A stretch of DNA of 64,000 bases from Candidatus Methylomirabilis sp. (GTDB lineage: Bacteria; DYJV01). The translations under genes and the position numbers were made by a program. The stretch is from positions 1 through 64,000 of the forward strand of contig DYJV01000001.1 in assembly GCA_020722945.1 (NCBI GenBank). The letters run 5' to 3'. Shown piece by piece: positions 1 through 64,000 of this stretch (position 1 is its first letter; every line of letters begins with the position of its first letter). The notes under the pieces were generated by a model. The model was not told the DNA's origin. It did no database searches and saw nothing but the letters and a program-made list of their open reading frames with translations.

Positions 1-74
1 GCTCCCCAGGCCGGAATCGAACCAGCGACCCAATGATTAACAGTCATTTGCTCTGCCGACTGAGCTACTGGGGA
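1..74 (-). tRNA. tRNA-Asn (anticodon GTT)
   Basis: Read on the minus strand this folds as a complete cloverleaf. A 7-bp acceptor stem (TCCCCAG with CTGGGGA) has discriminator G at position 2, and there is a D-arm, an anticodon loop CTGTTAA with anticodon GTT, and a T-arm with GGTTCGATTCC. The first C of CCA is position 1 and the remainder lies outside the window, so whether CCA is encoded cannot be seen. A promoter-like sequence lies just upstream at 96-122. Confidence 0.95.
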
Positions 75-95
75 ACATGTTTAAGGGAGAGTTTC

Positions 96-122
96 ATTAT
101 ATAATTTATTTTTTTTTGTCAA
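96..122 (-). promoter_or_regulatory. Candidate sigma-70 promoter for tRNA-Asn
   Basis: On the minus strand TTGACA (122-117) is followed after 15 bp by TATAAT (101-96), or after 17 bp by TAATGA. Transcription would start near 89, about 15 nt before the mature tRNA 5' end. Both hexamers are perfect but the 15-bp spacing is short. Confidence 0.5.
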
Positions 123-202
123 GCTTTTTCTTGAAATTTATAAATATTTGTTTTAATCTATCTTTATGTTGAAATCAAATCAAAAAGGAGCTTAAATCTT
201 AA

Positions 203-1528
203 ATGAATACAAGAAAAGATAAAAATCTTGTTATATCAAGTATTTTTTATAACTTTTTCAAACTTGAATCATCTAGTGGGGTCTTACTAATATTTATAAC
301 AATTCTTACTTTAATAATAGCCAACTCCCCTCTGCACAAATATTATCATCAATTTATCCACCTAAATATCGGCTTTGAAATCGAAGGATTCAAATTTGAA
401 CAATCTCTTACTCACTGGGTAAATGACGCATTGATGAGTATATTTTTTTTAGTTGTGGGACTTGAAATAAAAAGAGAAATTTTGATAGGAGAACTTGCAA
501 CATTAAAAAAAGCCTTGCTCCCAATCTTTGCAGCCTTAGGCGGTATGCTCTTCCCAGCATTAATATTTTACTTCATAAATATGGATAATCCAGATTCTAT
601 TCATGGATGGGGTATTCCTATGGCTACAGATATAGCATTTGCATTGGGAATATTAAGCATTACAGGTAAGAAATTTCCAATCTCTTTAAAAGTATTTTTA
701 ACAGCATTTGCAACTATCGATGATATAGGTGGAATTATAGTAATAGCTATTTTTTACTCCTCAAAAATTTATTACCCATTTTTATTAGGTGTATTAATAT
801 CATTTATTATTATGCTTCTATTTAACAGAGCAAAAATTCTTAACCCAATTCCGTATGCAATACTCGGAATAATTATGTGGTTTTTTATGTTTAAATCTGG
901 GATACACTCAACATTAGCAGGATTACTCTCAGCTATTGCTATACCAGCAAAGGGTATCATAGATATTGAAAAATTTAAAATTTCAATACAAGGATTGCTT
1001 AATAAAATAAATTTAAATCAAGAGAAAAATGAAAAACAACTCCTCTCAGCTAAAAAAAATACAACAGAAATTCAAGCAATAGAGGAGCTCACACACCACT
1101 TTATCCCACCACTTTTAAAAATAGAGCATCTTTTACACCCTTGGATAGCATTCTCAATTTTACCATTCTTTGCATTTATAAATTCTGGAATATATATAGA
1201 GGGGAATTTATCCAATATGATCTTCTCAAAAACCACATTAGGAATAATGTTGGGACTCATTATAGGTAAACAACTTGGGATATTTTTATTCACATTCTTG
1301 GCTGTAAAATTAAAAATATCTGTCTTACCAAATGGAGTAAATTGGAAAATGATTTATGCCGTAAGCATTCTTGGTGGTATAGGATTCACAATGTCACTCT
1401 TTATTACAAATCTTGCATACAGTAATCAAGAAATAATAAAACTAAGTAAAATAGGTATACTTTCTGCATCACTACTATCATCAATTTTAGGTATCTTGGT
1501 ATTAAATCTTTCAAAACAAAAAAATTAG
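203..1528 (+). CDS. nhaA: Na+/H+ antiporter NhaA
   Basis: Inner-membrane electrogenic sodium/proton antiporter that exports Na+ in exchange for protons for pH and salt homeostasis. The 441-residue protein is strongly hydrophobic with about 12 membrane segments. The hallmark aspartates are present: Asp143 in ATDIAFALG, and Asp173-Asp174 in TIDDIGG, equivalent to the E. coli ion-site residues. It is longer than the roughly 390-residue E. coli protein because of a charged loop near residues 255-300, which is common in longer NhaA members. The ATG at 203 is preceded by AAAAGGAG at a sensible distance. It is monocistronic and unrelated in function to dnaA downstream; its plus strand is visibly C-richer than G. 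Confidence 0.93.
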   Translation: MNTRKDKNLVISSIFYNFFKLESSSGVLLIFITILTLIIANSPLHKYYHQFIHLNIGFEIEGFKFEQSLTHWVNDALMSIFFLVVGLEIKREILIGELATLKKALLPIFAALGGMLFPALIFYFINMDNPDSIHGWGIPMATDIAFALGILSITGKKFPISLKVFLTAFATIDDIGGIIVIAIFYSSKIYYPFLLGVLISFIIMLLFNRAKILNPIPYAILGIIMWFFMFKSGIHSTLAGLLSAIAIPAKGIIDIEKFKISIQGLLNKINLNQEKNEKQLLSAKKNTTEIQAIEELTHHFIPPLLKIEHLLHPWIAFSILPFFAFINSGIYIEGNLSNMIFSKTTLGIMLGLIIGKQLGIFLFTFLAVKLKISVLPNGVNWKMIYAVSILGGIGFTMSLFITNLAYSNQEIIKLSKIGILSASLLSSILGILVLNLSKQKN

Positions 1529-1896
1529 TAATACATTTACAATCTTGAAAATTACATTAATATAGTTTTATTACCCTTTATACTATTTTACAGGAGAGAT
1601 TTCTTTAAATTAAAAAGATTTTTTTATATACAAGATTTCTAAATATCTGTTACACACAGGCAGAGCTAATAATCAGGCAAATTAAGTAGGAGAAAATTAA
1701 AAACCCTTCTCTTCTTGTTGTTTTCTCTCAACCTATTCTTATAGTTTCTCCTCACTATACTCGTCCAAATTACAAAAATATAAACTCTAAAGATTGAAAT
1801 TGAATAAAAGAGCATAAATACATAAAAAAGAAAACATAATAAAGATTAAAATAAAAAATTGTCTTTACTATAAAAATTTGCTATATGTGATGACTT
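1529..1896. other. nhaA-dnaA intergenic region (368 bp)
   Basis: AT-rich stretch with no convincing ORF or RNA gene. It holds a degenerate DnaA-box-like TTACACACA at 1650-1658 and purine/pyrimidine tracts around 1690-1755, where AGGAGAAA is matched by an inverted TTTCTCCT about 50 nt later. No cluster of good DnaA boxes is visible here, unlike the dnaA-dnaN gap. The right end carries the candidate dnaA promoter. Confidence 0.6.
1859..1887 (+). promoter_or_regulatory. Candidate dnaA promoter close to the start codon
   Basis: TTGTCT (1859-1864), a 17-bp spacer, and TATATG (1882-1887). Each hexamer matches consensus at 4 of 6 positions. The -10 box ends 9 nt before the dnaA ATG and no Shine-Dalgarno sequence is present, so the mRNA could be leaderless or nearly so. 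Confidence 0.35.
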
Positions 1897-3225
1897 ATGG
1901 AAGAGCTAACTAAAAAATTATTCAACAAAATCAGAGAAAAAATATCAGAAGAGCATTTCTCAACATGGTTTGAACCCCTATCTATTGAATCTATTGATTT
2001 TAAAGAAAATTCAATTTCTATAATAGCACCAAATAACTTCTTCATAGAATGGCTCGAAGAAAACTTCAAAAATATAATTGAAGAGTCAATATCAGAAATA
2101 TTCAAACAGAAACTAAATATAAATTACAAAATAGTAAAAAAAGAAAAAATCATTCAAGCTGTCAAACCTAAAAAAAGCAAAGAAGAGGAAAAATCTTTCA
2201 GTAAAAATTTGAACAGTAAATATATATTTGAAAGATATGTAGTAGGTCAGTTTAACCAATTTGCACATGCTGCTTCATTTGCAGTTGCCAAAAATCCAGG
2301 TAAAAGCTACAATCCTCTCTTTATATACAGTGGAGTAGGACTCGGGAAAACACACCTCTTAAACGCAATAGGCAATTACATCATCCAAAACAATCCAAAA
2401 TCGAAAATATTATGTTTGACAAGTGAAGATTTCACCAACGATCTCGTTAAATCTATAAGAGAAGAGAAGATGTCAGAATTCAGAAACAGATATAGAACCA
2501 TTGACGTTCTCCTAATAGACGATATTCAATTTATAGCAGGTAAACAATCAACTCAAGAAGAACTCTTTCATACATTTAATTCAATATACGACAACAATAA
2601 ACAAATTGTTTTTACAAGTGATAGCTCACCAAAAGAGATATCAGGACTTGAAAATAGACTAAGAACTAGATTTGAATGGGGTTTAATAGCTGACATACAA
2701 ACCCCAGACTCTGAAACACTCGTTGCAATAATCAACAAAAAAGCTATAGAACTAAAAATAAATATAAATAACGAAATCTCATTCTTCTTAGCAAACAATT
2801 TACCTCCAAACATAAGAACAATTGAAGGTTCTCTCATAAGATTAGCTGCTATGGCATCATTTGAAAACACTAATATTAACGAAAACTTCATAAAAAGAGT
2901 ATTAAAAGACATCATAAGAATAAAAGAAAAAGATATAACAGTAGAATATATCCAAAAAATAGTATCAGAATTTTTTGGAGTAAAGATATTAGAACTAAAA
3001 TCAAGAAAAAAATCCAAACAAATTGCCCTTGCAAGACAAGTAGGAATGTATTTATCACGACACATGACCAAACTATCTTATCCACATATAGGGGAAAAAT
3101 TTGGTAAAAAAGATCACTCAACTGTAATACATGCTGAAAAGCAGATAAAAGATAAGATTGAAAAAGATCAAGAATTTAATAACAAGATACAAACCATCAA
3201 AAACATAATAAATTCAACTTATTAA
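1897..3225 (+). CDS. dnaA: Chromosomal replication initiator DnaA
   Basis: AAA+ ATPase that binds DnaA boxes and opens the origin. The 442-residue length is typical. Domain I is at about 1-85, followed by a lysine/serine-rich linker and the AAA+ domain from about 110. Walker A is GVGLGKTH with Lys151 and Walker B is LLIDDIQF with Asp208-Asp209. The C-terminal domain IV helix-turn-helix carries the DnaA signature KKDHSTVIHAEKQI. The coding sequence itself contains a perfect DnaA box at 3078-3086. It is followed by the candidate oriC and dnaN. The ATG has no obvious Shine-Dalgarno sequence. Confidence 0.98.
   Translation: MEELTKKLFNKIREKISEEHFSTWFEPLSIESIDFKENSISIIAPNNFFIEWLEENFKNIIEESISEIFKQKLNINYKIVKKEKIIQAVKPKKSKEEEKSFSKNLNSKYIFERYVVGQFNQFAHAASFAVAKNPGKSYNPLFIYSGVGLGKTHLLNAIGNYIIQNNPKSKILCLTSEDFTNDLVKSIREEKMSEFRNRYRTIDVLLIDDIQFIAGKQSTQEELFHTFNSIYDNNKQIVFTSDSSPKEISGLENRLRTRFEWGLIADIQTPDSETLVAIINKKAIELKININNEISFFLANNLPPNIRTIEGSLIRLAAMASFENTNINENFIKRVLKDIIRIKEKDITVEYIQKIVSEFFGVKILELKSRKKSKQIALARQVGMYLSRHMTKLSYPHIGEKFGKKDHSTVIHAEKQIKDKIEKDQEFNNKIQTIKNIINSTY
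3078..3086 (+). promoter_or_regulatory. DnaA box inside dnaA
   Basis: Perfect TTATCCACA within codons for Ser-Tyr-Pro-His near the dnaA 3' end. It may be chance codon use, or an extra box extending the origin leftward. It has the same orientation as the 3314-3333 pair. Confidence 0.45.
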
Positions 3226-3245
3226 ACCTTAAAATGATAAAAAAC

Positions 3246-3262
3246 AAACAAAACTTTTGTTT
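3246..3262. repeat. 17-bp palindrome in candidate oriC
   Basis: AAACAAAA-C-TTTTGTTT is a perfect 8+1+8 inverted repeat just after the dnaA stop codon. It could be a weak dnaA terminator or a protein-binding site at the origin. A one-base loop makes a simple hairpin terminator less likely. Confidence 0.5.
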
Positions 3263-3313
3263 ATAAACTGTTAAAAAAATTATACTGTTGACAACTATGA
3301 AAAACACAAAATT

Positions 3314-3333
3314 TTATCCACAACTTATTCACA
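3314..3333 (+). promoter_or_regulatory. Tandem DnaA boxes
   Basis: TTATCCACA and TTATTCACA in direct orientation separated by AC. The first is the perfect consensus and the second differs by one base. They are followed 7 bp later by a TAA-repeat tract, the arrangement expected of a basal unwinding unit. Confidence 0.75.
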
Positions 3334-3438
3334 GTATTTTTAATAATAATTACAATACTTTATAAGACATATTCACTTTTTAACATCACTACTAATTCTA
3401 TTACTATACAAAGAATAAATAGATAAAGGGGTAAAAGA

Positions 3439-6947
<3,509 letters not shown>

Positions 6948-6950
6948 TAT

Positions 6951-8861
6951 ATGTGTGGAATAGCAGGTTTTTATAGTAGTAATGGGATAAAGCAAGATAG
7001 CAACCTAATAAATAAAATGACAGATTCTTTGTTACACAGAGGACCTGACGGAAGAGGAATTTTTATTGATGATTACATTGCTCTTGGACATAGAAGGCTT
7101 TCAATAATAGATGTTGAGCTGGGTCATCAACCAATGTCTGATTCTGACAATTATATATTTGTTGTTTTTAACGGTGAAATTTTCAATTATAAAGATTTAA
7201 AAGCTCAGTTGATTGAAAAAGGGCTCATATTTAATACCAATTCTGATACAGAAGTAATTATAAATAGTTACAAATATTGGGGTGAGCAGTTTATTGAGAA
7301 ACTCAATGGAATGTTTGCATTTGCTCTATACAATAAAAGAGAGAGAACTATATATTTATATTGTGACAGAATAGGGGTTAAACCTTTATATTACACATAT
7401 TTGAATCAAACTCTAATTTTTGCATCAGAACCAAAGGCAATTTTTTTATACGATATAAAAAAAAAACTAAATCCTAAAGTATTATCAAACTATCTAACCA
7501 CTCATAATTTTAATGTTTCATATGAAACACTTTATGAAAACATTAATATTCTTGAACCAGCCAACTTTATTAAACTCACAGGGAACTCTTTTGAAATAAA
7601 AAGATATTGGGATCTCCCTTTCTCCTCAGAGGATAAGGGAGAAGATTTTTATATTCAAAATACAGCTAAATATTTAAAAGATGCAACAACAAAAAGATTA
7701 GTGTCAGATGTTAATTTAGGTGCATTTTTAAGTGGAGGGGTTGATTCAACAATTCTTGTATCAATTATTAATGATGAAATTAAAGATAAACTAAAAACAT
7801 TCAGTGTAGGATTTAAAGATAAAAACTTTAATGAATTTGAATACTCAAGTATGGTATCAAAAATATTTAATATTGAACACAGAGATTACACCATTTCAGA
7901 TGAAAGTTATTTTAATTTAAATGAATTTCTTATATCTAAAAAAGATTTTCCATTAAATGTTCCCAATGAAGTTTTGATATATTTTTTATCAACAAAATTA
8001 AAGGATTATATAACTGTTGTATTATCTGGTGAGGGTGCTGATGAGCTTTTTGGAGGATATGGGATATTTTTAAGATCTGTTCACGATTATTGCAAAATGT
8101 TTGTTTTAAATAAATGTCCAGATTTTTTCCCAGAGGATATTAAAATCTTTATGAACGATTCACTTATTAAGCTTTATAAAAATATTAAATTTTTACCTCT
8201 TGAAGATTTTATCTATGATATTTACTCTATTTTTTCATTTGAGGAAAAGAGTGTTCTTTTTAATGATAATACATTGAAAAACATAGATAATGATGATCAT
8301 ATTAAAGATAATTTTAAAAATATAATTAATAAATGTGAAAAAGAATCAATTTATGATAAATTCCTATATTTTCTTGAATTTTTTCATCTTCAAGGTTTAC
8401 TTTTGAGACTTGATAATGCTACTATGTCTGCTTCTGTTGAAGGTAGAGTTCCATTTCTTGACTATCAATTAATTGAATTTGCATTTAATATCCCATTTAA
8501 GTATAAATTAAGATGGAAAGATACTCAAAGTCAAGTAAACGCTTATGTATTAAACTCTTCAGAGATAAGTGAAAAACACGATTATTCAAAATATATACTT
8601 AAAAAAGCGTATCAAAATAAAATTCCTGATGATATTTTAAAAAGAAGTAAGTTTAGTTTTCCTGTTCCTTTAAATGATTGGTTCAATGGGAAACATAAAA
8701 ATTATTTATTAGAGAAGTTTAGAGACAAAAGTTCTAATTTTTATGAAATATTTAATTATAAAAATATAAATAGTTTCATTAATGAGCCATTATATGGTAA
8801 AAATGGGCTTAAAGTATGGATGCTTCTCAATTTAAAATTATGGTTTGACAAAAATTTTTAA
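6951..8861 (+). CDS. asnB: Asparagine synthase (glutamine-hydrolysing)
   Basis: Converts aspartate, glutamine and ATP to asparagine and glutamate. The N-terminal class II glutaminase domain begins MCGIAGF, with Cys2 as nucleophile, then RGPDG and the NGEIFNY substrate loop. The synthetase domain has the PP-loop SGGVDS from Ser261, SGEGADELFGGY, and the DNATMSASVEGRVPFLD segment. The 636-residue length fits the long bacterial AsnB class, some of which act in surface-polysaccharide clusters; no such cluster is present here. It starts 3 nt after gyrB, so translational coupling is likely, an odd pairing for a biosynthetic gene. Confidence 0.92.
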   Translation: MCGIAGFYSSNGIKQDSNLINKMTDSLLHRGPDGRGIFIDDYIALGHRRLSIIDVELGHQPMSDSDNYIFVVFNGEIFNYKDLKAQLIEKGLIFNTNSDTEVIINSYKYWGEQFIEKLNGMFAFALYNKRERTIYLYCDRIGVKPLYYTYLNQTLIFASEPKAIFLYDIKKKLNPKVLSNYLTTHNFNVSYETLYENINILEPANFIKLTGNSFEIKRYWDLPFSSEDKGEDFYIQNTAKYLKDATTKRLVSDVNLGAFLSGGVDSTILVSIINDEIKDKLKTFSVGFKDKNFNEFEYSSMVSKIFNIEHRDYTISDESYFNLNEFLISKKDFPLNVPNEVLIYFLSTKLKDYITVVLSGEGADELFGGYGIFLRSVHDYCKMFVLNKCPDFFPEDIKIFMNDSLIKLYKNIKFLPLEDFIYDIYSIFSFEEKSVLFNDNTLKNIDNDDHIKDNFKNIINKCEKESIYDKFLYFLEFFHLQGLLLRLDNATMSASVEGRVPFLDYQLIEFAFNIPFKYKLRWKDTQSQVNAYVLNSSEISEKHDYSKYILKKAYQNKIPDDILKRSKFSFPVPLNDWFNGKHKNYLLEKFRDKSSNFYEIFNYKNINSFINEPLYGKNGLKVWMLLNLKLWFDKNF

Positions 8862-8930
8862 AAATTATCTGCTTAAAACTTTAAAATATATTCTATTTTA
8901 ATAGTATATAACAAACTTCAGGAGATTATT

Positions 8931-9497
8931 TTGGAAAATATCATTAATCAAATAATAAAATATGGGAGAAAAGTAGAGAAATATGCTCTTATATCTTCTC
9001 ATGCGGGCAATATTTCTGTAAGAGATTCAGATTCTCTCTATATTACAAAGACAGGGACAATGCTTGGAGAACTCTCTTCAGAAGATATAGTAAATGTTTC
9101 TATATTTGGAGAACACCCAAACTTAAAATTTGCCTCAATGGAAACAATCGTTCATAGAGCAATTTATCAAACCAATAATTACAATTCGATAATACATTCT
9201 CATCCAGTATACGCTATTACTTTATCGTTGCTTCTTGACTCTTTTATCCCCATTGACTCAGAAGGTAAATTTGTTCTTGGAAAAATACCGATTCTTTCAG
9301 TAAAAAACAGTATTGCTTCAGAAGAAGTTGCCTCAGGGATAAAGAATCTTTATACAGATAATAAAGTTGTAATAGTCAGAAGTCATGGTGTTTTTGCTGT
9401 AGGTGATTCTTTAGAGAAAGCTTTTTATTATACAACTGTATTAGAAAATTCTGCAAAAATATTTTATTTGACAAAATTATGGAAAAAAATAAATTAA
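8931..9497 (+). CDS. Class II aldolase/adducin family protein
   Basis: Zinc-dependent sugar-phosphate aldolase or dehydratase fold of the FucA/AraD/MtnB family. Family landmarks are HAGNISVR (phosphate loop), TKTGTMLG, an acidic residue in SMETIVHRAIY, the zinc-binding pair in IIHSHPVYAI, and the third histidine in VRSHGVFAVG. At 188 residues it is slightly shorter than FucA (about 215). The specific substrate cannot be told; fuculose-phosphate aldolase and methylthioribulose-phosphate dehydratase are both possible. The start is TTG at 8931, preceded by a good AGGAG. It overlaps the channel gene by 19 nt. Confidence 0.75.
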   Translation: MENIINQIIKYGRKVEKYALISSHAGNISVRDSDSLYITKTGTMLGELSSEDIVNVSIFGEHPNLKFASMETIVHRAIYQTNNYNSIIHSHPVYAITLSLLLDSFIPIDSEGKFVLGKIPILSVKNSIASEEVASGIKNLYTDNKVVIVRSHGVFAVGDSLEKAFYYTTVLENSAKIFYLTKLWKKIN

Positions 9498-10483
9498 TTT
9501 TAGTTGTTTTTCTGACATTACTATTTATAATACTTTCATCATTAGGGTATGTTCTTATTGATGATTACTCTTTTTTAGACGCATTATATATGACCATTAT
9601 AAGTATAACTTCTGTTGGATATGGGGAAATACATACATTATCCCAACTTGGCAGAATACATACTATGTTTGTTATTTTAATTGGATTTATTCTTTTAGGT
9701 TATCTTTTAAAATTAGTTTCAGAATCAGTTTTAGAGCAAATATTATCTTCTGATTATAGGAGAAAAAAAATGATAAAAACAATTCATGACCTTGAAAACC
9801 ATTATATAATTTGTGGTTATGGAAGAATAGGGCAGATAATAACAAAAGAGTTAACTAAAAATAATTTTGAAGTTGTTGTAATTGATGACAATAAAGGACT
9901 TTACGACTTATTTATAAAACAGCATATGTTTTTCATGATAGGTGATGCTACAGATGAAGAAACTTTAATAGAATCTGGAATAGAAAAAGCAAAAGGATTA
10001 ATAGTTGCAACACCTAAAGATGCAGATAACCTATATATAATTATGACAGCAAAGCAGATAAATAAGAGCATATATGTGTTAGCACGTTCCACAAATGAAA
10101 ATTCTGAAAAAAAATTAATTAGAGCTGGTGCTGATAAAGTATTTTCACCTTACAAAATAGGTGCAAATAGGATGGTAACATCAATAATAAAGCCTAATGT
10201 CCACGATTTTTTAGATTTTACTTTACAAGAGTATAGTGAACATAACATAACTTTAGAGGAGTTCACTCTTTTTGAAAACTGTAATCTTATTGGGAAAACT
10301 CTTGCTGATACAGGATTGAGAAAAGACTATAATGGAATAGTTGTTGCTGTAAAAAGTCAAAATGGGGGGGGTAAGATGTTATTCAACCCTAATTTTGATT
10401 ATAGATTACAGCTTGGTGATACCTTAATTCTAATAATTGAGCAAAGTAGTTTTCTCAAACTTAAAAATGAAGTTGTTTTATAA
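9479..10483 (+). CDS. Potassium channel with TrkA/RCK regulatory domain
   Basis: Two-helix K+ channel fused to a cytoplasmic RCK gating domain, similar to MthK/Kch-type channels. TM1 is about residues 6-28. The pore helix and selectivity filter follow, TSVGYGE from Thr44, then TM2 at about 62-83. The TrkA-N Rossmann domain begins at YIICGYGRIGQ (Gly113) with VVIDDN after strand 2, and a TrkA-C domain occupies roughly 245-334 (LIGKTLADTGLRKDYNGIVVA). The 334-residue length is typical. It overlaps the upstream aldolase gene by 19 nt, so the two are co-transcribed, without an obvious shared function. Confidence 0.88.
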   Translation: MEKNKLILVVFLTLLFIILSSLGYVLIDDYSFLDALYMTIISITSVGYGEIHTLSQLGRIHTMFVILIGFILLGYLLKLVSESVLEQILSSDYRRKKMIKTIHDLENHYIICGYGRIGQIITKELTKNNFEVVVIDDNKGLYDLFIKQHMFFMIGDATDEETLIESGIEKAKGLIVATPKDADNLYIIMTAKQINKSIYVLARSTNENSEKKLIRAGADKVFSPYKIGANRMVTSIIKPNVHDFLDFTLQEYSEHNITLEEFTLFENCNLIGKTLADTGLRKDYNGIVVAVKSQNGGGKMLFNPNFDYRLQLGDTLILIIEQSSFLKLKNEVVL

Positions 10484-10570
10484 ATATTAATCTTATCTAA
10501 AAAATAAAGCCCTTCAGATAGTTAATATTTCGTATAATTATTAATTTTTGCTAATCTTTTCTCTTTTTTA

Positions 10571-10624
10571 TTGACAAAAAACAACAAATTATATATATTA
10601 GCACTCTCTTGTAGTGAGTGCTAA
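10571..10624 (+). promoter_or_regulatory. rpoH promoter overlapped by a perfect CIRCE operator
   Basis: TTGACA (10571-10576), 17 bp, TATATT (10594-10599) form a strong sigma-70 promoter. Overlapping its -10 box is TTAGCACTC (10598-10606), 9 bp, GAGTGCTAA (10616-10624), an exact match to the CIRCE inverted repeat bound by the heat-shock repressor HrcA. The placement over the transcription start indicates repression by HrcA that is relieved on heat shock. hrcA itself is not in the window. Confidence 0.93.
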
Positions 10625-10655
10625 TAACTTTTATCTTTTTAAAAAGGGGGTTAAT

Positions 10656-11513
10656 ATGAGTCAAAATTTTAATTTTCCTGTTGTTGCAGATAATATAGAT
10701 AGCTATATTTGTAGAATAGAGAAATTTAATCTTCTTTCAGCAGAAGAAGAGGCTATACTTATAGGAAAATATCACCAAGAAAATAATATAGAAGCAGCCC
10801 AAAAACTTGTTTTAAGTAATCTCAGATTTGTAGTAAAGATTGCTAATGAGTATAAAAGATTTGGTTTTCCTTTGAGAGATCTTATTCAAGAGGGTAACCT
10901 TGGATTAATGAAAGCTGTAAAAAATTTTGATCCTGCAAAAGGTTGTAAGAAATTTATATCTTATGCTGTATGGTGGATAAGGGCACAAATTCACGAATTT
11001 ATCATAAGAAGTTGGAGTTTGGTTAAAATAGGGACTACACAGCTACAGAAAAAACTTTTTTATAAATTTTCAAATATTGATAAAGATATAGACAACGAAG
11101 GGGTTTTGACCAGAGAGCTCGCAGAAGAGTTTAATGTAACAGAAGATAAAATTCTTGAACTTAAAAATAGACTTGAAAATAGTGATGTTTCATTGGATTC
11201 TAAATTAACAGACGATGAAGGTTCATCATTTTTAAATTTTATAGAATCTGATTACTTATCCCCTGAAGATGTTGTAATTGAAAATGAAAAAGAGGAGATA
11301 TTAAAAGATAAGCTTTATATTGCCCTTAATGTTCTAAATACAAAAGAGAAGGAAATTATTTCAGAAAGGTATCTTTCTGAATCACCCAAAACACTTGAAG
11401 AGATAGGGGATCAGTACAAGATTACAAGAGAGAGAGTAAGGCAAATTGAAAAAAAAGCTTTACTAAAGATGCAAAAAGTTTTAGATAACGATTTAAAATT
11501 GTTAGTAGCATAA
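10656..11513 (+). CDS. rpoH: RNA polymerase heat-shock sigma factor (sigma-32)
   Basis: Alternative sigma factor directing transcription of chaperone and protease genes. Region 2 shows SNLRFVVKIANEYKRFG, LIQEGNLGLMKAV and FISYAVWWIRAQI. The RpoH box is recognisable as SWSLVKIGTTQLQKKLFY, which separates it from RpoD and RpoS. Region 4 has LEEIGDQYKITRERVRQIEKKAL. The length is 285 residues from the ATG at 10656, which has AAGGGGG upstream. A GTG at 10614 would add 14 residues but lies inside the CIRCE operator and lacks a ribosome site. A strong terminator follows. Confidence 0.94.
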   Translation: MSQNFNFPVVADNIDSYICRIEKFNLLSAEEEAILIGKYHQENNIEAAQKLVLSNLRFVVKIANEYKRFGFPLRDLIQEGNLGLMKAVKNFDPAKGCKKFISYAVWWIRAQIHEFIIRSWSLVKIGTTQLQKKLFYKFSNIDKDIDNEGVLTRELAEEFNVTEDKILELKNRLENSDVSLDSKLTDDEGSSFLNFIESDYLSPEDVVIENEKEEILKDKLYIALNVLNTKEKEIISERYLSESPKTLEEIGDQYKITRERVRQIEKKALLKMQKVLDNDLKLLVA

Positions 11514-11549
11514 TATTTGATATAATTTTTATACTATACTTTCTATTTT

Positions 11550-11582
11550 AAGCAGATAGAACCTTTTCTATCTGCTTTTTTA
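11550..11582 (+). terminator. Rho-independent terminator of rpoH
   Basis: A 12-bp perfect stem AAGCAGATAGAA / TTCTATCTGCTT (11550-11561 and 11566-11577) with a CCTT loop and a run of T residues. It sits 36 nt after the rpoH stop codon. Confidence 0.92.
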
Positions 11583-11649
11583 TTTACCTTGTTTTAATCA
11601 GTTTTGGCACTCTATTAACTTTAGTTTTCAAAAAGGGTTTGAAATAGAG

Positions 11650-11678
11650 TTGATGGGTGAATAATCTGGCACTATAAG
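11650..11678 (+). promoter_or_regulatory. Candidate trmB promoter
   Basis: TTGATG (11650-11655), 17 bp, TATAAG (11673-11678). Transcription would start near 11685, about 15 nt before the trmB ATG, giving a very short leader without a clear Shine-Dalgarno sequence. Confidence 0.5.
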
Positions 11679-11699
11679 AAGAAACAGCACAATATTTGA

Positions 11700-12290
11700 A
11701 TGATTAAAGATATAGGGTATCTGATTAACCATAACAACTGCTATCTTTTAGAGAATATAATTTCACTTTATCAGAATATAGTAATTGAAATAGGTTCTGG
11801 AAATGGTGAGTATATTGTTAATTTAGCTTCTAAAAAAAGAGATTATCTATTTTTAGGGATAGAGCTGAAATTTAAAAGAATCTTTAAATCCTTAAAAAAG
11901 ATAAATAGAGCTGATATTGACAATATAATTTTAGTTAAAGGTGAAGCATCAACTATAATAGATTTCTTTATAGAAGATAACAGTATAGATTTTTTTATAA
12001 TTAATTTCCCCGATCCTTGGTTCAAAATAAAGCATAATAGCAGAAGACTAATAAATCTATCTTTTTACCATCTACTTTATCAAAAATTAAAAAATAAAGG
12101 GAAAGTATTTATAGCAACTGATGATCTAAATTACTCAAATGTTATTCTTGATGATGCCAAATCTTCAAGGCTATTCAAAAATGTTGATTTTTGTGATAAA
12201 TGGCTCGATGTAGAAAATTATACTTTATATGAAAAAAAATTTTTAAATGAAGGCAAAAATATCTCCTATCTGGAATTAACTAAGTATTAA
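11700..12290 (+). CDS. trmB: tRNA (guanine-46-N7)-methyltransferase
   Basis: SAM-dependent methyltransferase that makes m7G46 in the tRNA variable loop. Motif I is VIEIGSGNGEYIVNLA near residue 30. The family signature follows as FIINFPDPWFKIKHNSRRL, the counterpart of the TrmB FPDPWPKxRHxKRR motif. The 196-residue length is slightly shorter than the usual 210-240. It converges on the Gx transporter gene, with an 11-nt overlap of the 3' ends. Confidence 0.88.
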   Translation: MIKDIGYLINHNNCYLLENIISLYQNIVIEIGSGNGEYIVNLASKKRDYLFLGIELKFKRIFKSLKKINRADIDNIILVKGEASTIIDFFIEDNSIDFFIINFPDPWFKIKHNSRRLINLSFYHLLYQKLKNKGKVFIATDDLNYSNVILDDAKSSRLFKNVDFCDKWLDVENYTLYEKKFLNEGKNISYLELTKY

Positions 12291-12795
12291 GTGTTATAAT
12301 TTTACTCTCCTGTATATTCAAAATTATCTTATACGCTAAAAATCCTACTATATATCCTGATAACAACCCTAATATCAAAATAATTGGTGTCATAAAAAAT
12401 ATAGTGGAATCTTTGATAATAAAGAGGTAAACTATAAATAGTTGTGTAAATATATGAGTTACCCCACCCACAATAGATAATCCTATAGGGGAGATATAGT
12501 TGTGTGCAGTTTTATAAAAAATATTCATTGTTAGCAATGATGCCAAACCACCTGTCAATGCAAGGAAAAAACCTGGTGTAAATAGTGATGCTGTTAGTAG
12601 AGAACCTAAAATTACTCTATATATAACCAACTTTATCAGGAATCTTAAATTAAAGAAATGTATTGCAACAACTACTGAGATATTTGCAATTCCTATCTTT
12701 ATCCATGGCAGAGGTTTTGGGATGAGACCTTCAATAATATATAAAACTGCTGATATAGAGATAAAAGTTAGAAGATATTTATCTTCTTGTTTCAA
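12280..12795 (-). CDS. Gx transporter family membrane protein (Hpre_diP_synt_I type)
   Basis: Small integral membrane protein of 171 residues with about five or six hydrophobic segments. Sequences such as PLPWIKIGIANI and TPGFFLALTGGLASLL match the Gx transporter family, once annotated as heptaprenyl diphosphate synthase component I. The family resembles ECF S-components in size and fold; a true substrate is not established. It is the last gene of a minus-strand unit after the M16-like gene (1-nt gap). In several bacteria relatives neighbour FMN-binding/ApbE genes, but none are here. Confidence 0.7.
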   Translation of the reverse strand: MKQEDKYLLTFISISAVLYIIEGLIPKPLPWIKIGIANISVVVAIHFFNLRFLIKLVIYRVILGSLLTASLFTPGFFLALTGGLASLLTMNIFYKTAHNYISPIGLSIVGGVTHIFTQLFIVYLFIIKDSTIFFMTPIILILGLLSGYIVGFLAYKIILNIQESKIITLNT

Positions 12796-12796
12796 T

Positions 12797-14080
12797 TTAT
12801 TCGCCTAAGATACTTATTATCATCTTATTAGTATCAAAAATTTCATTAATAACCTTGTTAATACTTTCAACAGTAACCATCTGATACATACTTATATCGT
12901 AATCCCATGCTGGTAGTGATTTCCCTATCCATATTCCATTGGAACAACTATCAGCAATATTAATAAGCGATTGTAACTGTATCGGAATTTTACCTATTAG
13001 ATAACTCTTAGCCAAATCAACTTGATTTTGATTCACTCCATCTTTTCTCAGAGTTTCTAATATCTTCTTTGTTGTTTCTATTGCCTCAACTCTTTTTGAA
13101 TTTTCTGTCTGCATACCTATTACAAAAAAACCTGTGTTAAACATATCGTAATTTATACTGAATACAGAGTATGCAAGCCCAAGCTCTTTCCTTATTTTTT
13201 CTGATAAAATTGATGTAAGATTCCCACCAAGTATAAACGCAAGTGTTTTCAGATCGTAAAAATTTTTATCTTTTTGCCCGTAAGATGGAAATAGAATGTA
13301 TATATAAGATTGCTGTAGCTTCTTATTTTTAAAGATAGTATCATTTATGTTTGAAAATTGTGGAAGAGTATCTTTTTGTGGCATATCACCCTTTTGGGTA
13401 TTTTTAAAATTTTCTTGAATAAAGTTAGTTATATCTTTTTGATTAATGTCACCCGCAAATGTTATTGTAATATTTTGATTGAGAAAAAATTTTTTGTAAA
13501 ATTCGGTTATATCATTTATTGTAATGTTTTTTATATCTTCAATTTCTCCAAAAGGTGAGTGTGAATAGGCAGAGTTTTTAAATAATTTAACAACCCCTTC
13601 ATGAATGGATAGATAGTCGTTGTTATTTTGATACGAAATTATCTTTTCAATGGTTTCTTTTCTAATATTTTCAAATTCTTTACTATCAAAAGATGGATAA
13701 AAAAGGATCTGTTTAAATATTTTGAATGCTTCGGAAGATTTGGTGGAGACAAATTTTACACCTATTTTAATAAAATCTCTATCACAATTTGCAAAAACCT
13801 CTATTCCGTTTTTATCAAGGTAATCTAAAAGTTTCTCAGTAGGATATTTGATTGTTCCACCCTTTTTTAGTAAATTAGTAAGTATAAAACTTGTTCCAAA
13901 TTTCCCTTCAGTGTCGTATATACTCCCTGCTTTTATAGTAAGGTGAATTACTCCAATTCCAGTATTTGGTTGTTTATAATAGTAATATCTCAAACCTTTG
14001 AATTCTTTAATCCCATCTCCTGCAAATATGAATGTTGGTAAGAGCATGATAAATAATATCAAAGTAAAATTTATTTTCAT
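12797..14080 (-). CDS. M16-family (pitrilysin-like) protein lacking the zinc motif
   Basis: Exported M16 peptidase homologue of 427 residues with an N-terminal signal peptide (hydrophobic residues 4-20, ending FAGDG). The N-terminal half has the fold segment GKFGTSFILTNLLKKGG exactly where active M16 enzymes carry HxxEH, but neither the histidines nor the glutamate are present. The C-terminal half keeps the substrate-binding R..Y motif as SEKIRKELGLAYSV. It therefore looks like the non-catalytic partner of a heterodimeric M16 pair, or a pseudo-enzyme. No catalytic partner is adjacent. It lies between DUF4416 and the Gx transporter gene, probably in one operon. Confidence 0.82.
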   Translation of the reverse strand: MKINFTLILFIMLLPTFIFAGDGIKEFKGLRYYYYKQPNTGIGVIHLTIKAGSIYDTEGKFGTSFILTNLLKKGGTIKYPTEKLLDYLDKNGIEVFANCDRDFIKIGVKFVSTKSSEAFKIFKQILFYPSFDSKEFENIRKETIEKIISYQNNNDYLSIHEGVVKLFKNSAYSHSPFGEIEDIKNITINDITEFYKKFFLNQNITITFAGDINQKDITNFIQENFKNTQKGDMPQKDTLPQFSNINDTIFKNKKLQQSYIYILFPSYGQKDKNFYDLKTLAFILGGNLTSILSEKIRKELGLAYSVFSINYDMFNTGFFVIGMQTENSKRVEAIETTKKILETLRKDGVNQNQVDLAKSYLIGKIPIQLQSLINIADSCSNGIWIGKSLPAWDYDISMYQMVTVESINKVINEIFDTNKMIISILGE

Positions 14081-14085
14081 TTTAT

Positions 14086-14613
14086 TTACTCCTCTGACAG
14101 CTGGTTTTTGTATATTTTTCTGATTTCAATTAGGAAATTTCTAATCTCCTCTGAAGCATAATCAGGGTATGTCCATGGTAAAATTTCAAATTGGTTTTTA
14201 TGAAATATAAGAGTGATATCTGCATAAATACCCTTTTCAAGATATACTCTATGAGTATAATTTTTGGTAGTAAGCAAAATAAAATTCTCTAAAGATAAGT
14301 AGCCCGGGTCAATGTTTACTGTTCTTCTATTTTCTTTGAGAAAGTAGCTCTCTATTTGATTACTTTTTAATTTGAGAAGTGCTATATTATCTCTTGGGAG
14401 AAGCTCTTTTAATACTACAAATTTCCTAAAAAGATCCCCACCCATCTCTTTTTCATAATATTTGGTGTGATTAAATATGAATGGTGGAGTTACTAACTCT
14501 AACTCTCCAAAATCAGACTCAATTATTTTTATTGATTTTTCTAATGTATCTGTATTATTTGTAAAAATACTTACGATTATTTTTACTTTGGAAGATGGTT
14601 TTACTGTGCCCAT
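14086..14613 (-). CDS. DUF4416 family protein
   Basis: A 175-residue soluble protein matching DUF4416 through NIDPGYLSLENFILLTTKNYTH and VYLEKGIYADITLIF near residues 97-135 and a C-terminal PWTYPDY. Its function is unknown; the family occurs mainly in anaerobic bacteria with deep or deltaproteobacterial affinity. It is the first gene of a three-gene minus-strand unit with the M16-like and Gx transporter genes, and is divergent from glnD. The ATG has no Shine-Dalgarno sequence and sits 7 nt after a -10 box, suggesting a leaderless mRNA. Confidence 0.8.
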   Translation of the reverse strand: MGTVKPSSKVKIIVSIFTNNTDTLEKSIKIIESDFGELELVTPPFIFNHTKYYEKEMGGDLFRKFVVLKELLPRDNIALLKLKSNQIESYFLKENRRTVNIDPGYLSLENFILLTTKNYTHRVYLEKGIYADITLIFHKNQFEILPWTYPDYASEEIRNFLIEIRKIYKNQLSEE

Positions 14614-14620
14614 ATTTAAA

Positions 14621-14649
14621 TTTATAAATCATAAAGCAGTCTAAATCAA
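14621..14649 (-). promoter_or_regulatory. Promoter of the DUF4416 operon, likely leaderless
   Basis: On the minus strand TTGATT (14649-14644), 17 bp, TATAAA (14626-14621), then 7 nt to the ATG at 14613. Transcription initiating 7 nt after the -10 box would begin at the start codon. Confidence 0.6.
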
Positions 14650-14700
14650 GAATTTTCTTTTATTTGTGTAATATGAAAATCTTTATAGAGGAAAAAGTTT

Positions 14701-17259
14701 ATGAATAGTTATATTGAAACATTAAAATATAGTTTATCACTCCTTAAAAGTAATTTATTAGAAAAAAAAGTCCCTATTATTACAGCTTTTCCTTTGTTAG
14801 ATGAGTATATATCAGATTATTTTATAAAATCTTCAAAGCAAGTAGATATGCAAAGTAATTTTGCATTAGTGGCAACAGGGAGTTTGGCACGCAGGGAGTT
14901 CTCTTTCTTTTCTGATATTGATATATTTATAATAGTTGAAGATAATAATACAGAGTTATCACAATTTATTATAGAGAATATAGTGTATCCATTATGGGAC
15001 TTAAAAATGCATATTGGTTACAGCGTTAGAAACATTAATGAATTCATAGATTTTGCAATTAATGATGTTGTTGAGTGGACAAAAGTTTTAGATATAAAAT
15101 TTATTTCAGGTAGTAAAAGTTTTTATCAAAATTTTATAGATAGAGTCTCAGTTGATGTTTTTAGAAAAGGTGTTGTAAATAAAAATCTTAAAGAAGTATT
15201 TATGCTTAGTGATGATAGGAGATATAAGATTGGGGATCTGAGTTCCCTTCTTGAACCAGATATAAAAAATAATCCTGGTGGCTTAAGAGATATAAACATA
15301 ATACGTTGGTATAATACACTATTTTCTATGTTAAACAATAGTAGTATCCTAAATTCTCATGAATTAAGAAAATTGAAATACTCAAAAGACTTTTTCTTAT
15401 CTATAAGGTTAATCTCTCATCTTTTAAACAACAAAAAGAATGATTTTATTAGTTTTGATAATCAGAGTAAAATTGCAGCTTTCTTATATGGTGAAAAAGA
15501 GGATAGAGCCGCTTATATAATGAAAAAATTTTATTTCAATTCAGAGTATGTAGATTATTTATACCAATACATAAGGGACAATTTCTACTCTAATTTTATT
15601 GTATCTTCTGTTAAATATAATAAAAAGATAGATGATAACTTCCACATCAATGATTCTAAACTATGTATGAAAGATTATTCAAGTATCTCCCAAAATCTCT
15701 CTCTTATAACAAAAGCTTTCTACTATTCACAAAAATTTAAACTATTTTTGTCTTACGAGTTGAGAGAGGCAATAAAAAATAATGTAAAAAAAATTAAAAT
15801 TGATTTTATAAGAGATAAAAAAAATATAAATATTTTCTTTGAAATTCTTGAAAAAGGTTACGGTTATGCTACAACTTTGCGAAAAATGAACCAACTTAAT
15901 TTTCTTACATATTTTATACCTGAATTTAAAAAGATCAAGTATAAAATAACTTACGATATGTATCACCAATATACTGTTGATATTCACTCACTGATAGTTG
16001 TTCAGGAGTTGAGAAATCTTTTTTCTGGAAGTTATATATTAGAATATCCCTTTATAACTGCATTGTCTCTTAATATTCCTAATAAAAAAATTATTTTATT
16101 TGCTGGACTTTTACACGATATTGGGAAAGGGGAGGACGGTGAAGAGTCGCATCTTATAAAAGGTGAACGGATAGTTGTCAAAATTCTTAAAAGGATGGGT
16201 ATTGGTGAGAAAGAGAGTAGTATAATGAGATTTTTAGTTAGAAATCATACTCTAATGATAAATACTGCTTTGAGAAGGGATATAAAAAATGAAGAGGAAG
16301 TTATAAATTTTGCTAATATTGTGAAAAGTTTAGAAAATCTTAATTATCTGTTTTTATTATCTTTTGCTGATTTAAAAGGTGTTTCACCAAAATCATTTGA
16401 TAAATGGCACTATACTTTACTTCAAGATTTATATATCAAAACTTTTTCGGTTATTTCACATAAGAAATTTGAGTTTGCAACGATTCAGGATAAAATAGTT
16501 CAGGTTAAATCATTTATTATAGAAAATATTCCACAAAAAGAGGAATCTTTTTTTGATAAGTTTATTGATAAATTATCTAGAAAATTAATTCAGAATTTTA
16601 ATGAAAAAGAGATATTTGAAATATATATCTTGTTAAAGGATCAGGAGAAACTCCCTTTTGTCCATATACTGTTTAACAGTGAAATAAAAGTTTTCAAAGT
16701 TGTTGTAAAATCGTATAATCTACATGGGATATTTAACAATATTGTTGGCATCCTTACTTTAAACAATCTAAATATAATAAGTGCAGAGATATACACAAAT
16801 TTAGATGGAACAATAATAGATATATTTGAAGTTGTTTCTTTGTATGAAGATAATTATATTGATGATAAGATAGATAAATACAAAAAATCTATAGAGGATT
16901 CCCTTAATTTAAAGAAAAATGAAGATTTTGATAAACTGATTGAGGATAAAATATTAAAAAAAAGTTTTAGAAGTAAAAAATATAATGTAATTCCAATAAT
17001 AAAATATAATAATTTAGAGAATGAATTTTTCACTATTTTAGAGATTATAGTCCAAGATTTCCCTGGAGTGCTCTATCTTATCACTAAAGTATTGTCTAAA
17101 AGAAATATAGATATACACTCTTCCAAAATTTCAACCCAAGGGATAAAGGCAATTGATACATTTTATATTACTGATATGAATGGAAATAAGATAATTGACC
17201 AGAAATTACAAGCAAAGATAGAGAGTGAACTCCTTGATTTAATATATAAAGTTTATTAA
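14701..17259 (+). CDS. glnD: Protein-PII uridylyltransferase/uridylyl-removing enzyme
   Basis: Bifunctional nitrogen sensor that uridylylates PII under nitrogen limitation and removes UMP when glutamine is high. The nucleotidyltransferase domain has GSLARREFSFFSDIDIF, with Gly60 and metal-binding Asp72 and Asp74. The HD hydrolase domain has LLHDIGKG (His472-Asp473) with histidines in EESHLIKGE. Two ACT domains, which bind glutamine, lie near residues 680-750 (VVVKSYNLHGIFNNIVGIL) and 783-852 (IVQDFPGVLYLITKVLSKR). The 852-residue length fits. It connects to the sigma-54-type glutamate synthase promoter at 54.8 kb as part of nitrogen control. Confidence 0.95.
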   Translation: MNSYIETLKYSLSLLKSNLLEKKVPIITAFPLLDEYISDYFIKSSKQVDMQSNFALVATGSLARREFSFFSDIDIFIIVEDNNTELSQFIIENIVYPLWDLKMHIGYSVRNINEFIDFAINDVVEWTKVLDIKFISGSKSFYQNFIDRVSVDVFRKGVVNKNLKEVFMLSDDRRYKIGDLSSLLEPDIKNNPGGLRDINIIRWYNTLFSMLNNSSILNSHELRKLKYSKDFFLSIRLISHLLNNKKNDFISFDNQSKIAAFLYGEKEDRAAYIMKKFYFNSEYVDYLYQYIRDNFYSNFIVSSVKYNKKIDDNFHINDSKLCMKDYSSISQNLSLITKAFYYSQKFKLFLSYELREAIKNNVKKIKIDFIRDKKNINIFFEILEKGYGYATTLRKMNQLNFLTYFIPEFKKIKYKITYDMYHQYTVDIHSLIVVQELRNLFSGSYILEYPFITALSLNIPNKKIILFAGLLHDIGKGEDGEESHLIKGERIVVKILKRMGIGEKESSIMRFLVRNHTLMINTALRRDIKNEEEVINFANIVKSLENLNYLFLLSFADLKGVSPKSFDKWHYTLLQDLYIKTFSVISHKKFEFATIQDKIVQVKSFIIENIPQKEESFFDKFIDKLSRKLIQNFNEKEIFEIYILLKDQEKLPFVHILFNSEIKVFKVVVKSYNLHGIFNNIVGILTLNNLNIISAEIYTNLDGTIIDIFEVVSLYEDNYIDDKIDKYKKSIEDSLNLKKNEDFDKLIEDKILKKSFRSKKYNVIPIIKYNNLENEFFTILEIIVQDFPGVLYLITKVLSKRNIDIHSSKISTQGIKAIDTFYITDMNGNKIIDQKLQAKIESELLDLIYKVY

Positions 17260-17322
17260 AAAGAGGGAAAAATCCAATTTTAATATCCCAAATTTTATAA
17301 ATGAGAGGAATAAAAGGAATAA

Positions 17323-18684
17323 ATGGATATAGCAGCTATTGACAAAAGATATATATGGCATCCTTGCACACAAATGAAGGACCATGAAGATTTTCCTATT
17401 ATTGCTATAGATAAAGGGAAAGGAGTATATTTGTATGATATCTATGGAAATAAGATTCTTGATGCAATTTCATCTTGGTGGGTAAATCTATTTGGCCATT
17501 CTAATGAGAGGATAAATAATGTTTTAAAAGAGCAACTTGAAAAACTTGAACATGTTATATTTGCAGGGTTTACTCATGAACCTGCTGCAGTTTTGGTAGA
17601 AAATATAATAAAGATTATGCCTGATAATATAAGAAAAGTTTTTTTTGCTGATAATGGTTCATCAGCCGTAGAGGTTGCATTAAAAATGAGTTTTCAGTAT
17701 TGGCAGCAATCTGGAAAGGTAAGTAAAACAAAATTTGTTGCACTTAAAGGTGGATATCATGGAGAAACTTTGGGAGCTCTTTCAGTTGGTGGGATTGATT
17801 TATATAAAAAAATATATAATCCTCTACTTTTAGAAACATTCTATGTTGATGCTCTTGAATGTTTTAATTGTAAATATGGGAAAAATAGAAACAACTGCAC
17901 TGCTGAGTGTATTGAGACAATGGAGGCTATTTTATCTCAAAATCATCTTGAAATAGCTGCTGTTATAATTGAACCTATGGTTCAATGTGCTAATGGGATG
18001 AATATCTACTCTCCTATTTACTTAAAAAAATTGTCTTATCTTTGTCAGAATTTTAATATTCATCTGATTGCTGATGAAATTGCTGTTGGTTTTGGTAGAA
18101 GTGGGAAAATGTTTGCATTTGAGCATGCTCAAATAAAACCTGATATAATTTGTTTGTCAAAAGGTCTTACCGGAGGCTACCTTCCACTTTCACTTGTTTT
18201 GACTACTAATGAGATTTACAATGCTTTTTATGATGATTATTTTAAATCAAAAGCTTTTCTGCATAGTCATAGCTATACTGGGAACCCTTTGGCATGTTCA
18301 GCAGCTTGTGAAACATTAAAAATTTTTAGAGATGAAAATATTTTGATAAAAAACCTTGAAAAAATTCAAAAAATGTATAATATTCTATTTGAGTTATTTT
18401 GTGACCATCCTAATGTTGGAGAGATAAGGCAGTTAGGAATGATCGCAGCACTTGAAATATTAGAAGATAAAGAAAATAAGATTAAATTTGATCCCAAATT
18501 AAGAATAGGGTTCCAAATATATAAATATGCACTTTCAAAAGGTCTTTTGATAAGACCATTAGGTGATGTTATCTACTTTATGCCACCTTATATTATAGAC
18601 GATGATGAGATATATTTTATGATTAAAACAACTAAAGATTCTTTAGATAAAATTATTAAACAGAGAGGTAAAAAATGCCGTTAG
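17323..18684 (+). CDS. bioA: Adenosylmethionine-8-amino-7-oxononanoate aminotransferase
   Basis: PLP enzyme of biotin synthesis that transfers the amino group of SAM to KAPA to give DAPA. The N-terminus DKRYIWHPCTQMKDHE is diagnostic of BioA. The substrate-binding SSWWVNLFGHS follows, then the cofactor region FADNGSSAVEVALKM and the PLP lysine Lys280 in LSKGLTGGYLPLS. The 453-residue length is typical. No other bio genes are nearby. AAAAGGAAT precedes the ATG. The 3' end overlaps the cheY start by 10 nt. Confidence 0.95.
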   Translation: MDIAAIDKRYIWHPCTQMKDHEDFPIIAIDKGKGVYLYDIYGNKILDAISSWWVNLFGHSNERINNVLKEQLEKLEHVIFAGFTHEPAAVLVENIIKIMPDNIRKVFFADNGSSAVEVALKMSFQYWQQSGKVSKTKFVALKGGYHGETLGALSVGGIDLYKKIYNPLLLETFYVDALECFNCKYGKNRNNCTAECIETMEAILSQNHLEIAAVIIEPMVQCANGMNIYSPIYLKKLSYLCQNFNIHLIADEIAVGFGRSGKMFAFEHAQIKPDIICLSKGLTGGYLPLSLVLTTNEIYNAFYDDYFKSKAFLHSHSYTGNPLACSAACETLKIFRDENILIKNLEKIQKMYNILFELFCDHPNVGEIRQLGMIAALEILEDKENKIKFDPKLRIGFQIYKYALSKGLLIRPLGDVIYFMPPYIIDDDEIYFMIKTTKDSLDKIIKQRGKKCR

Positions 18685-19055
18685 ATCTCAAAATGAAAAT
18701 TATTGTTGTGGATGATTTTGCAACAATGAGAAAAATTATCAAAAATATTCTTAGACAAATTGGATTTACAAATATTCTTGAAGCAGATGATGGTTCTACT
18801 GCTCTTCCGATATTGGAGAAAGAGAATATTGATCTTGTAGTTACAGACTGGAATATGCCTAAAATGAGTGGATTAGAACTTGTTAAAGCTATAAGGTCAA
18901 ATCCCAACCTTAAAAATATCCCTGTTCTAATGGTTACAGCAGAAGCTCTTAAAGAAAATATTATAGAAGCTGTTAAAGCAGGTGTTAACAACTATGTCAT
19001 AAAGCCTTTTACAGCACAGACATTGCAGGAGAAGATAGAAAAGATATTTGGATAG
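18675..19055 (+). CDS. cheY: CheY-like single-domain response regulator
   Basis: Chemotaxis response regulator that, when phosphorylated by CheA, binds the flagellar switch. The acidic pocket VVDDFATMRKI, phospho-acceptor Asp58 in VTDWNMPKMSG, the conserved Thr in VTAEA and the Lys in VIKPF are all present, and there is no output domain. The sequence is close to canonical CheY. The ATG at 18675 follows GAGAGGTAAAA and overlaps the bioA stop; an internal ATG at 18693 is an alternative. It lies 6.5 kb from cheA, before the receiver-HATPase gene. Confidence 0.9.
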   Translation: MPLDLKMKIIVVDDFATMRKIIKNILRQIGFTNILEADDGSTALPILEKENIDLVVTDWNMPKMSGLELVKAIRSNPNLKNIPVLMVTAEALKENIIEAVKAGVNNYVIKPFTAQTLQEKIEKIFG

Positions 19056-19242
19056 TAGTTTAAATAGACTTGAGCTATCCTTTGTTCTTAAAAAATTTTT
19101 TAAATTCTATTTTATTGATATTAAATATGAATAATTTACCATTTTCTATATTTTTAACATATAGGGCTAAACAATTAAAAATATATATCGATCTTATTTT
19201 GATAAATATAAATATAAATAGAAAATTTATAGGAATTAATTT

Positions 19243-20046
19243 TTGAATATCAAAGTATTAATAATTTCAGATAATGAAATTTACTTTAAGCCTATTATTG
19301 ATTATTGCAACAATGACAAAAAAATATTGTTGCAGTTTGACAATAATCTAAATTTTGACAATATTGTTAAAAATAAGTTCGACATAATCTTGTTAGATTC
19401 AGCTCTTTGCAATAATTGGATTGAATTTCATCAGAAGATAAAAAATTATAATATAGGGATAATCTTTGTTGCTATTGTTTCAGATGTATCTGTTGAGGAA
19501 GTGAGGGCAGGATTTAAAGATGGTCTTTATGATATAATAAAAAAGGACAGTTTTTTATATGAGGGTTACAAAGTATTCCAACGGGTTCTTGAGACTGCTA
19601 AGATTTTAAAATCAACAGAAAAAATAAACCAATATTGCACTCATTCCATCAAATTTAATTTGCCAAGCGATGTGAATCTTGTAAGTGATACTGTTTTAGA
19701 AATTATCAATACAGCCAAATTAAAGGGTTTTATCAAAGATGCTGATACTGAGAATAATCTTAGATTGGCATATATAGAAGCAATTGTTAATGCTATTATT
19801 CATGGGAATAAATCTGATATAGAAAAAATAGTTATTATAGAGGTTCACATAGATAATATCAAAATGATTGTATCAATAGAAGATAGTGGTGATGGGTATG
19901 ATGTTACTCAAATCCCTGATCCTATTGATATCGAAAATCTTTTAAAAACTTCTGGAAGAGGTATATTCTTAATAAAATCAGTAATGGATCAAGTTTTGTT
20001 TGAGAAAAATTGTTCAAAAATAGTATTAGTAAAGAATAGGAGTTAA
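19243..20046 (+). CDS. Receiver-like domain fused to RsbW-type HATPase
   Basis: A 267-residue protein. Residues 1-110 look like a response-regulator receiver (IIL-LDSAL phospho-acceptor region, FVAIVSD, and YDIIKKDSF supplying the conserved lysine). Residues 135-267 form a GHKL ATPase of the anti-sigma/RsbW type, with N-box RLAYIEAIVNAIIHGN, G1 box EDSGDGYDV and G2 box SGRGIFLIKSV. Such proteins act as serine kinases on STAS anti-anti-sigma partners or sequester sigma factors. A STAS gene is present at 28.6 kb. The start is TTG at 19243 after AGGAATT. Confidence 0.8.
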   Translation: MNIKVLIISDNEIYFKPIIDYCNNDKKILLQFDNNLNFDNIVKNKFDIILLDSALCNNWIEFHQKIKNYNIGIIFVAIVSDVSVEEVRAGFKDGLYDIIKKDSFLYEGYKVFQRVLETAKILKSTEKINQYCTHSIKFNLPSDVNLVSDTVLEIINTAKLKGFIKDADTENNLRLAYIEAIVNAIIHGNKSDIEKIVIIEVHIDNIKMIVSIEDSGDGYDVTQIPDPIDIENLLKTSGRGIFLIKSVMDQVLFEKNCSKIVLVKNRS

Positions 20047-20069
20047 TTAATGGGATAAGAAGTATAGAT

Positions 20070-20369
20070 ATGCAGCAAATTTTAAATTATTCATCTAAAG
20101 TCGAACGTATGCAGCACCTTTACCAAGAGCAGGGTGAGATAAATAGATTGATGTTAGGTGAGGAGTTTAAAGAAATTGCTGAGAGGTTAAAGGAGCAAGT
20201 TGTAAAAACTGAGCCATCAGATAGTCAAAACAAAATTTCAGATAAAGAAGAGTCTGATTCAAATAGTAGCAATTCCTATCATAATAATCAGGGCAGTAAA
20301 AAAGATAAAGATAAGAAAGAGATTCATGTTATAGAGGAAGAGCATTCAAATATAGATATAAAAGTGTAG
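20070..20369 (+). CDS. Small acidic/lysine-rich hypothetical protein
   Basis: A 99-residue protein I do not recognise. Residues 1-48 are predicted helical (VERMQHLYQEQGEINRLML). Residues 50-99 are low-complexity, rich in Ser, Asn, Asp, Lys and Glu, and probably disordered. It follows the receiver-HATPase gene by 23 nt with GGGATAAGAAG upstream and may be co-transcribed with it. The N-terminal helix could be a protein-binding segment. It has no signal peptide and no cysteine. Confidence 0.55.
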   Translation: MQQILNYSSKVERMQHLYQEQGEINRLMLGEEFKEIAERLKEQVVKTEPSDSQNKISDKEESDSNSSNSYHNNQGSKKDKDKKEIHVIEEEHSNIDIKV

Positions 20370-20532
20370 TTTTAAATTTTTCCATTTTCATTGTTCTAAA
20401 TTGCTTGTCAAAAAAATAAAAGTTTGTTATTTTAACCATTAATATTTAATCTTGTATTTTCTTTTTTATAGGCATAGATATATTTGTTTAGTCTTAAAAA
20501 TAAAATGATAAAAGAATCAAAAGGATTATAAA

Positions 20533-21012
20533 TTGATAAAAGAATATATTAATTCATCAGATTTCTCTATTGAAAAAGCATTGACAGAGGTCATAAATGA
20601 TAAAATGCCATTCAATAAATTACTTGGTTTTAAAGTAAATAAAATATCGGAAAATTCTGTTTCCATAATATTTGATATGTCAGAAAATCTTGTGGGGAAT
20701 TTCCATCATAAAATTCTGCATGGGGGGGTTATCTCCTCTGTCCTTGATCTGGTTGGTGGATTTAATGCTTTTTTAGCACTTTTTAAAAAAGTATACACTT
20801 CTCTTGAATCTAATGAAAGAGTTGAAAAATTAAGTAATATAGCTACAATTGATTTGAGAGTTGATTATCTAAGACCTGGGAAAGGTAATTTTTTCCTTGC
20901 AGATGCGGCTATTTTAAGATTAGGCAATAAAATTGCAGTGACAAGGATGGAGCTAACAAACGATAAAGATGAACTAATTGCTCTTGGAACAGGGACTTAT
21001 AGTGTAGGATAA
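20533..21012 (+). CDS. Hotdog-fold thioesterase (PaaI/YigI-like)
   Basis: A 159-residue hotdog-fold acyl-CoA thioesterase homologue. The catalytic-loop region is FHHKILHGGVISSVLDLVGGF, where HGG followed by an acidic residue is typical of the PaaI-like superfamily, with a C-terminal VDYLRPGKG strand that fits 4HBT proteins. The acyl substrate is unknown. The start is TTG at 20533 after AAAAGGATT. It lies 6 nt before the dppB-like permease gene, so transcription is probably shared. Confidence 0.75.
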   Translation: MIKEYINSSDFSIEKALTEVINDKMPFNKLLGFKVNKISENSVSIIFDMSENLVGNFHHKILHGGVISSVLDLVGGFNAFLALFKKVYTSLESNERVEKLSNIATIDLRVDYLRPGKGNFFLADAAILRLGNKIAVTRMELTNDKDELIALGTGTYSVG

Positions 21013-21018
21013 ATTTTT

Positions 21019-21990
21019 ATGTCAAATTATCTAATAAAAAGATTTCTAAGTATGATTATTCTTTTGTTTGGAATAACCTTGCTATCTTTTTCTGTTATAC
21101 AGCTTGCACCGGGATCACCTATTGATGTAGAAACATCACTGAATCCCAAACTATCAAAAGAAGCTAAAGAGCAGCTTATCAAATTTTATGGTTTAGACAA
21201 ACCTATTTACATCCAATATTTTAACTGGCTAAAAAAAATAGTTGTTTTAGATTTTGGTTACTCATTTTCATCTGATCATAGGAAAGTTGTTGATAAAATA
21301 GTAGAGAGGATACCTATTACCCTTATTTTGAATTTTTTGTCAATTTTGATTATTTTTATGATTGGAATTCCGATAGGTGTAATTGTTTCTATATATCAAA
21401 ATAGCTTTGTAGATAAGTTTTTTTCATTTTTTGTTTTTATTGGATTTGCATTGCCTACTTTTTGGATTGCTCTTCTTCTTATGATGTTTTTTGGAATAAA
21501 ATTGGGCTGGCTACCTATCTCAGGGATCAAATCATTCAATCATGAGAATCTTTCTTATCTTGCTAAAATTATTGACTATTCCAAACATTTGATTCTTCCC
21601 CTTTCTGTAAGCATAATAGGGGGTCTTGCGGGAATTTCAAGGTATGTAAGAGGGAATATGATTGAAGTTTTAAAAATGGATTGCATACTTGCTGCAAAAG
21701 CGAGAGGTATTTCTAAAGTTTCTATCTATATGAAACATGCTCTTAGGAATGCTTTGATTCCTGTTGTAACAATACTTGGATTATCTTTGCCCGGCTTAAT
21801 AGGTGGAAGTGTTATTTTTGAGTCTATTTTTGGGATTCCGGGGATGGGGTTACTCTTTTATCAAAGTGTAATGGGGAGAGATTATCCTGTTATAATGGGA
21901 ATACTTTTTATTGGTGCAATCCTTACCTTGTTGGGAAACTTACTTGCGGATATATGTTATGCTTTTGCTGATCCAAGAATTAGAAAGTAG
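21019..21990 (+). CDS. dppB: Dipeptide/oligopeptide-type ABC transporter permease (DppB/OppB)
   Basis: Inner-membrane permease of 323 residues. It starts MSNYLIKRFLSMIILLFGITLLSF, the characteristic DppB N-terminus with PGSP soon after. It has six membrane segments and the EAA loop as YVRGNMIEVLKMDCILAAKARGIS followed by HALRNALIPVVTILG. The final ADPRIRK tail is the usual DppB ending. The partner permease is next, 3 nt away. No binding-protein or ATPase gene is adjacent, so the rest of the transporter must be encoded elsewhere; the substrate could be peptides, nickel or other ligands of this family. Confidence 0.9.
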   Translation: MSNYLIKRFLSMIILLFGITLLSFSVIQLAPGSPIDVETSLNPKLSKEAKEQLIKFYGLDKPIYIQYFNWLKKIVVLDFGYSFSSDHRKVVDKIVERIPITLILNFLSILIIFMIGIPIGVIVSIYQNSFVDKFFSFFVFIGFALPTFWIALLLMMFFGIKLGWLPISGIKSFNHENLSYLAKIIDYSKHLILPLSVSIIGGLAGISRYVRGNMIEVLKMDCILAAKARGISKVSIYMKHALRNALIPVVTILGLSLPGLIGGSVIFESIFGIPGMGLLFYQSVMGRDYPVIMGILFIGAILTLLGNLLADICYAFADPRIRK

Positions 21991-21993
21991 TCT

Positions 21994-22824
21994 ATGTTAA
22001 ATCTAAAATTTAGAAAGAATATTTTATTTTTTTCAGGTATTATCTTAATTATTATACTCTTTATTTTTGCTATTTTTGCCCCTTATATAGCAAATTATAA
22101 CCCCTCTGATATAGATATAAAAAGTATTCTTTCCCCACCATCACCAACCCACTTTTTAGGGACAGATGAGCTGGGGAGAGATGTTTTTTCAAGGCTTGTA
22201 TATGCTTCAAGGGTTTCTATCAAGGTTGCTTTCCTTGCGATAAGTATATCAGTGGTTATAGGTGTTTTATTGGGTTCTGTTTCAGGGATATTTGGAGGGG
22301 CAGTTGATTCTTTTATTATGAGATTTGTTGATGTTATGTTATGTTTTCCAACTTTTTTTCTTATTCTTGCTGTTATTGCATATCTTGAGCCTTCTATCTT
22401 CAATGTTATGTTAATTATAGGAGCAACCAGCTGGATGGGAATCTGCAGGATGGTAAGAGCAGAGATACTCTCTTTAAAAAATAGGGAATTTGTTCTTTCA
22501 AGCCGTATAAGTGGAGCATCTATTAGCAGGATTTTATTTATACATATACTTCCAAATGTTTTGCCAGTTGTCTTGGTATATGCAACTTTAGGGATAGGTG
22601 GAGCAATCCTTACTGAATCTTCTCTCTCTTTTTTGGGTCTTGGAGTTCAGCCTCCTAATCCAAGCTGGGGTAATATGTTGATGAGTGGTAAAGATAATAT
22701 AGAATTTGCTTGGTGGCTCTCTGTTTTTCCGGGTTGTTCAATCTTTGTAACTATAATTGCTTTTAACTTTATTGGTGAAGGGTTACAAGATATTTTAAAT
22801 CCAAAAAAGCTAAATGAATCGTAA
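21994..22824 (+). CDS. dppC: Dipeptide/oligopeptide-type ABC transporter permease (DppC/OppC)
   Basis: Second permease, 276 residues, pairing with the upstream DppB-like protein. It has an N-terminal anchor helix, then the family motif HFLGTDELGRDVFSRLVYASRVS. The EAA loop is AEILSLKNREFVLSSRISGASISRILFIHILPN, and LSFLGLGVQPPNPSWGNML and LQDILNPK are the usual DppC C-terminus. The stop codon overlaps the methyltransferase start by 11 nt. Confidence 0.9.
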   Translation: MLNLKFRKNILFFSGIILIIILFIFAIFAPYIANYNPSDIDIKSILSPPSPTHFLGTDELGRDVFSRLVYASRVSIKVAFLAISISVVIGVLLGSVSGIFGGAVDSFIMRFVDVMLCFPTFFLILAVIAYLEPSIFNVMLIIGATSWMGICRMVRAEILSLKNREFVLSSRISGASISRILFIHILPNVLPVVLVYATLGIGGAILTESSLSFLGLGVQPPNPSWGNMLMSGKDNIEFAWWLSVFPGCSIFVTIIAFNFIGEGLQDILNPKKLNES

Positions 22825-23446
22825 TATTTTTGAACAATATTATCAAAAATATGATAAATGGTATGATGAAAAAAAATTTGTATACTTATCAGAACTTCAA
22901 CTCCTAAAAAAGGTTTTATCTCATGTAGAAGGGTTATCTTTGGAAATTGGGGTTGGAAGTGGTAGATTTGCCTCTGAGCTGAATATTAGATATGGATTAG
23001 AACCTGCTTTTAATGCTATTAAAGTTGCTTCATCAAGGGGTGTAATTTCTATATCAGGAGTTGGTGAATCATTACCATTTAAAGATAATTCTTTTGATTT
23101 AATTCTTTCACTTACTGTATTTGAGTTTGTAAATGATTTAGATACTGTTTTAAATGAGATAAGAAGAGTTCTTGTTGGGAATGGAATTTTGTTAGTTTCT
23201 ATTATTGATGCTGATTCTTTTTTGGGGAAAATATATAAAAGCAGTAGAGAATCTATATTTTATTCAAAAGCGAATATCTTTTCAGCTTCTGAACTTTTAA
23301 ATATTCTTAACTCTTCAAAATTTGAGGTTGTAGAAATTTATCAGACTCTTTTTAAAAAATTAGAGAAGATAGAAGAATCACAAAATTATAAAAAAGGTTT
23401 TGGTGAGGGTGGATATGTTGTTTTTAAAGCAGTAACTAAAAAATAG
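22814..23446 (+). CDS. SAM-dependent methyltransferase (Methyltransf_11 type)
   Basis: A 210-residue class I methyltransferase with motif I LEIGVGSGRFASEL, an acidic-position segment GLEPAFNAIKVA, the post-motif GESLPFKDNSFDLILSL and motif LNEIRRVLVGNGILLVSI. Small-molecule methyltransferases (BioC- or UbiE-like relatives) share these motifs; nothing in the sequence fixes the substrate. It overlaps dppC by 11 nt, suggesting translational coupling. A BioC role is possible because bioA lies 5 kb upstream, but this is a weak inference. Confidence 0.8.
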   Translation: MNRNIFEQYYQKYDKWYDEKKFVYLSELQLLKKVLSHVEGLSLEIGVGSGRFASELNIRYGLEPAFNAIKVASSRGVISISGVGESLPFKDNSFDLILSLTVFEFVNDLDTVLNEIRRVLVGNGILLVSIIDADSFLGKIYKSSRESIFYSKANIFSASELLNILNSSKFEVVEIYQTLFKKLEKIEESQNYKKGFGEGGYVVFKAVTKK

Positions 23447-23516
23447 TTTTATTTTTTTTATCTTTGTTGTATTTAGATTCTAATAAATAAAATTTATAAA
23501 TTTGGAGGGAAGATAG

Positions 23517-23693
23517 ATGGATGATAAGTTTGTTGAAGCTATTAAAGATTTTGCAAAAAAAAATGATAACAAAATAACTTGTTCAGATGCGTGGTCTTTA
23601 GCTGACAAATTTTTAGTCAAAAGGTCAGATATGGCTGATTTATTGACTAAATTAAATATAAAAATTATAAAATGTCAATTAGGTTGTTTTTAA
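23517..23693 (+). CDS. 58-residue winged-helix-like protein ending in a CxxxC motif
   Basis: Short gene, MDDKFVEAI at the start and KCQLGCF at the very C-terminus. GGAGGGA lies 8 nt before the ATG, an excellent ribosome site. The middle (TCSDAWSLADKFLVKRSDMADLLTKLNIKI) reads as a helix-turn-helix-like stretch. The terminal C-x-x-x-C could bind a metal or an Fe-S cluster. It is followed 15 nt later by the NifU/IscU-like scaffold gene, so an Fe-S-linked role is plausible. I do not recognise a named family with certainty. Confidence 0.75.
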   Translation: MDDKFVEAIKDFAKKNDNKITCSDAWSLADKFLVKRSDMADLLTKLNIKIIKCQLGCF

Positions 23694-23708
23694 TAAAGGT
23701 GATTTGCT

Positions 23709-24101
23709 GTGAACGAAGAGAAGCTAATGAAATATTTTTTAGAAGCTAAAGATCTTGGAGTGATAGATGAACCTACTACGGTTGGAATTGGGGGGGACCC
23801 TGGTTGCACAGATTACATAAAGATATACCTAAAAATAAGCCAAAATGATATTATAGAAGATGCAAAAGCTCAAGTGTTTGGCTGTCATGTTGCGGTTGCT
23901 TGCACAAGTGCCTATTTGCAACTTATAAAGAACAAAAATATAAGAGATGCGGTAAATATAAAGTCAAAAGATGTTGTGAAAGAAGTTGGTGGTCTCTCTG
24001 ATAAGAAAACGCATTGTTCAGAATTAGGACCTTTAGCTCTTGAAAATGCAATTTCTGATTATTTAATTAATAAATTATATGCAACTCAAGAAGATTCTTG
24101 A
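23709..24101 (+). CDS. IscU/NifU N-terminal-type iron-sulfur scaffold protein
   Basis: A 130-residue homologue of the Fe-S cluster assembly scaffold. Its three cluster-ligand cysteines sit in the expected contexts: GGDPGCTDYI, VFGCHVAVACTSAYLQ and KKTHCSELGPLALENAI. A fourth cysteine follows the second motif. No cysteine desulfurase, ferredoxin or HscA/B genes are adjacent. Its partner appears to be the preceding 58-residue protein. The start is GTG at 23709 with AAAGGTGA upstream. Confidence 0.85.
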   Translation: MNEEKLMKYFLEAKDLGVIDEPTTVGIGGDPGCTDYIKIYLKISQNDIIEDAKAQVFGCHVAVACTSAYLQLIKNKNIRDAVNIKSKDVVKEVGGLSDKKTHCSELGPLALENAISDYLINKLYATQEDS

Positions 24102-24126
24102 TTTTATTTTCAATATAATTTATAAT
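24098..24126 (+). promoter_or_regulatory. Promoter upstream of pgi and the cheA operon
   Basis: TTGATT (24098-24103), 17 bp, TATAAT (24121-24126). The -35 box overlaps the NifU-like stop codon. Transcription would begin near 24133, leaving a 28-nt leader with AAAAGGAAG before pgi. Confidence 0.65.
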
Positions 24127-24160
24127 TATAATATATTTTTTTAAAAATTAAAAGGAAGCT

Positions 24161-25495
24161 ATGAAAATAAAGATTGATTACAATTTTTGTATGGAAGATA
24201 TCATAGGTAAAGATGGGATATCACAGAAAGAAATATCCAAATTATCCCAATCTACAGAAGAAGTTCATAAAAAAATTATTAAAGAGAGAGATAATGATAT
24301 TATTGGTTTTTACAAATTACCTTTTTTAGATTGTAAAGATATTAAAAATAAAGCAAAAATTTTTCGAGAAAATTATAAAACTTGTGTCCTGATTGGAATA
24401 GGTGGTTCAGCATTAGGGGCAAATGCTATTTTTACTTCATTGTCAAAATTTTTTGATAATAGACTTTTTATTATTGATAATGTTGATCCAGATATATTTT
24501 ATGAATTGATCGATAAGATAAATATCAAAGAAACTTTTTTTGTTGTAGTTAGTAAATCTGGTGGCACAGCAGAAACAATCAGTAATTTTTTGGTTTTTCG
24601 AAAGTATTTGATTGATAATCTTGGTTTTGAAGAGTATAAAAAGAGAGTTGTTATAATTACTGACTCTAAAAAGGGACCACTTAGAGAGTTAGTTTTATCT
24701 GAAAATTTAGAAAGTTTCTCTATCCCTGAAAATGTTGGGGGAAGATTTTCAGTTTTATCTGCTGCTGGGTTGTTTCCTTTAAGTTTTGTTGGAATAGATA
24801 TAGAGCTAATCCTTGAAGGTGCAATATATATGAGTAATATCCTCCAAAATGATAATATTTTTGAGAATCCATCATATCTTCTTGGCTCCATACACTATTT
24901 AGCGTATCATAAAGGTAAATCTATAAATGTTTTTATGCCATATTCCTCTAAGCTACATAAAATTGCTGATTGGTTTATCCAACTATGGGCAGAAAGTCTT
25001 GGGAAAGAGCTTATAGGGATTACACCTCTCAAAGCAATTGGAGCTACTGACCAGCACTCTCAGTTACAGCTTTTTATGGAGGGTTCAAAAGATAAGCTCG
25101 TTACTTTTATTCAGATTGAGAAATTTAAAAATGATATACTGATTCCAGAGCAAGATATAAGTTCCAAATATAAATATCTGTTTAATCATTCTATGGGAGA
25201 GTTACTTAATAATGAGTGTAATGCTACTAAGGCTGCTCTTGCTATCAATGGTATTATGAATTATACTATTTTGCTTGAAGACCTAAATCCATTTATATTG
25301 GGAGAGTTACTTTTTATGTTTCAGGTGATGACTCATTATACAGGATATTTATTTGAAATTAATCCTTTCAATCAGCCAGGGGTTGAATTAGGTAAAGAAT
25401 TTACCTACTCTATAATGGGAAGAGATAATTATGCAGAAAGACATCATGAGTATCTTAATTTGATAAGCAGAAGTAAAAAAGAGTATATCTTATAG
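24161..25495 (+). CDS. pgi: Glucose-6-phosphate isomerase
   Basis: Interconverts glucose-6-phosphate and fructose-6-phosphate. The bacterial-type 444-residue form shows VLIGIGGSALGA, VVVSKSGGTAETI, the PGI signature region VGGRFSVLSAAGLFPLSF, and the catalytic segment GATDQHSQLQLFMEG. The C-terminal lysine lies in NQPGVELGKEFTY. It is followed after 13 nt by cheA, so it heads the presumed chemotaxis/chaperone transcription unit. Confidence 0.95.
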   Translation: MKIKIDYNFCMEDIIGKDGISQKEISKLSQSTEEVHKKIIKERDNDIIGFYKLPFLDCKDIKNKAKIFRENYKTCVLIGIGGSALGANAIFTSLSKFFDNRLFIIDNVDPDIFYELIDKINIKETFFVVVSKSGGTAETISNFLVFRKYLIDNLGFEEYKKRVVIITDSKKGPLRELVLSENLESFSIPENVGGRFSVLSAAGLFPLSFVGIDIELILEGAIYMSNILQNDNIFENPSYLLGSIHYLAYHKGKSINVFMPYSSKLHKIADWFIQLWAESLGKELIGITPLKAIGATDQHSQLQLFMEGSKDKLVTFIQIEKFKNDILIPEQDISSKYKYLFNHSMGELLNNECNATKAALAINGIMNYTILLEDLNPFILGELLFMFQVMTHYTGYLFEINPFNQPGVELGKEFTYSIMGRDNYAERHHEYLNLISRSKKEYIL

Positions 25496-25508
25496 TCCGG
25501 AGTATTTT

Positions 25509-28500
25509 ATGAATGATGAGTTTTCAGAATTTTTTTCTGATTTTTTAGTTGAAGCAGAAGAGCATATAACCAATATAAATAATTACCTATTAGAGATAGA
25601 AAGTCAGTTTAAGCAGGGAGAAGAGACCAGTTATGAGAGAATAAATGCTATTTTTAGAGCTGTTCATACTATAAAAGGCCTTTCTGGAATGCTTGGTTTT
25701 GAACCTCTTCAAAAACTTGCTCATGCTATGGAAGATCTTATGGGTGAAGTTAGAGAAGGAAAGAAAAAGCTTTCTGAGCCTATATTTAATATTCTTTTTT
25801 TATCTTCTGATCGGATAAATCAGATGTTAGAAGAGATTAAGCTAAAAGGTTCTACTACTACTTCCCCTGACGATATTGTTAATAATTTAAGAGAAATAAT
25901 AAGTAATAACATTGAGAAAAAAGAATCACCATCTCCAGAGTCTATAAATCTTGATTTTATTGATTTTAAAATCCCTATTGATGATTTAAAAATTACAGAG
26001 ATAGAGAGTGCTCTTTTAAGAGATGTAATTAGTAAAGATTTAAATGTTTTTATGGTAGTTAAAGAGATTGCAGGTGGAATTTCAGAGGATAAATTTAATA
26101 AACTGCCAATATTTAAAGATATAGATAATTGTGCTGACCTAATATTATATAGACCCACAATAGAAAATATTATATTATCTAAAAAAGACTCTATTTTTTG
26201 TTACTTTATATTTTCATCAAATGAAAGTTTTGATACTATCAAAGATAAATTTTTTGATGAGATAAAAGTTTTGAGAGTCTCTCTTAATTTAGATAATAAA
26301 AAGATTCAGGAGAGTAAAATGGCTGAAGAATCAAATTTTGAAGTATTCAGATTAAAGGATGCAGGTTTTGATGAATCAATAGTTGCAGAATTTTTTGAGG
26401 AAGTTGATGAGCTCGTAGAAAGTCTTGATATGAATCTTCTTGAGCTTGAGAAATCTCCTCAGGATTCAGAAACATTGAATGCTATTTTTAGAGTTGCACA
26501 TACGATTAAAGGTGCATCTTCAATGTTTGGGTTTGAACCTATTGTTAAGCTTACCCACTCTATGGAGAATCTCTTTGATAACCTTAGAAAAGGTTCTTTG
26601 ATTGTTAACTCACAGATTATGGATATATTTTTTCAAGGGGTTGACCTTTTAAAATCGATGCTCTCCTCTTTAAAAAATAAAGGGATAATAGACCAAAATT
26701 TTATCCCTATTGTAAAAAATATTAATGATATACTCAACAATAAAGGGGGATCTATCCCATCATCAAAAAGCGAAGCTGATATTTCTGAGGTAAAAGATAG
26801 TAGTAAATCTCTAAATTCTTCTAATGGACTTGACATTGATCTTGACCCAGAGTTTTACAATGCTCTTTCGGAAAAAGAGATAAATTTCATTGGTGAGGAG
26901 ATAGCGAAGGGGAATTATATATATGAAGTTGATATTATCTACCCTCAAGATGTTTTACAGACAACCTTTAAGCCATTTGAGGGATTGTTTACCGGAATAG
27001 AAATAGTTGGTGAATTGATATCTGTTTTACCTGATATTGGTAAAGTTCCTGAACTTTCAGATTACGACATAGAGAAATTTTACATTTCATTAAAAGTTAT
27101 AATATCATCTAATCTTTCATTTGAATCTTTTAAATCAATGCTTGCAGGGTTTTCCGATACAATGGAGATGAATTTTAAAGAATTGAATAAGAGAAAAGAT
27201 GACCATATAAAAATGATGAATATCGAAGATAAAAAAGATATAAAAATTCAAAATTCTAAACCTCAGGAGCCAATTATTGTGAAACAAGATAGTCCAATAT
27301 TAAAACAGGAGGCTCCTTCAGATTCACAAGGGAAAGATAAAGCTGATTCCTCCGCTTCTAAAAAATCTGGAGCTAATACAATAAGAGTGGATTTAGAGAG
27401 ACTTGATAAATTGTTAAATTTAGTCGGAGAATTTGTTATTGATAGGACAAGATTTGCACAAATAAGTCAGGAGCTTAGAGAAAAATTCCCGCATGATCCT
27501 CTAATTGTTCAATTGAATGAAACCAACCAGATATTTGGTAGACATATGAATGAGATACAAGAAGTCATAATGAGTGTCAGGATGATACCTATTGGCAATA
27601 CTTTTAACAAATACCCAAGAATAGTGAGAGATTTAGCAAAAGATAGTGAAAAGGAGATAAATCTTGAAATAAGTGGGCAGGAGACAGAACTTGATAAAAC
27701 TCTTGTTGAGGAGATAGGTGACCCTTTGGTTCACTTGATAAGAAATGCCATTGATCACGGAATTGAAAAGCCTGAGGAGAGAATAAAAAAGGGTAAACCT
27801 AAACAGGGCACAATTAAGCTTTCAGCTCATCATGAGGGTAACCATATTGTAATTACAATATCAGATGATGGCAATGGAATTGATACAGAGAGAGTGAGGT
27901 TAAAAGCTATTGAGAAGGGTTTGATAAGGGAAGATGACAATATGTCTAAAAAAGATCTTCTCAATCTTATTTTTGAACCTGGTTTTTCTACGGCTGCTAA
28001 GGTTACAAACATAAGTGGACGTGGTGTTGGTATGGATGTTGTAAAGAGAAATATCTCCAAGTTAAAGGGGATTGTTGATATTGATACATTTGTTGGTCAG
28101 GGCACTACAATAAAAATTAAATTACCGTTAACTTTAGCTATTATTCAGGTTTTAATGGTTCAAGTTGCAAGTGAAATATTTGCTATTCCTCTTCCATCTA
28201 TTATTGAAACAATAAGAATAGCAAAAAATGAGATACAGATAATAGAAAACTATGAAATGATTACATTGAGAGATTCTGTATTGCCTATTGCAAGAATTAA
28301 AGATATTTTTGAGTTAGATGATAAATCAAATAAAGGCTCCCTTTCTTATAATAATGAACTTGAACTTGATGAAAGTGGAAAATATTTTATTGTTATTGTA
28401 GGACTTGCAGAGCAGAGAGTTGGTTTGATAGTTGACCGTCTTATTACCCAGCAAGAGGTAGTTATTAAATCTTTAGGAGCTCTGCTCAAAAATTCCCGAG

Positions 28501-28604
28501 GTATTGCTGGAGCAACTATACTTGGTAATGGTAAAGTTGCACTTATTTTAGATATTGGTGAAGTTATAGAAGGTCTTAAAAGTATTGGAGTTGCAACTTT
28601 TTAG
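25509..28604 (+). CDS. cheA: Chemotaxis histidine kinase CheA with two Hpt/P2-like modules
   Basis: A 1031-residue chemotaxis kinase, much longer than the 650-700 of standard CheA. Hpt1 has phospho-His53 in RAVHTIKGLSGMLGF and Hpt2 has His331 in VAHTIKGASSMFGF. Each is followed by a P2-like domain, near 165-265 and 445-560, the second with YEVDIIYPQDVLQTTFKPFEGLF. The P3 dimerisation helices begin near 620 (IRVDLERLDKLLNLVGEFVIDR). The HATPase has the N-box HLIRNAIDHGIE (His742) and GRGVGMDVVK. The CheW-like P5 domain occupies the last 140 residues. cheW and a STAS gene follow directly. cheR and cheB are absent from the window. Confidence 0.95.
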   Translation: MNDEFSEFFSDFLVEAEEHITNINNYLLEIESQFKQGEETSYERINAIFRAVHTIKGLSGMLGFEPLQKLAHAMEDLMGEVREGKKKLSEPIFNILFLSSDRINQMLEEIKLKGSTTTSPDDIVNNLREIISNNIEKKESPSPESINLDFIDFKIPIDDLKITEIESALLRDVISKDLNVFMVVKEIAGGISEDKFNKLPIFKDIDNCADLILYRPTIENIILSKKDSIFCYFIFSSNESFDTIKDKFFDEIKVLRVSLNLDNKKIQESKMAEESNFEVFRLKDAGFDESIVAEFFEEVDELVESLDMNLLELEKSPQDSETLNAIFRVAHTIKGASSMFGFEPIVKLTHSMENLFDNLRKGSLIVNSQIMDIFFQGVDLLKSMLSSLKNKGIIDQNFIPIVKNINDILNNKGGSIPSSKSEADISEVKDSSKSLNSSNGLDIDLDPEFYNALSEKEINFIGEEIAKGNYIYEVDIIYPQDVLQTTFKPFEGLFTGIEIVGELISVLPDIGKVPELSDYDIEKFYISLKVIISSNLSFESFKSMLAGFSDTMEMNFKELNKRKDDHIKMMNIEDKKDIKIQNSKPQEPIIVKQDSPILKQEAPSDSQGKDKADSSASKKSGANTIRVDLERLDKLLNLVGEFVIDRTRFAQISQELREKFPHDPLIVQLNETNQIFGRHMNEIQEVIMSVRMIPIGNTFNKYPRIVRDLAKDSEKEINLEISGQETELDKTLVEEIGDPLVHLIRNAIDHGIEKPEERIKKGKPKQGTIKLSAHHEGNHIVITISDDGNGIDTERVRLKAIEKGLIREDDNMSKKDLLNLIFEPGFSTAAKVTNISGRGVGMDVVKRNISKLKGIVDIDTFVGQGTTIKIKLPLTLAIIQVLMVQVASEIFAIPLPSIIETIRIAKNEIQIIENYEMITLRDSVLPIARIKDIFELDDKSNKGSLSYNNELELDESGKYFIVIVGLAEQRVGLIVDRLITQQEVVIKSLGALLKNSRGIAGATILGNGKVALILDIGEVIEGLKSIGVATF

Positions 28605-28627
28605 ATAAAAAAAGGGAGGGTATTTAA

Positions 28628-28963
28628 GTGGATATTAAAAAAAATGTAGAAGGTAGTATTTTTATAATTCAAATTGATGGGAATCTAATTCTTTCTGATC
28701 TTAAAGAGGCAAGAGATTTTGTAAAAAATTGCATTGATAACGAAAATGCTACCGAAATAATTTTTAATCTTGATAATGTTGATTTTATAGATTCTGCAGG
28801 TATAGGTTTTATTGTATCTGTTTTTAAATCTATAAAATCGAGAAATGGTAAATTTGGACTTGCATGTCTTAAATCAAAGCCTAAAGAAGTCTTTAAACTG
28901 ACAAGGCTTGATAAAATTATCCCTATTTATGATAATGTAGAGAGGGCAAAGCAGGAGCTTTAA
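28628..28963 (+). CDS. STAS domain anti-anti-sigma-like protein
   Basis: A 111-residue single STAS domain (SpoIIAA/RsbV type). The phosphorylatable serine lies in FIDSAGIGFIVSVFK near residue 58, preceded by the typical IIFNLDNVDF strand. Such proteins are phosphorylated on this serine by RsbW-type kinases; the HATPase of the 19.2-kb gene is the obvious candidate partner. The start is GTG at 28628 with AAAGGGAGGG upstream. It sits between cheA and cheW, an arrangement that suggests a link between partner switching and chemotaxis signalling. Confidence 0.88.
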   Translation: MDIKKNVEGSIFIIQIDGNLILSDLKEARDFVKNCIDNENATEIIFNLDNVDFIDSAGIGFIVSVFKSIKSRNGKFGLACLKSKPKEVFKLTRLDKIIPIYDNVERAKQEL

Positions 28964-28964
28964 G

Positions 28965-29462
28965 ATGATAGAGGAGAATATAAATAATCTTTTAAAGAGT
29001 GAAGATTTTGAGACAAAGATTAAATTTGATAATAGGGTTCAGATGGTTGGCTTCAAACTTGGCAATGAAGAGTATATGGTTGAAATCAATAAAATCCGTG
29101 AGATTATTATGACTGCTGAAATTACCTATGTGCCAAGAGTTTCTGCTTACTTTGAAGGAGTTATAAATCTTAGAGGTCGAATAGTCCCTATAATAAATCT
29201 CAGAAAGAAGTTAAATATGCCCATTCAGGAAATTACCAGAACTACAAGAATTTTAATTATGGAAATACTTGATATGAGTGTAGGTTTTATTGTTGATAGA
29301 ATTACTAAGGTTATTATTATTCCTGAAAAAAATATAGATGCTACACCTACAACTTTTGGAAGTATTGCTGCAGAGTTCATAACTGGAGTGGGAAGATTTG
29401 AAAACAAAATAATTGGGTGGATAAATGTAGAAAAAATAATTGAAGATTGCATGGTAAAATAA
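28965..29462 (+). CDS. cheW: Chemotaxis coupling protein CheW
   Basis: A 165-residue SH3-like adaptor that links chemoreceptors to CheA. Recognisable segments are VGFKLGNEEYMVEINKIREI, the core VSAYFEGVINLRGRIVPIINLRKKL, and VGFIVDRITKVI. Its start is 2 nt after the STAS stop codon, and its stop codon overlaps the ATG of the Hsp70-like gene (TAATG), so all three are translationally coupled. Confidence 0.93.
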   Translation: MIEENINNLLKSEDFETKIKFDNRVQMVGFKLGNEEYMVEINKIREIIMTAEITYVPRVSAYFEGVINLRGRIVPIINLRKKLNMPIQEITRTTRILIMEILDMSVGFIVDRITKVIIIPEKNIDATPTTFGSIAAEFITGVGRFENKIIGWINVEKIIEDCMVK

Positions 29463-30904
29463 TGGAGGTTGTTTTAGGAATAGATTTTGGAACAACTAAT
29501 TCAGTTGTTGCAACATTTATTAATAACCAGCCAGCAATCATAAAAAATAAAGATGGCAATAATATTACACCTTCTGTCGTATCTTATTCTAAGGATAAAG
29601 CCTTATTAGTAGGGGATTCAGCTAAAAGGCAGATAATTATAAACCCTGAAAATACAATCTCATCAATTAAACGCTTTATTGGAGATAAAAAAAAGTTTAA
29701 AGTTGGGAATGAATTTTTATCTCCTCACGAAATTGCTTCAAAGATATTATCATATATAAAAGAATCTGCTGAAGCTTTCTTTTCTACTCAAATTTCAAAA
29801 GCTATTATTACAGTTCCTGCATATTTTACAAATAATCAGAGAAATCTTACAAAATTAGCGGGTAAATTAGCTGGTCTTGATGTCCTTAGAATTTTGAATG
29901 AACCTACTGCTGCTGCTCTTTCATATGGGTTTGATAACAATTTTAAAGGGAATATTATGGTTTTTGACTTTGGTGGAGGAACATTTGATGTTTCTATACT
30001 TGAAGTTGAAGATGGTGTTTTTGAGGTAAAATCTACAGCAGGCAACAATTTTTTAGGTGGAGATGATTTTGATTTTAGAGTTGTTAATTTATTAATTGAT
30101 GATTTTAAATCTAAATACAATATTGATTTAAAAAATGACAAAATGGCATTTCATAAAGTAAAAGAGCAGGCAGAGAAGGCAAAGATATCCTTATCTACAA
30201 GTAAAGAAGTCTTTATAAACATCCCTTTTATCTCTGCAGATGAGAATGGAGTTAAACATTTAGAATATTTATTGACTATAGAGGAATTTGACAAAATAAC
30301 AGAAGATTTAGTTGATCAAACATTGGTATGTGTAGAAAATGCATTAAAAGATGCTTCTATGACCCCTGCAAATATTGATAATATAATATTTGTCGGTGGC
30401 TCAACCCAAATAAAGCAATTTTCTGATAAAATTTATCAATTTATGGGGAAACATCCTGAAAAAAATATTAACCCTATGTTTGCTGTTGCTATGGGAGCTG
30501 CTATACAAGGTAATATAATTGCAGGGGATAAGAAAGATATAGTTTTACTTGATGTAAATTCCCTTACTCTTGGTGTTGAGACAAAAGGGAATATATTTGT
30601 CCCTATAATAAACAGATGCACTACAATTCCTGTAAGGGAGAGTAGGCTTTTTACTACTGTGAGGGATAATCAAGATAGCGTCAACATAAATATTTATCAA
30701 GGGGAAAGCAATGATTGCTCATATAACTCTTTTATTGGGGCAATACAATTAACAAATATCCCTCCTCAACCTAAAGGTGTGCCCAGAGTAGAAGTTATTT
30801 TTGATATAGATGTTGATGGAATACTTAATATCTCTGTTATAGATCAAAAAAATGGTTGTAAGCAGGATATGACTGTTGATAATTGTTTTTTGGAGAGTCT
30901 ATAA
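29462..30904 (+). CDS. Short Hsp70-like chaperone without the helical lid
   Basis: Hsp70/DnaK homologue of 480 residues. The nucleotide-binding domain is complete, with GIDFGTTNSVV, NEPTAAALSYGF, FDFGGGTFDVSILE and FVGGSTQI. A beta-sandwich substrate-binding domain follows (LTLGVETKG, then DVDGILNISVIDQ). The sequence stops there, so the alpha-helical lid and C-terminal tail of standard 610-640-residue DnaK are missing. The likely start is the ATG at 29462, overlapping the cheW stop; an upstream in-frame ATG at 29447 lies inside cheW. The next gene encodes a J-domain protein, its probable co-chaperone. No grpE is seen. Confidence 0.88.
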   Translation: MEVVLGIDFGTTNSVVATFINNQPAIIKNKDGNNITPSVVSYSKDKALLVGDSAKRQIIINPENTISSIKRFIGDKKKFKVGNEFLSPHEIASKILSYIKESAEAFFSTQISKAIITVPAYFTNNQRNLTKLAGKLAGLDVLRILNEPTAAALSYGFDNNFKGNIMVFDFGGGTFDVSILEVEDGVFEVKSTAGNNFLGGDDFDFRVVNLLIDDFKSKYNIDLKNDKMAFHKVKEQAEKAKISLSTSKEVFINIPFISADENGVKHLEYLLTIEEFDKITEDLVDQTLVCVENALKDASMTPANIDNIIFVGGSTQIKQFSDKIYQFMGKHPEKNINPMFAVAMGAAIQGNIIAGDKKDIVLLDVNSLTLGVETKGNIFVPIINRCTTIPVRESRLFTTVRDNQDSVNINIYQGESNDCSYNSFIGAIQLTNIPPQPKGVPRVEVIFDIDVDGILNISVIDQKNGCKQDMTVDNCFLESL

Positions 30905-30910
30905 TATATA

Positions 30911-31834
30911 ATGAATAGAGAACAATATTATACATGCTTAAAAACTTTGAACCTTGACAATAGTGCTTCAATAGAAGACATCAAAAGAGCATATAGACTT
31001 TTAGTGAAGAGATACCATCCAGATATTGCAGGGAAAAGTGAATTCTGTGTTAATAAATTTAGAGAAATTACTAAGGCTTACAAGATATTACTGAATGAAA
31101 GAATAGATGTTTCATGTGAAACTAATAGTAGGAATTTTGCTTCTATTGTAAATAACCTTTTTTTGAAAAATTTAAATCTTAATAATTGTTTGTCCATTTT
31201 TAAAAGGAGTAGAAAATTTGAAGATGTTAAGTTTGACAAACTTTTTCTAAAAGAGGTTGACTCGTCAGTTCTATCTTTGGGTGAGGATGAGCTTATTTTT
31301 AGGTTAGAAGGGAGTGCAAACCTCTATGTTATGGTTGAAGCAGTAAAAGGATTATATAAGATTGCTTCTTTAGATGCTCTTATTGCAATAGTCAGTAATT
31401 ATTATAAATACAGTAAAGATTTAAAACTTTTTGTATCTTTCCTTACCAAAAAAAAGATTGATATTATATCTCAGTGGCTAAATGAAATGATATTTTACGA
31501 TAACTATAATATTTTAATATCAGTGTTATCTTATCTTTACAACATCAATGAGGATATTAAAGAGAGAAAATTAATAAAAAATTTTATAAGTGATAATATA
31601 GGTTTACTTAAATTTGAAGCATCAAAATTTTCTATTATATATAAGGGTGTTTTTTCAAGTAATGAGTTAAAATTTGGTGAAAAGTTGCTTTTTTCAAAAA
31701 AGATAGATGACCAGCAGCTTGGTGTTGCTCTTGGAGTTAAAAAAAAATTCAGCAATGTAAAGATAGGGAAAATTTTTGTAGATCTTGGATTTTTAACTTA
31801 TAAAGAGCTTGAAGAGATTTTAAAAGATAGATGA
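30911..31834 (+). CDS. J-domain protein with helical-repeat body and MshEN-like C-terminus
   Basis: A 307-residue protein. Residues 5-62 form a J-domain with the HPD tripeptide at 36-38 (KRYHPDIAG). Residues about 110-255 are helical; a stretch such as ELIFRLEGSANLYVMVEAVKG resembles HEAT-type repeats. The last 40 residues (KIGKIFVDLGFLTYKELEEIL) resemble the MshEN/GspE N-terminal motif of LGE-L--G-I---L--AL form. No zinc-finger or DnaJ C-terminal domain is present. Placed 6 nt after the lidless Hsp70, it is probably its dedicated co-chaperone that presents a specific client. The HEAT and MshEN resemblances are by eye. Confidence 0.75.
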   Translation: MNREQYYTCLKTLNLDNSASIEDIKRAYRLLVKRYHPDIAGKSEFCVNKFREITKAYKILLNERIDVSCETNSRNFASIVNNLFLKNLNLNNCLSIFKRSRKFEDVKFDKLFLKEVDSSVLSLGEDELIFRLEGSANLYVMVEAVKGLYKIASLDALIAIVSNYYKYSKDLKLFVSFLTKKKIDIISQWLNEMIFYDNYNILISVLSYLYNINEDIKERKLIKNFISDNIGLLKFEASKFSIIYKGVFSSNELKFGEKLLFSKKIDDQQLGVALGVKKKFSNVKIGKIFVDLGFLTYKELEEILKDR

Positions 31835-31859
31835 TCCTATAAACTTAAAAAAGGTTAAT

Positions 31860-33242
31860 ATGAAAGTAGGATTTTACAATTTTAATTATAAAAACAGTAA
31901 TTTTGAAGTTTATAAAATAAAAGATATAGATGAATTGCAAAAAAAAGATATTGATTACCTTTTTATTTTTGCTGATAATGAACAAGAATTTCAAAATATA
32001 TTGTCAAAATTATTTACTCAATCTTTAGAAGTAAAGTTTATACCTATATTAGAAAGAAAAAACCTTAAATTAATATCAAAATTTCTTTCTATGGGAGCAG
32101 TTACATTTATTTCTGAACCTTATGTTGAGAATATTGAAAAGAATTTATTACTACTTTCCAAGATAGATAAGCCTGAAAAACTTTCACCTTTTGTTGAAGA
32201 ATTTGAAGGTATTATTGCCAAAAGTAACAAGATGTTTGATGTTTTTAGCACAATTAAAAAAGTTGCAAATAGTAGTTCTACTGTTTTGATAACAGGTAGT
32301 AGTGGGACTGGTAAAGAGCTTGTTGCTAAAGCACTTCATAATAGAAGTAGCAGGCGTGATAAACCTTTTGTTCCTATCAATTGTGGTGCTATCCCTGAAA
32401 ATTTATTGGAGAGTGAATTATTTGGTTTTGCAAAAGGTTCTTTTACAGGTGCAAACTCAAATAAAGTTGGTAAATTGCAAATTGCAGATAAAGGGACACT
32501 ATTTCTTGATGAGATAGGGGAAATGCCACTGCAGTTACAGGTAAAGTTATTAAGATTTCTTCAAGAAGGTGAAGTCCAGCCGATTGGTTTTGATAAACCT
32601 ATAAAAGTAGATGTAAGAGTCGTTGCAGCTACAAACAAAAATTTAGGAGTTCTTATAAAGAATAAACTTTTTAGAGAGGATCTCTTCTTCAGACTGAATG
32701 TCATACACATTGACCTTCCTGATTTAAAAGATAGAGATGGTGATATCATGCTTCTTGCTGAATATTTTTTTAAGAAATTTACCAAAAAAAATCAGAAAGA
32801 GGAGCTTCTTGATGGAATCTCTGATGAAGCTATCTATATTATGGAAAATTACAGTTGGAATGGGAATGTCAGAGAGCTTGAGAATACAATAGAACGCCTT
32901 GTTATTCTGAAAGATTCTGGCTCTATACTCCCTTCAGATTTGCCTGCAAGATTTTTTGATAATTTTGATGATAGTGCAGAGTCTCTTGCTATTAGAAACG
33001 AGGATAATGATTTAGAATCTTTATCTTCAGATAGAAACTTCGAGGAGAAAGAATATCTTAATTCTATAATAAAAATTAGCAATGAGGGGATTGATCTTAA
33101 CAATATAATTGAAAATCTTGAAACCAATCTTATTATTCAGGCATTAGAAAAAGCTGGAGGTGTAAAAGAGAAAGCAGCAAAACTCCTTAATATTAAAAGG
33201 ACTACACTAATTGAAAAATTAAAACGTAAAAATCTTATGTAA
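31860..33242 (+). CDS. Sigma-54-dependent transcriptional activator (degenerate receiver)
   Basis: A 460-residue NtrC-family enhancer-binding protein. Residues 1-105 have receiver-like size but lack the aspartate pocket and phospho-acceptor. The AAA+ domain has Walker A ITGSSGTGKELVAKALH (Lys152), the sigma-54 contact loop as GSFTGA at 193-198, Walker B TLFLDEIGEM and RLNVIHIDLPDLKDR. The C-terminal Fis-type HTH is EKAAKLLNIKRTTLIEKLKRK. A sensor-independent or protein-protein regulated activator is likely, as in FleQ/FlrA-type flagellar regulators. A second such gene lies 2.5 kb downstream. Confidence 0.92.
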   Translation: MKVGFYNFNYKNSNFEVYKIKDIDELQKKDIDYLFIFADNEQEFQNILSKLFTQSLEVKFIPILERKNLKLISKFLSMGAVTFISEPYVENIEKNLLLLSKIDKPEKLSPFVEEFEGIIAKSNKMFDVFSTIKKVANSSSTVLITGSSGTGKELVAKALHNRSSRRDKPFVPINCGAIPENLLESELFGFAKGSFTGANSNKVGKLQIADKGTLFLDEIGEMPLQLQVKLLRFLQEGEVQPIGFDKPIKVDVRVVAATNKNLGVLIKNKLFREDLFFRLNVIHIDLPDLKDRDGDIMLLAEYFFKKFTKKNQKEELLDGISDEAIYIMENYSWNGNVRELENTIERLVILKDSGSILPSDLPARFFDNFDDSAESLAIRNEDNDLESLSSDRNFEEKEYLNSIIKISNEGIDLNNIIENLETNLIIQALEKAGGVKEKAAKLLNIKRTTLIEKLKRKNLM

Positions 33243-33250
33243 TCGAAATA

Positions 33251-35812
33251 ATGAGAAAAACTTTATATATATTTTTTATTTTATCTCTATCTACTCTTAT
33301 ATATTCAGCAAATCTAAATTATCTTTTAGATATAAAATACAGAGATTTTCCTGATAAAAAATTTGTAAGATTGGTTTTATACCTCTCCACGCCTCCACTA
33401 TTTCAAGAGATAAAAAAAAAAGACCCATATAATGTTGAGATAGTTTTAACTGATACAGATATAAAAAAATTTTATGGTAATCTAAAAATCCCATCTCAAT
33501 TTATAAACGAAATATCTACAACTCAAAATAAGAAAAATTTAGTAATAAATATAAATCTAAAATCTGAAATAGTTGAATGGAGTCATATAAAATCAGATGC
33601 CCCCCCATTACTTTATATAAAAATAAGCACTAAAGATGCCAAAACACTTGAACCAAATAATATTGAAGACAACGGAACTTTACAAAAGTTTGACAATGCT
33701 ACCCCAAAACAGCTACCACCTTCTCAAAAAATTATTCAAGACAATAGTTCAAAAATAGTAAAAAGAGACAATTTAACCAAACTTCATTCAGCGATAGATA
33801 ATGGAACAATTTTGGATAATAAAAGTTCACAGATTAAACAAGATAAAAAGATTGAAGTTGACGAGAATATTTTAAAGATAAAGATTGATGAAGCAAGAAA
33901 CTTTTATAATAAAGGTTTACAGCTTATGGCAGAAAAAAAATATACAGAAGCTATAGATATCTTTGATTATAATGTAAAAAATAGTGACAAAACAAATCCT
34001 TTTAATTTTAAGTCGAGATATAGGATAGTTGATTGTGTATATTATAATGGTGATCCAAAAGATGCAAAGTTGTATATGAGTTTAGTGAGGGAGTATATTG
34101 ATTTGATAAGTAATTATCCTGACAAAGATGAGACTGGTTGGGCAGCTTTTCAACTTGCTAATTGCTATAAAAAAATGGGTTTCTTTGAAGAAGCATTAGG
34201 AAGCTACAAATATGTAATTAAATATTTCCCCGATTCTGAATATAAAGTCAATGCATCTATTGAGGAGGGGAATATACTATATTTATTGAAAAAATATCAA
34301 GATGCACTTAATAGTTACAAAGAGTTACTCACTAAATCGCCAGATTCTGTAATTGGGAACAACCTTAGATACCTCATTGGGAACTGTTTATATGAATTAA
34401 AAAAGTATAATGAAGCGAAAAATATTTACGAAGAAGCTCTCAAAAGGGATACTACTTTTGCGGATAAAAGCCCAGAAATGCTTTATAATATTGCAAATAC
34501 CTATTTTTATCTAAAGAAGTATACTGTTGCAAGGGAGTATTTTATGAAAATAAGAAATCTTTTCCCTAATAGCAACTATTTTGACCTATCTCTATTAAAA
34601 ATAGGGGAGACATACCTCCAAGACAAAGATTATAATTCTGCTCTATATATATTCAAAAGAGTTGTTGATGCTACTGAAAATACTGATAATATTATAGTTG
34701 CAAGACTTGAAATGGCAGATATTGGACTTGAAAAAAAGATAAAAGATAAAGATGTATATGAAAAATATAAAAATTTCTTAGATCCTGATACTGCATATAA
34801 TTATATTATAAATAATTATGGCAACAATGAACTTGTCCAGATTGCTATGTCAAGGTTGATAAACTACTATTTAGACCAGAGTAGAAATAATGATGCGTTG
34901 ATCTATCTTGAAGAGTTTTATTCAAGATTTCCTGAAAGCAATATCAAGCAAAAAATGGATGAAAAGATGTTGTTAGCATTAAATAAGTATATTCTTGATT
35001 TATTTAAAGTTTACGATTATGGGAAAGTGATATACTTTTATGAAAAATATAAAAATAGCTATTTAAAAGAGTTTAAACCTCTTGATGTGTATAAAGCTAT
35101 CTTTTTATCCTACAAAAATCTTGATTTAAGTGGCCAAGGTCGAGATATATTAGAAAATTTATCAGCTAAATATAATAATGACCCTGACATTCAGTTTGAA
35201 TTAATTGAAGATAGTTATAAAAGTAAAGCTTATAAAAAAGTTATCCTTGAAGCTGGAAAATATTATCAAAAATATCCTGAATCAAAAAAGATTAATAGAG
35301 TTAAATTTTATGAAGCATTATCGTATAAAAATCTTAAAAATTATCAGAAAGCGTCAAATATACTCTTTGATTTATTAAAATCTGATATTGTTAATGAGGA
35401 TAAAGGGAGAGATGTTTTTTATCTTGCAGAAATATTTAGAGAAACAGGTGATTATGAGAATGCTTTAAAGCTTTACTCAACTGTTACAGAAAATTATAAT
35501 GAGGAAATTTTAGGGAAAAATATAATTAAAGATTCATATTTTTATGCGGGGTATATGAAATATTTATTGAAAAATTATCAAGATGCTGTTAATGATTTCA
35601 CTAATTTTAGAAATCTTTATCCTGAACATCATCCAGATGAAGTTATTTATTATATAATAAGTAGCTTTGCTAAAAATTCAAAATATGAAGAAGCACTCAA
35701 TTTTTTTGAAAATAATAAAAATAATTTTAAAAATGAAGCTTTTTTAAAATTATCATCTGAAGTTATAGATAATATTAAATGGAGTCAAAAGTTAAACCTT
35801 GATGGAAAATAG
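33251..35812 (+). CDS. Exported AMIN-like and TPR-repeat protein
   Basis: An 853-residue protein with a signal peptide (hydrophobic 4-17, cleavage near IYSA-NLN). Residues about 25-130 resemble an AMIN peptidoglycan/envelope-targeting domain (KFVRLVLYLSTPP ... VEIVLTDTDI). A charged linker follows to about 210, then an array of roughly 14 or more TPR-like repeats (for example YKKMGFFEEALGSYKYVIKYFPDSEY and YQDAVNDFTNFRNLYPEHHP) to the end. It is probably a periplasmic or outer-membrane scaffold. It is sandwiched between the two sigma-54 activators and overlaps the second by 11 nt. Confidence 0.8.
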   Translation: MRKTLYIFFILSLSTLIYSANLNYLLDIKYRDFPDKKFVRLVLYLSTPPLFQEIKKKDPYNVEIVLTDTDIKKFYGNLKIPSQFINEISTTQNKKNLVININLKSEIVEWSHIKSDAPPLLYIKISTKDAKTLEPNNIEDNGTLQKFDNATPKQLPPSQKIIQDNSSKIVKRDNLTKLHSAIDNGTILDNKSSQIKQDKKIEVDENILKIKIDEARNFYNKGLQLMAEKKYTEAIDIFDYNVKNSDKTNPFNFKSRYRIVDCVYYNGDPKDAKLYMSLVREYIDLISNYPDKDETGWAAFQLANCYKKMGFFEEALGSYKYVIKYFPDSEYKVNASIEEGNILYLLKKYQDALNSYKELLTKSPDSVIGNNLRYLIGNCLYELKKYNEAKNIYEEALKRDTTFADKSPEMLYNIANTYFYLKKYTVAREYFMKIRNLFPNSNYFDLSLLKIGETYLQDKDYNSALYIFKRVVDATENTDNIIVARLEMADIGLEKKIKDKDVYEKYKNFLDPDTAYNYIINNYGNNELVQIAMSRLINYYLDQSRNNDALIYLEEFYSRFPESNIKQKMDEKMLLALNKYILDLFKVYDYGKVIYFYEKYKNSYLKEFKPLDVYKAIFLSYKNLDLSGQGRDILENLSAKYNNDPDIQFELIEDSYKSKAYKKVILEAGKYYQKYPESKKINRVKFYEALSYKNLKNYQKASNILFDLLKSDIVNEDKGRDVFYLAEIFRETGDYENALKLYSTVTENYNEEILGKNIIKDSYFYAGYMKYLLKNYQDAVNDFTNFRNLYPEHHPDEVIYYIISSFAKNSKYEEALNFFENNKNNFKNEAFLKLSSEVIDNIKWSQKLNLDGK

Positions 35813-37202
35813 TGTTGTAATCATAAATAACAATCTCAAGACTCTGGAGCAATTCTCTGAAATAATAAAAGATTTACAGTTCAAGCCTCTCCTTTTTCAC
35901 GATGTTGCAGAGGGTTTAAAATACATAGAACGTAGCACCCCATATCTATTAATTACAGATATATTTTTCAGTGAGTATAGTCCTGAAGAGTATTGGAAAA
36001 TCTTAAAATCATTAAGTGTTGCACCTATCCTAATTGTATCAGATAAACCTTCAAATGAATTTGGTCCTAATATGATTCGTGATGGTGCGATCGATTATTT
36101 ACTCACTCCTATAGAAAGAGAGCAGATAAGGTTTATATTTGCAAAATTAAAATTAAAGGAGAAGAGGGATAAATTTATTCACAGGCAGTTTATCACAAAT
36201 AATGCTAAAATGTTAAAAATTCTTAAAGTTGTTGAAGTTGCTGCTAAAAGTAAATCCACTGTCTTTATAAGGGGAGAAAGCGGAGTTGGTAAAGAGTTGA
36301 TTGCAAGAATGATTCATGAAAAGAGCAATAGGAGTAATGGACCATTTGTTGCTGTTAATTGTGCTGCACTACCTGAAAATTTATTAGAAAGTGAGTTGTT
36401 TGGCCACGAAAAGGGGAGTTTTACAGGAGCAATAAATACAAAGCTTGGTAAATTTGAATTAGCAGATACAGGAACAATATTATTGGACGAGATTACTGAG
36501 ATGAGTTTTCCACTTCAAGCAAAACTATTAAGAGTGCTCCAAGAGAGGGAGATAGATAGAATAGGTGGAAGAGAGCCTATCAAAATTGATATAAGAGTTA
36601 TTGCTACTACAAATAGAGATATAAAGAAGATAATAGATGAGGGGAATTTTAGGGATGATCTTTATTACAGATTAAATGTTATCCCTGTCCTAATTCCACC
36701 ACTTAGAGAGAGAAAGGATGATATCTCAATACTTGGAAAATTTTTTATAGAAAAGCATTGTATGCTCAATCAGATACCGGTTAAATCAATATCTGAGTAT
36801 GCAATAAAGAAATTGCAGGAGTATGATTGGCCCGGTAATGTAAGGGAGCTTGAAAATATTATTGAACGAGCCGTAATTGTAACTATTGGTAATATAATTG
36901 ATCAAAATTCTATATTTTTTGAAGATGATATAGAGAGTATTTACGATAATGATATCCAAACAGAACAATGCACCAATACAGATTTGGACAACCAATACCA
37001 AATTCCACACAATAGTAATCAGCAGGGTGGTATCTCTATAAAACCTGGAACAACTATCTCAGAGATGGAGAAAAAACTGATTGTTGAAACATTAAAATCG
37101 GTCAACCTAAACAGAACTCTTGCGGCAGAATTACTTGGGATAACTGTCAGGACATTGAGAAACAAATTAAATGAATACAAAGAGTTTGGAATAATTTTAT
37201 AG
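35802..37202 (+). CDS. Sigma-54-dependent transcriptional activator (second)
   Basis: A 466-residue NtrC-family activator. The N-terminal receiver keeps an aspartate in LLITDIFFSEYSP but has INNNL in place of the acidic pair and LTP in place of the conserved KP lysine, so phosphorylation is doubtful. The AAA+ domain shows GESGVGKELIARMIH (Lys near 164), GSFTGA, TILLDEITEM and DWPGNVRELENIIERA. The Fis-type HTH is NRTLAAELLGITVRTLRNKLNEY. The ATG at 35802 is preferred over a TTG at 35799; it overlaps the TPR gene by 11 nt. Confidence 0.92.
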   Translation: MENSVVIINNNLKTLEQFSEIIKDLQFKPLLFHDVAEGLKYIERSTPYLLITDIFFSEYSPEEYWKILKSLSVAPILIVSDKPSNEFGPNMIRDGAIDYLLTPIEREQIRFIFAKLKLKEKRDKFIHRQFITNNAKMLKILKVVEVAAKSKSTVFIRGESGVGKELIARMIHEKSNRSNGPFVAVNCAALPENLLESELFGHEKGSFTGAINTKLGKFELADTGTILLDEITEMSFPLQAKLLRVLQEREIDRIGGREPIKIDIRVIATTNRDIKKIIDEGNFRDDLYYRLNVIPVLIPPLRERKDDISILGKFFIEKHCMLNQIPVKSISEYAIKKLQEYDWPGNVRELENIIERAVIVTIGNIIDQNSIFFEDDIESIYDNDIQTEQCTNTDLDNQYQIPHNSNQQGGISIKPGTTISEMEKKLIVETLKSVNLNRTLAAELLGITVRTLRNKLNEYKEFGIIL

Positions 37203-37227
37203 AATTTTGCGAGTATAAATCAACTAT

Positions 37228-39588
37228 ATGAATTTTAATAAATACAAAAAAGTTTCCAACCCTGTTCAGTATCTTGGACTTGATATAAATTCTGTTCATA
37301 AAAATTTCGATTCTGCAAAAGTTAAATTTTTACTTGCATTCCCAGATTTATACCAAATTGCCTCATCTAATCTTGGAACACAGATTCTATATAATATAAT
37401 CAATAAACATGAATATTACCTATGTGATAAAATTTTTGCTCCAGATGTAGATATGATGAATATGATATCTAATGGAGAATTACCATATCTATCTCTTTAT
37501 AGTAGAAGAGAAGCTTTAGACTTTGATATAATAGGATTCTCTTTGCAGTATGAGCTTAGCTTCACTACTGTTTTGAAGATGCTTGAGCTTATGGGTATTC
37601 CATTATATGCAAGGGATAGAGTTGGAGATGATTCTATTCCAATTATCTGTGCAGGTGGACCTGTTGTATTTAATCCTTTGCCTGTAGCCTCTTTTTTCGA
37701 TTTTTTCTTAATAGGGGATGGAGAGGAAGCTGTTATTGAGAAATGTGAAATTATAGATAGATATAAAGGATGTGGTAAAAGTAAAATAATAGAGGAGTTG
37801 TCGAAGATAGATGGTGTATATACCCCTCTTTCTAATAAAAAAATAGTTAAAAAAAGATTTATTACAAATTTTAAACCTGAAGATTCTATCTATAATCCGA
37901 TAGTTCCTTTAGCAAAAAGTGTTCATGAAAGGTGTGTTGTAGAGATATCAAGAGGTTGTACGAGAGGTTGCAGATTTTGTCAGGCAGGGATGATTTACAG
38001 ACCTGTAAGGGAGAAAAATATATTAGAAGTATTAAACACAGCCAAAGAATCTATAAAAAATAGCGGTTATGACGAATGTTCTATTTTATCTCTCTCTGTA
38101 GGTGATTACTCTCTGCTTGAAGAGTTGATTTTGGGACTTAAATATCTTGATTCATCAATTTCATTACCATCTATAAGAGCTGACAAAATTAATGACAATA
38201 TATTAAAAATTTTATCAGAGCGTGAAAGGACAGGTTTTACAATTGCACCTGAAGCTGGGAGTGAAAGATTAAGGGCAGTTATAAACAAAAATCTTACTGA
38301 GCAGGATATAGAAGAGTCTGTAACTTTCCTTTTCAAAAATGGGTGGAATCTTATAAAGCTCTACTTTATGATAGGGTTACCTTATGAACGATTTGAGGAT
38401 GTTGAAGATATTGTAAAATTATCTTTTAAAATTGCAAAAATAGGGAGGAGTTTCTCTAAAAACAATAGGATAAATGTCAGTATCAGCACATTTATCCCCA
38501 AGCCTCACACCCCTTTCCAATGGTTTGGACAAGAGAATATTGATTCAATTAAGAGTAAATTAAGATATCTGAAAGATTCTTTCAAAAAAGGTAAAAATAT
38601 AAATTTAAAGTGGCATACCCCTGAAATGAGCCTTCTTGAAGCTGTTTTGTCAAGAGGTGACCGAGATGTTGAGCGTATAATCTATGGTGCATACAAAAAT
38701 GGTGCATATCTTGATAGCTGGGGAGATAAATTTGATTATAAATTATGGGTTCAATCCTCTGATAGCGAACAATATTTACTAAATAAGATTGCAGAGAAAA
38801 ATTATCTTTTGGAAGATGAATTGCCTTGGGATTTTATTGATATAGGAGTATCTAAAGCTTTTTTAAAAAAGGAGTATCTACTTGCAGTTGAAGGGCTTCA
38901 AACCCCTGATTGTAGATTTGATAAATGCTCAGGGTGTGGTGTATGTAGTGGAGAGTTAAAAAATATATTTTCAGAGAAAATAGATAAAGAGCATCTTAAA
39001 ATTCATAATAATTTTATTACAAATAGCGTAGCAGATGATTATAAGAGAGTTATTTTTGAGTTTGAAAAGTTAGGGGCATCCTCATTACTTGGTCAGATTG
39101 ATACTACTAAGCTAATATTAAAGGGATTAAAAAACTCTTCAGCAAAGTATAAATATAGTGAAGGTTTTAAGCCAAAATTAAAAATTACTCAATCTCCACC
39201 TGCACCATTTGGAGTGGCGAGTAAAAGTGAATTTTTTGAAGTATATATTTCGCAATGTTCTGATTTTGATAAACTGGTAGAAGGTATGAATAAGTTTTTT
39301 TCTGGAATTATAGTTATAAAAAGTTATTTTGAGAATATTAACAAAATTAACCTTATGAGAGATGTAAAAGCTTCAGTTTATTCAGTAAAGATAGCTGCCC
39401 TTCCACCTATTGAAGATGAACTTATTGAATCTATAGAAAAAGTATCTGATAAGTTTTACATAAATATCAAATACTTAAATGGTAAGCATCTTAATATTAA
39501 GAAATTCCTTGATTCAGCTTTAAAAGATTTTATTTCCCCTGAAGAGATTGATTTAATAGAGATTAGAAGAGAAAAATTTATTTATTAA
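37228..39588 (+). CDS. B12-binding-type radical SAM protein fused to a DUF2344 domain
   Basis: A 786-residue fusion. Residues 20-190 resemble a cobalamin-type Rossmann domain. The radical SAM cluster is CTRGCRFC with Cys244, Cys248 and Cys251, followed by the SLSVGDY and FTIAPEAGSERLR segments of the TIGR03960 family. A cysteine group CRFDKCSGCGVC lies near residue 555. The C-terminal 200 residues match the DUF2344/TIGR03936 module (SSAKYKYSEGFKPKLKITQSPPAPFGV). In many bacteria this fusion precedes RNase E/G or ribosomal protein L21 genes, suggesting RNA or tRNA modification; those genes are absent here and the substrate is unknown. It ends the long plus-strand unit. Confidence 0.85.
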   Translation: MNFNKYKKVSNPVQYLGLDINSVHKNFDSAKVKFLLAFPDLYQIASSNLGTQILYNIINKHEYYLCDKIFAPDVDMMNMISNGELPYLSLYSRREALDFDIIGFSLQYELSFTTVLKMLELMGIPLYARDRVGDDSIPIICAGGPVVFNPLPVASFFDFFLIGDGEEAVIEKCEIIDRYKGCGKSKIIEELSKIDGVYTPLSNKKIVKKRFITNFKPEDSIYNPIVPLAKSVHERCVVEISRGCTRGCRFCQAGMIYRPVREKNILEVLNTAKESIKNSGYDECSILSLSVGDYSLLEELILGLKYLDSSISLPSIRADKINDNILKILSERERTGFTIAPEAGSERLRAVINKNLTEQDIEESVTFLFKNGWNLIKLYFMIGLPYERFEDVEDIVKLSFKIAKIGRSFSKNNRINVSISTFIPKPHTPFQWFGQENIDSIKSKLRYLKDSFKKGKNINLKWHTPEMSLLEAVLSRGDRDVERIIYGAYKNGAYLDSWGDKFDYKLWVQSSDSEQYLLNKIAEKNYLLEDELPWDFIDIGVSKAFLKKEYLLAVEGLQTPDCRFDKCSGCGVCSGELKNIFSEKIDKEHLKIHNNFITNSVADDYKRVIFEFEKLGASSLLGQIDTTKLILKGLKNSSAKYKYSEGFKPKLKITQSPPAPFGVASKSEFFEVYISQCSDFDKLVEGMNKFFSGIIVIKSYFENINKINLMRDVKASVYSVKIAALPPIEDELIESIEKVSDKFYINIKYLNGKHLNIKKFLDSALKDFISPEEIDLIEIRREKFIY

Positions 39589-39845
39589 TTGATTTTTTTT
39601 AATACTTTACAGTATGGCATCAAGTGGTAGTTATAAAAACTATAAAACCGTGAGAGGATAAAAAAGTGGAGTATTCTTGAATTAGGGTGTTTAGAGTTAT
39701 TAAATTTTAAGCTCTTTTCAAAGATATTTATTGTAATATTGTTTAATAGAATAATCTCTATTTTATCTCTAAAATTTAAACTATTTATCAGGTATCTATT
39801 TGTTATGCATTGGTTTTTTATTTTATAAGAAGATAGGGGGTAATG

Positions 39846-42518
39846 ATGAAGCTGAAACTTAAATACAAAATATTAATTCCTATTGTAATCTTATTTTTAA
39901 TCTTTATTCTTGGTGTAGTTTTCTTTATAAAACAAGATTTTAACTCTATTTCAAGGTATTTCATCGACTCAAATGTTCAAACAACGGTCAAGCATATTCA
40001 AGATAGTATTAATATGAGAGGTGAGCGTTGTATCTTTGCTGTTTCAGGGCTTTCTACTAATACTCTTGTTTTAGATTCTTATAGAATGAATGACTCAATG
40101 GCGAGGAGATTTTTACGGACATATGTTGACCCTGTTGTTAATAAAATAAAGTTGGATACAGGATTAAAAGATGTAAAAATTCATTTTCACAGAGCTCCAG
40201 CAAAGAGTCTTTTGAGATTATGGAAAAAAGAGGGTGATAAAGATGGAGGTGATGACCTTAGCAGTTTTAGAGAGACTATACTTGAAGTTGCAAAGAATAA
40301 AAAAGCAGTTAAAGGTATAGAAATTGGAAAAGAGGGTTTAGCTATAAGGGGGATAGTCCCTATTTTTGATAATTCGGCTAATTATATCGGTTCTGTTGAA
40401 ATAGTTGATAACTTTGAAAATATAATTAACTCTCTTAATAATCCAAAACTGAAAATATCTATCTTTGTAAAAAATGAGTTTACTAAGTTGCTTAAAGATT
40501 CTTTAAATAACCCTAAAATAGGTGAATTTACTATTTTAAAGAAAGAGCAGTATGATGAATTTAAAAACTATTTTTCTGCTCAATTTTTAAAGCAGGGAGT
40601 TGAAAAAACTGTTGTTAGTCAAAATAATCCTAACTCTCTTGAGGCTGTTTTCCCAGTTAAAGATTTTAAAGGGAGAGTTGTTGCTGTTGTTACTATGATT
40701 TATGACATATCTGATGTTGCATCTCTTGTAAAAAAAGATATAATTAAATTTATTGGAATTACTTTGACCATATTAGTTCTATTTATCATAGTTCTTTTCT
40801 TTACTTTAGGGTTTTTAGTTTCTCCTTTATTAAAAGTAACAGAGACTCTAAAAGCTATCTCTGAGGGGAGTGGTGATTTAAGTGTCAGAATAGATGTCAA
40901 AACCAACGATGAATTTTCAGAGCTTGCAAATTACTTTAATAGTTTTGTTCAAAAGTTAAATAATATGATCTTTGATATAAAATTGTCAAGCCAGAGTATA
41001 GAGCGAGAGAATATAGTTTTACTTGAACAGGCATCTACTATTTTAAAAAATAGTAATGATATTTTTGATAACATCTCCTCAACTGCATCTGCTTCTGAAG
41101 AGATATCTTCTGTCTTATCATCACTTGCAAGCAGCACAAATCTCTTAAAAAGAAACAGCAATATAATGATGGAGGAGAACAACAAGCTATTTGCTGATAT
41201 TGAAGATATTAACAAATATATAGAAAAACTTGACCATATCGTAAAAGATGTAATTGAATTTACAGAAAAGAGCAGTAGAAGTTCAAATACTCTTGAATCA
41301 AACTCTTCAGATATCAATAATATAATTCTTGATTTTGGAAATGTTCTTAAAAATATTTTCAATGCTATTGAAATAGTAAAAGGTTCTGCTGCTAATATAT
41401 CTGATTCAATCAACTCTGTTGCTTCAGCAGTAGAGGAACAGGCAAAGAGTATCGATGATGTTTCTGTTAGAGCGAATGATTCTTATAAGAGTTCTGAATA
41501 TAATGTAACTCTTATAGAAGCAAGTAAAAAAGAGATGGATAAAGTAGTAAATAGGATGAATAATATAGGTATTACAATAAAATCTCTTGGTGAGACAATG
41601 GGTAATCTCTCAGAGTCTGTTAATAATATAGAAGAGATAATTTCTTTGATAGATGAAATTAGTGAACAAACTAATTTACTTGCTCTTAATGCAGCGATAG
41701 AAGCCGCAAGGGCAGGAGAAGCAGGTAAAGGTTTTGCTGTTGTTGCTGATGAAGTTAGGAAACTCTCTGAAAGGAGTGAAGAGGCTACCAAAAAGATAAA
41801 GGAGATTATTGGTCTAATGGTAAAAGAGGCGAATCTTGCCTCTAATAAGAGTGAAAAAGGTATAGAAGAGATGGATAGTGGTCTTACTATGATATCTGAT
41901 ACAAGTAAGCAGCTTGAAAAGATAGTTGAAGAATCTTATAAATCTAAAAATTTTGTCCATCAAATTGCTATTGCATCATCTGAGCAGAGGGAAGTTGTTC
42001 ATCAGATAACAAATTCAGTTTCTGGTGTTGTAGATAAAGTTAATGATATTAATGCAAAAGTTGTTGATTTTTCTGATAATCTCCAGATAGTAAAAGATGA
42101 ATTTGACAAAATAATAAATTCAAATAAAGATATATCTGCTGAAATAGAGCAGCAGAAGATAATTACTGGGGAGCTAAAAGATTTGACTGTTGAATTAGAG
42201 GATATAAAAAATCATACAAAAAATATTGCAGTAGAGTCTATCTCTGCTGGGAAAATTGTTTTACTTGCTATTAATGAGATGTCCAATCAGATAGCTTCAA
42301 TAGAGAGTGGTTCAGAGGAGCAGTCGATTGCTTCAAACTCTATTTCACTTTCTATTAACAATATTAAAGATATGAGTGATAATCTTAAAAATATTTCTGA
42401 GGAAAATCAGAAAATCACTGATGAAATTAGCAAGATTACCAGCGGACTTATGAAATTAGTTGCAGGCTTTAAACTTAAAAGAGATGTTTCTATAGAAGTT
42501 AGAGATAGTAAGATATAA
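39846..42518 (+). CDS. Methyl-accepting chemotaxis protein
   Basis: An 890-residue transmembrane chemoreceptor. TM1 is near residues 7-29. The periplasmic sensor (30-300) is Cache-like; [26 protein letters not shown] and [18 protein letters not shown] resemble the dCache_3 type. TM2 is near 303-325, then a HAMP domain ([21 protein letters not shown]). A long coiled-coil signalling domain follows, with the CheA/CheW-binding hairpin tip [37 protein letters not shown]. The ATG at 39846 is better spaced from the GGGGG ribosome site than the adjacent ATG at 39843. It probably signals to the upstream CheA/CheW. Confidence 0.93.
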
Positions 42519-42558
42519 GTTTATTTGAGTTAAAATTTTATAACTGAGGAGGTAAACC

Positions 42559-43389
42559 TTGTTTAAAAAGATACTTTATATTTTATGTTTTTCATCTCTT
42601 ATCTTATTTTATAATTTTGAATTGTTTGCTAAGAATATCAAAATTATTACAAGTATCTATCCGATATTCGAAATAACCAAAAATATAATCCCGGATGGAT
42701 ATGAGCTTAATTTTGTTGTTCCTGCAGGTGCAAATCCACATACATTTGAACCTACTGTTAACAAAGCTACTCAAATCAAAGAAGCGGATCTATTTATCTC
42801 TGTTTCAAAACATTTTGATGGTTGGATAGAGAAATTTATAAAAAATGATTGTAGAGTTATTTATCTTGAAGAGGATCAGAAGAAAAATCCCCATATATGG
42901 TTGTCCCCAACATTAGTTTTAGAAAAGTTAGATAAGATAAATCGTGCAATAGGAGATCTATCACCTGAAGATAAAGCTACTATTGATAGCAAAGTCCAAT
43001 CGTATAAATCTCAGATAGAAAAATTAATTTCTGATTCAAAAGATAAACTTTCATCTATAAAGTCTCGTAATTTTATCCAATATCACCCTGCATGGGATTA
43101 TTTTGCTTCCGATTTTGGATTAAATATTGTTGGAACACTCTCAAAAGGTGAAGGCTTGGTGATCTCCCCTCAAAAATATAACCAGCTTATTGATAGTGCA
43201 AAAAAAAATAATGTCCAGTCAATTATAGTGGATCTTAAAGGACAGGAGGAGATTTTGAGTAATTTTTCAAAAGTTACAAAAGCAAAGATATTGAGGCTGG
43301 ATCCACTTGGAAGGCCTCCGATTACTTATTTAGATTTAATAAAAGAGAATGTTTCAAGGATTGTTGAAGCAGATAAAATTGTCAAATAG
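42559..43389 (+). CDS. ZnuA-like metal ABC transporter substrate-binding protein
   Basis: A 276-residue periplasmic binding protein of the zinc/manganese cluster A-I family. The signal peptide has hydrophobic residues 5-22, ending ELFAKN. Metal-ligand histidines are visible in GANPHTFEPT, NPHIWLSPT and IQYHPAWDYFASDFG, with the usual C-terminal acidic ligand region. The His-rich loop of ZnuA is absent, so zinc versus manganese is open. The start is TTG at 42559 after a strong GAGGAGGT. No permease or ATPase genes are next to it, making it an orphan. Confidence 0.88.
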   Translation: MFKKILYILCFSSLILFYNFELFAKNIKIITSIYPIFEITKNIIPDGYELNFVVPAGANPHTFEPTVNKATQIKEADLFISVSKHFDGWIEKFIKNDCRVIYLEEDQKKNPHIWLSPTLVLEKLDKINRAIGDLSPEDKATIDSKVQSYKSQIEKLISDSKDKLSSIKSRNFIQYHPAWDYFASDFGLNIVGTLSKGEGLVISPQKYNQLIDSAKKNNVQSIIVDLKGQEEILSNFSKVTKAKILRLDPLGRPPITYLDLIKENVSRIVEADKIVK

Positions 43390-43434
43390 CGTGTAAACCT
43401 CCATCTAATTTTTACTTGTTTATACATCTTAAAT

Positions 43435-44010
43435 TTACAGTTTACACACTTTTTTTACACCATCCCATTTTTGGAGAATTGTCTCAAAAGTTTGAGCATA
43501 AATATTATAAAAATCTTTACTGTATAAGACCATTGCTATTTTTTCAAAATTGTTCTCTTTGCAATAGTTTAATATTGTAGAAATTGCAATTTCTGATGCC
43601 TCTTGGACGGGGTATCTGTATACTCCTGTGCTAATGGAGGGGAAGGCTATTGTCTTGACCCCATTTTGGATAGCGAGTTTTAAAGAGTTGTTGTATGAAT
43701 TCATTAAAAGTTGGGCTTCGTTGTTTCTCCCGCCTCTCCAGATTGGACCTACTGTATGTATCACAAATTTTGATGGAAGTTTGCCGGCTGTTGTAATTAC
43801 TGCTTCTCCTGTAGGAAGAGATCCAATCTTTTTAATTATTTTTTTACATTCATTGAGAATATCTTCCCCACCTGCAGAATGAATTGCTCCATCAACTCCA
43901 CCACCACCCATAAGAGTAGAGTTGGCAGCATTGACTATTGCATCAAATTTGACTATTGTAATGTCTCCATGAATTAGTGAGATTGTTGTATTATTGATGA
44001 GTTTATCCAT
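43435..44010 (-). CDS. Macrodomain protein (O-acetyl-ADP-ribose deacetylase-like)
   Basis: A 191-residue single macrodomain of the MacroD/YmdB type. The ADP-ribose-binding loops are visible: HGDITIVKFDAIVNAANSTLMGGGGVDGAIHSAGG at the N-terminus and FPSISTGVYRYPVQEASEIA in the C-terminal half. Such enzymes hydrolyse O-acetyl-ADP-ribose or remove mono-ADP-ribose from proteins. A short C-terminal extension (GVKKVCKL) is present. It stands alone on the minus strand, convergent with the ZnuA gene. Confidence 0.92.
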   Translation of the reverse strand: MDKLINNTTISLIHGDITIVKFDAIVNAANSTLMGGGGVDGAIHSAGGEDILNECKKIIKKIGSLPTGEAVITTAGKLPSKFVIHTVGPIWRGGRNNEAQLLMNSYNNSLKLAIQNGVKTIAFPSISTGVYRYPVQEASEIAISTILNYCKENNFEKIAMVLYSKDFYNIYAQTFETILQKWDGVKKVCKL

Positions 44011-44170
44011 TTATAACCCCCCCAATTAAAATAACTTCATCTCTTTTTTTGATATCATACGAATTTAATCTTCATTAAATAATGATTTCTAAACCGTTAA
44101 ATTTAGGTAGTTTTTTAACTATAGATGTAAAATTCTAAAATTTAGTTTGCATAAGTTTTAGGTATAGTTA

Positions 44171-44217
44171 ATAAAAATAATTAATAGATGAGAAATTTAA
44201 GATTCCCCATCTATTAA
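44171..44217 (-). terminator. Terminator after thrC
   Basis: On the minus strand a perfect 10-bp stem TTAATAGATG / CATCTATTAA (44217-44208 and 44190-44181) with a 17-nt loop, followed by TTATTTTTATT. It starts 5 nt after the thrC stop codon. The stem is AT-rich and the loop long, so strength is uncertain. Confidence 0.6.
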
Positions 44218-44221
44218 AGAG

Positions 44222-45274
44222 TTATCCTAATATTATTTTTGCTATTTTATCGTAATTTGCCTCTACTGTAAGAGGTTTGTCAGATATTTTAATTGCGTTG
44301 TCAGGGTCTTTTAACCCATGACCTGTAAGAGTGCAAACGATAGTCTCTCCTCCATTAAAAAATTTCTTTGATGAGAGTTTTAGTAGGCCTGCAATGGTTG
44401 CAGCACTTGCTGGTTCACAAAATACGCCCTCTTTTTCTGCAATTAATTTGTAAGCTGATAAAATTTCCTCGTCAGAAACCATATCTATTAGACCATTAGA
44501 ATCATCTCTTGCTTTTTCTGCTTGATGCCAGCTTGCAGGATTACCTATTCTTATTGCTGTTGCTACAGTTTCTGGATTGTCTATTTTGTAACCTCTCACA
44601 ATAGGTGCAGAACCTTCTGCCTGAAAGCCTAACATTTTTGGTAGATTTACAGAGAGTTTCTCTTTAAAATATTCGGTGTAGCCCATCCAATAAGCCGTTA
44701 TATTTCCTGCATTACCGACAGGGAGGCAGTGATAATCTGGTGCTTTGCCAAGTGCATCTACTATTTCAAAAGCTGCTGTTTTCTGACCTTGTAATCTGTA
44801 TGGATTTATTGAATTTACTATTGTTATTGGTGATTTTTCACCTATTTCTCTAACGAGATTTAATGCTTCATCAAAATTCCCTTTGACCTGAATAACTTTT
44901 GCCCCATGCATCATTGCTTGAGATAATTTACCAAGAGCTATTTTGCCTTCAGGTATTAGAACAAACGCTTTCAATCCAGCTCTTGAAGCGTAAGCTGATG
45001 CTGATGCAGAGGTATTACCAGTGGATGCACATATAACAGCTTTTGAGCCATTTTCAAGTGCATTTGTTACAGCCATTGTCATTCCACGATCTTTAAAAGA
45101 TCCGGTAGGATTTAACCCCTCGTATTTGAAGTATAGCTCTATATTTTCCCCTATCATTTCATTTATATATTTAGCTTTAATGAGTGGAGTATTCCCCTCA
45201 TTAAGGGTAACAATTTTACTCTCATCTTTTATCGGTAAAAATTTTTTATACTGTTTAATTAATCCTTCCCACAT
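44222..45274 (-). CDS. thrC: Threonine synthase
   Basis: PLP-dependent conversion of O-phosphohomoserine to threonine. The 350-residue short form carries the PLP lysine in [12 protein letters not shown] near residue 60, [20 protein letters not shown], the phosphate-binding [12 protein letters not shown], and [13 protein letters not shown] at the C-terminus. It resembles the Bacillus/Thermotoga-type enzyme rather than the 430-residue E. coli type. The ATG has AGGAGCGG upstream. It follows pyrE on the minus strand by about 70 nt. Confidence 0.95.
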
Positions 45275-45344
45275 ATTCCGCTCCTTTTTTTTAATAATCC
45301 TCTCTTAAAAAGAGATGGTTTGATATTTAAATTTTTTATGATTT

Positions 45345-45887
45345 TTAAATTAGTTCACTCTTTTTGAAAATTGAGAAGATTTTGTAACCCTCTTTTTCGA
45401 TATTTTCAAGTCCACCCTCCTCTCTATCAACAAGAACAACTATTAATCCTATTTTGTAACCCTCTTCCTCTACTATTTTGGCTGCTTTTAGTATTGATCC
45501 ACCTGTAGTTATTACATCTTCAACTATTGCAACAACATTACCCTTTTTTAAGTTTTTATCCCCTTCAATCCAAAGTTTCTTCCCATGTCCTTTAGGTTCT
45601 TTCCTCACAATAAAAGCATTTATAGGGGATTGTTCGAGATAGCTTACTAATGCAACTGAAGTAGCAATGGGGTCGGCTCCAAGTGTAGGTCCACCTACAG
45701 CAGTTATTTGTGGGGTAAAATTTTTTATGATATCAAACATCAATTTCCCTGTAAGATACCCACCTTCAGCATTTAATGTAGTTTGCTTGCCATCAAAATA
45801 AAAGTTGCTCTTTCTACCTGAAACAAGGGTAATTTCTCTATTTTCATAAGATAGTTCCATTATAATTTTTTTTAGTCTCTCTCTCAT
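45345..45887 (-). CDS. pyrE: Orotate phosphoribosyltransferase
   Basis: Transfers ribose-5-phosphate from PRPP to orotate, forming OMP in pyrimidine synthesis. The 180-residue protein has the PRPP-binding motif VVAIVEDVITTGGSIL, catalytic-loop residues in RKEPKGHGKKLWIEG and the GGPTLGADPIATSVA segment, all typical of PyrE. It follows the MetE-like gene on the minus strand (60-nt gap) and precedes thrC. An inverted TCTCTT...AAGAGA near 45300-45314 lies between pyrE and thrC. Confidence 0.94.
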   Translation of the reverse strand: MRERLKKIIMELSYENREITLVSGRKSNFYFDGKQTTLNAEGGYLTGKLMFDIIKNFTPQITAVGGPTLGADPIATSVALVSYLEQSPINAFIVRKEPKGHGKKLWIEGDKNLKKGNVVAIVEDVITTGGSILKAAKIVEEEGYKIGLIVVLVDREEGGLENIEKEGYKIFSIFKKSELI

Positions 45888-45947
45888 TGCTGCTCCTTAA
45901 TTTTAATATTGTAAAATTTTTATCTTTTAAATTATTTTAAAAAATAA

Positions 45948-46988
45948 TCAGGTGATTTTAAATTTTTCTCTCAAATGGTTAGAGAAAAGTTTATTTAACT
46001 CAAAGACACGTAAAGCATCGTCCTCTTTCATTGACCCTGTACCACAGCTTGGAGTAATAAAAGATTGTTTAAATAACTCCTCTCTGTCAAGACCTTTTTT
46101 GGAAAGTTGTGAAACTGCTTTATTAAAAATGGTGTCAATTTCGTCGATGGTTATATCTCGTATCTTCTCATTTGTGGGGATAATACCCCAAGCAAGAAAT
46201 CCACCATTTTGAATGAAATTTTTGATATCATCTCCATATAGTAAAAAATTATCCATATACAGAAAAGCGTCAAAATTTATAATGTTGACATTACTTTTTA
46301 AAATCAATGACCAATCAGTATTCCCACAGCAATGAATCCCTGATAATCCTGAAATTTTGCTAAAACATCTGTTAAAAATATCGATGATAATATCTTCAGG
46401 CATATTAAAGAAAGCTGACCCGTATGAAACCATGTAAGGTTCGTCAAAGAAGATTATCATATTTTCACCAAAAAAATCTTCCTGCCACTTACCTTTGATT
46501 CCGACGAGCTCGGTGATTATATCACGATATTCATCATTGTATATAAGACTCTTCTTCATTTTATCTGTAACAGTAAGCCCAAAGCTTATAGGACCTGTAA
46601 CATGACCTTTAAGCATCGTATATTTTAGCTGGGAGTTATTTAAAATATTTTTTAAAAGGTATAAACATTTTGTAAATGTTTCACTTATTTTAAAAAAATT
46701 ACTATTTTCATTTAATATATTTTCGTAAAAAACCTCTTTTTCTCTGTTTGATACAATATCTGTATCAACAAAAATAGAACCTTTATCTATCGATAAAACT
46801 GCACCGGGAAGAGCTTCTGAGTATTGGATATACATATTCTCATAATTATTTAGATTAGGCATCTGTGGCCAATAAGGGAAAGAAGGGTAGTAAGATATTG
46901 CAGTATCACAGCAAAATTGAGGGGAGGTAAAAGGCATGCTTCCAATTCCGAGTGGGAGGAGATTTGCACTTATAGGACAACTTTTCAT
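45948..46988 (-). CDS. Cobalamin-independent methionine synthase-like (MetE/UROD fold) protein
   Basis: A 346-residue single-barrel protein of the MetE C-terminal/uroporphyrinogen decarboxylase superfamily. The N-terminal GIGSMPF, central MLKGHVTGPISFGLTVTD, and GIHCCGNTDW with PSCGTGSM near the end supply the His/Cys residues that bind zinc in MetE relatives. Full MetE has about 750 residues; this is the short, core-type form found in anaerobes, whose methyl donor may be a corrinoid protein. The exact reaction is unknown. It follows uvrB on the minus strand by 56 nt. Confidence 0.7.
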   Translation of the reverse strand: MKSCPISANLLPLGIGSMPFTSPQFCCDTAISYYPSFPYWPQMPNLNNYENMYIQYSEALPGAVLSIDKGSIFVDTDIVSNREKEVFYENILNENSNFFKISETFTKCLYLLKNILNNSQLKYTMLKGHVTGPISFGLTVTDKMKKSLIYNDEYRDIITELVGIKGKWQEDFFGENMIIFFDEPYMVSYGSAFFNMPEDIIIDIFNRCFSKISGLSGIHCCGNTDWSLILKSNVNIINFDAFLYMDNFLLYGDDIKNFIQNGGFLAWGIIPTNEKIRDITIDEIDTIFNKAVSQLSKKGLDREELFKQSFITPSCGTGSMKEDDALRVFELNKLFSNHLREKFKIT

Positions 46989-47044
46989 ATTTTGTGCTCC
47001 TTAAATCTTTTTTAGAGTTTTTAATTTGAGTTTTTAGTAAAAAA

Positions 47045-49033
47045 TCAGATAAAATTTCTCATATAAATTATTCTGTCCCTTAACTTTGCTGCTTCTTCAA
47101 ACTCAAGATTATTTGCAGCTTTTTTCATATTTGCTTCAAGCTCTTTTATAATGGCATTAAGCTTTTTCTTTGGAAGTTTCTCTAAATCCTCAGATTGGTA
47201 ACTGCTGTCAGGAATATCGAAATAATCAGTCATATATAATAAATTTACATTTTCAGCAATTTTTTTGTTAATTGTTTGTGGAGTAATACCATTTTCAATA
47301 TTGTATTTTATCTGTTTGGCTCTTCTTCTCTCAGTTTCTTTTACTGTGTTCTCTATTGATCTGGTAATAACATCTGCATAAAGAATGGCTCTTCCTTCAG
47401 AATTTCTTGCTGTTCTGCCTATAGTTTGTATAAGTGATGTTTCTGAGCGTAAAAACCCCTCTTTATCAGCATCGAGTATTGCTACAAGTGCAACCTCAGG
47501 GATATCAAGCCCTTCTCTCAACAGATTTATTCCAACTAAAACATCGTAGCTCTTTTTTCTAAGCTCCCGTATTATCTCTATCCTTTGAAGTGTATCTATC
47601 TCTGAATGTAGGTAAATTGCTTTTATCCCCATATCTTTTAAGTAATCGGTAAGATTTTCAGCCATCCTTTTTGTAAGTGTAGTTACGAGGACTCTAAACC
47701 CTTTTTCAATAGTTGAATTTATTTCACCTATTAGGTCATCTATCTGATTTTTAGCTGGTTTTATAACTATTTGAGGGTCAAGTAGCCCAGTTGGTCTAAT
47801 TATCTGCTCTACTATAAACTCAGATGATTTTTTAATTTCATAATCTGAAGGTGTTGCTGATACAAAAATTATCTGATTAATCATATTTTCAAACTCTTCA
47901 AACTTCAGGGGTCTATTATCAAGAGCACTCGGGAGTCTAAAGCCGTAATCTACAAGTGTCTCTTTTCTTGCCCTATCTCCACGATACATACCGTGGAGTT
48001 GAGGAATAGTAACATGGGATTCATCTATTACAAGTAGATAATCTTTTGGGAAATAATCGAGAAGGGTGGGAGGTTGTTCACCTGCTTTCCTATTGGTAAT
48101 GTATCTTGAATAATTTTCTATACCTTTGCAGTAACCCATCTCTTGAAGGAATTCAATATCGTAATTACATCTCTGTTCTAACCTTGCTGCTTCTAATATC
48201 TTATTTTGAGACCTTAACTCTTGTAATCTATCTTTTAACTCCTCTTTTATGGCAGAAACAGAATTTTTTAAGGTTAATTCAGTTGCCACATAGTGGGAAC
48301 TTGGATATATTGCAATTTTATCTTTTTTAGTTAATGTCTTGCCTGTGATTGGGTCAAAATTGTATATATTCTCGATGAAATCTCCAAATAAAGTGATCCT
48401 GACTGCAATATCTTCTTCATATGCAGGGAAAACTTCAATAATATCACCCTTGACTCTAAAAGTCCCTCTATGAAAATCGTATTCACTCCTTTCATATTGA
48501 ATCTCTATAAGTTTTTTTAAAATTATTTCACGGCTAATCTCTTTTCCTGTTTCAAGGTGGAGCATCATCCCTGTGTATGCTTCAGGTGAGCCAAGTCCGT
48601 AAATACAAGATACACTTGCTATGATGATAACATCATTTCTTTCAAATAGTGAGTAAGTGGCTCTATGTCTTAACTTATCAATGGTTTCATTCACAGATGT
48701 ATCTTTTTCTATATAAATATCTGTTGTTGGGATGTAGGCCTCTGGTTGGTAGTAATCGTAATAACTTACGAAGTATTCAACTGCATTGTCTGGGAAGAAA
48801 GTTTTAAACTCCTCATAAAGCTGAGCAGCAAGTGTTTTGTTGTGGGTGAGGATTAGGGTTGGTTTGCCTATATTATGAATGACATTGGCTATTGTGAATG
48901 TTTTACCTGAGCCTGTGACGCCTAAAAGTGTTTGGTATTTGTTATCCTCTTTGAGCCATTTTGTAAGTGAATCTATTGCTTCTCTCTGGTCGCCTTGAGG
49001 TTCAAAAGTGCAGGTTAATTTGAAATGACTCAT
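47045..49033 (-). CDS. uvrB: Excinuclease ABC subunit B
   Basis: Helicase-like damage-verification subunit of nucleotide excision repair. The 662-residue protein has Walker [14 protein letters not shown] and the beta-hairpin region [12 protein letters not shown]. It also has VIDESHVT, motifs V/VI ([14 protein letters not shown] and QTIGRTARN), and the C-terminal UVR motif [14 protein letters not shown] that binds UvrC. The start overlaps the fliJ stop codon by 4 nt (ATGA), so it is translated with fliJ. uvrA and uvrC are not in the window. Confidence 0.98.
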
Positions 49034-49467
49034 AACTCTTTATCTTTTTTCCTATTCTCTGCTATTGAAGAGATTTCATCAAGGAATTTCTGCTCAATTA
49101 ACTTTATCTCATTAAGGTAATCTTCATATTTTTTAGCTTTCAGGTTCTCTATTATTTTTCTCTCTTTTCTTGCTTTAAAGAGTTCTTTTTCAAGTTGTTT
49201 GAGCTGGTTATTTAGAGTTTGTAGCTCTTTGGTTTGATTGTTGAGAGTCTCGGTTACTCTTACAATGTAGTTATCTATAAGGATTAGCTCTTTGATATTT
49301 ATGTTTTTCTCTTTACGAGCTTTAGATGAGGTTATTTGATTTTTTGTTTCTTGAATTTTTAGGATGAGTGCTTCTACTTCACGTTTTTTGAGCTGAAAAT
49401 TCTTTATTGCTTCATCTTCTTTTATTTTACGATACTTTAGAATACTTTCAAGTTTAAATTTGAACAT
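49030..49467 (-). CDS. fliJ: FliJ-like flagellar export chaperone
   Basis: A 145-residue, almost entirely coiled-coil protein beginning [23 protein letters not shown], the characteristic FliJ N-terminus, followed by heptad repeats rich in Lys, Glu, Leu and Gln. FliJ helps the flagellar type III export ATPase FliI. No fliI, fliH or other flagellar genes are adjacent; instead it is coupled to uvrB by a 4-nt overlap. As coiled coils are low in information, a FliJ-like protein of another export system is a lesser possibility. Confidence 0.72.
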
Positions 49468-49529
49468 AAAATTTTCTCAGATTCTTCAAATGGAAAATTA
49501 ATTTTAAAATATTTTTAAATTAATTTTCT

Positions 49530-49557
49530 ACTATATACTCTCAAATTGATTTGTCAA
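49530..49557 (-). promoter_or_regulatory. Promoter of the fliJ-uvrB operon
   Basis: On the minus strand TTGACA (49557-49552), 16 bp, TATAGT (49535-49530). Transcription would start near 49523, giving a leader of about 56 nt. No SOS (LexA) box could be picked out in this region, so uvrB appears to use a housekeeping promoter. Confidence 0.65.
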
Positions 49558-49608
49558 CTAAAAAACCTTTAAAAGATATGTTAAATAAATTGATAGGAAG
49601 ATGTTTGA

Positions 49609-49626
49609 AGAGGGGGGAGTCCCCCT
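49609..49626 (-). terminator. Hairpin after the glutamate synthase operon
   Basis: GC-rich 7-bp stem GAGGGGG/CCCCCTC with a 4-nt loop, 18 nt beyond the stop codon of the last glutamate synthase gene. The T-run that should follow on the minus strand is weak (TTCAAAC), so it may act as a 3' stabiliser as much as a terminator. Confidence 0.6.
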
Positions 49627-49644
49627 CATATTATATTTTAATAA

Positions 49645-51990
49645 CTAATTGCTTTTCTGATCATACATATTCCAAATTCCACAAGGGCATACATAAGCAC
49701 AAAAACCACAACCGATACATAAATCTTCATTAACGGTATATTCATAAGAGTTACCCTCTTTCTCAACTCTTGTAATTGCATTTTGAAAGCATGTTTGCTC
49801 ACATATCATGCAATCTCTGCAATTTCCACAAGACATACATCTATTTGACTCATCTTCAGGAGATACTCCACTATTTTTTGTCCTATCGTAATATTCATAT
49901 CTAATTTTGCTGTAGTTGATAACCTCTCTATCATCCCAATTAAAGTTGTTACCTGAAAGTAGTGAATCTATAAAATATGCAGCTCTTCTCCCTTTCCCTA
50001 ATGCATCTGTAATAAGCCCTTGAGAAGTAACATCACCTATTGCAAATATTTTTGGGTCAGATGTCTCACAATTTTTATTAGCTTTGATATAACCTCTGTT
50101 GAGTTCCAACATATTTTCAGGTAAAAATTTTATATCTGGAGTTTCCCCAATAGATATAAATACAACATCAGCATCAAGATATGAGTTATCTTTGAAAAAT
50201 ATTTTTTTCTCGTTTTTATCGTATTTTGATGTAAATTTGGGGTATAATATCTCTGTCCCTTTCTCTTTTGCCAACATCTGCTCTTTACCAAAACTAAGTG
50301 GTTGCTGAATATCAACTGCAATTACTTTTTTTGCACCAAGATTGTATGCTTCACAACATATATCCATACCAACATTTCCAGCTCCTATCACAACAACTTT
50401 TTTGCCTGTAAGATCTGTAGGTTTACCTATATTGATACTTTTCAAGAAAACTATCCCGGGTATAACATCCTCATAGCCTTCAAAAGGGATTACTCTTGGG
50501 GCGTGAGCACCAGATGCAATTACTATTTTATCATAATCTTTATAGATCTTATTAAAAAGATCTCTGTCAATATTAGTGCCTGTTTTTATCTCTACTCCAA
50601 TACTTCTGAATCGCTCAATCTCTTTTTTTAATATCTCCTCAGGGAGTCTATGTTTTGGGATGCATTGATGGATTTTCCCTCCAAGTTGCTCCTCTTTTTC
50701 AAAGAGAGTTACTTTGTAACCTTCTATTCTGAGTCTCCATGCGGCTGCAATACCTGCAGGTCCACCACCTATTACAGCTACTTTCTGATTTTTATCAGAT
50801 TTTATTGAAGGTGCAGGTAAATTTATGCTTAATCTTCCGAGATAAGCTATATCAACAGGTTCATTGAGATGAATACTCCTTGAGCATGCGTCCATACAAG
50901 GGTTGGGACACACATAACCGCAAACAGAGCCGGGAAAAGGTGAATATTCAAGGACAAGTTTTAATGCCTCTTCCTCCTGCCCGTTTCTCAATAACCAAGT
51001 TCTCTTCTGTGTTGGAATACCTGTAGGGCAGCTGTATGAACATGGAGCGTTGAATTTGTTATTTTCCCATTTTGGAATTTGTCTTCTATTCTCTCCTGTT
51101 GCAATAAAGGGTATGACACTATTGTCTATGTCGATAAGGTCTGCGAAAATTCCACCTTTACCAACCTCTTTTTCCCATATATTATTTCTAAAATCTGAGA
51201 TAGGAAGATGTTCTCTCTTTATTTTTGCTCTATCCTCTGGAGATAGACTTACTACTTTTTTCCAATCATCTATAGATTTTGTCAATTTTCTGTAATATCT
51301 TTTCCGATCGATAGCCTCAAGATAATCTTTCATATTCTCTGTAAGCCATTTCCAATCCTCTTGGTTAAGATTGTCAACTTTAACATCAGAGTAGCTAAAC
51401 CCTTCAGCTTTCCCTCTGAAGTAAATTGTCCCTCCAACCATACCAACGCAAGGTCTGTATCCTAAAACGTTATTAGGATTTCTTGGCTCTACTCCACAAA
51501 CAACAGCTATCCCGCCAGCTTTGAATTCAGCAAATGAATCCCCCACATCTCTGAAATACCAAGATTGAAGAGGTTCAAACCTTGGATTTCTTTTTGTCAT
51601 GGTGTCGCATCTTGCTCCGCCACTCCCTTGAACATATAGTATCCCTTGAGCACCTGCGTTGTGAGCTCCATTACCCACATCTCCAAGAACAGTTATTTTT
51701 GCACCACAGTTCATCCAACCTGTATCGTCTGAAGCTGAGCTATGAACAACTATCTCTGTGCCAAACATCCCCATGCCTCCAACTCTTTGACCGGGTGAAT
51801 TAAAAACTTCTACAAGGATAGATTTGCCATTTGGTTTGATTCTACCACCAATACCGTGTTGCCCGTCAGCATAAATTTTTAAATGAGTATACCCTTCACC
51901 CACTTTTTTCTGGATGTCAAATTCGAGATCCTTTGAAGCTACTCTCTCAGCATTTATGTTGCCATCTATTTTGATTAATTTTCTTTTCAT
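49645..51990 (-). CDS. Glutamate synthase GXGXG domain fused to GltD-like oxidoreductase and ferredoxin
   Basis: A 781-residue fusion. Residues 1-230 form the GXGXG beta-helix domain of glutamate synthase (GGRIKPNGKSILVEV, HNAGAQGILYVQGSGG). Residues 270-690 are a GltD-type small subunit, with N-terminal Fe-S cysteines (CSYSCPTGIP, CGYVCPNPCMDAC) and FAD-binding VAVIGGGPAGIAAAWRL. NAD(P)-binding follows as VVIGAGNVGMDICCEA, then FAIGDVTSQG. Residues 720-775 hold two ferredoxin-like 4Fe-4S motifs (CRDCMICEQTC, CIGCGFCAYVCPCG). It likely passes electrons to the FMN subunit encoded next upstream. GGGG precedes the start. Confidence 0.9.
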   Translation of the reverse strand: MKRKLIKIDGNINAERVASKDLEFDIQKKVGEGYTHLKIYADGQHGIGGRIKPNGKSILVEVFNSPGQRVGGMGMFGTEIVVHSSASDDTGWMNCGAKITVLGDVGNGAHNAGAQGILYVQGSGGARCDTMTKRNPRFEPLQSWYFRDVGDSFAEFKAGGIAVVCGVEPRNPNNVLGYRPCVGMVGGTIYFRGKAEGFSYSDVKVDNLNQEDWKWLTENMKDYLEAIDRKRYYRKLTKSIDDWKKVVSLSPEDRAKIKREHLPISDFRNNIWEKEVGKGGIFADLIDIDNSVIPFIATGENRRQIPKWENNKFNAPCSYSCPTGIPTQKRTWLLRNGQEEEALKLVLEYSPFPGSVCGYVCPNPCMDACSRSIHLNEPVDIAYLGRLSINLPAPSIKSDKNQKVAVIGGGPAGIAAAWRLRIEGYKVTLFEKEEQLGGKIHQCIPKHRLPEEILKKEIERFRSIGVEIKTGTNIDRDLFNKIYKDYDKIVIASGAHAPRVIPFEGYEDVIPGIVFLKSINIGKPTDLTGKKVVVIGAGNVGMDICCEAYNLGAKKVIAVDIQQPLSFGKEQMLAKEKGTEILYPKFTSKYDKNEKKIFFKDNSYLDADVVFISIGETPDIKFLPENMLELNRGYIKANKNCETSDPKIFAIGDVTSQGLITDALGKGRRAAYFIDSLLSGNNFNWDDREVINYSKIRYEYYDRTKNSGVSPEDESNRCMSCGNCRDCMICEQTCFQNAITRVEKEGNSYEYTVNEDLCIGCGFCAYVCPCGIWNMYDQKSN

Positions 51991-52022
51991 TGTTTACCCC
52001 TTCAATTTGTAAGGTTTTAAAA

Positions 52023-53684
52023 TTAACAGGCGTAGTCTATCTTTAGTCTATCAGCAATAGATTTATCCATTACTGACAATCCGTCACTCATCCCAATAGG
52101 AAGTTCAGTGCTTCTACCCATAGGTGCAAAAATTTTCTTAAGCTCTATGTTGGCTGATTTGAATATATCTACTACTCTTTCAGCAACCTTTTCTGAATCG
52201 AGTCTTTTGTATAATTTGGGATCTTGAGTTGTAATCCCTTTTGGGCAGAGTCCAAGGTTGCATACATTGCATCTATTCTTCTCATCTCCAAGACACCCTG
52301 CTGCTGCCTGCATAATGTATTTGCCGATACTTACAGCACTTGCACCGAGCATTATCATTGCAGCTGCATTTGCTGCGAGATTTCCTGTTTTCCCAATACC
52401 ACCAGCGGCAATAAGTGGTAATTCATTCTGTTTCCCTGATGCAACAAGATCAAGATAACACTCTCTAAGATTTGAAACAATTGGGTGTCCCATTTTGTCC
52501 AGAGAAACATTGTATGCAGCACCAGTCCCACCATCTTCACCATCGATAGATAGTGCTGCTGCAAAAGGATTTCTTGCAAGGTTATTTAATACTGCTTTGG
52601 CGGTCTTTGTGCCAGATATCTTAGGATAAACAGGGACCCTGAACCCAAATGCCATGCTCATAGATGTCAGCATTTTTGCAACTGCTTCCTCAATTGAGTA
52701 TTTTGTCTGATGAGTTGGTGGAGATGGGAGGTCTACATTCATAGGAACTCCTCTTATTTTTGCTATTAGAGGTAAAACTTTTTGTGCCATTAACAATCCA
52801 CCATCACCAGGTTTTGCACCTTGTCCATACTTAATCTCTATCCCAGCAGGGTCCTCTTTCATATGAGGGATTGCATGTATTATCTCGTCCCACCCGAAAT
52901 AGCCTGATGCTATCTGTAAAATCATATACTTTATAAATCTCGATTTTAGTAATCTTGGAGGAGCACCACCCTCCCCTGAACACATTACAACAGGTAGCTT
53001 CTCCACTTCGTTCAGATAGGTAACTCCCATAATTAGTCCCTCCCACATTCTTGGAGAGAGTGCACCCATTGACATAGAGCCTATCATAATTGGGAATATT
53101 TCTCTTACAGGTGGAACAAATGCAGTATCATCAATAAAGAGAGAGTTATCCTCCTCTTTGCAGAATATTGGAAGTTTCTCTGCTGGCAGAATCCTTCCAA
53201 TGTAGGATCTTATATTAAATTCATGCCTCTGTGCATCAAGTGCAGGATCAGTAAGCATGGATATCCTTGTGAATTTTAATTTATCGAGAGTTGAAACATC
53301 GGGGTCGTTTCTTCTACCTCCCCGTTTGTAAGGTTCTCCATCTTGATTCTTGTGTATCAGAAATTTGTTTGAAGGATTAAACTCAGGAAATATGGCATTA
53401 TTTGGGCAAACCATATTACACATATTGCATCCGACACAATTTCTGTTTATATCGGTAACTTGTTTTATCCCATGAACAACTTTTTTTACAGTTTGTGGTG
53501 TAGGGAATGGTCCTTCGCTCTCTACTAATCTTTTTACAAAAACAGCAGGCTCTATTGCTTTGACAGGACAAACAGCAGTGCATTTACCGCATCTTGTGCA
53601 TTTTGAAGAATCCCAATTAATTATATATGGTAACTCTTTTAATGAAAGTTTATGGTTGTAGTCTTGCCTAATTTTTGGTTCCAT
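52023..53684 (-). CDS. Glutamate synthase FMN-binding (large) subunit with N-terminal ferredoxin
   Basis: A 553-residue archaeal-type glutamate synthase core. Residues 25-115 carry two 4Fe-4S motifs, CTRCGKCTAVCP and CVGCNMCNMVCP. The FMN-binding TIM barrel of GltB follows: GSMSMGALSPRMWEGL, EGGAPPRLL, IEIKYGQGAKPGDGGLL and SIDGEDGGTGAAYN. It ends with a 3Fe-4S-type cysteine cluster in CNVCNLGLCPKGITTQD. It makes glutamate from 2-oxoglutarate and channelled ammonia. The ATG has GAGGAGAT upstream, lying inside the end of the amidotransferase gene (46-nt overlap). Confidence 0.93.
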   Translation of the reverse strand: MEPKIRQDYNHKLSLKELPYIINWDSSKCTRCGKCTAVCPVKAIEPAVFVKRLVESEGPFPTPQTVKKVVHGIKQVTDINRNCVGCNMCNMVCPNNAIFPEFNPSNKFLIHKNQDGEPYKRGGRRNDPDVSTLDKLKFTRISMLTDPALDAQRHEFNIRSYIGRILPAEKLPIFCKEEDNSLFIDDTAFVPPVREIFPIMIGSMSMGALSPRMWEGLIMGVTYLNEVEKLPVVMCSGEGGAPPRLLKSRFIKYMILQIASGYFGWDEIIHAIPHMKEDPAGIEIKYGQGAKPGDGGLLMAQKVLPLIAKIRGVPMNVDLPSPPTHQTKYSIEEAVAKMLTSMSMAFGFRVPVYPKISGTKTAKAVLNNLARNPFAAALSIDGEDGGTGAAYNVSLDKMGHPIVSNLRECYLDLVASGKQNELPLIAAGGIGKTGNLAANAAAMIMLGASAVSIGKYIMQAAAGCLGDEKNRCNVCNLGLCPKGITTQDPKLYKRLDSEKVAERVVDIFKSANIELKKIFAPMGRSTELPIGMSDGLSVMDKSIADRLKIDYAC

Positions 53685-54787
53685 ATTTTTATCTCCTCTG
53701 CTCCTTGTTGAACATAAATAAAATCATATTTCATAGGAAAAACATCGTTTTTTATGTCTCTATCTGGTATAGCAGATGTAATTCCACATATTTCAGACAT
53801 TAATGCAATTTTCCCTCTAACACCGCCAACTGCTCCTGGTCTCAGCTTCTTTGAATCTTGAACCATAAATACAGTATTATCTTTATCACATCCTATTATG
53901 CAGTTGGGCCCATCGATTGTGAGCATTCTCAAAGATTTCTTTATTAATTTTAATATTTTGATATCTTTTCTTGTAGATTGCTCAAATTCATGGTCAAACA
54001 TTGGGGTGATAATATCTTTGTAATAAATTAGAGGGTATTTTAAAATATTTCTTGAATAGTGCAAGATATGTGCAAAAACTTCACTATCACTATTATAGCC
54101 TATATATCCGGGTTGTTTTCTGCTTGTAAGGAACTCTTTTATAGGTATAAAAGCTGTATTTTCACCATTTGTCATGGTAAAGTATCCTTGTATGAAAAAT
54201 GGATGGCATGCGTAGAGGTTTATTGCATAATTTGTATTTTGTCTACCTTGTGCAAAAATTATTTTTGCTTTTAATGAATCTTGTTTGTCAAGACCAAAAA
54301 AAGTTCCAACATCAAGGGGGTCACCTATCTCTTTTAAAGTGATTGTATCTGGCCAAAATGAAAAAACAGTGATTGAACCATCCAATTCACCAATTGCTCT
54401 TATTTCGAGCCTTGTTTTGAGATAAAAATCTTCCTTCTCCTCTTCTGTTTTATCTTTAAAGTAGAGAGGGTAATCGTATACATTGACGATGTAATGCTCT
54501 TTCGGGATTATGTCACTTGAATTTTTTAGGTTGAGATTTGGCTTCCACCTATATTTTATTTGAAAACCTTTTTCATGCATAAAAGCGTTTAGTTTTTCAT
54601 AACCTACTGCTGTTGCAATACATGAAAGTATAGGGAACCCCTTAAAATCTTCAAAATTGCCTCCAAGATCTCGTAAAACAAGCCCTAATCCTGAAGCATC
54701 ATGCCCCTCTTTCATTGTCTCAAGAGCTACAATGTTTTCAAAGGGTGAAAAGTAAGAATTTGAAACAATTGCACTTAACCTGCACAT
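53639..54787 (-). CDS. Glutamate synthase class II glutamine amidotransferase subunit
   Basis: A 382-residue stand-alone glutaminase subunit. It starts MCRLSAIVSN, giving an N-terminal catalytic cysteine after Met removal, then KEGHDASGLGLVLRD, typical of class II amidotransferases related to the GltB N-terminal domain. Later segments include YIGYNSDSEVFAH, TIDGPNCIIGCD, and RPGAVGGVRGKIALMSEICG. It releases ammonia from glutamine for the FMN subunit. It is the first gene of the three-gene glutamate synthase operon and lies behind a sigma-54-type promoter. Confidence 0.88.
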   Translation of the reverse strand: MCRLSAIVSNSYFSPFENIVALETMKEGHDASGLGLVLRDLGGNFEDFKGFPILSCIATAVGYEKLNAFMHEKGFQIKYRWKPNLNLKNSSDIIPKEHYIVNVYDYPLYFKDKTEEEKEDFYLKTRLEIRAIGELDGSITVFSFWPDTITLKEIGDPLDVGTFFGLDKQDSLKAKIIFAQGRQNTNYAINLYACHPFFIQGYFTMTNGENTAFIPIKEFLTSRKQPGYIGYNSDSEVFAHILHYSRNILKYPLIYYKDIITPMFDHEFEQSTRKDIKILKLIKKSLRMLTIDGPNCIIGCDKDNTVFMVQDSKKLRPGAVGGVRGKIALMSEICGITSAIPDRDIKNDVFPMKYDFIYVQQGAEEIKIWNQKLGKTTTINFH

Positions 54788-54839
54788 TAAATTCTCCTTG
54801 CTTTAAGGTTATTTTTAAAAAATAGGGTAAGATAAAAAC

Positions 54840-54856
54840 AAGCAATAGCCATTCCA
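54840..54856 (-). promoter_or_regulatory. Candidate sigma-54 promoter of the glutamate synthase operon
   Basis: On the minus strand TGGAATG-GCTA-TTGCTT matches the -24/-12 pattern TGGCACG-N4-TTGCW. GG and GC are exactly 10 nt apart, with two mismatches in the CAC part. Transcription would start near 54831, about 44 nt before the ATG. Nitrogen-regulated use of sigma-54 is well established for glutamine and glutamate metabolism genes. Confidence 0.6.
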
Positions 54857-55000
54857 AAATTTTTATTAGTTTGTTAATGTGTAAAATTAGTTACTCTGAT
54901 TATAATTGTAAAGTTAAAGAAGATCGCATTTTTAAAGTAATTTTTATATTTTTCAATTTAATTTTCAAAGAGCTATCCTGACTAATTTTAAGTTAAATAT

Positions 55001-55045
55001 TTGATACATGTTTGTTCTTTATCTCTGTATTGATACAAATTTGTT
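55001..55045 (-). repeat. Duplicated 16-bp element upstream of the sigma-54 promoter
   Basis: On the minus strand AACAAACATGTATCAA (55016-55001) and AACAAATTTGTATCAA (55045-55030) are identical at 14 of 16 positions and 29 bp apart start to start. They lie about 170 to 215 bp upstream of the predicted sigma-54 transcription start, a normal enhancer distance. They do not match the NtrC consensus. Confidence 0.6.
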
Positions 55046-55109
55046 TTTATTTTTTATGGAATTGAAACTCTCTTTATAAATATCTAAATTGAGTAAAAAG
55101 GAATGGGTG

Positions 55110-55985
55110 TTATGGCACAATTAGATTGATAAATTTGTCTGATATTTCAATTCTGTTTATTGATTGAAAATCTTGGAAAAAATCACCATCAAATTGAGAG
55201 TAGAGATCTTTGCTATTTAAAATTTTTATTTTTCTCCCCTTTATTGTCTCTTTTGTAAAAAAAATTGTTAAAAGTGACAATTTTGTTAGCTTTCTGATAA
55301 TAAGTATTTCAAAATAATCTTCAAATAGTGATGCATTCTTAAAAATTTTGAAATTCCCTCCATATTTTTCTGTTTTATTTAATATTAATGTCTCTACATT
55401 GTATTTTTCTCCATCTATTTCTACTGTAAATTCTCTTAACTTATTTAAATTGTTGAGGCATTTAAAAAAAGATAAAATATATGATACAACTCTAAACCTC
55501 TTTTTCAAGTCAAGGTTTACTTTTGAAGTTACAAAACCGTCAATCCCCACTCCACAACTAAAAATAAAATATTTTTTAAAAGTTCCACTCTCTGATAGAG
55601 CAACACCCAATGTTACTTTTTTACTTTTACCATTAAAAATGGTTAAAAGATTTTTTTCTATATTTTTTGGTAATAGCAGCTCTTTTGCAAGGACATTTGC
55701 AGTGCCAAAGGGGATGATACCAACTTTTACATTATGGTATGTGGATTCATAAATTAATCCCTCGGCTATTTGATTTATTGTTCCATCTCCACCCACTCCA
55801 ATTATAGTTGTTTCTTTACCATTATACTCTTTTGAAATTTCACGAGATAATATCGTTGTGTGACCTGAATAACTTGATTTGACTATTTTGTAATCGGTTT
55901 TCCTCTGTTTGAAAAACTCCTCTATAAAGTAAATATCCTCTTTTTTTGCTTTTGATAAAGGATTGACTATAATAAAAAATTTCAT
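55110..55985 (-). CDS. YegS/DagK-family lipid kinase
   Basis: A 291-residue lipid kinase of the diacylglycerol/sphingosine kinase fold. The nucleotide-binding loop is GVGGDGTINQIAEGL, followed by VGIIPFGTANVLAKELL, CGVGIDGFVTSKV and a C-terminal FDGDFFQD segment, as in YegS, DgkB and LCB5-like proteins. The lipid substrate is not evident. It is the third gene after an epimerase and a PAP2 enzyme (5-nt gap to the latter). Confidence 0.88.
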   Translation of the reverse strand: MKFFIIVNPLSKAKKEDIYFIEEFFKQRKTDYKIVKSSYSGHTTILSREISKEYNGKETTIIGVGGDGTINQIAEGLIYESTYHNVKVGIIPFGTANVLAKELLLPKNIEKNLLTIFNGKSKKVTLGVALSESGTFKKYFIFSCGVGIDGFVTSKVNLDLKKRFRVVSYILSFFKCLNNLNKLREFTVEIDGEKYNVETLILNKTEKYGGNFKIFKNASLFEDYFEILIIRKLTKLSLLTIFFTKETIKGRKIKILNSKDLYSQFDGDFFQDFQSINRIEISDKFINLIVP

Positions 55986-55990
55986 AGAAA

Positions 55991-56893
55991 TTAACCTAAT
56001 TGTAATTTGAATTTTTTAATAAGTAATCTGCTAATGTAAAAAGATAGAAATCCTATAAAAATCCCCCCTAATATATCGAGAATATAGTGAAATCTGAGAA
56101 AAAATGTTGAAATAGATAGTAGTATAAAGATAGTTAGAAAAAGAGGGAATAGATTCTTTGTAATCTTGGAATATATTAGAACAATTAGAGCAATTGCAAC
56201 ATGAGAGCTTGGCATTGCTGAACCTGGTAACTCTCCATGTTTGTAGAAAAAAGATATTATATCTTTAAATAAACCGCCATTTATAGGAAAGTGTTTAATT
56301 TCAAATGGACCTGCTAATGGAATGAAAATGTATAAAATATAGCAGATATAGTATGTAAGCATTAGAGAGAAAAGGAATTTATGAAAAATTACTCTACCCT
56401 TTTTGTAAAGGATAAAACCTAATAAAGGGATAATCAGGTAGTAAGAGAAGTAAGATAGGTACATTATTTCGTTTAGTAAAAAATTATTTTTGGTCAAAGT
56501 TAGGAGAGTTATCCCAATATCCAAGCCAAAAAGCTCTTCCTCTAATGTGTAAAAATATTTATCCCAAAAACCTTCAAAGAAAATTTGGTTAAGATACCCG
56601 GTCTGTTTATATAAAAATGATACAATAATCAGCGGATACCAATTTCTAATCAGGAGTATAAAAGATAATATCTTATGAGTAATTGGTTTGTAAGGGGTTG
56701 AGAGCTTGTTATAAAAATTTTCTGAGCTGATTTGCTCTAAAATTAAAATAAATATATAAATGCCAAAGATAAAGGTAAGATGAAACAGAATATTAGCTTT
56801 ATAATGAATCGGATTCTGAGCCCCGATAATGATTAATATTTCAACAAGAGTAAGATAAATGAATGTTATTTTGTCTGTAAGGGTTAGAGCCAT
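55991..56893 (-). CDS. PAP2-superfamily membrane enzyme (Aur1/PAP2_3-like)
   Basis: A 300-residue multi-spanning membrane protein with about six to eight hydrophobic segments. The PAP2 phosphatase motifs are GSAMPSSHVAIAL (C2) and FLRFHYILDILGG (C3), the RxHYxxD form typical of the inositol-phosphorylceramide synthase/PAP2_3 branch. It probably acts as a lipid phosphatase or as a phospho-head-group transferase at the membrane. Its start overlaps the 3' end of the epimerase gene by 10 nt. Confidence 0.82.
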   Translation of the reverse strand: MALTLTDKITFIYLTLVEILIIIGAQNPIHYKANILFHLTFIFGIYIFILILEQISSENFYNKLSTPYKPITHKILSFILLIRNWYPLIIVSFLYKQTGYLNQIFFEGFWDKYFYTLEEELFGLDIGITLLTLTKNNFLLNEIMYLSYFSYYLIIPLLGFILYKKGRVIFHKFLFSLMLTYYICYILYIFIPLAGPFEIKHFPINGGLFKDIISFFYKHGELPGSAMPSSHVAIALIVLIYSKITKNLFPLFLTIFILLSISTFFLRFHYILDILGGIFIGFLSFYISRLLIKKFKLQLG

Positions 56894-57852
56894 CGCTGTT
56901 CTTTATACCATTTGTAAGTCTCTTTTACTGCTTCGTGAAATGTTTTTTTAGGTTTGAATTGGAGTATGGATGCTGCTTTTGCTGCTGAGCATTTCCATGA
57001 TGGCTGTAATATCTCTGATAATTTATCACTATTTAGAAGTGGGGGGTATCCTGATACTCTATAAAATAGGTTAATAATTGGGGAAATTGATTTTATTAAA
57101 AATTTTGGGATAGTAATTTTTAAAGATTTTTTATCCTCTGCTTGTTCAATTGCTGATAAGATGTCTAAAATAGTATGTGGTTGTTCGTAACTTAGAAAAA
57201 ATGTTTGATTCAATGCAAGTTGGTTATTTAATATTTTTATAATAAAATTTACCAAATCATCCACGAATAACAAGCTATAAGAGTTTGTTAGCTCCCCTGA
57301 AATTAATGAAATTCCCCCTTTTACCATTTTAAAGTAGCTAAGAATGTCTTTGTCACCTGGTCCAAAAACAGCAGGTGGTCTTATGATTGTGTAGGGAATC
57401 TTGCTTTTTATAACCATTTTTTCTGCAATTAACTTGCTCAGACCGTAATTTGATACTGGTCTTGGAGTAGAAGTTTCATCAGGTGTTTTATTTATAGATG
57501 GTCCACATGCTGCCAAGCTACTTATGAATATAAATTGCTTGGCATTTACTTTTTTTGCAAATTTTAATAGTTCAACTGTTGTAAGAGTATTTGAAATATA
57601 AAAATTATTACTGTTGATACTTTTTGTCAGACCAGCTATATGAATAACGATATCTATATTTTTTACTTGATTTTTGTGATAATTTTTATTTATATTTAAG
57701 ATATCATCATTAATAATCTCTATATTAAAATGCTTAAATTTATTGATATTTTTTCTTGATATAACAGTGAGTTCTAAATCCTTGATAACACTCATTTTTG
57801 AAATAAGGTTGTAGCCAATAAATCCATTTGCTCCTGTAATTAGAACATTCAT
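56884..57852 (-). CDS. NAD-dependent epimerase/dehydratase (extended SDR)
   Basis: A 322-residue extended short-chain dehydrogenase. It has the Rossmann motif TGANGFIGYNL, the active-site serine region FISSLAACGPS, the YxxxK in NYGLSKLIAEK, and RPPAVFGPGDKD. Nucleotide-sugar epimerases, steroid/3-keto-lipid reductases and the bacterial ceramide reductase class share this fold. The ATG at 57852 is preferred; a TTG at 57888 would place the N-terminus inside the -35 box. There is no Shine-Dalgarno sequence, and the -10 box lies 7 nt upstream. It is the first gene of a lipid-type operon. Confidence 0.83.
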   Translation of the reverse strand: MNVLITGANGFIGYNLISKMSVIKDLELTVISRKNINKFKHFNIEIINDDILNINKNYHKNQVKNIDIVIHIAGLTKSINSNNFYISNTLTTVELLKFAKKVNAKQFIFISSLAACGPSINKTPDETSTPRPVSNYGLSKLIAEKMVIKSKIPYTIIRPPAVFGPGDKDILSYFKMVKGGISLISGELTNSYSLLFVDDLVNFIIKILNNQLALNQTFFLSYEQPHTILDILSAIEQAEDKKSLKITIPKFLIKSISPIINLFYRVSGYPPLLNSDKLSEILQPSWKCSAAKAASILQFKPKKTFHEAVKETYKWYKEQRWL

Positions 57853-57859
57853 AAGTTTT

Positions 57860-57888
57860 ATTGTATGATTAACGACAAAGTTTGTCAA
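57860..57888 (-). promoter_or_regulatory. Strong promoter of the epimerase operon, likely leaderless
   Basis: On the minus strand TTGACA (57888-57883), 17 bp, TACAAT (57865-57860), then 7 nt to the ATG at 57852. Initiation 7 nt after the -10 box would place the 5' end at the start codon. Confidence 0.75.
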
Positions 57889-57913
57889 TAATCAAAAAAT
57901 ATAAAAATAAATA

Positions 57914-57948
57914 TTGACAATTTTAAATCCTAATGATAATTATTCTTA
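57914..57948 (+). promoter_or_regulatory. Rubrerythrin promoter with a Fur/PerR-like box
   Basis: TTGACA (57914-57919) with a weak -10 about 17 bp later (TAATTA, 57937-57942). Overlapping that -10 is TGATAAT-T-ATTCTTA (57934-57948), which matches the 7-1-7 Fur-family inverted repeat TGATAATnATTATCA at all but two positions. PerR control is plausible because rubrerythrin is a classic peroxide-stress gene, but Fur cannot be excluded. Confidence 0.55.
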
Positions 57949-57979
57949 ATAATTTTTTTATAAAAAAAAGGGGGGTTAT

Positions 57980-58555
57980 ATGGCATCATTAAAAGGTTCA
58001 AAAACAGAGAGAAACATCCTTACTGCTTTTTCAGGAGAGTCTCAAGCAAGAAACAGATATACCTATTTTTCTTCTCAGGCTAAAAAAGAGGGTTTTGAGC
58101 AGATAGCTTTTATCTTTGAAGAGACTGCAAATCAAGAGAAGGAGCATGCTAAAAGATTATTCAAGCTTTTGGAGGGTGGAGAAGTAGAAATTTCTGCAAC
58201 TTTCCCTGCTGGTAAAATAGGTAGCACAGTTGACAATCTTCTTGAAGCTGCTGGTGGCGAACATTACGAATATTCTGTAATGTATCCAGATTTTGCCAAA
58301 GTTGCAAGAGTGGAGGGCTTTGAAAATATTGCAAGAATATTTGAAGCTATTGCAGTTGCGGAGAAGTTTCATGAAGAGAGGTATAAGGATTTTGCTAAAA
58401 ATATAAAAGATGGCAAGGTGTTTAGCAAGGGTAAAAGTGTTGTATGGAGATGTAGAAACTGTGGCTATGTTCACGAAGGGGAGACAGCATTAGATGTTTG
58501 CCCTGCTTGTGCTCATCCACAGGCTTACTTTGAAATTATATCTAAAAACTGGTAA
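57980..58555 (+). CDS. rbr: Rubrerythrin
   Basis: Non-heme diiron peroxidase that reduces H2O2 in anaerobes. The 191-residue length is standard. The four-helix ferritin-like domain shows the repeated diiron ligands, including ETANQEKEHAKRLF and EAIAVAEKFHEERY. The C-terminal rubredoxin-like domain carries CRNCGYVHEG and CPACAHPQAYF. GGGGGG precedes the ATG. It is followed 63 nt later by the flavodiiron gene, its natural partner in oxygen and peroxide defence. Confidence 0.97.
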   Translation: MASLKGSKTERNILTAFSGESQARNRYTYFSSQAKKEGFEQIAFIFEETANQEKEHAKRLFKLLEGGEVEISATFPAGKIGSTVDNLLEAAGGEHYEYSVMYPDFAKVARVEGFENIARIFEAIAVAEKFHEERYKDFAKNIKDGKVFSKGKSVVWRCRNCGYVHEGETALDVCPACAHPQAYFEIISKNW

Positions 58556-58618
58556 TAAGTTGGAAAGTTATAGGATATTACCAATTTTTATGAGTGATTT
58601 TTATAAAAGGGGGTAGAG

Positions 58619-59839
58619 ATGCAAGATAATTTTAAAGCTCTAAAAATAAGTGATAATGTTTATTGGGTTGGTGCTATAGATTGGAAAATAAGGGATTTTC
58701 ATGGATATCTTACCAGCCGAGGGACAACATACAATGCGTATCTTATAATTGCTGATAAGGTAACATTGGTAGATACAGTAAAATCCCCATACATGAAGGA
58801 ACTGCTTTCAAGAATTTCCTCTGTAATTGATCCTAAAAAGATTGACTATATAATTTCTCAGCATTCAGAGATGGACCATTCAGGGTGTATTCCTGAAATT
58901 ATAAATATTATAAATCCTGAAAAAGTATTTACTTCAGTTGCGGGGGCAAAAGTATTAAAAGAACACTTTGATTTTGATTATGATTTGACTCCTGTAAAAA
59001 ATGGGGAGAGTATATCTTTGGGTAATATGAATTTATCTTTTTATGAAACCAAAATGCTTCATTGGCCTGAAAGTATGATATCTTACCTTGACAAAGATCA
59101 GATTTTATTCTCCCAAGATGGTTTTGGGCTTCACCTTGCAACATATGAGAGATTTTCAGATCAGCTCCCTGAATATCTATGGTTTGAAGAAGCAGCAAAA
59201 TATTATGCAAATATCCTTCTCCCTTATTCAAAACTAATTTTGAAGTTACTTGATACTCTCAATGCAATGAAGCTTAACATTAAAATTTTGGCAAATGATC
59301 ATGGTCCTATTTTTAGAGGGGGTGATATTTTTAAAATAATTTCTTATTACAGTTATTGGGCGACTCAATCCCCTACAAATAAAGCTGTTATAATTTACGA
59401 TACAATGTGGAACAGCACAGAGCTTATGGCTCGTGTAATAGCTGAAGGTCTTTTTTCGGCTGGGGCAATCCCTGTGGTAATGTCTACAAAGGTTTCTCAC
59501 CGAAGTGATATTATTACTCAGCTTCTTGATGCAGGTGCTATGGTGGTTGGAGCACCTACTATAAACAATATGATGTTTCCTGAAATTCAGGATGTAATGT
59601 CTTATGTCAGAGGACTCAAACCTGAAAATCTTATAGGGTTTACATTTGGTTCTTACGGTTGGAGTGGCGAAGGTCCCAAACAGCTCAAAATTTACCTTGA
59701 AGAGATGAAGGTAAAAATTATAAGGGATGAATTGAGAGTCAAAAATGTTCCTAAAGATGCTGCACTTAAAGAGTGTTTCGAAGCTGGAAAGGCTTTGGGT
59801 GAAATTATAAAGGATTACCCTAAATGCAAATTTCTTTAA
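58619..59839 (+). CDS. Flavodiiron protein (FprA/NorV family)
   Basis: Oxygen or nitric oxide reductase of 406 residues. The N-terminal metallo-beta-lactamase domain has the diiron motif HSEMDHSG, with further histidines in KMLHWPESMI and ANDHGPIF. The C-terminal flavodoxin domain starts near 260 (AVIIYDTMWNSTELMA) with the FMN loops VVGAPTINNMMFPE and GFTFGSYGWSGEGP. No rubredoxin extension is present, so it takes electrons from a separate donor. It overlaps the next gene by 16 nt. Confidence 0.95.
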   Translation: MQDNFKALKISDNVYWVGAIDWKIRDFHGYLTSRGTTYNAYLIIADKVTLVDTVKSPYMKELLSRISSVIDPKKIDYIISQHSEMDHSGCIPEIINIINPEKVFTSVAGAKVLKEHFDFDYDLTPVKNGESISLGNMNLSFYETKMLHWPESMISYLDKDQILFSQDGFGLHLATYERFSDQLPEYLWFEEAAKYYANILLPYSKLILKLLDTLNAMKLNIKILANDHGPIFRGGDIFKIISYYSYWATQSPTNKAVIIYDTMWNSTELMARVIAEGLFSAGAIPVVMSTKVSHRSDIITQLLDAGAMVVGAPTINNMMFPEIQDVMSYVRGLKPENLIGFTFGSYGWSGEGPKQLKIYLEEMKVKIIRDELRVKNVPKDAALKECFEAGKALGEIIKDYPKCKFL

Positions 59840-60594
59840 AAGATTACCTTGAAGAGCTTTACCAAAATTACAACAGAAGAGATTTTGTAAATCCTGATCC
59901 ATTGCAGTTTCTTTATCTTTATGATGATCCAAGGGATATCGAAATTGCTGCAATGGTTGGAGCATCACTTGCTTATGGGAGAGTTGAAATAATAGTAAAA
60001 AATTTAAGCAGTATATTTGCTAAAACAGGTAAACCATTTCAATATATTTTGAGAAAAAAAGAGAGTGATATAAAGAGTGATTTTGTAGATTTTAAACATA
60101 GATTTACAACCGGCAGAGAGATATCAGATATGTTTATACTTCTTAAAAGGATATATGATAGCGGCTTGTCTCTATTTGATTTTTTTTACAACATATATAG
60201 AAATTCTGATAATAATCTTATTGTTACTCTTCAGAAATTTTCCAATCATTTTTCAAGTTGTGATTCACTTATCCCTGATGTATGCAAAGGTAGTGCCTGC
60301 AAACGTCTTTTTCTTATGCTGCGATGGCTTGTCAGAAAGGACAATGTTGATCTGGGACTCTGGGATAAACTCCCTTCGAGTGAGCTAATTATCCCACTTG
60401 ATACACATATGTTGAATATTTCATTGAAATTAAATTTTATTAAAACAAAATGTAATTCATTAAAAAATGCAATTGAAGTTACAGAAAAATTTAAAAAAAT
60501 TAATTCTATGGATCCGGTAAAGTATGATTTTGTTCTTACCAGATTTGGTATTAGAAGAGATTTTGATATTAATCAGCTTGTTTTTTTATCTTAA
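59824..60594 (+). CDS. TIGR02757 (DUF2400) family protein
   Basis: A 256-residue soluble protein of the TIGR02757 family, recognisable by DPRDIEIAAMVGASLAYGRVE, KGSACKRLFLMLRWLVRKDNVDLGLW and PLDTHMLNISLKL. Several family signatures resemble helix-hairpin-helix DNA glycosylases, and a DNA-repair-like role is suspected in the literature, but the function is undefined. It overlaps the flavodiiron gene by 16 nt and precedes the bd-like oxidase genes by 24 nt, so it belongs to the oxygen-defence transcript. Confidence 0.85.
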   Translation: MQISLKDYLEELYQNYNRRDFVNPDPLQFLYLYDDPRDIEIAAMVGASLAYGRVEIIVKNLSSIFAKTGKPFQYILRKKESDIKSDFVDFKHRFTTGREISDMFILLKRIYDSGLSLFDFFYNIYRNSDNNLIVTLQKFSNHFSSCDSLIPDVCKGSACKRLFLMLRWLVRKDNVDLGLWDKLPSSELIIPLDTHMLNISLKLNFIKTKCNSLKNAIEVTEKFKKINSMDPVKYDFVLTRFGIRRDFDINQLVFLS

Positions 60595-60618
60595 TTTTTA
60601 AATTGAAGGAGGTTTTCT

Positions 60619-61908
60619 ATGGATTATCCATTATGGATTATACCAGGTATTAGTGGTGCAATGGTTATTGCAATTAATGCAATTCTTCATGTTTTAATCT
60701 CGCATTTTGCTGTTGGCATGGGACTTTTTGTTGCTGTTGCAGAGCTAAAAGCTATAAAAAGTGGTGATAGAGATTATGTTGATTTTGTAAAAAATAGTAG
60801 TAAGCTTATTCTTCTTATCTCAGCAATTATAGGTGCTTTGACAGGGGTAGGGATATGGTTTACCATTGCTCTTGTTTCCCCTTCAGGGACTAGCTCTCTG
60901 ATACACAATTATGTTTGGGGATGGGCTATTGAGTGGATTTTCTTTGTTCTTGAGATAGTTGCAATTCTTGTCTACTACTATACATGGGATAAAGTTTCAG
61001 ACAAGTTTCATAATTTTGTTGGATGGCTTTATTTTATTGGTGCATATTTAAGTCTTGTTATTATAAATGGAATAATAACATTCCAGCTTACTCCAGGCAA
61101 CTGGCTCAAAACTCATGCTTTTTGGGACGGATTTTTTAATCCTACTTACTTCCCTTCCCTTGTTGGAAGGTCAGGTATATGTTTCTTTCTGGCAGGAGTT
61201 TTTGCAACTCTTGTTTTATCATTTATGAAAAATATGGATATAAAAGCCAAAGCTGGTAGGTTGGCAGGATGGTTCTTGATTTTTGGGATTATCTTGACTT
61301 ACTTAGGGTTCTTCTGGTGGCAAAATGCTATCCCTGCTCAAGTAAGACAAAACTTTTTAGGTGCAAACACAATACTTACAGATTTTTACAAATATGCTTC
61401 TATGCTTGGGATAGTTACTTTTGTAATAGCATTTATCTTTACAATGGTTGTTCCTAAAAAGATGAATATCGTAATTTCTCTTATACTTCTTATTTTATCT
61501 CAGCTTGCTTTTGGTTATTATGAATTTACGAGGGAGAGAGCGAGAAAACCTTATGTAATAGTTGATTATATGTATTCACACGGTATTTTAAAAAGTGAAG
61601 TTGAAAAGCTCAATAAAGATGGGATATTGTCAAAAGTAAAATGGGCTAATCCAAGGCACTCCCAAGACCCAATAGTTGTTGGTAGAGCTGTTTTTGATGC
61701 TCAATGTATAATTTGTCACGATCTACACTATTTTAATGCAAAACCTTTATTTGATAATATCAAAGGTATGGATTCTGAAAGTATAAAATCTGATATTCTT
61801 GAGTCCCTTGATGCTAATCCTCTTATGCCCCCATTTATTGGGAACGAAAAAGAGAAAGATGCACTTGCTCTCTACTTAGAATATTTAGGTAAAAACGTAA
61901 AAAAATAA
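60619..61908 (+). CDS. Cytochrome bd-superfamily oxidase subunit I with C-terminal heme c (OR-C-like)
   Basis: A 429-residue CydA homologue with about 8 membrane helices and a soluble C-terminus. His24 aligns with the E. coli heme ligand His19. Glu105 and Glu112 in AIEWIFFVLE correspond to Glu99 and Glu107, the first shifted by a one-residue deletion. Met262 in YASMLG may match Met393. No counterpart of His186 or of the quinol-binding Q-loop is apparent. A CIICH heme-c motif at 363-367 replaces the usual C-terminal end. Subunits of this kind are described as the OR-C branch of the bd superfamily and may use cytochrome c or another donor instead of quinol. GAAGGAGG precedes the ATG. Confidence 0.85.
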   Translation: MDYPLWIIPGISGAMVIAINAILHVLISHFAVGMGLFVAVAELKAIKSGDRDYVDFVKNSSKLILLISAIIGALTGVGIWFTIALVSPSGTSSLIHNYVWGWAIEWIFFVLEIVAILVYYYTWDKVSDKFHNFVGWLYFIGAYLSLVIINGIITFQLTPGNWLKTHAFWDGFFNPTYFPSLVGRSGICFFLAGVFATLVLSFMKNMDIKAKAGRLAGWFLIFGIILTYLGFFWWQNAIPAQVRQNFLGANTILTDFYKYASMLGIVTFVIAFIFTMVVPKKMNIVISLILLILSQLAFGYYEFTRERARKPYVIVDYMYSHGILKSEVEKLNKDGILSKVKWANPRHSQDPIVVGRAVFDAQCIICHDLHYFNAKPLFDNIKGMDSESIKSDILESLDANPLMPPFIGNEKEKDALALYLEYLGKNVKK

Positions 61909-61920
61909 AGGAGGATTACT

Positions 61921-63009
61921 ATGGATAAAGTTTTAAATTTAATTCCATCACCAGATGTTTCACCATTACCAAGTCCACCAGAACTTTTTATATTCTTTAT
62001 AGTGTTTACATTTATCATTCATATACTATTTATGAACTTAACACTTGGTGGAAGTATTCTATTTGTGATTTCAAAATACTTCTCAAAAGACAAATTTAAA
62101 GGCATTGCAAAAGAGATAGGGTCAGTAAATACTTTCAATATCTCCCTTACGATTACTACTGGTATTGCTCCACTCCTTTTCTATCAGGTTGTTTATGGTC
62201 AGTTTTTTTACTCCTCCTCTATCTTGCTTGGTTGGAAGTGGCTTTTTGCATTAATTGCAATAGTTTCTGCGTATTATGGATATTATCTTTACAAAATGAA
62301 ACCGGGTTATCTTAAAGATGGTGAGGATGCTGGCGGTGGATTTGTGGTGGTTGCTACTGTGTTGTTCATCTATGTTGCTCTAATGTTGACTACGAATACA
62401 GTGTTGTCATTAGAGCCTGATAAATGGTTAAGTATTTACAAAGGAAAATCATCAGTTTTTTCTCTTACCGAAATATTTCCAAGATTACTCCATTTTATCT
62501 TTGCTTCAATTGCATTTACTGGTGTATTTCTGATGGTCTATTCAAAGTTGAGAGGCAGCCTCTCGAAAGAGCTAAAAGAGGCTATGTATGATTTTGGTAA
62601 AAACTCTTTTGTTTATGCTACGATGATTCAGATACCTGTTGGTTTGTTTTTCCTCTTTTCACTAAAATCTGAGGCAATGGCTCTTCTACTTGGTGGGAGT
62701 AAAGTAGGATTCTATTTCTGGTTAATAGGTATGTTTACTGCGTTTCTTGGTGTTTACTATGTTTTTAAAAAGAGAGAAACTACTCTACTTTTATCTACTT
62801 TGATACTTGTATCAATTGTTTGTATGTCAATTGTAAGGAGAGTTGTTGAAGATGGGTATTGGAGTAAGTATTTTGATTATGCTACTCTTAAAGTTGCTGC
62901 TCAATGGGATGTGTTTGGATTATTTGCTATTCTTCTCGTTGCTCTTCTTGTTCTTCTCTTTTACACTTTGAAAAGAAATGTAAAAGAGCTCTCAGAATTT
63001 AAAAAGTAA
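61921..63009 (+). CDS. Second subunit of the bd-like oxidase, itself CydA-like
   Basis: A 362-residue membrane protein with about nine helices, encoded 12 nt after subunit I with GGAGG. Its first half resembles CydA rather than CydB: FIIHILFMNLTLGG with His34, then NTFNISLTITTGIAPLLFYQ and LLGWKWLFALIAIVSAYYG. The glutamates found in subunit I are replaced. The pair therefore looks like a duplication in which one copy kept the catalytic residues. No CydB-type sequence or third small subunit is visible in the window. Confidence 0.78.
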   Translation: MDKVLNLIPSPDVSPLPSPPELFIFFIVFTFIIHILFMNLTLGGSILFVISKYFSKDKFKGIAKEIGSVNTFNISLTITTGIAPLLFYQVVYGQFFYSSSILLGWKWLFALIAIVSAYYGYYLYKMKPGYLKDGEDAGGGFVVVATVLFIYVALMLTTNTVLSLEPDKWLSIYKGKSSVFSLTEIFPRLLHFIFASIAFTGVFLMVYSKLRGSLSKELKEAMYDFGKNSFVYATMIQIPVGLFFLFSLKSEAMALLLGGSKVGFYFWLIGMFTAFLGVYYVFKKRETTLLLSTLILVSIVCMSIVRRVVEDGYWSKYFDYATLKVAAQWDVFGLFAILLVALLVLLFYTLKRNVKELSEFKK

Positions 63010-63017
63010 AATTTTAT

Positions 63018-63046
63018 GAAAAGGCACTTAAATGTGCCTTTTCTTC
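63018..63046 (+). terminator. Rho-independent terminator after the bd-like oxidase operon
   Basis: A 10-bp perfect stem GAAAAGGCAC/GTGCCTTTTC (63018-63027 and 63034-63043) with a 6-nt loop, 9 nt after the stop codon of the second oxidase subunit. The stem itself ends in a TTTT run. Confidence 0.85.
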
Positions 63047-63191
63047 TATATTTTTTTCTATTGTTTACCTTTTCAAAATTTCAAATCTTATTTTCAATGT
63101 AGCGGATGAGTTTAATAAAAATTTAAAATTTTAATATATTCTCTGCTCTGCTCTTTTTTTCATTATAAAATTTAATATTTGAAATTTATTC

Positions 63192-63218
63192 TTGAAAAAA
63201 CTTTCCTTTTTGTATAAT
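63192..63218 (+). promoter_or_regulatory. Candidate promoter of the purine operon
   Basis: A perfect TATAAT at 63213-63218. The upstream TTGAAA lies 15 bp away, which is short, so the -35 is uncertain. Transcription would start near 63225, about 27 nt before the IMP cyclohydrolase ATG. Confidence 0.4.
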
Positions 63219-63251
63219 GGTTATTAAAATAAAATAGTGTTTGGAGGAATT

Positions 63252-63851
63252 ATGAATATACAGACTGCTTTGGTAAGTGTATCTGATAAAATTGGAGTTG
63301 TTGATTTTTGTGACTCTCTTCAAAGAATGGGTATCAAAAAGATACTGTCCACAGGTGGCACCGCTAAGTTACTCTCTCAATCTGGGATAAAAGTTACAGA
63401 AGTTTCCTCATATACAGGTTTCCCCGAAATGATGGACGGACGGATAAAGACTCTCCACCCTAAAATACATGGTGGACTACTTGCATTAAGAGAGAATCCT
63501 TCTCATGTCAAAAAAGCGAAAGAGCATTGCATAGATATGATAGATCTTCTTGTGGTGAATCTTTACCCTTTTAAGAAAACTATTTCAAATCCTAATGTCC
63601 ATTTTAAAGATGCTATAGAGAATATAGATATAGGTGGTCCTGCAATGATAAGAGCTGCAGCTAAAAATTTTAAAAATGTTGTTGTTCTTGTTGATCCAGA
63701 TGATTATCTTAAGGTTTTAAAAGAATTGTCAAATGATGGGGATGTTTCATATGAAACAAGGTTCTATCTTGCTGTGAAAGTTTTTCAAACAATGAGTGAT
63801 TACGATGGAGCTATATTTAACTACCTCAAAAAAGAGATGGAGAAAGTATGA
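63252..63851 (+). CDS. Stand-alone IMP cyclohydrolase (PurH N-terminal domain)
   Basis: A 199-residue protein equal to the N-terminal domain of PurH, which closes FAICAR to IMP. Landmarks are [54 protein letters not shown] and the catalytic [16 protein letters not shown]. The AICAR transformylase domain of the usual roughly 510-residue PurH is absent, because the ORF stops and overlaps purD by 4 nt (ATGA). The ATG at 63252 has GGAGGAAT upstream; an in-frame GTG at 63237 is rejected as start. The transformylase must be encoded elsewhere, as a separate PurH C-terminal domain or PurP. Confidence 0.92.
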
Positions 63852-64000
63852 AAATTTTAGTTATTGGGAGTGGTGGAAGAGAGCATGCTCTTATTTGGAA
63901 AATAAAGCAGAATAAAAATGTTACAAAGATTTACTGTGCACCCGGTAATGCAGGTATATCTCAATTAGCTCAATGTGTTCCGATTGAGCAGGGTGACGTA
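63848..64000 (+). CDS. purD: Phosphoribosylamine-glycine ligase, N-terminal fragment
   Basis: The first 51 codons of PurD ([19 protein letters not shown], then [11 protein letters not shown]) run off the window end. PurD joins glycine to phosphoribosylamine in purine synthesis. The ATG overlaps the IMP cyclohydrolase stop codon, indicating coupled translation. Confidence 0.92.

Follow-up and report, generated by a model that had tools for sequence, protein, structure and literature searches.

A lidless Hsp70 and an adjoining J-HEAT protein in a chemotaxis gene run of Candidatus Methylomirabilis sp., with related pairs beside flagellar genes in other phyla

The window analysed here, a 64,000-nucleotide stretch of contig DYJV01000001.1, contains a run of closely spaced genes (24161-39588), all on the forward strand and separated by -14 to +25 bp, in the order pgi, cheA, STAS, cheW, hsp70, J, sigma-54 activator, TPR, second sigma-54 activator, and radical-SAM. 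By Pfam, the CheA (25509-28604) contains two Hpt, P2, dimerisation, HATPase, and CheW domains, and it is followed by a single STAS-domain protein (28628-28963; Pfam STAS, 8.3e-21) and CheW (28965-29462; Pfam CheW, 1.2e-35). The cheW stop codon overlaps the start of the next gene, which encodes a 480-residue Hsp70 (29462-30904); TAA occupies 29460-29462 and ATG occupies 29462-29464, giving a one-base overlap with the junction TAATG. Only 6 bp separate the hsp70 stop codon from the gene for a 307-residue J-domain protein (30911-31834), a putative dedicated J-domain adaptor. Downstream of this pair, Pfam identifies an NtrC-type sigma-54 activator with a Fis HTH (31860-33242), a large TPR-repeat protein with a likely signal peptide (33251-35812), and the second sigma-54 activator (35799-37202). 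The N-terminal stretch of the TPR protein is weakly AMIN-like, its 18.8 bits falling under the Pfam cut-off for AMIN. A methyl-accepting chemotaxis protein with dCache, HAMP, and MCPsignal domains (39843-42518, forward strand; Pfam) lies 254 bp past the end of the run. In this AT-rich DNA, promoter and terminator scans scored no higher than on shuffled sequence, and their results were not used.

Other chemotaxis and flagellar features were observed in the window and its genome. The region 18675-20046 encodes a CheY-like receiver and a HATPase of RsbW type, which together with the STAS gene at 28628-28963 point to a partner switch connected with chemotaxis; a lone fliJ lies near uvrB (49036-49467), apart from other flagellar genes; and a second CheA, shorter than the one with two Hpt domains, is encoded on contig C156 near 22863-24962.

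The original prediction, made from the letters of the window, held that an Hsp70 without a helical lid is coupled to cheW by TAATG, and both its coordinates and this description were borne out. The Pfam HSP70 match covers positions 1-498 of 599 (E 3.5e-170), indicating that the protein ends where SBD-beta ends; the nearest solved chain is the truncated Geobacillus DnaK 2v7y, which aligns over residues 2-473; and the 6 bp before the J gene leave no room for a lid. In the 2v7y alignment the ATP/phosphate motifs are kept (GIDFGTTN, SIKRFIGD, NEPTAAAL, and GGGTFDVSI), as are a VLLDV interdomain linker and a complete SBD-beta (aligned to residue 473). What is missing is SBD-alpha, a lid that is usual but not universal in Hsp70s, Ssz1 being an example without it. 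An insert of ~24 residues in the NBD is typical of Gram-negative DnaK; this insert is also absent from the window Hsp70, whose local matches to Gram-negative DnaKs mostly begin at residue 68-86. The lid loss is known from one genome, represented by one assembly with 5.79% contamination. No further lidless Hsp70 was found among 192 genomes; a 480-aa Hsp70 frame in one of them (G016) was considered as a second case and rejected, as it belongs to a canonical hrcA-grpE-dnaK set and is truncated where its contig ends.

The partner protein begins with a J domain (residues 11-63, 30941-31099) containing YHPD, with a Pfam DnaJ E value of 1.5e-13. It has no Pfam match to the DnaJ zinc-finger or C-terminal domains, confirming the predicted absence of client-binding domains, and it therefore belongs to class C, which comprises proteins with an HPD J domain and without the client-binding domains of classes A and B. 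The body that follows had been described as HEAT-like repeats. Pfam finds no HEAT match in the window protein itself, and the description is right by homology, since J-HEAT relatives match HEAT_2 (3.9e-19 and 9e-22). The conserved start of this body (residues 120-162, LGEDELIFRLEGSANLYVMVEAVKGL, 31268-31396) scored 23.3 bits against a profile made from the bodies of other J-HEAT proteins, with the window protein left out, compared with 6.2 bits for the highest of the 628 shuffles scored. Consistent with this, BLASTP against the J-protein of G080, one of the carrier genomes described below, gave 4e-13 over residues 1-150, well beyond the J domain. The predicted structure of the J-protein alone was all-helical, at a pLDDT of 42 that is too poor for a fold search.

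At the C terminus, the last ~60 residues (31652-31831) form the MshEN-like end that the original prediction had pointed out. Against a profile of 21 PilB/GspE N-termini, the last 60 residues scored 55.3 bits, with the best of 1000 shuffles at 8.3, although this score is somewhat inflated because the profile sequences were first found by their similarity to the window J-protein end. Thermus PilF was its only PDB match, and the end has matches in many genomes. The tandem 24-residue motif of the MshEN domain of pilus and type II secretion ATPases (PMC5013675) is present, with a 6-residue rather than a 5-residue spacer. In both motifs R is replaced by K and Q by K or R, and one G is replaced by K. 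We considered c-di-GMP sensing by this end and do not claim it: the motif is degenerate relative to that of PMC5013675 and lacks the binding residues, and with Arg and Gln replaced in both halves and one Gly lost, c-di-GMP binding is doubtful.

Elsewhere, the same genome has an ordinary hrcA-grpE-dnaK-dnaJ operon encoding a DnaK of 641-644 aa, so general folding is already covered, and the only grpE seen in the genome adjoins this canonical dnaK. The genome also encodes flagellin, flg clusters, PilB, and PilC. Two different flgK-flgL-fliW clusters occur in the one assembly (L181, on contig C133, and L182, on contig C85), one of them by CRISPR-type genes, and they represent either two flagellar systems or contamination (5.79%).

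We defined a J-HEAT family as proteins with a homologous body after the J domain and an adjacent Hsp70 gene, and the window J-protein has both. The J-HEAT profile identified 6 of 386 genomes sampled across the domain (the window genome, G080, G356, G120, G384, and G257), with a sharp score gap between these (E ≤9e-30) and proteins sharing only the J domain (≥1.5e-22). In the phylum of G120, all seven genomes examined matched, one of them only partly, at a contig end. An Hsp70 gene adjoins the J-HEAT gene in every neighbourhood read (G080, G356, G120, G384, G257, G387, and G386), and kinship labels together with phylum searches place the window, G080, G356, and G120 in four different phyla. A rare J-HEAT body with an adjacent Hsp70 in four phyla supports the predicted dedicated pair. 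The one other genome of the window's order (92% complete) carries a single DnaK, in two contig pieces, with no second Hsp70 and no J-HEAT body. In G120, no Hsp70 other than the partner of the J-HEAT protein (L146:5823-7535) was found at E ≤1e-60, although an ordinary dnaJ is present; the assembly may simply lack its canonical dnaK, or the genome may have none. As a separate observation, G017 (L141:5647-12853) and G164 (L142:5112-12183) contain another dedicated-looking Hsp70 cluster on one strand, comprising a protein of ~1330 aa, a GrpE-like protein, an insertless Hsp70 of 581-582 aa, and a zinc-ribbon/TPR-like protein, and both genomes also carry an ordinary dnaK operon.

The neighbourhoods of two relatives are flagellar. 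In G080 the order is fapA-hsp70-J-flgF-flgG-flgA-flgH-flgI-flgJ-flgN-like-flgK-flgL-fliW-fliC, in which flgF and flgG denote flgF/flgG-type rod genes, FapA and the rod protein were named by Pfam, and the others were read from sequence. In G356 the order is flhF-flhG-cheB-cheR-cheC-cheD, a membrane protein, a FliA-type sigma factor (fliA), and fapA, and then small genes, a galT-like gene, a fliK-like gene (a weak assignment, at 4.8e-4), hsp70, J, and comFB; the ComFB gene (L241:579-854) directly follows the J-HEAT gene. In the G120 phylum (at least two families), no motility genes were found beside the pair in the readable neighbourhoods, and no pilus genes were seen near any pair. Thus, with the window included, the pair is linked to flagellar or chemotaxis genes in three phyla, and the link is carried by only three loci. 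By our rough estimate, chance would place the pair by motility genes in 3 of 4 lineages with a probability of ~1e-4, a figure that assumes independent lineages and flagellar and chemotaxis genes making up 2-3% of a genome, and that counts the window that raised the question.

The relationships of the Hsp70s are less definite for the window protein than for the others. The pair-Hsp70s of G080, G356, and the G120 phylum, representing three phyla, form one clade with bootstrap 98. The window Hsp70 sits on a long branch that is compatible with this clade and not firmly placed: joining it to the pair clade was as good as any tree found (AU 0.59), and joining it to the DnaK of its own genome was 29 log units worse and not rejected (AU 0.106). 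Its family link therefore rests mainly on the J-protein and on gene order. A grouping with L049 in the tree was set aside, as it looks like a long-branch or composition effect. Two wider claims found no support in this comparison. One is that lidlessness defines the system: the related pair-Hsp70s, at 570-609 aa, retain the lid, so that its loss is a local change, observed in a single genome. The other is that the order cheW-Hsp70-J is conserved: apart from the window itself, the 29 closest CheA loci showed no neighbouring Hsp70, in views that reach only ~1.5 kb past the match, and the other genome of the order is without the pair.

We consider it probable, from gene content and order, that the two genes form a specialised Hsp70/J-adaptor system for the flagellar-chemosensory apparatus. 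Because a similar pair stands among flagellum genes in two other phyla, the chaperone probably serves only the assembly or operation of the swimming apparatus; the window pair's own link is to cheW and not to structural flagellar genes. In such a system, the J-HEAT-MshEN protein would dock on one complex of the apparatus via its helical body and MshEN-like end, and its HPD J domain would trigger ATP hydrolysis by the neighbouring Hsp70, whose motifs are intact. The Hsp70 would then grip an exposed client segment and be reset by the shared GrpE. As cited in PMC7083937, lidless DnaK has a lowered affinity, with on and off rates 10-100 times faster, and the window Hsp70 may likewise bind its client weakly and fast and cycle quickly. 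Weak, fast binding would suit a chaperone that repeatedly remodels or passes on parts which are partly folded or being assembled, better than one that refolds denatured protein or holds unfolded chains for long. The most likely clients would be flagellar export substrates (rod, hook, and filament subunits) or basal-body or regulatory parts; FapA or FliK, whose genes adjoin the pair in relatives, and perhaps CheA or CheW in the window genome, are further candidates. In Pseudomonas aeruginosa, a DnaK-FliC interaction is needed for flagella (PMC11816700). A fuller history, which we offer only tentatively, is that an old Hsp70/J-HEAT motility machine is spread across several phyla and that in this lineage the Hsp70 lost its lid and the J-protein gained an MshEN-like targeting end, leaving a lidless, ATP-active Hsp70 that remodels a motility complex.

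The original prediction had proposed a pilus- or flagellum-type machine. Its flagellar half is supported by two independent flagellar/chemotaxis loci, and its pilus half rests only on the MshEN-like end. A service to type IV pili, with this end binding the pilus ATPase or a partner and the chemosensory operon being of pilus type, seems to us unlikely. The end is indeed nearest to PilB/GspE N-termini, and the genome has PilB and PilC; moreover, DnaK1 of cyanobacteria is found with active pilus motors and couples these to the secretion of polysaccharide (PMC9239167), and StkA functions at a step between pili and the Dif chemosensory pathway (PMC4319316). However, the other J-HEAT proteins have no such end, the neighbours of the pair in G080 and G356 are flagellar, and none of the pairs has a pilus gene in view.

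The missing lid, complete SBD-beta, and cognate J partner also recall yeast Ssz1/Zuo1 (PMC7083937), in which case the lidless Hsp70 would sit in a stable heterodimer with the J-protein, as a co-chaperone feeding canonical DnaK and with no ATPase cycle of its own. We regard this as improbable, given that Ssz1 is unable to hydrolyse ATP and its linker is unusual (PMC7083937), while the motifs and VLLDV linker of the window Hsp70 are intact and the related pair-Hsp70s have lids. The explanation to which we give the least credence is that an ordinary DnaK paralogue without a special client lost its lid by decay and came by chance to lie in a chemotaxis operon. It would account for the long, loosely placed branch, for a lidless form seen once, and for the other genome of the order being without the pair, but it fits poorly with an intact reading frame and motifs, with tight coupling on both sides, and with a partner whose family accompanies an Hsp70 in four phyla and lies by flagellar or chemotaxis genes in two others. 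The specialised flagellar-chemosensory system is the reading we prefer.

Several known systems resemble the pair in part. Cyanobacterial DnaK1/DnaJ3 (Nostoc punctiforme and Synechocystis; PMC9239167) are likewise a specialised Hsp70 and J-protein beside an ordinary DnaK, working for a motility machine. The likeness to the J-HEAT pair is one of description: DnaK1/DnaJ3 serve type IV pili and polysaccharide secretion, and dnaK1 is flanked by grpE and dnaJ11, away from both its J partner and any che operon (PMC9239167). Myxococcus xanthus StkA and SglK are Hsp70 paralogues tied to motility (PMC4319316, PMC8265645), StkA being placed upstream of the Dif chemosensory proteins (PMC4319316), but stkA is followed by stkB and stkC (lipid-transfer-like and PhaE-like) with no J-HEAT gene, and a che operon is not reported. 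PilZ proteins carrying a DnaK or a DnaJ domain are also known from Myxococcus (PMC8316039). Yeast Ssz1/Zuo1, the ribosome-associated complex, combines an Hsp70 without SBD-alpha and its own J-protein (PMC7083937); in contrast to that complex, the window J-protein has a HEAT-like body. Shewanella AtcJ is a dedicated J-protein without client-binding domains that links Hsp70 to private partners, but it uses canonical DnaK, acts in cold adaptation, and has no Hsp70 gene in its operon (PMC6715715). A survey of DnaK duplication (PMC11019930) does not mention flagella or chemotaxis, and in the open-access full-text literature we found no report that places an Hsp70/J-HEAT pair in a flagellar or chemotaxis operon. 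The original prediction that no characterised system has this arrangement thus holds, in that literature, for the exact arrangement and not for function, where precedents exist (PMC9239167, PMC4319316, PMC7083937). We conclude that specialised Hsp70s tied to motility are already known from DnaK1/DnaJ3, StkA, and SglK, and that what is new is the rare J-HEAT family and the cross-phylum link of the Hsp70/J-HEAT pair to flagellar genes.

In bacteria, Hsp70 is mostly regarded as an all-purpose folding tool. If the pair accompanies flagellar and chemotaxis genes across phyla, it would provide a bacterial case of a client-dedicated Hsp70. It would also name a new actor in the assembly of the flagellum or of chemoreceptors, and the window Hsp70 would offer a natural test of how an Hsp70 acts without a lid.
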